DNA from: Hyphomicrobiales bacterium
GTDB taxonomy: Bacteria > Pseudomonadota > Alphaproteobacteria > Rhizobiales > Aestuariivirgaceae
Direction of reading: 5' to 3'
NCBI GenBank assembly: GCA_025362535.1
Contig: JANYGE010000088.1
Location: forward strand, 1-23,772
Length of the DNA stretch: 23,772 bases
The notes beneath the pieces were generated by a model that searched no databases, was not told where the DNA came from, and saw nothing but the letters and a program-made list of their open reading frames with translations. Shown here piece after piece: positions 1-23,772 of the stretch (the first letter of the stretch is position 1; every line of letters starts with the position of its first letter). The position numbers were made by a program, and so were the translations under genes.

Positions 1-561
1 GCAATCCTTGTGATTGATGCACAAAAAGGAATTTTCAATCAGGCTGCAGCCATTTCCAGGCCCTATTTTCACCAATCAGCCAGTCAGATTGTTGTTCCTA
101 ATATTGCCCGCCTAATCAGTGCTGGTCGTCTATCGAAGGCCGAGATTATGTTCACAGTGATTGCCAGCCTAACGCAAGATGGACGTGATCGCAGTTTGGA
201 TTACAAGCAGTCAAATTTTCATTTTGCAGCAGGCAGTGTTGAAACCCTAGTGATTGATGAATTGCAGCCGCTGGGCGATGAAATCATCTTACCCAAAACC
301 TCGTCGAGCCTTTTCAATTCCACTATCTTTGAATATCTTTTGCGCAACATCGGTATTGATACGGTGGTCGTAACGGGTTTCCTGACTGATCAATGCATCG
401 ATCACACCGTGCGCGACGGCGCTGACCGTGGCTTTCGGATGGTCTGCCCCACTGATGCTTGTACGACTGATACAGAAGCGCGGCACACGAATGCATTGCA
501 GGCCTTCAAAGGCTATTGCCGCCAAGCTGACACCGCAACACTGGTTGCAGAGCTGAAGTAA
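1..561 (+). CDS. Isochorismatase-family cysteine hydrolase, 3' part
   Basis: This gene is open from the first base of the window, so its start lies upstream; 186 codons and the stop are visible. The fold family is recognised from its three catalytic positions: Asp in ILVIDAQKG at the visible N-terminus, Lys in ILPKTSSS, and the nucleophilic Cys in TGFLTDQCIDHTVRDGADRGF. Members of this family hydrolyse amide or carbamoyl bonds (nicotinamide, N-carbamoylsarcosine, ureidoacrylate, biuret) or the vinyl ether of isochorismate. The Asp-Lys-Cys set points to an amidase-type member, but the substrate cannot be read from the sequence, and its Cys region does not look like RutB. It lies 39 bases upstream of a Liv-type ABC transporter on the same strand, which suggests it processes an imported compound. 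The family call is secure; the reaction is unknown. Confidence 0.88.
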   Translation, partial: AILVIDAQKGIFNQAAAISRPYFHQSASQIVVPNIARLISAGRLSKAEIMFTVIASLTQDGRDRSLDYKQSNFHFAAGSVETLVIDELQPLGDEIILPKTSSSLFNSTIFEYLLRNIGIDTVVVTGFLTDQCIDHTVRDGADRGFRMVCPTDACTTDTEARHTNALQAFKGYCRQADTATLVAELK

Positions 562-600
562 TGAAAACAGCAAAGCGCAATATTTTAAGGAAACCAAGAA

Positions 601-1392
601 TTGCAGCCTAGCCAGCACAGTGATGTCGGTACAGTTCTACTTCAGACATCAGGGCTGACGAAATCGTTTCGTGGACTTGTGGCTTTGCGTGATCACTCCA
701 TCACCTTGTATAAACGCGAAATACTAGGGGTCATTGGTCCGAATGGATCCGGTAAGAGCACCTTCTTTAATTTGATTACAGGTTTTTCCAAACCAAATTC
801 CGGTGAGATAAAGTTTAGAAATCAATCGATCATCGGTTCTGCGACGTCGCGTATCGTTGAGCTTGGTATTGCGCGGACATTTCAGGGCTCACGCTTATTT
901 GCTTCACTCACCGTTACCGAAAATGTTCTTGTCGCTGCGCAATTGCGGCATCCGGTTGGACCATTGAATGCTGTTCTGCGAGGAAAGCAATATCAATCGC
1001 GCCAGTCAGCAGCACAAGATATTACCACAAAACTCCTCGCATTCATGGGGCTGGGCTCGCAAGCAGAGCGCCTTGCTGCTGATCTTCCCTATGGCGATCA
1101 GCGCAGGTTGGAGATTGCGCGTGCCTTGGCTACAGAGCCGCAATTACTTCTGCTTGATGAGCCAGCCGCAGGGCTAGACTCGCACGAAACCAAAGTCCTT
1201 GTTGGTCTCATCCGCTCAATCCGCGACACTTTCGGCATTACTGTCGTAGTAGTGGAGCATGACATGGATCTTATCATGACCGTTTGTGAACGGATTCAAG
1301 TTTTGGCAACGGGTGAGGTTATTTGTGTTGGCACACCAGATGAAGTGCGCCGCCACCCTCGTGTACGGGAGGCCTATCTTGGCCATGAGTGA
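601..1392 (+). CDS. livG: Liv-type ABC transporter ATPase (LivG-like)
   Basis: One of two cytoplasmic ATPases of a branched-chain-amino-acid/amide-type importer. It shows Walker A GPNGSGKST near residue 48, a divergent signature (PYGDQRRLEIARALA), Walker B LLLLDEPAAGL and the switch His in VVVEHDMDLIM; 263 residues is normal for LivG. The start is TTG at 601, supported by AAGGA about 7-10 bases upstream and by the N-terminal length before the first strand; no in-frame ATG fits. The end overlaps the livF start by 8 bases, so the two are translationally coupled. The family imports leucine/isoleucine/valine, urea, short-chain amides or aromatic compounds; the flanking hydrolases suggest a nitrogen compound other than plain amino acids, which is inference. 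Confidence 0.93.
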   Translation: MQPSQHSDVGTVLLQTSGLTKSFRGLVALRDHSITLYKREILGVIGPNGSGKSTFFNLITGFSKPNSGEIKFRNQSIIGSATSRIVELGIARTFQGSRLFASLTVTENVLVAAQLRHPVGPLNAVLRGKQYQSRQSAAQDITTKLLAFMGLGSQAERLAADLPYGDQRRLEIARALATEPQLLLLDEPAAGLDSHETKVLVGLIRSIRDTFGITVVVVEHDMDLIMTVCERIQVLATGEVICVGTPDEVRRHPRVREAYLGHE

Positions 1393-2113
1393 TCCCTCCA
1401 AAGCGCTGTTCAGCGTTCAAAATCTTGAGGTTCGATTTGGTGCCGTGCGTGCCTTGAAGGGCATTTCGCTGCATGTGAACAAGGGCGAGGTTGTTGCGTT
1501 GCTGGGCGCTAATGGTGCTGGAAAAAGCACCACACTGCGGTCAATCTCCGGCCTATCGCGACCGAGTTCCGGCGACATATTTTTTGCCGGACAGTCGATC
1601 AGCCGCGTCTCTTCCAGCCAGATTGTACGCCTCGGAATCGCCCACAGCCCAGAGGGACGACGCCTCTTTGGCAGTTTAACTGTTGCAGAAAACCTGCGTC
1701 TGGGTTCCTGCACGCGCACTGACAAAGCTGGAATTATTGCCGACACTGAACGGATGTTTGCACTGTTTCCTATTTTACGCGAACGCCATTTTCAACTTGC
1801 CGGAACCCTATCAGGTGGAGAGCAGCAGCAGCTGGCACTGGCGCGGGCATTGATGGCGGCACCCAAACTTTTACTTCTGGATGAGCCCTCACTGGGTGTG
1901 GCACCCCTGTTGATCAAATATATTTTTGCGGCTCTGACCGAACTCAAACGCCAAGGCATGACAATGCTTTTGGTCGAGCAGAACATCAAGCTCGCCCTGC
2001 AATTAGCTGACCGGGCCTATGTGTTGCGAACCGGGGCTGTTGCACTATCCGGCAGTTCGGAAGAACTTCTATCGGATGATCGCGTGGCGCAAGCCTATCT
2101 GGGAGCAGCATAA
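1385..2113 (+). CDS. livF: Liv-type ABC transporter ATPase (LivF-like)
   Basis: Second ATPase of the importer, 242 residues. It has Walker A GANGAGKST, signature LSGGEQQQLALARAL, Walker B LLLLDEPSLGVAP and the LivF-typical tail LLVEQNIKLALQLADRAYVLRTG. The ATG at 1385 (protein beginning MSDPSKALF) is preferred over an in-frame ATG about 100 bases upstream, because it gives the standard LivF length and an 8-base overlap with livG. Its stop overlaps the next gene by one base (TAATG). LivF and LivG are expected to pair as a heterodimer on the inner face of the membrane beneath the LivH/LivM permeases. Confidence 0.94.
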   Translation: MSDPSKALFSVQNLEVRFGAVRALKGISLHVNKGEVVALLGANGAGKSTTLRSISGLSRPSSGDIFFAGQSISRVSSSQIVRLGIAHSPEGRRLFGSLTVAENLRLGSCTRTDKAGIIADTERMFALFPILRERHFQLAGTLSGGEQQQLALARALMAAPKLLLLDEPSLGVAPLLIKYIFAALTELKRQGMTMLLVEQNIKLALQLADRAYVLRTGAVALSGSSEELLSDDRVAQAYLGAA

Positions 2114-3015
2114 TGAGTGGGTTTGAATATATCCTGCAACAGGTGATCAATGCTGTAAGCCTTGGCAGCCTTTACGCTTTGGTGGCAGTGGGCTTGTCGA
2201 TCGTGTTTGGTGTACTCAAGCTTACAAATTTCGCCCATGGCGATGTGATGATGGTGGGAGCGTTTACAACCGTTCTGTTGATTGGCGTTGGAGTGCCTTT
2301 TATTCCTGCACTATTCGGTGGCATCATTGCGTCTGCCATCGCGGGTTTTCTGATTGAACGCATTGCTTATCGGCCAGTACGGAACGCACCCGATGTTACA
2401 AGACTGCTGACCAGTTTGGCCGTTACCTATATTTTGGAGAATGTTGGTATTCTGATTTTTACATCATCACCGCATAATTTTCCGCTGCCCGATTCTCTCA
2501 ATGAATCTTGGCAGCTTATGGGTGGCGCAATTACATTCACCAACATCAATATTCTCACTCTGGCGCTCACACTTCTTTCGCTTGTCGGGCTTGGCTGGTT
2601 CATCACCAAGACAACGCTGGGGCTCGGCATGCGTGCCGCTTCCGAGGATATGTCGGCAGCCCAACTTGTGGGCCTTGATGTTAATCGCCTCATTGTTGTG
2701 GCCTTCATTGTGGCTTCGGCGTTTGCAGGCCTTGCTGGTGTTTTATGGGCAGCACAAGCTGGCGTCGTTCAGCCACAAATGGGGTTCACACCTTTATTGA
2801 AAGCCTTTGTTGCAGCCATCATCGGCGGCTTTGGCTCTATCTCTGGGGCGCTGGTTGGTGGGTTTATGCTGGGCGCACTTGAGATTTTAATCGTTGCCTT
2901 TCTGCCTGATGCTATAACGCCTTATCGCGATGCGATTGTGTTTTCTCTTCTGATTGCGTTTTTGCTGTTCAGACCAGGTGGTTTGATGCAGCCCAACCGG
3001 GAGATTAAACTGTGA
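2113..3015 (+). CDS. livH: Liv-type ABC transporter permease (LivH-like)
   Basis: Inner-membrane permease of the importer, 300 residues with about eight hydrophobic segments. The N-terminus (QQVINAVSLGSLYALVAVGL) and the GxxKLTNFAHGDVMM-like stretch near residue 35 are typical of LivH, and the C-terminal part has the AFVAAIIGGFGSISGALVGG segment that contacts the ATPase. The start codon ATG shares one base with the livF stop, and the stop shares four bases with the livM start, so translation is probably coupled through the whole set. It would form a heterodimeric channel with LivM. The family assignment is secure; the transported compound is unknown. Confidence 0.94.
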   Translation: MSGFEYILQQVINAVSLGSLYALVAVGLSIVFGVLKLTNFAHGDVMMVGAFTTVLLIGVGVPFIPALFGGIIASAIAGFLIERIAYRPVRNAPDVTRLLTSLAVTYILENVGILIFTSSPHNFPLPDSLNESWQLMGGAITFTNINILTLALTLLSLVGLGWFITKTTLGLGMRAASEDMSAAQLVGLDVNRLIVVAFIVASAFAGLAGVLWAAQAGVVQPQMGFTPLLKAFVAAIIGGFGSISGALVGGFMLGALEILIVAFLPDAITPYRDAIVFSLLIAFLLFRPGGLMQPNREIKL

Positions 3016-4052
3016 CAGCGCGCGTCATCGTAGCAGGTCTTGCACTCGCAGTGATGGGGGGTATCGCCTTTGGCGCGCCATCAATCATGAGCGACTATTT
3101 TATGCGCATCATATTGATCATCGCGCTCAATTCCATTTTTGTCTTATCACTGTCTTTGAGCAATGGCTTCACCGGAGTGTTTTCCTTAGGTCATGTCGGG
3201 TTTATTGGAGCAGGGGCCTATATTTCGGGTATTCTCTCGCTCACGGTGCAGCAGAAACAATCGCTTCTGCCGCATCTGCCGGACTTGCTGAATTGGTTTA
3301 GCTTGCCATTCCTGCCAGCAACATTGGTTGCAGGATTATTCACGGCGCTGCTCGCTGTCATAGTTGGCTATCCTCTTATGCGCCTGTCTGGCTATTTTGT
3401 TTCGGTGGCAACTATGGGCTTTCTAATTATCGTCAATGTGGTTCTGATTAACGCGAGCAATTTTACGCGGGGTGCGCGCACATTCACTGGTGTTCCCTTG
3501 GATACAACATTGCCTTGGGTCTTTGGCTGGTTGGCGGTGACCGTGTTTGTGCTCTGGCGCTTGGTCTATTCGCCCTTCGGGCGCCGGATGAAGGCGGTGC
3601 GTGATGACACTGTTGCTGCCAGTGCGGTTGGCATTGATGTGTTGAAGACCCGCCTTTTGGCCTTTGTCATCGGCGCCTTCTTTGCTGGTGTTGGGGGCTC
3701 GCTTTATGCTCATTATCTCGGCTCATTTTCACCAGTCACCTTCTATTTTGCGATGACGATGAATCTTATTGCCATGCTGGTTCTCGGCGGCATGGGGTCA
3801 TTGTCGGGGGCTATTATCGGCGTTATTTGTGTGTCCATCCTGTCGGAGCTTCTGCGTTCCGTCGAGCGTGGATTTACCATCGGCGATATCACCGTACCAG
3901 CGCTCTACGGCGCCAGTCAGATTGTGCTGGGTTTCATCTTTATTTTAATCATGATTTTCCGGCCGAAGGGGATCATGGGGGAACGGGAGTTTACGCTCGG
4001 GTTCTCTGGAAGTTCGGCAAAAAGCAATTTGAAACAGGGAAAAGTAAAATGA
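3012..4052 (+). CDS. livM: Liv-type ABC transporter permease (LivM-like)
   Basis: Second inner-membrane permease, 346 residues with about nine hydrophobic segments. Family signatures are LSNGFTGVFSLGHVGFIGAG near residue 50 and VLGGMGSLSGAIIGVI near residue 258. The start is GTG at 3012, overlapping the livH stop as GTGA; the length and N-terminal hydrophobic segment fit LivM. The end overlaps the start of the binding protein gene as ATGA. The C-terminal tail after FRPKGIMG is short and polar, as usual for the family. Confidence 0.94.
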   Translation: MTARVIVAGLALAVMGGIAFGAPSIMSDYFMRIILIIALNSIFVLSLSLSNGFTGVFSLGHVGFIGAGAYISGILSLTVQQKQSLLPHLPDLLNWFSLPFLPATLVAGLFTALLAVIVGYPLMRLSGYFVSVATMGFLIIVNVVLINASNFTRGARTFTGVPLDTTLPWVFGWLAVTVFVLWRLVYSPFGRRMKAVRDDTVAASAVGIDVLKTRLLAFVIGAFFAGVGGSLYAHYLGSFSPVTFYFAMTMNLIAMLVLGGMGSLSGAIIGVICVSILSELLRSVERGFTIGDITVPALYGASQIVLGFIFILIMIFRPKGIMGEREFTLGFSGSSAKSNLKQGKVK

Positions 4053-5227
4053 CACATATAACACGACGCACGGCCCTTGGTTTGGGTCTTTCTACTGCAT
4101 TTATCCTTGGCACCAACGGCAGCGCCTTTGCCGCTGACCCGATCAAGATCGGGTTCCCCGCCAACTTGACAGGCAATGCGGCTTCGCTGGATGGCCCGAT
4201 GTTAAATGGCGGCAAACTTGCCGCTGCTGAAATCAACGCGGCTGGTGGTGTGCTGGGGCGGCCCATTGAGTTGGTTGTTTACGATACCAAGAGCGATGCG
4301 ACAGTCATTTCAACGGTTGCCAGCCAGTTGATTGATAGTGACAAGGTCATCAGCATTGTTGCCTTCTCTGATTCAGATTCGGTTCTGGCCATCGGCCCAC
4401 AAATCCAGAAGGCCCAAATACCGCTGATTACCCCCGGTGCCACCTCGCCCAAGCTGCCAAGTCAGCTCGGCAATGAAGTGTTCCTCGCCTGCTTTGGCGA
4501 CAATGTGCAGGCCGCTGTTGGCGCTGAATTTGCTTTGAACTCTCTCAAAGCAAAGACGGGCTACCTGCTCACTGATATTGGAACTGAATATACCACTTTG
4601 CTGTCTGATTATTTTGTTAAAACTTATGAGCATGGCGGCGGCAAGCTGCTGGGCCAGGACAGCTATAAGACGGGTGATAAGAGCTTCACGGCTCAAATTG
4701 CCAAGATCAAGGCTTTGCCCGAAGCCCCAGGCTTTATTTACGCAGCATCTCTTGTAGATGAAGTAACTCTGATCCTGAAGCAGCTTCGCCAAGCTGGTAT
4801 TGATATTCCAGTTGTTGGCGGTGATGGTTATGACTCGCCATTGCTTCTGCAAGTTGGTGGTAAGGCGGCTGAAAACACCTTCTTCACCACCCACTCCTAT
4901 ATCGGAGCGGGTGCAACACCTAAGGTGCAGGCCTTCATGGATGCTTATAAAGCTGCAAACAAAGTGGATCCTGAAAATGCCTTTGCTGCCCTTGGCTATG
5001 ATGCTGTGAAATTGATGGCTGACGCGATCAAGCGGGCTGGTGAAGTTGACTCAGCGAAAATCCGGGATGCCATTGCGGCCACGACGGGCCTCGACGGTGT
5101 AACCGGCACAATCACCTATCGCCCCGGCATAGCAGTTCCCGATAAGTCTGTTTCCGTCATTGGCGTTAAGGATGGTAAGCTTTTCCTGGCTAGCGAAGCT
5201 GCACCAACATTCGTACCGGAGCCCTGA
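4049..5227 (+). CDS. Periplasmic substrate-binding protein, Liv/amide type
   Basis: Type I periplasmic-binding-fold protein of the Leu/Ile/Val-binding family, 392 residues, which would deliver the ligand to the LivHM/LivFG importer. The start is ATG 4049, overlapping the livM stop by four bases with GGGA upstream; an upstream in-frame extension of over 200 bases lies wholly inside livM and is rejected. Residues 1-28 form an export signal with a twin-arginine pair (TRRTALGLGL) and a likely AFA-A cleavage site, so Tat export is possible but the motif is imperfect. The mature protein begins DPIKIGFPANLTGNAA, followed by the usual GGxLGRPIELVVYD region. It is not possible to tell amino-acid, urea or amide specificity by eye. 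Confidence 0.92.
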   Translation: MTHITRRTALGLGLSTAFILGTNGSAFAADPIKIGFPANLTGNAASLDGPMLNGGKLAAAEINAAGGVLGRPIELVVYDTKSDATVISTVASQLIDSDKVISIVAFSDSDSVLAIGPQIQKAQIPLITPGATSPKLPSQLGNEVFLACFGDNVQAAVGAEFALNSLKAKTGYLLTDIGTEYTTLLSDYFVKTYEHGGGKLLGQDSYKTGDKSFTAQIAKIKALPEAPGFIYAASLVDEVTLILKQLRQAGIDIPVVGGDGYDSPLLLQVGGKAAENTFFTTHSYIGAGATPKVQAFMDAYKAANKVDPENAFAALGYDAVKLMADAIKRAGEVDSAKIRDAIAATTGLDGVTGTITYRPGIAVPDKSVSVIGVKDGKLFLASEAAPTFVPEP

Positions 5228-5231
5228 TATT

Positions 5232-5981
5232 TTGGATAACACATCACTTTGGAATACCTATCGCGCCAGCTTGGCTGGCGCGATATATACCGATCTGACC
5301 CACCCGTTTCATCCCGGTCAACCCCATTTTCCAGCCTTCCCCGACGAAGAGCGCAAACTATTCTTTGACTTTGCGAAGGGGGATGGATTTCAAGTTCATC
5401 ACTATAGTTTTGTTGGTCAATGGGGCACTCATGTCGATCCACCCGTGCATTTTATCAAAGGTGGGCGAACGCTCGACAAGATACCAGTTCAGGAAATGTT
5501 GCTGCCTTTGGTGGTAATTGACATCAGTGCACGCGTTGCCACCAATGCGGATGCAACGCCAACGCTTGATGATATCGCGGCATGGGAGCAGCGCAATGGG
5601 CGTATTCCTGAAAAATCCTTCGTCGCATTGCGCACCGATTGGTCTAAACGCTGGCCCGATGAAACGCTTTTTTATAATCGAGATGCCAACAAAATATCCC
5701 ATTGCCCTGGCTGGACCAAGCCAGTTCTGACCGAACTTCTGGAGCAGCGCGATGTGACTGCGGTGGGGCATGAGCAGTTAGATACAGACCCCGGCATTGC
5801 CACCTCAGCGGGAGATTACAGTCTTGAACACTACGTCCTTTCGCTTGATCATTGGCAAATTGAAGTCATGGCCAATCTTGATAAGGTCCCTGAAGCAGGT
5901 GCACTCATCATGGTAAGCTGGCCCAATGCAAGAGATGGTTCAGGCTTTCCAGCACGCGCGGTGGCCATTCATCGAGAGTGA
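5232..5981 (+). CDS. Cyclase-family metal-dependent hydrolase
   Basis: Member of the cyclase/kynurenine formamidase/isatin hydrolase family (PF04199), which opens cyclic amides or cleaves formamides using a divalent metal. The 249-residue length is normal. The metal-site region is GQWGTHVDPPVHF (residues 62-74), supplying His67, Asp69 and His73. The residue equivalent to the first His of the usual HxGTHxDxPxHF signature is Gln63. Other family marks are LDxxP before residue 90 and the EVMANLDKVPEAGAL block near the C-terminus. The start is taken as TTG 5232, with GGAG ten bases upstream overlapping the end of the binding-protein gene; the only upstream in-frame ATG lies deep inside that gene. 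Only four bases separate it from the transporter operon, so it is probably the last gene of that operon. The substrate is unknown. Confidence 0.85.
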   Translation: MDNTSLWNTYRASLAGAIYTDLTHPFHPGQPHFPAFPDEERKLFFDFAKGDGFQVHHYSFVGQWGTHVDPPVHFIKGGRTLDKIPVQEMLLPLVVIDISARVATNADATPTLDDIAAWEQRNGRIPEKSFVALRTDWSKRWPDETLFYNRDANKISHCPGWTKPVLTELLEQRDVTAVGHEQLDTDPGIATSAGDYSLEHYVLSLDHWQIEVMANLDKVPEAGALIMVSWPNARDGSGFPARAVAIHRE

Positions 5982-6021
5982 AAGAAGTGGAGAAATTGTT
6001 TTGCTGTTTGCTGAGACGCTT

Positions 6022-6471
6022 TTAGTCTTCTGCTATATCTTCTGACCAAAGCTCAGGCTTTTCCTTGATGAAGCGTGTCATCAGGGCGATGCAGTCGGGG
6101 TCATCGGCGATGATCACTTCAACTCCTTTGGAGAGCAAGAACGCCTCATTGCCGCCAAAGGTTTTGTTCTCGCCGATGACAACGCGGGGTATACCAAATT
6201 GGATGATTGTCCCCGTGCACATCATGCAAGGGCTGAGTGACGTATAGATTGTCATGTCGCGGTAAGTTTTCTGGCGGCCCGCTTTGCGCAAAGCATCCAT
6301 TTCACCATGAGCAATGGGGTCGCCACCTTGGACGCGCTGATTACGCCCTTGCGAGATCAGCGTTTCACCGCGTGCCAACACAGAGCCGATTGGGCAACCA
6401 CCTTCCTCAAAGCCAGCTTTGGCTTCGTCATAAGCAATGCGAAGAAATTTCTTGTCGGTTGCAGAGAGCAT
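6022..6471 (-). CDS. Cytosine deaminase, yeast Fcy1 type
   Basis: Zinc-dependent deaminase of the CMP/dCMP deaminase superfamily, 149 residues, cytoplasmic. Zinc ligands and proton shuttle are clear: His55 and Glu57 in AHGEMDAL, Cys82 and Cys85 in SLSPCMMCTG. The similarity to yeast cytosine deaminase extends well past the motifs, including GGCPIG near residue 25, GIPRVVIGEN near 93 and the closing WSEDI helix that caps the Fcy1 active site. Cytosine to uracil plus ammonia is therefore the best prediction, though related members act on other aminopyrimidines or creatinine-like rings. ATG 6471 is chosen because AGGGG lies 8 bases upstream; an upstream ATG would add 31 residues unlike the family. 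It is convergent with the cyclase gene and divergent from nasT. Confidence 0.88.
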   Translation of the reverse strand: MLSATDKKFLRIAYDEAKAGFEEGGCPIGSVLARGETLISQGRNQRVQGGDPIAHGEMDALRKAGRQKTYRDMTIYTSLSPCMMCTGTIIQFGIPRVVIGENKTFGGNEAFLLSKGVEVIIADDPDCIALMTRFIKEKPELWSEDIAED

Positions 6472-6710
6472 GGTGTTACCCCTTGATTTGAGATTTTGTA
6501 TAGGATGGAAGCGGTACGATATAGTAAATATTGAAAAGTAACTGGAGTAACTGCATGACATCACCTTTTAGGCTTTCTGCCGGTGCTGAAATGTTGTGGC
6601 AAGATAAACCGATGGCCTAGCGCATTCAAAAGCCAAACCTGTCGCTAGAAATCGCCCCACAGTCGCCGTAAACTCGTGCTGCTTTCGCAATTGCAAAATT
6701 AAATTGTGCA
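6472..6710. other. Divergent intergenic region, deaminase / nasT
   Basis: These 239 bases separate the start of the deaminase gene from the start of nasT and must hold both promoters. On the minus strand a TATACA hexamer (plus positions 6497-6502) is a possible -10 box for the deaminase gene, without a convincing -35. A 7-base direct repeat AGTAACT occurs at 6537-6543 and 6546-6552 and could be operator half-sites. On the nasT side the sequence is AT-rich from 6690 but shows no sigma-54 consensus. Nothing here resembles a gene or an RNA hairpin leader. Confidence 0.4.
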
Positions 6711-7325
6711 ATGCATCATAGAAGGATGTCAGGTTCCAATCTTACAATTCTGATTATCGATGAAAGTCCTGAACGCGCGCTCTTGATTGAGGCGGCGTTG
6801 CAGGAGGCTGGCCATCGGCACATTCGAATTGTTTCGATATTGAATGGTTTAGTGCGGCAGATTGAGGATATTGCACCTGATGTCATCATCATGGATTTGG
6901 GGAATCCCAATCGTGATTTTCTTGAGCATATGTTTCGTTTGTCCAAGGCCATTCAAAAGCCAGTTGCCATGTTTGTTGATCAATCGAGCGAGCAGGCAAT
7001 GCTGGATGCGATTGAAGCTGGTGTGTCTGCCTATGTGGTTGATGGTTTGAAACGCGAGCGCATCAAGGCCATTCTCGATCTGGCTATCATGCGGTTTCGG
7101 GCTTTTGAAAAGTTGAGACAGGAACGTGATGATGCGTTGCAAGCCCTAGACGAACGCAAGATCATCGACCGTGCCAAAGGCATTATTATGCGTCAGCGCA
7201 AGCTGGACGAAGCTGAGGCTTATGAATTGTTGCGAAAAGCCGCCATGACACAAGGCCGCCGCATTGGCCAAATTGCCGATGCCATTGTTCAATCTGACTC
7301 CATTCTTCAAGAGAAACCATCATGA
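6711..7325 (+). CDS. nasT: NasT, ANTAR-domain transcription antiterminator
   Basis: Cytoplasmic RNA-binding regulator of nitrate/nitrite assimilation, 204 residues. Residues 10-125 are a receiver-like domain (LTILIIDESPERALL; Asp62 in VIIMDLG). A short coiled linker leads to the C-terminal ANTAR domain at about residues 143-195, with the signature RAKGIIMRQRKLDEAEAYELLRKAAM split over two helices. In known NasS-NasT systems NasT is held inactive by NasS; once nitrate or nitrite binds NasS, NasT is released, binds paired hexaloop hairpins in the target leader and prevents termination. The stop overlaps nasS as ATGA, so the two are coupled. The start could be ATG 6711 or ATG 6726; neither has a well-spaced ribosome site (an AGAAGG abuts 6726). 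Confidence 0.93.
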   Translation: MHHRRMSGSNLTILIIDESPERALLIEAALQEAGHRHIRIVSILNGLVRQIEDIAPDVIIMDLGNPNRDFLEHMFRLSKAIQKPVAMFVDQSSEQAMLDAIEAGVSAYVVDGLKRERIKAILDLAIMRFRAFEKLRQERDDALQALDERKIIDRAKGIIMRQRKLDEAEAYELLRKAAMTQGRRIGQIADAIVQSDSILQEKPS

Positions 7326-8545
7326 TCCGAATAACTGCAGGTTTCCTGCCCCTCTTAGATGCATCGATCCTCATTGCTGCACACGAGAAGGGATTTGCGG
7401 AAGAGCAGGGCATTGACCTTAAACTCGTGCGTGAAATGTCTTGGGCGAACATACGTGATCGTGTTTCGGTGGGTCAGTTTGACGTCGCACATATGCTGGC
7501 ACCATTGCCAATTGCACAGAACCTTGGTCTGTCGCCGCTGGCTGTGGAGATGATTGCGCCCTTCGCGTTGGGTTTGGGTGGCAATGCTATCACCGTATCC
7601 AATGCAGTTTACACCGCATTACAGAGCGGAAATGCGGCCATCAATGGCGATGCAAAGCTTGCGGGTCTATGTTTCCGACAGTTGGTTGAGCAACGTAAAG
7701 TGAGCGGCCTGCCACTGCTGACCCTCGCCGTTGTTCACAGCTTTTCGGCTCATGCCTATGAGCTTCGCTATTGGCTGGCGGCAAGTGGCGTCAACCCGCA
7801 GTCTGATGTCTCGATCACTATTGTGCCACCAGGATTGATGGCTGACGCGCTGGCGTTAGGAGCCATAGATGGTTTTTGTGTTGGTGAACCTTGGAACAGT
7901 GTGGCCGTTGCTATGGGGGCAGGACATGTGCTGACCACCAAATCATCAATTTGGAGATCAAGCCCAGAGAAGGTGCTTGGCCTCACACGCCAATGGGCAG
8001 AGCACAATCCTGAGCTTCTCGATCAATTGCTGCTGGCACTGCATCGCAGTGCCGTATGGTGTGCAAACGCCGAGAATGTCGATGAGCTTGCTGGCATTCT
8101 TACACGCTCCTTATACCTTGATGTACCTTTAGAGCATTTATATCACGGTCTGCATGGCGAGGTCGGGCATCGCGCCGAGGGTAATGCCTTCCTGCAATTC
8201 TATCACAATGCCGCAAACTTTCCGTGGCAGAGCCATGCTCTGTGGTTTTATACGCAAATGGTGCGATGGCATCATCTTGATCTCAGCCTTGAAGGCGCCA
8301 GTCGGGCCAAGGCAACCTATCGCCCAGACATATATCGTCGAGCGCTTCAATCAGCAGGCATTGCATTGCCCGGTGCCAGTTCAAAGGTTGAAGGCGCACT
8401 TCTTTCACCCACCCATGTTCCAGCACAGGGTGGTCAATTGGTTCTTGGGCCAGATGGCTTTTTTGATGGGGTGGCTTTTGATCCCGACGCGTTACAGAGC
8501 TATATCGAGGCGAGTCCATTTTATGATGCATTGCACAAATTTTGA
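7322..8545 (+). CDS. nasS: NasS, cytoplasmic nitrate/nitrite sensor
   Basis: A 407-residue protein of the NrtA/CmpA binding-protein family that lacks any signal peptide: it starts directly with MIRITAGFLPLLDASILIAA, the first strand of the fold. It shares blocks with NrtA encoded just downstream, including MSWANIRD against ASWGATRD, the GEPWN segment near residue 185 and FPWQSHALWF against FPFKSHDAWF. Absence of an export signal plus four-base overlap with nasT identifies it as NasS, the ligand sensor that sequesters NasT when nitrate and nitrite are absent. An alternative reading as a stray nitrate-binding protein is unlikely given the pairing. Confidence 0.92.
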   Translation: MIRITAGFLPLLDASILIAAHEKGFAEEQGIDLKLVREMSWANIRDRVSVGQFDVAHMLAPLPIAQNLGLSPLAVEMIAPFALGLGGNAITVSNAVYTALQSGNAAINGDAKLAGLCFRQLVEQRKVSGLPLLTLAVVHSFSAHAYELRYWLAASGVNPQSDVSITIVPPGLMADALALGAIDGFCVGEPWNSVAVAMGAGHVLTTKSSIWRSSPEKVLGLTRQWAEHNPELLDQLLLALHRSAVWCANAENVDELAGILTRSLYLDVPLEHLYHGLHGEVGHRAEGNAFLQFYHNAANFPWQSHALWFYTQMVRWHHLDLSLEGASRAKATYRPDIYRRALQSAGIALPGASSKVEGALLSPTHVPAQGGQLVLGPDGFFDGVAFDPDALQSYIEASPFYDALHKF

Positions 8546-8593
8546 TCGGCATGGCGCTTGAAATTCCAGCATCGGAATGAATAGAGTTTTTGA

Positions 8594-8630
8594 CCTGCAA
8601 TGCCAATCCACTGAAATTGCAGGGTTTTTT
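8594..8630 (+). terminator. Intrinsic terminator after nasTS
   Basis: An 8-base perfect inverted repeat, CCTGCAAT (8594-8601) and ATTGCAGG (8616-8623), with a 14-base loop, is followed by GTTTTTTATTTT. It lies 48 bases after the nasS stop. Because the sigma-54-like site comes after it, it should end the nasTS transcript and insulate the nrt operon from readthrough. Confidence 0.82.
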
Positions 8631-8643
8631 ATTTTCTCTGATC

Positions 8644-8659
8644 TGGCACGGCACGTGCA
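8644..8659 (+). promoter_or_regulatory. Sigma-54-type promoter of the nrt-nir-nas operon
   Basis: The 16 bases TGGCACGGCACGTGCA match the sigma-54 consensus TGGCACG-N4-TTGCA at every defined position but one (G in place of the first T of TTGC). The GG of the -24 element and the GC of the -12 element are separated by exactly 10 bases, as required. Transcription would start near 8669-8671, just before or within the outer base pairs of the first leader hairpin. Sigma-54 with NtrC control is common for nitrogen assimilation genes; no clear NtrC site was found upstream. Confidence 0.62.
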
Positions 8660-8667
8660 AAGCCAAC

Positions 8668-8750
8668 AATAACCCCATGATGGGTATTCCGACAATGCAG
8701 TCGGCAGGATGGCAATATTTGTTGCTGCTCCTGTCGACTTTTTTGTTTTG
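8668..8750 (+). promoter_or_regulatory. ANTAR (NasT) antitermination leader of nrtA
   Basis: The leader has two contiguous hairpins with six-base loops. P1 is at 8668-8688: CCC/GGG plus AATA/TATT around one bulged A, loop CATGAT with G at loop position 4. P2 is at 8689-8704: CCGAC/GTCGG, loop AATGCA, having the A1 and G4 expected of ANTAR targets. The 3' arm of P2 (8700-8704) is also the base of the terminator stem at 8700-8738, so P2 and terminator exclude each other. NasT binding to P1/P2 should favour P2 and let RNA polymerase pass. The regulator genes lie immediately upstream. P1's first loop base is C rather than A, a departure from the consensus. Confidence 0.82.
8700..8749 (+). terminator. 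Conditional terminator in the nrtA leader
   Basis: Stem of ten pairs: GTCGGCAGGA (8700-8709) with TCCTGTCGAC (8729-8738), one of them a G-U pair. The apical part can form GCAA/TTGC (8712-8715 with 8722-8725). A run of six T at 8739-8744, then G and four T, follows directly. It ends 19 bases before the nrtA start codon and overlaps the P2 hairpin, marking it as an attenuator rather than an end-of-operon terminator. Confidence 0.85.
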
Positions 8751-8767
8751 GCAAAAGGAGAAATTTG

Positions 8768-10057
8768 ATGACGAATTCCATTCCTGTCGGCTCCGTGACA
8801 CGCCGCACTTTCTTGAAAAAAACTGTAGCAACTGCGACCTTGCTGGGCGCGGCCAAGAGTCTTTTGCCGCACGGTGCGCTAGCCGCCAGCGGACCCGAAG
8901 TGAATGCCGCAAAATTGGGTTTTATTGCGCTCACCGATTCTTCGCCGCTGATCATAGCCAAGGAAAAAGGTCTATTTGAAAAATATGGCATGGCGGGTGT
9001 TGAGGTTTTGAAACAAGCATCTTGGGGTGCAACACGCGATAACTTGGTATTGGGTTCTGCCGGAAATGGCATTGATGGTGCGCATATTCTTTCACCCATG
9101 CCATATTTGATGACATTGGGAACCATCACTCAAAACAATGTGCCGTTGCCTATGAAAATTCTAGCTAGGCTCAATTTGGATGGGCAAGCGATATCGGTGG
9201 CACAAACCTATGCTGACTTGAAGGTTGGCATTGATGCCTCTCCACTGCGAGACGTCTTTGCCAAGAAGAAGGCCAGTGGTGCGATGGCGAAAGTCGCCGT
9301 CACCTTTCCAGGTGGTACGCATGATTTGTGGATGCGTTATTGGTTGGCAGCGGCGGGCATAAATCCAAACACTGATGTTGAAACCATTGTCGTGCCGCCG
9401 CCGCAAATGGTGGCCAATATGAAAGTTGGTACTATGGATGCCTTCTGTGTGGGTGAGCCTTGGAACGCACAACTTGTTTCACAAGGCATTGGATACACCG
9501 CAGCATCGACAGGTGAATTGTGGTCGAAGCATCCAGAAAAGTCTTTGGCATTGCGTGCCGATTTTGCTGACCAATATCCAAAAGCCACCGAAGCCATTCT
9601 GATGGCTGTGATGGAAGCACAGCAATGGTGCGATGCCGATACCAATAAGGATGAGTTAGCGGATATTGTTTCTAAACGCGCTTGGTTCAACGTTAAGAAA
9701 GAAGACATAATCGGTCGCCTGAAGGGCAATATTGACTATGGCAATGGCAAGATTGTTTCCGCCAGCCCCCACATCATGAAATTCTGGCGCGATGCAGCGT
9801 CTTTCCCGTTCAAAAGTCACGATGCGTGGTTCCTTACAGAAAATATGCGCTGGGGCAAAGTGAAGTTGGACACCGACGTGACGGCGCTCGTTGCCAAAGT
9901 GAATGGTGCAGATTTGTGGCGCTCGGCGGCCAAGACTTTGGGTGTGACAGATGTTCCCGCATCAGACTCACGTGGAATTGAAACCTTCTTCGACGGCAAG
10001 ATTTTCGATCCAAAAAACCCGAATGCCTATCTCGACAGCCTAATAGTTAGGGCTTGA
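8768..10057 (+). CDS. nrtA: NrtA, nitrate ABC transporter binding protein
   Basis: Periplasmic nitrate-binding component of the NrtABC importer, 429 residues, NrtA/CmpA family. The N-terminus carries a textbook twin-arginine signal, TRRTFLKK at residues 11-18, a hydrophobic stretch and likely cleavage after GALA near residue 39, so it is probably exported by Tat. The GEPWN ligand-region block lies near residue 228. ATG 8768 is chosen because AGGAG stands 7 bases upstream; the TTG one codon earlier is less likely. The mature part is clearly related to NasS upstream. Expression should depend on the leader just before it. Bicarbonate-binding CmpA is the nearest alternative, but the nitrate reductase genes downstream decide for nitrate. 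Confidence 0.94.
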   Translation: MTNSIPVGSVTRRTFLKKTVATATLLGAAKSLLPHGALAASGPEVNAAKLGFIALTDSSPLIIAKEKGLFEKYGMAGVEVLKQASWGATRDNLVLGSAGNGIDGAHILSPMPYLMTLGTITQNNVPLPMKILARLNLDGQAISVAQTYADLKVGIDASPLRDVFAKKKASGAMAKVAVTFPGGTHDLWMRYWLAAAGINPNTDVETIVVPPPQMVANMKVGTMDAFCVGEPWNAQLVSQGIGYTAASTGELWSKHPEKSLALRADFADQYPKATEAILMAVMEAQQWCDADTNKDELADIVSKRAWFNVKKEDIIGRLKGNIDYGNGKIVSASPHIMKFWRDAASFPFKSHDAWFLTENMRWGKVKLDTDVTALVAKVNGADLWRSAAKTLGVTDVPASDSRGIETFFDGKIFDPKNPNAYLDSLIVRA

Positions 10058-10064
10058 TTTTAAA

Positions 10065-10973
10065 ATGACCAATGCAATGCGCAAACAGAATTTGCTTGTG
10101 GCAACCCCCATTACTACTTTGGCCGTGCAGCAAGCAAAAGTGCTGGCCTTGCCACAGCGCAAATTAACGCGGCCAGCCATATTGAAACCTGCTCTCCGAA
10201 GGATAGCGGCGGTGACACTTCCGCCTCTTGCAGTCCTGGCGGTGCTTTTGGTGATTTGGCAAATTGCGGCCTCGCAAGCAGGCTCAAGTTTGCCACCACC
10301 GACCCAAGTTTTCACTGATAGCAGAGACCTGATTTTGCATCCTTTTTTTGACCATGGGGGCAATGACAAGGGCCTAGGGTTTCATATCCTAGCCTCTCTC
10401 AGCCGAGTGGCGATTGGCTATTCGATTGCGGCCATTGTCGGAATAGCGCTTGGTTCACTGGTCGGGCAATCAGTATATTTCATGCGCGGTTTCGATCCGA
10501 TCTTTCAAGTGCTGCGCACGGTGCCCCCATTGGCTTGGTTGCCGATTTCACTGGCGGCATTTCGGGATGGCCAACCCTCTGCTATTTTCGTGATCTTCAT
10601 TACTGCGGTGTGGCCTGTCATTATAAACACTGCGGCGGGCATTCGCAATATTCCACAAGATTATCGCAATGTAGCGCGCGTGTTGCAACTCAATCCATTT
10701 GAATATTTTACCAAGATTATGGTGCCTGCTGCGGCACCTTACATCTTCACAGGACTTCGCATCGGTGTTGGTCTTTCGTGGCTCGCCATTGTTGCCGCGG
10801 AAATGCTCATCGGCGGTGTGGGGATAGGGTTTTTCATTTGGGATGCGTGGAACTCATCACTGATCAGCGACATTATCGTGGCACTGGTTTACGTCGGACT
10901 TGTTGGTTTCGTACTGGATCGCATCATCGCCTTTATCGGTCATGTCGTCACCCGTGGCACGGCAGTGAATTGA
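10065..10973 (+). CDS. nrtB: NrtB, nitrate ABC transporter permease
   Basis: Inner-membrane permease of the nitrate importer, 302 residues. After a basic cytoplasmic leader of about 48 residues there are about six hydrophobic segments. Family features are the RTVPPLAWLPISLAAF block near residue 150 and the EAA-type coupling loop RNIPQDYRNVARVLQLN near residue 197. The NrtB-typical LSWLAIVAAEMLIGGVGIGF block lies near residue 240. It starts 7 bases after nrtA; ribosome-site support is weak, and ATG 10077 is an alternative that would shorten the protein by four residues. It should work as a homodimer with NrtC. Confidence 0.94.
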   Translation: MTNAMRKQNLLVATPITTLAVQQAKVLALPQRKLTRPAILKPALRRIAAVTLPPLAVLAVLLVIWQIAASQAGSSLPPPTQVFTDSRDLILHPFFDHGGNDKGLGFHILASLSRVAIGYSIAAIVGIALGSLVGQSVYFMRGFDPIFQVLRTVPPLAWLPISLAAFRDGQPSAIFVIFITAVWPVIINTAAGIRNIPQDYRNVARVLQLNPFEYFTKIMVPAAAPYIFTGLRIGVGLSWLAIVAAEMLIGGVGIGFFIWDAWNSSLISDIIVALVYVGLVGFVLDRIIAFIGHVVTRGTAVN

Positions 10974-10981
10974 GGGCAATC

Positions 10982-11776
10982 ATGCAAAAACCATATCTCT
11001 CACTTTCTCTCGTCAACAAATCCTTCCAGCGCGGCCAGATCGTTTCTGAAGTGCTCAAGGGCATTTCATTGGATGTTGCCAAGGGCGAATATGTTTCGCT
11101 CATCGGCCATTCTGGTTGCGGCAAATCCACATTGCTCAATCTCATAGCGGGGCTGATACCCATAACATCGGGTGCCGTCATACTCGAAGACAAGCATGTG
11201 CGAGGGCCAGGGCCAGACCGCGCCGTGGTGTTCCAAAATCACTCTCTGCTGCCGTGGTTGACGGTTTTTGAAAATGTCAAACTGGCGGTGGATAAAGTTT
11301 GGCGTTCTGAAAACGCACCTACACGTAATGCCCGTATCATGGACTGCCTCAATCTTGTCCACATGGCTCACGCCAAAGACAAACGCCCCGCCGAAATTTC
11401 TGGCGGCATGAAACAACGCGTGGGCATTGCGCGTGCCTTGGCCATGGAGCCAAAAGTGTTGTTGCTGGATGAACCTTTTGGTGCGCTTGACGCGCTTACG
11501 CGGGCGCATTTGCAAGACCAGGTGATGCAGATTCATCAGGCGCTGAAAAACACTGTTATCATGATCACACATGATGTGGATGAAGCGGTGCTGCTGTCTG
11601 ATCGTATCGTCATGCTGACCAATGGTCCGGCTGCAACTATTGGTGAAATTCATGAGGTTAAATTATCGCGCCCGCGCAAGCGATTGGAGCTGGTGACGGA
11701 TCTTACTTACATCCGCGCCCGCGAGGCGGTTTTGAAATTTCTATATGAGCGCAACAAATTTGTGGAGGCGGCGTGA
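10982..11776 (+). CDS. nrtC: NrtC/D-type nitrate transporter ATPase
   Basis: ATPase of the nitrate importer, 264 residues: Walker A GHSGCGKST, Q-loop FQNHSLLPWLTV, signature EISGGMKQRVGIARALA, Walker B VLLLDEPFGALDALTR and switch His in ITHDVDEAVLLSD. ATG 10982 (protein MQKPYLSL) has GAGGG a few bases upstream and gives the family length; the longer open frame reaching back into nrtB is rejected. It lacks the C-terminal nitrate-binding regulatory domain of cyanobacterial NrtC, so it resembles NrtD in form, and as the only ATPase of the set it must act as a homodimer. Its TGA stop ends at the first base of the nirB ATG. Confidence 0.93.
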   Translation: MQKPYLSLSLVNKSFQRGQIVSEVLKGISLDVAKGEYVSLIGHSGCGKSTLLNLIAGLIPITSGAVILEDKHVRGPGPDRAVVFQNHSLLPWLTVFENVKLAVDKVWRSENAPTRNARIMDCLNLVHMAHAKDKRPAEISGGMKQRVGIARALAMEPKVLLLDEPFGALDALTRAHLQDQVMQIHQALKNTVIMITHDVDEAVLLSDRIVMLTNGPAATIGEIHEVKLSRPRKRLELVTDLTYIRAREAVLKFLYERNKFVEAA

Positions 11777-14223
11777 TGAAAAAGAAACTCGTCATTGTCG
11801 GCAATGGCATGGCACCAGGGCGCATGCTGGAGCATTTGTTTGAACTTGCGCCAGACCTTTATGACGTAACGATTTTTAATGCTGAACCGCGCGTCAATTA
11901 CAATCGGTTGATGCTATCACCAGTATTGTCGGGCGAAAAGACCTATGAGGACATCATTACTCACGGCGATGATTGGTATTTAGCGAATGGCGTTACTCTG
12001 CACAAGGGTAGCAAGGTTGAAGCGATTGATCGTGTCGCGAGAACGGTTGCGGCGGCTGATGGCACTGTTGCTCATTACGACAAACTGGTGATTGCCACGG
12101 GTTCCGTTCCGTTTGTCATTCCCGTTCTTGGTCATCAACTGCCTGGTGTAGTTACATATCGTGATCTCGATGATGTTGAGAAAATGCTGGCGGCAGCCAC
12201 ACCCGATGCAAAAGCCGTGGTTATTGGCGGCGGCCTATTGGGCCTCGAAGCGGCGGCTGGCCTCAAGATGCGCGGCATGGATGTAACTGTCGTCCACCTT
12301 ATGTCGACCTTGATGGAGCGTCAGCTTGACCCACCCGCAGCGCATCTGCTCGAACAGGAGTTCGAAAAACGCGGCATCAAAATCCGTACCAAGTCCAACA
12401 CCCATTCCATTTTGGGCGAAAGCAAAGTCATGGGTTTGAAACTCGAAGATGGGACGGAACTGCCGTGCAGCATTGTCGTAATGGCTGTTGGCATTCGCCC
12501 CTCAACTGCATTGGCCAAGGCTAGCGACATCACAGTCAATCGCGGAATTATGGTTGATGATCAAATGCGCACCAACGATCCTGATATTTTTGCACTGGGC
12601 GAATGTGCTGAACATCGGGGCGTTGTTTATGGGCTGGTAGCACCGCTCTACGAGATGGCGCGGACCATTGCCGAGGTGTTGGTAGAAAAGCCAGCAGCTT
12701 ATGGTGGTTCTGTCATGTCAACTAAACTCAAAGTCACCGGCGTCGATCTTTACTCCGGCGGCGATTTCGCCGAAGCCCAAGACCGCGAGGAAATCGTTTT
12801 GCGTGATGCCTCACGCGGTGTTTACAAACGGCTGGTCATTAAAGACAACAAGATTATCGGCGTGGTGCTTTATGGTGAAACGTCCGATGGCCCATGGTTC
12901 TTTGATAAATTAAAAAAAGGCGAAGATGTATCCAAAGATCGCGACATGCTGATCTTCGGACAGGCTTACGCGGGAGGACCCCCCCTGGACCCTACGGCGG
13001 CCGTTGCAGCCTTACCGCCTGACGCAGAAATCTGCGGCTGCAACGGCATTTGCAAATCGAAAATAACCGACGCGATATCGGAAAAAGGATTGACCTCAAT
13101 TGATGACGTGCGAGCCCATACTAAAGCTTCGGCCTCATGTGGCTCCTGTACTGGATTGGTCGAAAAACTTCTCGTTTTGTCATTAGGTGAGAAATACCAG
13201 GCCAATGCCGTGCAACCCATGTGCAAATGCACAGACTTGGGTCATGGTGATGTGCGGCGCTTGATTGTTGCCAAGCAAATCAAATCCATTCCACAATTGA
13301 TGCAGGAGTTGGAGTGGAAGACGTCATGTGGCTGCGCCAAATGTCGCCCGGCGCTGAATTACTATCTCATTGCCGAATGGCCAGGCGAATATGAAGATGA
13401 CAACCAGTCGCGCTTCATCAATGAGCGCGTCCACGCGAATATTCAGAAAGATGGCACTTACTCGGTAGTGCCCCGCATGTGGGGCGGCATGACCAGTGCA
13501 GCCGAATTGCGCGCCATCGCTGATGTTGCGGACAAGTTTCAAATTCCTGCAGTTAAGGTAACGGGTGGTCAACGCATCGATCTGCTTGGCGTGAAAAAGG
13601 AAGATCTACCAGCCGTATGGTCGGATCTCAACGCGGCAGGCATGGTATCTGGTGCGGCCTATGCCAAGGGCCTGCGCACGGTTAAAACCTGTGTTGGTTC
13701 AGAATGGTGCCGCTTCGGTACGCAAGACTCGACTGGCCTTGGCATCAAGCTTGAGAAATTCATGTGGGGGTCTTGGACGCCAGCGAAAGTGAAGCTCGCA
13801 GTCTCTGGTTGTCCACGCAATTGCGCGGAAGCAACATGTAAAGACATTGGCGTAATTTGTGTTGATTCAGGTTACGACATTCATTTTGCAGGCGCAGCCG
13901 GCCTCGACATTAAAGGCACCGAATTATTGTGTCATGTCGATACGGAAGATGCAGCAATCGAAGTGATTGCGGCACTGACGCAGCTTTACCGCGAGCAGGG
14001 CCATTACCTTGAGCGCATTTATAAATGGGCCAAGCGTGTTGGCCTCGAATCGATCAAGACTAACATCGTGGAGAATGTTGAGAAGCGCAGAAACTATTTT
14101 GCTCGCTTCACGCATGCGCAAACTTTTTTGCAGGTTGATCCGTGGGCCGAGCGTGTCTCTGGTAAGCATGCTCACGAGTTTTTGCCAATGCGAAGCTTCC
14201 CCATGCAGATAGCGGCGGAGTGA
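11776..14223 (+). CDS. nirB: NirB, assimilatory NADH-nitrite reductase large subunit
   Basis: Cytoplasmic six-electron reductase of nitrite to ammonium, 815 residues. Domains in order: FAD-binding KKKLVIVGNGMAPG at the N-terminus and IFALGECAE near 275; NADH-binding VVIGGGLLGLEAA near 150; BFD-like [2Fe-2S] domain with Cys420, Cys422, Cys455 and Cys458; ferredoxin-like sulfite/nitrite reductase half-domains; and the siroheme/[4Fe-4S] ligands Cys639, Cys645 (TCVGSEWCRFG) and Cys679, Cys683 (SGCPRNCAEA). A further Cys-rich block (MCKC near 483 and CGCAKC near 518) fits a second Fe-S segment in that region. ATG 11776 has GGAGG 7 bases upstream and is preferred to GTG 11773. It is coupled to nrtC and followed by nirD; siroheme would come through the downstream cysG product. 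Confidence 0.97.
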   Translation: MKKKLVIVGNGMAPGRMLEHLFELAPDLYDVTIFNAEPRVNYNRLMLSPVLSGEKTYEDIITHGDDWYLANGVTLHKGSKVEAIDRVARTVAAADGTVAHYDKLVIATGSVPFVIPVLGHQLPGVVTYRDLDDVEKMLAAATPDAKAVVIGGGLLGLEAAAGLKMRGMDVTVVHLMSTLMERQLDPPAAHLLEQEFEKRGIKIRTKSNTHSILGESKVMGLKLEDGTELPCSIVVMAVGIRPSTALAKASDITVNRGIMVDDQMRTNDPDIFALGECAEHRGVVYGLVAPLYEMARTIAEVLVEKPAAYGGSVMSTKLKVTGVDLYSGGDFAEAQDREEIVLRDASRGVYKRLVIKDNKIIGVVLYGETSDGPWFFDKLKKGEDVSKDRDMLIFGQAYAGGPPLDPTAAVAALPPDAEICGCNGICKSKITDAISEKGLTSIDDVRAHTKASASCGSCTGLVEKLLVLSLGEKYQANAVQPMCKCTDLGHGDVRRLIVAKQIKSIPQLMQELEWKTSCGCAKCRPALNYYLIAEWPGEYEDDNQSRFINERVHANIQKDGTYSVVPRMWGGMTSAAELRAIADVADKFQIPAVKVTGGQRIDLLGVKKEDLPAVWSDLNAAGMVSGAAYAKGLRTVKTCVGSEWCRFGTQDSTGLGIKLEKFMWGSWTPAKVKLAVSGCPRNCAEATCKDIGVICVDSGYDIHFAGAAGLDIKGTELLCHVDTEDAAIEVIAALTQLYREQGHYLERIYKWAKRVGLESIKTNIVENVEKRRNYFARFTHAQTFLQVDPWAERVSGKHAHEFLPMRSFPMQIAAE

Positions 14224-14226
14224 AAA

Positions 14227-14556
14227 ATGAACTGGATTGATATTGGAGCTGTTGATGATGTTCCTGTTCGTGGCTCTCGCGTTGTGACGACGACGGCTGG
14301 AGACATTGCCATATTCAAAACCGCCGACAGTCGTGTTTTCGCGTTGTGGGATAAATGTCCGCATAAGGGTGGCCCTCTCAGCCAAGGTATTGTGCATGAT
14401 GATAGTGTCACCTGTCCTCTGCACAATTGGGTGATTGGTCTTGAAGCTGGCGAGGTCAGAGGCCCTGACCAAGGCTGTGCCCGTAAGGTGGAAACGCGGT
14501 TAGAAGCTGGCCGCATTTTATTGCCTTCACATATTCTCGGGCGGAAGGCCGCTTAG
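14227..14556 (+). CDS. nirD: NirD, nitrite reductase small subunit with intact Rieske site
   Basis: Rieske-fold small subunit of assimilatory nitrite reductase, 109 residues, cytoplasmic. Unlike E. coli NirD, which has lost its cluster ligands, this protein retains a full Rieske set: Cys44 and His46 (KCPHKGGPLSQG) and Cys63 and His66 (TCPLHNW), so a [2Fe-2S] cluster is expected. It corresponds in form and position to NasG of Paracoccus, which carries electrons from the NADH-oxidising NirB-like protein to nitrate reductase. The ATG lies three bases after the nirB stop, with GGAG inside the nirB end, and the nasA ATG directly follows its stop, so all three are probably co-translated. Confidence 0.95.
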   Translation: MNWIDIGAVDDVPVRGSRVVTTTAGDIAIFKTADSRVFALWDKCPHKGGPLSQGIVHDDSVTCPLHNWVIGLEAGEVRGPDQGCARKVETRLEAGRILLPSHILGRKAA

Positions 14557-17172
14557 ATGGCGGGGGAAGCCACGCGCACAACCTGTCCCTATTGCGGTGT
14601 TGGCTGTGGTGTCTTAGCCAAGCGAGAAGGGGACGGTTCCGTAACAATTAAAGGTGATCCGGATCATCCTGCCAATTTCGGTCGACTATGTTCCAAAGGC
14701 TTGGCGCTTGCCGAAACCTTCGGGCTTGAGCAACGTCTCTTGCACCCACGTGTTGGTGGTAGAGATGTTTCATGGGCGGATGCAACAACAGAGGTGGCTC
14801 ACAAATTTTCAGAAGCCATCCGCGATCATGGCCCAGATTCGGTTGCATTTTATGTGTCAGGGCAATTTCTCACAGAAGATTATTATGTTGCCAACAAACT
14901 AATGAAGGGTTTTATCGGTTCGGCCAATATCGACACAAACTCAAGGCTGTGTATGGCGTCTGCAGTTGCGGGGCACAAGCGGGCCTTCGGTGCAGATGTT
15001 GTGCCGTGCAATTACACCGATCTGGAAGAAGCTGATCTGGTGGTGCTGGTTGGTTCAAATCTCGCGTGGTGCCATCCAGTCTTGTTTCAACGTCTGCAAG
15101 CAGCACGGGAGAGGCGCGGAACAAAATTAGTGGTCATTGACCCACGCCGGACCATGACGGCAGAATGCGCTGATCTCCATCTTCAGATTAAGTCAGGCTC
15201 TGATATTTCGCTGTTTAATGGTTTGCTGCAAAATCTTTACAGCCGCGGCGAAATTGATTCGCGCTTTGTGTTTGCACATACTGCAGGACTTGCTGAAACA
15301 CTACTCACCGTCACCGCACATAATGAAACACGAGTGGCTTCGGACACCAGTTTGTCGCTCAGAGAGTTACGAACTTTCTACGATCTCTTTGCCGCAAACG
15401 CTAAAACCGTAACCGTTTTTTCGATGGGCGTGAATCAAGCGAGAGATGGTACGGATAAAGTCAACGCCATCATCAACTGCCATTTGCTAACCGGACGCAT
15501 CGGTAAAATTGGAGCAGGTCCATTTTCCATCACGGGCCAGCCTAACGCAATGGGTGGGCGGGAAGTTGGTGGATTGGCCAATATGCTTGCGGCCCATATG
15601 GACATCGACAATCCTGATCATCGCGCAGGCGTGCAGAGTTTTTGGCAATCACCGCAGATCGTCACGAATTCTGGATTGAAGGCTGTTGATCTGTTCGAAG
15701 CAGTTCACGAAGGGAGGATCAAAGCCCTCTGGATCATGGCGACAAACCCTGCAGTCAGCATGCCGGATTCCATACGAATTGTTGAGGCGTTAAAAGTCTG
15801 TCCCTTTGTTGCAGTGTCTGATGTCACGGCAAATATGGAAACAGCACAATATGCGCATGTGCTTCTCCCCGCCAAGGGCTGGGGCGAGAAGGATGGGACG
15901 GTCACAAATTCCGAGCGGCGCATTTCGCGGCAGCATAGTTTTTTGCCAGCGACAGGTGAAGCTAAAGAAGACTGGCGCATCATGTGTGACGTGGCAATAA
16001 AAATGGATTTTAGTGGTTTCGATTATTCGTCACCAGCAGAAATTTTTGCAGAACATGCAGCCCTCACCCAGGTTTTGAACAATGGCAACAGAACACTTGA
16101 TCTCAAGGATATTGCTGCAAGTGACTATGCCGAACTGCTTCCGCAACAATGGGGAGGCTCACGTCCCTTTTCAAACGGACAGTTTGAAACACCAGATCGC
16201 AAGGCACGGTTTGTTCCAACACCGACGTCCTCCGCAACAACTACTGCAGCTGAAACTTACACGCTCAATACGGGCCGCATTCGTGATCAATGGCATACCA
16301 TGACACGAACGGGACTTGTACCTAGACTATTTGGCCATCGTGCAGAGCCTTATGTGGAGGTTTGCGCGGCTGATGCAGTAAGACTCAATTTACGAGAGGC
16401 CGAACTCACCAGCATTCAGGGTCCTCATGGCAGCGCTGTTGTGCGCGTTTTGATATCTGATGCTGTTTCGCATGGTGAAGTTTTTCAGCCAATGCACTGG
16501 AGCAACTCTTTTGCTTCAGCATCCAAAGCCAACGCTGTTTCGCGCAGTATCGTGGATCCTATCAGTGGGCAACCAGCGCTAAAATCCGCATCAGTATCGA
16601 TCAAGCGATTTCCGGCCCGCTGGTATGGCTATGGCGTAACAGTGAATTCCATCAAACCGGTTTTCGACTATTGGGCTATTAGACCGCTGGCAAACGGTCA
16701 GTCGTTTGAATGTGCCGGACTCGAGCAGCCCGAAGATTGGCGGAGTTTGCTGAGTGAACTCTTCGATTTGAATGATCCTGCATCGGATGTGACATATGTC
16801 TCATCAAAGCCAAATGCAGCATTTCGGTGCGTCGCCACACGGACAGGGAGACTGCATTTTGCTTTCTTCGTTAGCCAAACTCCTGTGCAAGCCAGCCGTC
16901 ATTGGTTGCAGCAGTTGCTTGGATCAGAGGTTGAGGCCGCGACGATTTTGGCAGGTAGGCCAGCGGCCTCCACTTCTGACATCGGACCAATCGTGTGCTC
17001 CTGCAACTCTGTTGGCCGTTCTCAAATCAAGGCAGCCATCGTGGCACTGCCCGGCGCATCGCTCAGTTTGATCTGTGGGGAAACCAAAGCCGGTACGGGT
17101 TGCGGCTCATGCCGACCTGAAATTCAAAGGATCATCAATGAAACCGCAAACTACGCCCAAGCAGCGGAATAG
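14557..17172 (+). CDS. nasA: Assimilatory nitrate reductase catalytic subunit
   Basis: Molybdenum enzyme (bis-MGD cofactor) reducing nitrate to nitrite in the cytoplasm, 871 residues. The N-terminal [4Fe-4S] motif is Cys10, Cys13, Cys17 and Cys45 (CPYCGVGCGV ... RLCSKG), followed by molybdopterin oxidoreductase domains (GQPNAMGGREVGGLANML near 328, MATNPAVSMPD near 394, MHWSNSFAS near 646 in the dinucleotide-binding domain). The C-terminal 60 residues are a BFD-like [2Fe-2S] domain (VCSCNS ... TGCGSCRPE) seen in NasA/NarB-type enzymes. No separate flavoprotein NasB is present, so electrons may come from NirB/NirD. The ATG abuts the nirD stop. Its last 35 bases overlap cysG. Confidence 0.96.
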   Translation: MAGEATRTTCPYCGVGCGVLAKREGDGSVTIKGDPDHPANFGRLCSKGLALAETFGLEQRLLHPRVGGRDVSWADATTEVAHKFSEAIRDHGPDSVAFYVSGQFLTEDYYVANKLMKGFIGSANIDTNSRLCMASAVAGHKRAFGADVVPCNYTDLEEADLVVLVGSNLAWCHPVLFQRLQAARERRGTKLVVIDPRRTMTAECADLHLQIKSGSDISLFNGLLQNLYSRGEIDSRFVFAHTAGLAETLLTVTAHNETRVASDTSLSLRELRTFYDLFAANAKTVTVFSMGVNQARDGTDKVNAIINCHLLTGRIGKIGAGPFSITGQPNAMGGREVGGLANMLAAHMDIDNPDHRAGVQSFWQSPQIVTNSGLKAVDLFEAVHEGRIKALWIMATNPAVSMPDSIRIVEALKVCPFVAVSDVTANMETAQYAHVLLPAKGWGEKDGTVTNSERRISRQHSFLPATGEAKEDWRIMCDVAIKMDFSGFDYSSPAEIFAEHAALTQVLNNGNRTLDLKDIAASDYAELLPQQWGGSRPFSNGQFETPDRKARFVPTPTSSATTTAAETYTLNTGRIRDQWHTMTRTGLVPRLFGHRAEPYVEVCAADAVRLNLREAELTSIQGPHGSAVVRVLISDAVSHGEVFQPMHWSNSFASASKANAVSRSIVDPISGQPALKSASVSIKRFPARWYGYGVTVNSIKPVFDYWAIRPLANGQSFECAGLEQPEDWRSLLSELFDLNDPASDVTYVSSKPNAAFRCVATRTGRLHFAFFVSQTPVQASRHWLQQLLGSEVEAATILAGRPAASTSDIGPIVCSCNSVGRSQIKAAIVALPGASLSLICGETKAGTGCGSCRPEIQRIINETANYAQAAE

Positions 17173-18019
17173 GGCACCGCGTATTGAATCACTTTCGGTC
17201 CTGCCGGTGTTCCTTGACCTCAGGGGTAAGACGGCCGTGATTGTGGGTGATGGCAATGCGGCGCTGTGGAAATTGGAACTCTTAGCAAGTGCTGGGGCAA
17301 AAGTGCGATACATATGCAAGCAGCCAACCCAGGAACTGTTAGATCTGCTGAGCAATGGCAGGTTGGATATTTCGGTTGAAACTGAAGATTGGTGTGATTT
17401 GGACTTTTCTGGCGCGGCAATCATTATTGCAGCCATTGCTCACGAGGAAGCAGCTACATTCCTTGCCCACGCCCAGAGATACACCTCCATGGTCAATGTG
17501 GTTGATCAACCCGATTTCTGCACATTTCAGTTTGGCTCCATCGTCAACAAGTCGCCATTGGTTATCGGCATTTCAACATCAGGAGCTGGCCCCGTGCTGG
17601 CACAATATTTGCGCAATCTGATTGAAGCAATTCTTCCTGATAGCATTCAAAATCGTGTGAAGCGGGCCGCCGCCATTCGCATCCGCGTGAATGCACGATT
17701 GGCCAGCACCGTTCAGCGGCGCAAATATTGGAGCGCTTACTTTGGCAGAAGCTTTGGCTTTCATTCTTCCAAGGAAGGTGACTGTGGCACAACACATATT
17801 GTCAGGGTCTCCAGCGTTGAGAATCTCACATTGGCTGACATTCGCCAAATGCAAGGCGCGGACCGGATTTACTATTGCAATGGCGTTGATCAAGCGATTT
17901 TGAGTTATGGCCGACGCGAAGCACAGCGTATTGAAGTCAAGTCCTTTGATGAAGTCGCCAGCGAGCGAAACGTGCTGCCGCGCAGTGTGTTCATTGCACC
18001 TGCTGCTGTCGCTTGTTGA
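17138..18019 (+). CDS. cysG: CysG-type siroheme protein: precorrin-2 dehydrogenase with methyltransferase remnant
   Basis: A 293-residue protein whose first about 205 residues match the dehydrogenase/ferrochelatase half of CysG: VFLDLRGKTAVIVGDGNAAL (NAD site, residues 24-43), catalytic-type Asp123 in VNVVDQPDFC, and STSGAGPVLAQYLRNLIE then the helical dimerisation segment ending RRKYWSAYF. It should oxidise precorrin-2 and insert iron to finish siroheme for NirB. Residues about 218-268 still align with the start of the SUMT methyltransferase half (LTLADIRQMQGADRIYY against LTLKGLQQIQQADVVVY of E. coli CysG), but the SAM-binding GAGPGD segment and the rest of the domain are missing. ATG 17138 has AAAGG 7 bases upstream and overlaps nasA by 35 bases. 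A separate SUMT gene must exist elsewhere. Confidence 0.86.
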   Translation: MKPQTTPKQRNRAPRIESLSVLPVFLDLRGKTAVIVGDGNAALWKLELLASAGAKVRYICKQPTQELLDLLSNGRLDISVETEDWCDLDFSGAAIIIAAIAHEEAATFLAHAQRYTSMVNVVDQPDFCTFQFGSIVNKSPLVIGISTSGAGPVLAQYLRNLIEAILPDSIQNRVKRAAAIRIRVNARLASTVQRRKYWSAYFGRSFGFHSSKEGDCGTTHIVRVSSVENLTLADIRQMQGADRIYYCNGVDQAILSYGRREAQRIEVKSFDEVASERNVLPRSVFIAPAAVAC

Positions 18020-18048
18020 TTGAAGTTTTAGTTCCGCCAGCAAAAGAC

Positions 18049-18124
18049 TGGTGCCGCTTAGGTGAATCGAACACCTGACCCCGTCATTACGAATGACGTG
18101 CTCTACCGACTGAGCTAAAGCGGC
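18049..18124 (-). tRNA. tRNA-Thr(CGU), CCA encoded
   Basis: The minus strand folds into a full cloverleaf: acceptor GCCGCTT/AAGCGGC, D-arm GCTC/GAGC, anticodon stem CGTCA/TGACG with loop TTCGTAA, and T-arm AGGTG-TTCGATT-CACCT. The anticodon CGT reads ACG codons, so the tRNA carries threonine. Discriminator A and a 3' CCA are encoded in the DNA. It lies 52 bases after the hemY stop on the same strand and converges on cysG. A possible promoter (TTGAAT, 17 bases, TAATTC) lies between hemY and the tRNA but is weak. Confidence 0.96.
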
Positions 18125-18176
18125 CTATTTCAGTGTGCTACGAATTAGCCTGTTTCAAAGACGAATTCAACAACAC

Positions 18177-19580
18177 TCAGTCAATGCCGGGATCATCAGG
18201 CAAGCGAGTGGGTTCGGTGGGTTTTGCTTCCTCGACTTGCGTTTCTAACAATGGTGTTTCGCCAGCGGACTGAATTTGCCACTGCGTGCCCATCGCCATT
18301 TCAAAGGGTGGCTTCCATTCGCAAGGGACGATTTCGCCTGTGACCGGAGATACTGGAGTCCAGCGCACTGAAGCCACCCCATCGGACACCCAGATCGGAT
18401 CGCGCGAAGCATGAAGAGCCCGGGCCAACCACTCGCGTGAACGACCCTTATCGCCTTGCGCATCTTCAACCTCAGCCATTAAGCCACACACGCGAGCTTG
18501 CGGATGATCTTGAACAAAAGCTTCAAGTGTTGTTTTGGCAACATCGAAACGTTTGGCATTGATGGCAGCGCGCGCCAATGCACACGCGTTTTCAACATGA
18601 GGTTCAGTCTTGCCAACAAAATCGCGCACACGTTCAAAGCGCTCCTCAGCATCTTCCAGAGGCTTGGCGTTAGAATACACTTGAATAAGCTCTGGATGTG
18701 GCGAAACCGCCCAGCAACTTTGTAACATTTTAACTGCTTTACGGGTGTTGCCAGAAGCAATCTGGCACCTTGCGGCCACCAAGACGGCAGGCACCAATGT
18801 GGCATCAAGTCCGTGCGCTTGCTGTGCGAGCTCTAAAGCCCGCACAGGATTAATGTCTTCATCTGCAAGGGCTTGAGCGGTTAAAAGAGCCGCTTGCTTT
18901 TTAGCAGCCTCTTCGCGCGGCATTATGCCAGCTTTGGCCTGATTGGCAACCGTTGCTGCCGCAGCAGCCCAATCCTTTGCTGTGGTTTGAACTTGCAGTA
19001 TAGCAGTCGAGGCCCAAGGCAAACGCGAATTTTTTGCTAGAGCACGCTCAGCAATGTTGCGCGCCGCGGCCCAATCACCAGCCTGTTTGGCTTCTGCAAA
19101 TAATCCACGCAACCCTAGGACTTCAGTATCGGCCGATTTAGTCATAGCTTCAAAGGCTAGCTTCACGCCGGCACGATCTCCTTTGAGCTGCGCTGCCTGT
19201 GCAGTAAGCAAAGTTACCAAGGGCTCACTCTTCAAAGTTTCACCTGCTATTGTAGCATGGCGTGCAGCGGCCTGCACGTCTCCTGCTCCAGCGGCGATGA
19301 TTCCGCGCGACAATGAATCATAGGCTTTGCGATGTTTACGAAAACGCCAATGTTCTCGAGCCGCTGATGGGCTGCGCCAAATCATGCTAACCACGCGCCA
19401 GACTGCATAAGCACAAAGGAGCGCGATAGAAAGCAGTGCCACCCCAACCAATACTGACATATGGATTTCACGGCCCAGCCAGTTAATCGTAACCTGCCCA
19501 GGCCTATCGGCCAACCAAGCAAAGCCTATCGCCGCTAGAACAAGCAAACCAAAACGCCATAATAACTTCACCATGACCAT
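18177..19580 (-). CDS. hemY: HemY-type TPR membrane protein
   Basis: A 467-residue inner-membrane protein of the proteobacterial HemY family. Two hydrophobic segments sit at about residues 5-24 and 41-64, joined by the family-typical DRPGQVTINWLGREIHMS hairpin loop. A basic stretch (WRSPSAAREHWRFRKHRKAY) follows, then Ala-rich TPR-like helices to about residue 400 and an acidic, proline-rich tail. It is linked to late heme synthesis by genetic position, with no demonstrated catalytic role; it is unrelated to the Bacillus HemY oxidase. The start shares one base with the upstream stop (TGATG), so translation is coupled; a second ATG two codons in is an alternative. Confidence 0.88.
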   Translation of the reverse strand: MVMVKLLWRFGLLVLAAIGFAWLADRPGQVTINWLGREIHMSVLVGVALLSIALLCAYAVWRVVSMIWRSPSAAREHWRFRKHRKAYDSLSRGIIAAGAGDVQAAARHATIAGETLKSEPLVTLLTAQAAQLKGDRAGVKLAFEAMTKSADTEVLGLRGLFAEAKQAGDWAAARNIAERALAKNSRLPWASTAILQVQTTAKDWAAAAATVANQAKAGIMPREEAAKKQAALLTAQALADEDINPVRALELAQQAHGLDATLVPAVLVAARCQIASGNTRKAVKMLQSCWAVSPHPELIQVYSNAKPLEDAEERFERVRDFVGKTEPHVENACALARAAINAKRFDVAKTTLEAFVQDHPQARVCGLMAEVEDAQGDKGRSREWLARALHASRDPIWVSDGVASVRWTPVSPVTGEIVPCEWKPPFEMAMGTQWQIQSAGETPLLETQVEEAKPTEPTRLPDDPGID

Positions 19581-20701
19581 CAGCCCTTCGCTGCAATTTG
19601 GCGCAAGACCGCTGCAGATGTCATTTCGAGAGCGTGTTCTATGCCGAGCCGAGCCGCCGCTCGATCATGCCAACGTTGCAGTTCGACGGGGAGAGCCCCT
19701 TCATGGCTTGTCAGATTTGTAACTGCTGCGCCAAGATCGCCTTGTTCAGCCAAGGCTGCAACTTGCGATGCCACCTGATCCCAATCCTCAGTTCCAGCAA
19801 TCTTGATGGTGACCAAGTTCCCAAGCATAGAGTTTGCATAACCCCACCAACTGCCATCAGGCGCAGGTGCTGGCGCGGGCTTTGGCAGGCTCGCTGCTGC
19901 CGACCTTAATTCCACACCCAAGGCCAAAGCATTTGGCAAGCCTTGCGCAGCATGACTTTGCAAAAAATCTAATCCGTCAGCAGCCGGCACCATAACCGCG
20001 ATACGATCTATTTCACTTTGATAAGACGTGCCAGCTGCAATTTTTGCTTTAAGGTCAGCTAAGCTCTGTGAGAGCACAGTTGTGTCAACAGCCGTTTGAC
20101 TGACTTGCTTCATGCTTTCGACATCTTTTTCGAGTGCACTGATTCGCGCCGCAAAGGCTGGGTTCTCATAAGGCACAGGATTAGGTATCGGCCCCGCAGT
20201 GCCACCATTCGAATAGGGCATGGCGGCCACGCTTGCGCTTGCACTTGCCGCAACTTGCGCTTTAAACTCTTCGAGTGAGGAGTTGGCAGCCGCCAAAGTT
20301 TTTTCCAAATTGGCAACGGATGCTTTTACCGAGCTGGAACTCTCCTGCAGCTTTGCCACTTCTGCCGCCGCCGTTTGAGCCGCCGCCAATTGTGATTTTA
20401 TCTCATCAGTAAAACCAACAACAGCTTCAACTTTTTTGTTTAAAGTCTTTCCAGTCGATTCAAGTCCGTCCATACGCGTGGCCATCGCACGCACCTGATC
20501 TGATGGTAAATAGCTCGACAGGAGATCACGGTAGGCCCATCCGCCGCCGATTGCACTCACCACACTAACCCCAAGCGCTATCGCAATAATTCTGCCCCAG
20601 GCTTGTGGAGGTTTGGGTTCAATCTTGTCCTCGACCTTCCCCTCAATAATATTTTCGGGAGGAATCTCGATGATCTCAGCTGCGTTATCAATGTCACTCA
20701 T
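19580..20701 (-). CDS. Mitofilin/HemX-like membrane coiled-coil protein
   Basis: A 373-residue protein with an acidic N-terminus, one membrane segment at about residues 36-57 (IIAIALGVSVVSAIGGGWAY), a predicted Ala/Lys/Glu-rich coiled coil from about 70 to 165, a Ser/Ala/Pro-rich linker, a further helical part and a compact C-terminal domain (LTSHEGALPVELQRWHDRAAARLGIE split across its end). This layout, and its place between hemD and hemY, match the alphaproteobacterial mitofilin (Mic60) family, which shapes the inner membrane; older annotations call such genes hemX-like. ATG 20701 has AGGTGAG about 8 bases upstream and is preferred to an upstream ATG in the hemD end. Only 11 bases separate it from hemD. 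Confidence 0.78.
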   Translation of the reverse strand: MSDIDNAAEIIEIPPENIIEGKVEDKIEPKPPQAWGRIIAIALGVSVVSAIGGGWAYRDLLSSYLPSDQVRAMATRMDGLESTGKTLNKKVEAVVGFTDEIKSQLAAAQTAAAEVAKLQESSSSVKASVANLEKTLAAANSSLEEFKAQVAASASASVAAMPYSNGGTAGPIPNPVPYENPAFAARISALEKDVESMKQVSQTAVDTTVLSQSLADLKAKIAAGTSYQSEIDRIAVMVPAADGLDFLQSHAAQGLPNALALGVELRSAAASLPKPAPAPAPDGSWWGYANSMLGNLVTIKIAGTEDWDQVASQVAALAEQGDLGAAVTNLTSHEGALPVELQRWHDRAAARLGIEHALEMTSAAVLRQIAAKG

Positions 20702-20712
20702 GATCAACTCAC

Positions 20713-21414
20713 CTATTCTGCTTTTGCTTTGCAATCAAGCGCCGCAATTAATGCGGCTTGGGTTGGATTTTCTGCGATGCGTTTTAACCAATTTTCAGGC
20801 AGATATGCCGCAATTGTTTGGGATAAACAAATATGGACAGGTGTGAAATCAGCAGTCTGCAACTGAAGGTTCTTAACAGCCAAAACCCATAACTTTGCAC
20901 TGCGTGGCGAATAGAGCAAAACCGCATTTGAAGATTCTATTTCAGCTTCAAAACCAAGCAAACTGGTAGGTCGTGCTTCATAGGTTATCACGCGGTCCAC
21001 ATCAAAACCCTCGCCACGTAACTTTCCTTCAAGATCTCCCGAAGTTTCAGATCCAGAAATATAAAGAATAGGCCCTTGGTCGGGCTTGAGCGCCGCCACA
21101 ATGTGTGCCGCCAACTTAACCACATCGCCACCCTTGGCCTGCACATGCAGAAACCCCCGTTCAAGCGCAACTTGCATTGATTGTGGCCCCACCGCAAAAA
21201 CTGGAATTGCTTTGAGGCCTTCAATATTTTTTAACACGCGAACACCATTTGCACTGGTCAAACAAATCGCTTGATATTTGCGCTTTGGAAACGTCACTGC
21301 GGCACGTGCTACAATTTCCAACAGAGGCGCAACAACAACCTCATGTCCCATGGCCTTAAGCTTGCCAGCCAGTGGCGTTGCATCTTCAAGTGGTCTGGTG
21401 ATGATGATTTTCAT
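20713..21414 (-). CDS. hemD: HemD, uroporphyrinogen-III synthase
   Basis: Cyclises and inverts ring D of hydroxymethylbilane to give uroporphyrinogen III, the branch point to heme and siroheme. It is 233 residues long, slightly below the family's usual size, and starts MKIIITRPLEDATPLAGKLKAMG, the characteristic HemD opening. Other marks are ICLTSANGVRVL near residue 51 and ILYISGSETSGDLEGKLRGEGFDVDRVITYEAR split around residue 115-147. HemD sequences diverge strongly, so position beside hemC helps the call. The ATG overlaps the hemC stop by one base (TGATG), indicating coupled translation. Confidence 0.93.
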   Translation of the reverse strand: MKIIITRPLEDATPLAGKLKAMGHEVVVAPLLEIVARAAVTFPKRKYQAICLTSANGVRVLKNIEGLKAIPVFAVGPQSMQVALERGFLHVQAKGGDVVKLAAHIVAALKPDQGPILYISGSETSGDLEGKLRGEGFDVDRVITYEARPTSLLGFEAEIESSNAVLLYSPRSAKLWVLAVKNLQLQTADFTPVHICLSQTIAAYLPENWLKRIAENPTQAALIAALDCKAKAE

Positions 21415-22328
21415 CAGTAAGCGATCAACTTTCCGCCGCGCAGCTTCACCTCTTCGCCAGCGTCATACCCCATTCGCCATGCATCAGCTGGCGCGCCATT
21501 GCGGGTCACGGTAAACACATGTGCGCCATCCAATGTGAGAGCCTCACCACGAAATTTTAAAAAGCCATTTTCAATCACCGCATGTCCTGCAATCGGCGTG
21601 CGGCAGGAGCCATCAAGGGCTGCCATAAAGCCGCGTTCGCAAGTGACTGCAACAGCTGTAGCTTCGTGATTGAGCGGAGCAAGGATTTTACCAACGGCAT
21701 CATCACGTTGATTGATTTGAATGCCAATGGCGCCTTGGGCAACTGCTGGCAACATATCTTCCATCGGCATCAAACAGGTAATCTTATCGGCAAGGCCAAG
21801 CCGATTAAGGCCAGCGCTGGCAAGAAAAGTTGCATGGGCCACACCGTCTTGCAGCTTCTGTAAACGCGTCTGCACATTGCCGCGAAAAGAAACTGTTTTG
21901 AGATCAGGCCGTACCCGAAGTGCCTGCGCTGTGCGTCGCACCGAGGATGAGCCAAGAATTGCAGCGTGAGGCAGTGTCGCCAAATCAGCTGCCGCAAAAC
22001 TGATAAAGGCATCGCGCGCATCTTCACGCGGCAAATAGGCCACCACGCTCAAACCTTCTGGCATTTTGGCGGGCATGTCTTTCATCGAATGCACGGCAAT
22101 ATCAATGGCCCCAGCAAACAGCGCTTCTTCCAACTCTTTGGTGAAAAGCCCCTTGCCACCAATCTCGCTCAAAGGCCGATCACCAATTCTATCGCCAGTG
22201 GTTGTAAAGGTTTTAATTTCAACGGCGTCAGCCGCCCAACTATGTGCCGCCAGCAAACGGTCCCGCGTCTCATGCGCCTGAGCAAGGGCGAGAGGTGAAC
22301 CACGGGTTCCAATGAGAATTCTGTTCAT
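21414..22328 (-). CDS. hemC: HemC, porphobilinogen deaminase
   Basis: Polymerises four porphobilinogens into hydroxymethylbilane, 304 residues, cytoplasmic. The opening MNRILIGTRGSPLALAQA, the HSMKDMP motif with catalytic Asp84, the arginine-rich LGSSSVRRTAQ and FRGNVQTRL segments, and Cys242 in GSCRTPIAGHA, which carries the dipyrromethane cofactor, are all present. It is first in the minus-strand heme operon and divergent from tsaD across 63 bases, which must hold its promoter. The start fits the family exactly, though the ribosome site upstream is weak. Confidence 0.97.
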   Translation of the reverse strand: MNRILIGTRGSPLALAQAHETRDRLLAAHSWAADAVEIKTFTTTGDRIGDRPLSEIGGKGLFTKELEEALFAGAIDIAVHSMKDMPAKMPEGLSVVAYLPREDARDAFISFAAADLATLPHAAILGSSSVRRTAQALRVRPDLKTVSFRGNVQTRLQKLQDGVAHATFLASAGLNRLGLADKITCLMPMEDMLPAVAQGAIGIQINQRDDAVGKILAPLNHEATAVAVTCERGFMAALDGSCRTPIAGHAVIENGFLKFRGEALTLDGAHVFTVTRNGAPADAWRMGYDAGEEVKLRGGKLIAY

Positions 22329-22391
22329 TTGCCAAGTTTAGGCGTGAGATGCTAGAGCGGCAACCCTAGAGATCAACCCAGTATCGGACCT

Positions 22392-23486
22392 ATGGCCGCA
22401 GCACCCACATATATTTTAGGTATTGAAACCTCTTGCGATGAAACAGCAGCAGCTGTGGTGCGCCGTGACGATGAAGGTCGGGGTGAGTTGCTGAGCAATG
22501 TGGTGCTCTCGCAACTGAAGGAACATGCGCCTTTCGGAGGCGTGGTGCCGGAAATTGCTGCGCGCGCCCATGTCATTCATCTTGATCGATTGATCGAGCA
22601 ATCTATGGCAGAGGCAAAACTTAATTTTAACGAACTAAGTGCTGTGGCGGCAACTGCAGGGCCAGGCTTGCTTGGGGGATTAATCGTCGGCCTCACCGCC
22701 GGAAAAGCCATCACCATGGCTCATGACTTACCTTTCCTCGCCATCAATCATCTAGAGGGCCATGCCTTAACGCCGCGCTTGTTGAGTGATTGTGAGTTTC
22801 CATATTTGCTGCTCCTCATTTCTGGTGGCCACACACAGTTCCAATTGGTCGAGGGGGTTGGCCATTATAAACGCCTCGGCACCACAATAGATGATGCTTT
22901 AGGCGAAGCCTTCGATAAAACTGCAAAGCTTCTGGGCTTGGGTTATCCGGGAGGCCCACGTGTGGAGGCCTATTCGAAGCGCGGCAATGCTAAACGATTT
23001 GATTTTCCGCGCCCTCTGAAAGGTCGCAATGATTGCAATTTTTCTTTTTCTGGATTGAAAACCGCAGTGCGTGAAACGGTAAATAATCTGGGCACGTTGA
23101 GCGATACAGATGTGGCCGATATTTGCGCCAGTTTTGAACTTGCCGTCGTCGAAACTTTGGTCGATCGTTTGACCCGCGCCTTCGCACGGTTCAATGAGAT
23201 GCATCCGAATGTGAGAAAGCCAACCCTTGTGGTGGCGGGGGGTGTGGCTGCCAATGCCAAATTGCGTCAAGCCATAGAACTGACTTGCGCAAAACATAAT
23301 TTCACTTTGAACGTGCCACCATTTCATCTGTGTACGGACAATGCGGCGATGATTGCATGGGCAGGTGCCGAACGGCTGGCATTGGGCCTCACCGATGATA
23401 TTGCTTTCAAGGCCCGCCCGCGCTGGCCATTGGATAGTGTTTCTGCACCTATCTATGGATCAGGTCGCCTCGGAGCCAAAGCATGA
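22392..23486 (+). CDS. tsaD: TsaD, tRNA threonylcarbamoyladenosine synthase subunit
   Basis: Catalytic subunit that transfers the threonylcarbamoyl group to A37 of ANN-reading tRNAs, 364 residues. It has the family start [16 protein letters not shown], the metal-binding His pair in [54 protein letters not shown] and the [13 protein letters not shown] and [16 protein letters not shown] blocks. ATG 22392 is 16 bases into the family's usual N-terminus region and gives nine residues before the first strand; the upstream ribosome site is poor. Its stop overlaps gpsA by four bases. The tRNA-Thr in this window decodes ACG, one of the codons TsaD-modified tRNAs read, probably a coincidence of position. 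Confidence 0.97.
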
Positions 23487-23772
23487 AGATCACGGTCATG
23501 GGGCAGGGCGCTTGGGGCCAGGCTTTGGCTTCTATTGAGCGTAAAGCTGGGCATGATGTTGCCCTCTGGTCACGCCATTCCGGACCGACGGATAAAAGTG
23601 ATGTGGTTATCCTTGCAATTCCAGCACAGGCCCTGCGCTTGGTTTTGCCAGCTGTAAATTCAACCGTCATCGTATCTGCCGCCAAAGGCATCGAACGTGA
23701 CAGCGGAATGACTATGGCCGAAGTTGTTCATGCCGAATTACCCTCGCATAAATTTTACGCGCTCTCTGGCCC
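23483..23772 (+). CDS. gpsA: Glycerol-3-phosphate dehydrogenase [NAD(P)+], 5' part, compact form
   Basis: The gene runs off the window; 96 codons are visible from ATG 23483, which overlaps the tsaD stop as ATGA. The product would reduce dihydroxyacetone phosphate to sn-glycerol-3-phosphate for phospholipid synthesis. Family marks are the NAD-binding [36 protein letters not shown] and YALSGP. About 33 residues normally present between the LWxR strand and the VVLLAVPxQ strand (compared with E. coli GpsA) are missing, leaving about 11. The reading frame is otherwise clean, so this looks like a real short variant rather than a frameshift. Confidence 0.85.

Follow-up and report, generated by a model that had tools for sequence, protein, structure and literature searches.

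A leader RNA with hairpins and a terminator, situated after nasS and ahead of the structural genes of the nas cluster, has been described in Paracoccus denitrificans (PMC3795266, PMC5424462), whose regulator pair, NasS-NasT, is the same as that of the locus analysed here. Binding of the Paracoccus nas leader by NasT has been reported (PMC3795266). Two of its hairpins, HI and HII, are placed 137 and 91 bp before nasA; alteration of HI caused a severe drop in expression on nitrate and, when made in the chromosome, abolished growth on nitrate; alteration of HII had relatively little effect on expression with nitrate and doubled it with ammonium (PMC5424462). The EutV leaders of Enterococcus faecalis also have two hexaloops, the second of which overlaps a terminator (PMC3369931, PMC8934654). 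Their linkers measure 5-12 nt, the loops of eutP are 24 nt apart (A29 and A53), and a 3-nt linker drastically cut induction (PMC3369931). In Klebsiella oxytoca, a nitrate-assimilation operon is likewise subject to nitrate-responsive ANTAR antitermination at the NasR/nasF leader; NasR prefers a C-G closing pair and a loop with A1 and G4 (PMC3369936, PMC7496416), and senses nitrate itself through its NIT domain.

The window, that is, the whole stretch of 23,772 nt that was analysed, carries what is probably a compact, divergent variant of this known antiterminator type. We give a probability of about 0.86 to the reading that the site is the leader of a nitrate-assimilation operon and a NasT-dependent transcription antiterminator. 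Its second hairpin, P2, has the A1 and G4 of the EutV leaders and fits the preference of NasR; its first hairpin, P1, shares G4 with the EutV leaders, but its loop, unlike theirs, begins with C. The two loops are 18 nt apart and the linker is only 3 nt long, and the range of the eut linkers fails for the NasT leaders as well. Unlike in NasR, the presumed sensor is a separate protein, NasS. The window has two hexaloops, whereas the Paracoccus locus of our collection (L077) has three, and it has a sigma54-type promoter, whereas no site in the gap of L077 scores above 11. The features of the locus are as follows.

6711..7325, + strand: nasT, receiver-ANTAR protein, presumed antiterminator (Pfam ANTAR 67 bits, Response_reg 38.3 bits)
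7322..8545, + strand: nasS, NrtA-like, presumed nitrate/nitrite sensor, overlapping nasT (Pfam NMT1_2 221 bits)
8594..8630, + strand: intrinsic terminator ending nasTS, 8-bp stem 8594-8601/8616-8623, then T6 at 8625-8630
8644..8659, + strand: sigma54-type -24/-12 promoter TGGCACGGCACGTGCA, start expected near 8670
8672..8685, + strand: P1 hexaloop hairpin, ACCC-CATGAT-GGGT, 4 bp, from fold and comparison
8689..8704, + strand: P2 hexaloop hairpin, CCGAC-AATGCA-GTCGG, 5 bp, predicted antiterminator
8700..8744, + strand: intrinsic terminator, arms 8700-8716 and 8721-8738, T6 at 8739-8744
8753..8770, + strand: ribosome-binding site AAAAGGAG (8753-8760) and ATG of nrtA (8768), by eye
8768..18019, + strand: presumed controlled genes nrtA, nrtB, nrtC/D, nirB, nirD, nitrate reductase and a siroheme-synthesis protein

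The genes for NasT and NasS lie directly upstream of the leader, as an earlier note made from the sequence of the window had stated, and nasT adjoins nasS in the relatives too. Translation of nasT probably begins at its second Met, ATG 6726 rather than 6711, because the aligned codons of the relative L060 contain a stop before the inner Met. A profile search of the genome, which is 92.76% complete, found nasT as the sole ANTAR match. The top match of NasT among solved structures was 6wsh (E 2.6e-15), with 6ww6 as a further entry, and we assume that both are the EutV structures from PMC8934654. In our alignment, with a numbering offset of 2 that we infer, EutV residues R142, E160 and Y164, which are reported to coordinate loop G4 (PMC8934654), correspond to R149, E167 and Y171 of NasT and are all kept. 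Upstream of nasT, at 601-6564, the list of open reading frames shows by eye genes for a branched-chain-amino-acid-type ABC transporter, a cyclase-like protein and a deaminase, preceded by one for an isochorismatase-like protein; the 601-6564 genes are possibly a nitrogen-scavenging cluster.

The nasTS genes are closed by their own terminator (-13.0 kcal/mol, z -3.12, 0 of 200 shuffles as good), which means that the nrt-nas operon is expected to need a promoter of its own; inspection by eye showed no such closing terminator in L060, L100 or L101. The site TGGCACGGCACGTGCA has the top sigma54-type score on either strand of the window (14.5; the runner-up has 14), and the sigma54 consensus with its usual promoter-to-start spacing puts the start of the RNA near 8670. 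The genome encodes RpoN, and an NtrC match is above its cut-off (656.3 against 558.6 bits). The genes downstream, which we infer from order and strand to form one operon, were assigned by Pfam and NCBIfam, with matches to a nitrate permease (TIGR01183, 332 bits), a nitrate ATPase (TIGR01184, 337.5 bits) and NirD (TIGR02378, 90.5 bits). The nitrate reductase (14557-17172) has an extra C-terminal BFD-like [2Fe-2S] domain, and its NCBIfam matches are below their cut-offs among the matches listed (25 of 26). A tRNA-Thr gene (CGT) lies directly past the operon on the minus strand, at 18049-18124.

P2 was described correctly to the letter in the earlier note, including its loop with A1 and G4 and its 3' arm inside a ten-pair terminator stem followed by six T. 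In that stem 8700-8709 pair with 8729-8738, one pair being G-U, and seven more pairs follow past a bulged C8728. P2 alone has a folding energy of -6.4 kcal/mol (1 of 200 shuffles as good) and the terminator, folded as 8695-8750, one of -25.0 kcal/mol (0 of 200). The two are mutually exclusive in the predicted folds: the leader reaches -29.4 kcal/mol with the terminator and -24.2 kcal/mol with P2 enforced, in which case the leftover hairpin stops 5 nt short of the U-tract. When the transcript was folded with its start fixed at 8670 and its end moved on by 5 nt at a time, P2 was predicted to be present at every end point in the range 8704-8734 other than 8724, and to be displaced by 8739.

P1 differs from its first description. 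It had been drawn at 8668-8688, a form that depends on one bulged A and on three outer pairs that are weak, and we rejected this 7-bp hairpin, since the predicted fold covers only 8672-8685 and has 4 bp. The outermost drawn pairs are also unlikely because their bases are situated at or ahead of the expected start near 8670, which places P1 at the 5' end of the RNA. The loop, CAUGAU, does begin with C instead of A, as had been noticed, and it keeps G4 and a C-G closing pair. On the other hand, the two hairpins had been said to have no linker and this had been called unusual, neither of which holds: 3 nt separate them, and 2-4 nt are found in 34 of the 39 leaders in which P1 stands at -17..-21. 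The fold of P1 alone is within chance (matched by 67 of 200 shuffles), and so is that of the stretch 8668-8710 containing both hairpins (22 of 200). The support for P1 is comparative, coming from its position in relatives and from covariation, and by analogy with EutV it would be a recruitment hairpin.

For the comparison, NasT relatives were sought at E up to 1e-20 in sampled genomes of the class, the order and the family of the window and were found in 58 of 385, 187 of 397 and 7 of 69 genomes, respectively, the window's own genome being counted in each. The distribution in the family is patchy, with NasT in 2 of 10 genera. We fetched 60 loci from the order and 20 from the class, for the most part the best matches, together with 40 from named genomes; the remaining three family loci were fetched later. 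We examined 120 loci (L060-L179) and the window, leaving out L003-L059, whose flanks were too short. A usable gap after nasS was present in 88 of the 121, and up to 450 nt of each were tested. L064-L066 are near-identical, and L184, which repeats the leader of L060, was left out of the counts. No relative was found in viral contigs.

Our first rule, which required the terminator to start within the 3' arm of P2, was satisfied by 10 of the 88 gaps, 15 of 1760 shuffles and none of 88 reverse strands. It was relaxed once after leaders with plain hairpins were missed, and the counts that follow are hence tuned on the same data: a hairpin with an A1/G4 hexaloop and its 3' arm in the base of a terminator was found in 53 of the 88 gaps, compared with 13 of 4400 shuffled gaps and a single one of the 88 reverse strands. 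With any loop letters allowed, 60 gaps qualified. The 35 gaps that fail the relaxed rule include L060, L100 and L104, in which the arrangement is present by eye and whose P2 positions were set by hand as the strict rule had missed them; in some of the 35 no counterpart of the arrangement was visible. With L185 and L186, which were added later by motif, the collection came to 58 leaders. Sigma54-type scores of at least 14.5 occurred in 39 of the 88 gaps and 17 of 4400 shuffles, and scores of at least 13 in 56 gaps and 307 shuffles.

An alignment for compensatory changes, which the earlier note had proposed as a check, gave double changes at 9 of the 11 P1 and P2 pairs over 28 leaders. Of the cells in these pairs 83.1% were paired, against 76.0% after shuffling and 31.5-49.7% when the pairs were slid, a percentage that is favoured because the 28 leaders were picked partly for having hairpins. 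Four of five covariation measures were reached by none of 500 shuffles, the fifth (pair types) by 31 of 500; MAFFT offsets L185 and L101 by two columns in alignment A2, which lowers the P1 counts. Joint change of P2 and the terminator, on which the earlier note had staked its reading, was also observed, and the reading was not refuted: position 8701 changes together with 8692 in P2 and 8737 in the terminator, the three being A-U-A in the window and G-C-G in L060, L185, L101, L100, L186 and L104. This triple change is probably one event on the branch of the window.

The spacing of the hairpins is conserved as well. Of the 58 leaders, 39 have a hexaloop hairpin of at least 4 bp at 17-21 nt ahead of the P2 loop, where shuffles lead one to expect 3.3; 27 of them have A1 and G4 (0.19 expected) and 35 have G4. 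All 7 family leaders have a hexaloop hairpin with 3 or more pairs 17-18 nt before the P2 loop, and such a hairpin arises in 59 to 170 of 2000 shuffles per leader, figures uncorrected for relatedness. The anatomy of the leader, the mutual exclusion of its predicted folds, its conservation and its covariation are direct results, and together with nasT-nasS upstream and nasT as the only ANTAR gene found they support the reading as a NasT target with which the earlier note began.

A search with RNA family models, also proposed there, gave no such support, the site matching no Rfam family at E up to 5. We built a hold-out model, R2, on 24 leaders, with the window, L060, L185 and L101 kept out and L100, L186 and L104 in the training set. 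Unfiltered, R2 scored the site at 8.0 bits, third within the window, and did not single it out as a member; a search of the window's own genome at E up to 10, in which 150 of 2463 candidates were scored, did not list the site. When 22 sources were searched with the filter on, at E up to 1, R2 missed the window and L060 and found L101 (0.091) and L185 (0.46) weakly. Model R1, built from 28 leaders including the window and therefore circular for it, scored the site at 35 bits and the next site of the genome at 21.7 bits (150 of 1635 candidates scored); the latter lies inside a long frame read by eye as urocanase, and we rejected it as a chance match. By sequence and structure taken together, the element is therefore divergent, and it is assigned by its position, its regulator, the P2 loop, the overlap with the terminator, the spacing and the covariation. 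Besides the low R2 score, the chance-level fold of P1 and its lack of A1, the 35 gaps that fail the relaxed rule, and the published effects of a 3-nt linker in EutV leaders and of the HII change in Paracoccus also speak against the reading.

One NasT clade (support 0.99) comprises the window, L060, L101 and L185, and all four have P2 at promoter+50; in the window the P1 loop lies at promoter+32 and the P2 loop 18 nt further on. L100 (+60) and L186 (+58, by eye) are also compact, yet they pair elsewhere in the NasT tree, and L104, of the same genus, has a long leader that contains three hexaloops. No NasT genomes other than these seven were found in the family. The P1 loops of the compact leaders other than the window are CUCGAU (L060), UAACAA (L185), UCACAA (L101), GGUGAC (L100) and GCUGAC (L186), so that A1 is missing from all six compact family leaders, the window included, and G4 from two (L101 and L185). 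Compactness and loss of A1 are not tied, since L120, outside the family, has P2 at +58 and keeps A1 and G4 in P1 (AAUGGC). At the position equivalent to EutV R142 (R149 in the window), 86 of 90 NasT rows have R, 2 have gaps, and only L101 and L185 have Q. The change from R to Q and the loss of G4 in P1 are possibly a co-change of protein and RNA, counting as one event since L101 and L185 are sisters.

A sigma54-type site scoring at least 13 precedes P2 in 42 of the 58 leaders, and in 30 of these P2 stands at promoter+71 to +89. Where such a site is present and P2 follows it by at least 65 nt (34 leaders), we found a further hexaloop hairpin, H0, 31-37 nt past the start of the site in 21 (2.8 expected), of which 14 have A1 and G4 (0.15 expected); the flanking intervals hold 1, 1 and 2 hairpins against 2.7-2.8 expected. 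H0 occurs together with H1, a hexaloop hairpin 17-26 nt before P2 with any loop letters, in 18 of the 34, alone in 3, and H1 without H0 in 13. We suggest, at somewhat less than even odds, that many alphaproteobacterial nas leaders carry three NasT hexaloops on a ruler set by the promoter, that NasT may step along them or bridge them, and that the clade of the window has lost one unit. Typical distances from the start of the -24 element may be about 33 nt for H0, 59 for H1 and 78 for P2, with H0 at the 5' end of the RNA. The lone P1 of the window, which lies at the H0 distance from the promoter and at the H1 distance from P2, may have a loop that drifted from the consensus. The ruler is not universal, P2 being at promoter+119, +212 and +119 in L113, L115 and L121.

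The next start codon in the Paracoccus locus L077 follows the hexaloops at distances of 138, 114 and 91 nt. Their possible equivalence with HI and HII is by position only, and the downstream gene in L077 is nirB-like and not nasA; the pattern suggests that the middle hairpin was perhaps untouched by the Paracoccus mutants. If HII comprises both P2 and the terminator, its change may have hit the two at once. The NasT oligomer was reported as 'broadly consistent with a hexamer' (PMC3795266), whence the idea that the three hairpins might carry one dimer each. Dual hexaloops or unspecified hairpins are what the available parts of the literature describe (PMC3369931, PMC8934654, PMC8164766, PMC7496416, PMC3795266, PMC5424462, PMC6759348, PMC3369936), and no description of a three-hexaloop ANTAR or NasT leader was found in the literature searched, the Azotobacter NasT paper (PMC3426680) and a Bradyrhizobium hairpin figure being beyond reach; we regard the pattern as provisionally new.

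Other explanations of the window's leader were weighed against antitermination through both hairpins. P2 could be the only NasT site and P1 a remnant or a passive 5' hairpin, which would make this a single-hexaloop antiterminator. Such a reading would accommodate the chance-level fold of P1 and the loss of A1, and in part of G4, from the compact family leaders, and EutV is reported to bind one hexaloop (PMC8934654). We nevertheless consider it unlikely, since a hairpin is kept 17-18 nt before P2 in all seven family leaders despite sequence change, the P1 pairs covary over the 28 leaders, and P1 of the window retains G4 and the C-G closing pair.

It is far less probable that the terminator is a plain attenuator that merely lowers expression, with the small hairpins as by-products of its sequence. 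No other fold comes near the terminator in stability, and the terminator includes the 3' arm of P2; the 5' arm, however, lies outside it, yet 8692 changes with 8701 and 8737, and 53 of the 60 gaps that qualify with any loop letters have A1 and G4, downstream of nasT. Ribosome-dependent attenuation through a leader peptide has the least probability of all and was rejected: a frame from ATG 8677, inside the open reading frame 8590-8979, does extend across the terminator and encodes five consecutive leucines, but it is contradicted by L060, the nearest relative, in which the equivalent frame stops by eye after five codons, and no ribosome-binding site was seen, nor is leucine the product of the pathway.

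For the preferred reading, a NasT-dependent antiterminator, the sensing by NasS, the binding by NasT and the antitermination itself are modelled on the named relatives. When nitrogen is scarce, the sigma54/NtrC-type promoter would start RNA near 8670. Without nitrate, NasS would hold NasT, the longer terminator hairpin would overrun P2, and polymerase would stop at 8739-8744. With nitrate or nitrite, NasT would be freed, meet the emerging P1 and then hold P2; the remaining hairpin would be shorter and 5 nt off the U-tract, and the operon would be transcribed.

A NasT target is thereby supported by comparison in a little-known alphaproteobacterial lineage, and the published rules of A1 in both loops and a linker of 5-12 nt fail in the lineage of the window. 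If the three promoter-anchored hexaloops of its relatives are functional, they would bear on whether an ANTAR dimer binds both hairpins or moves between them.
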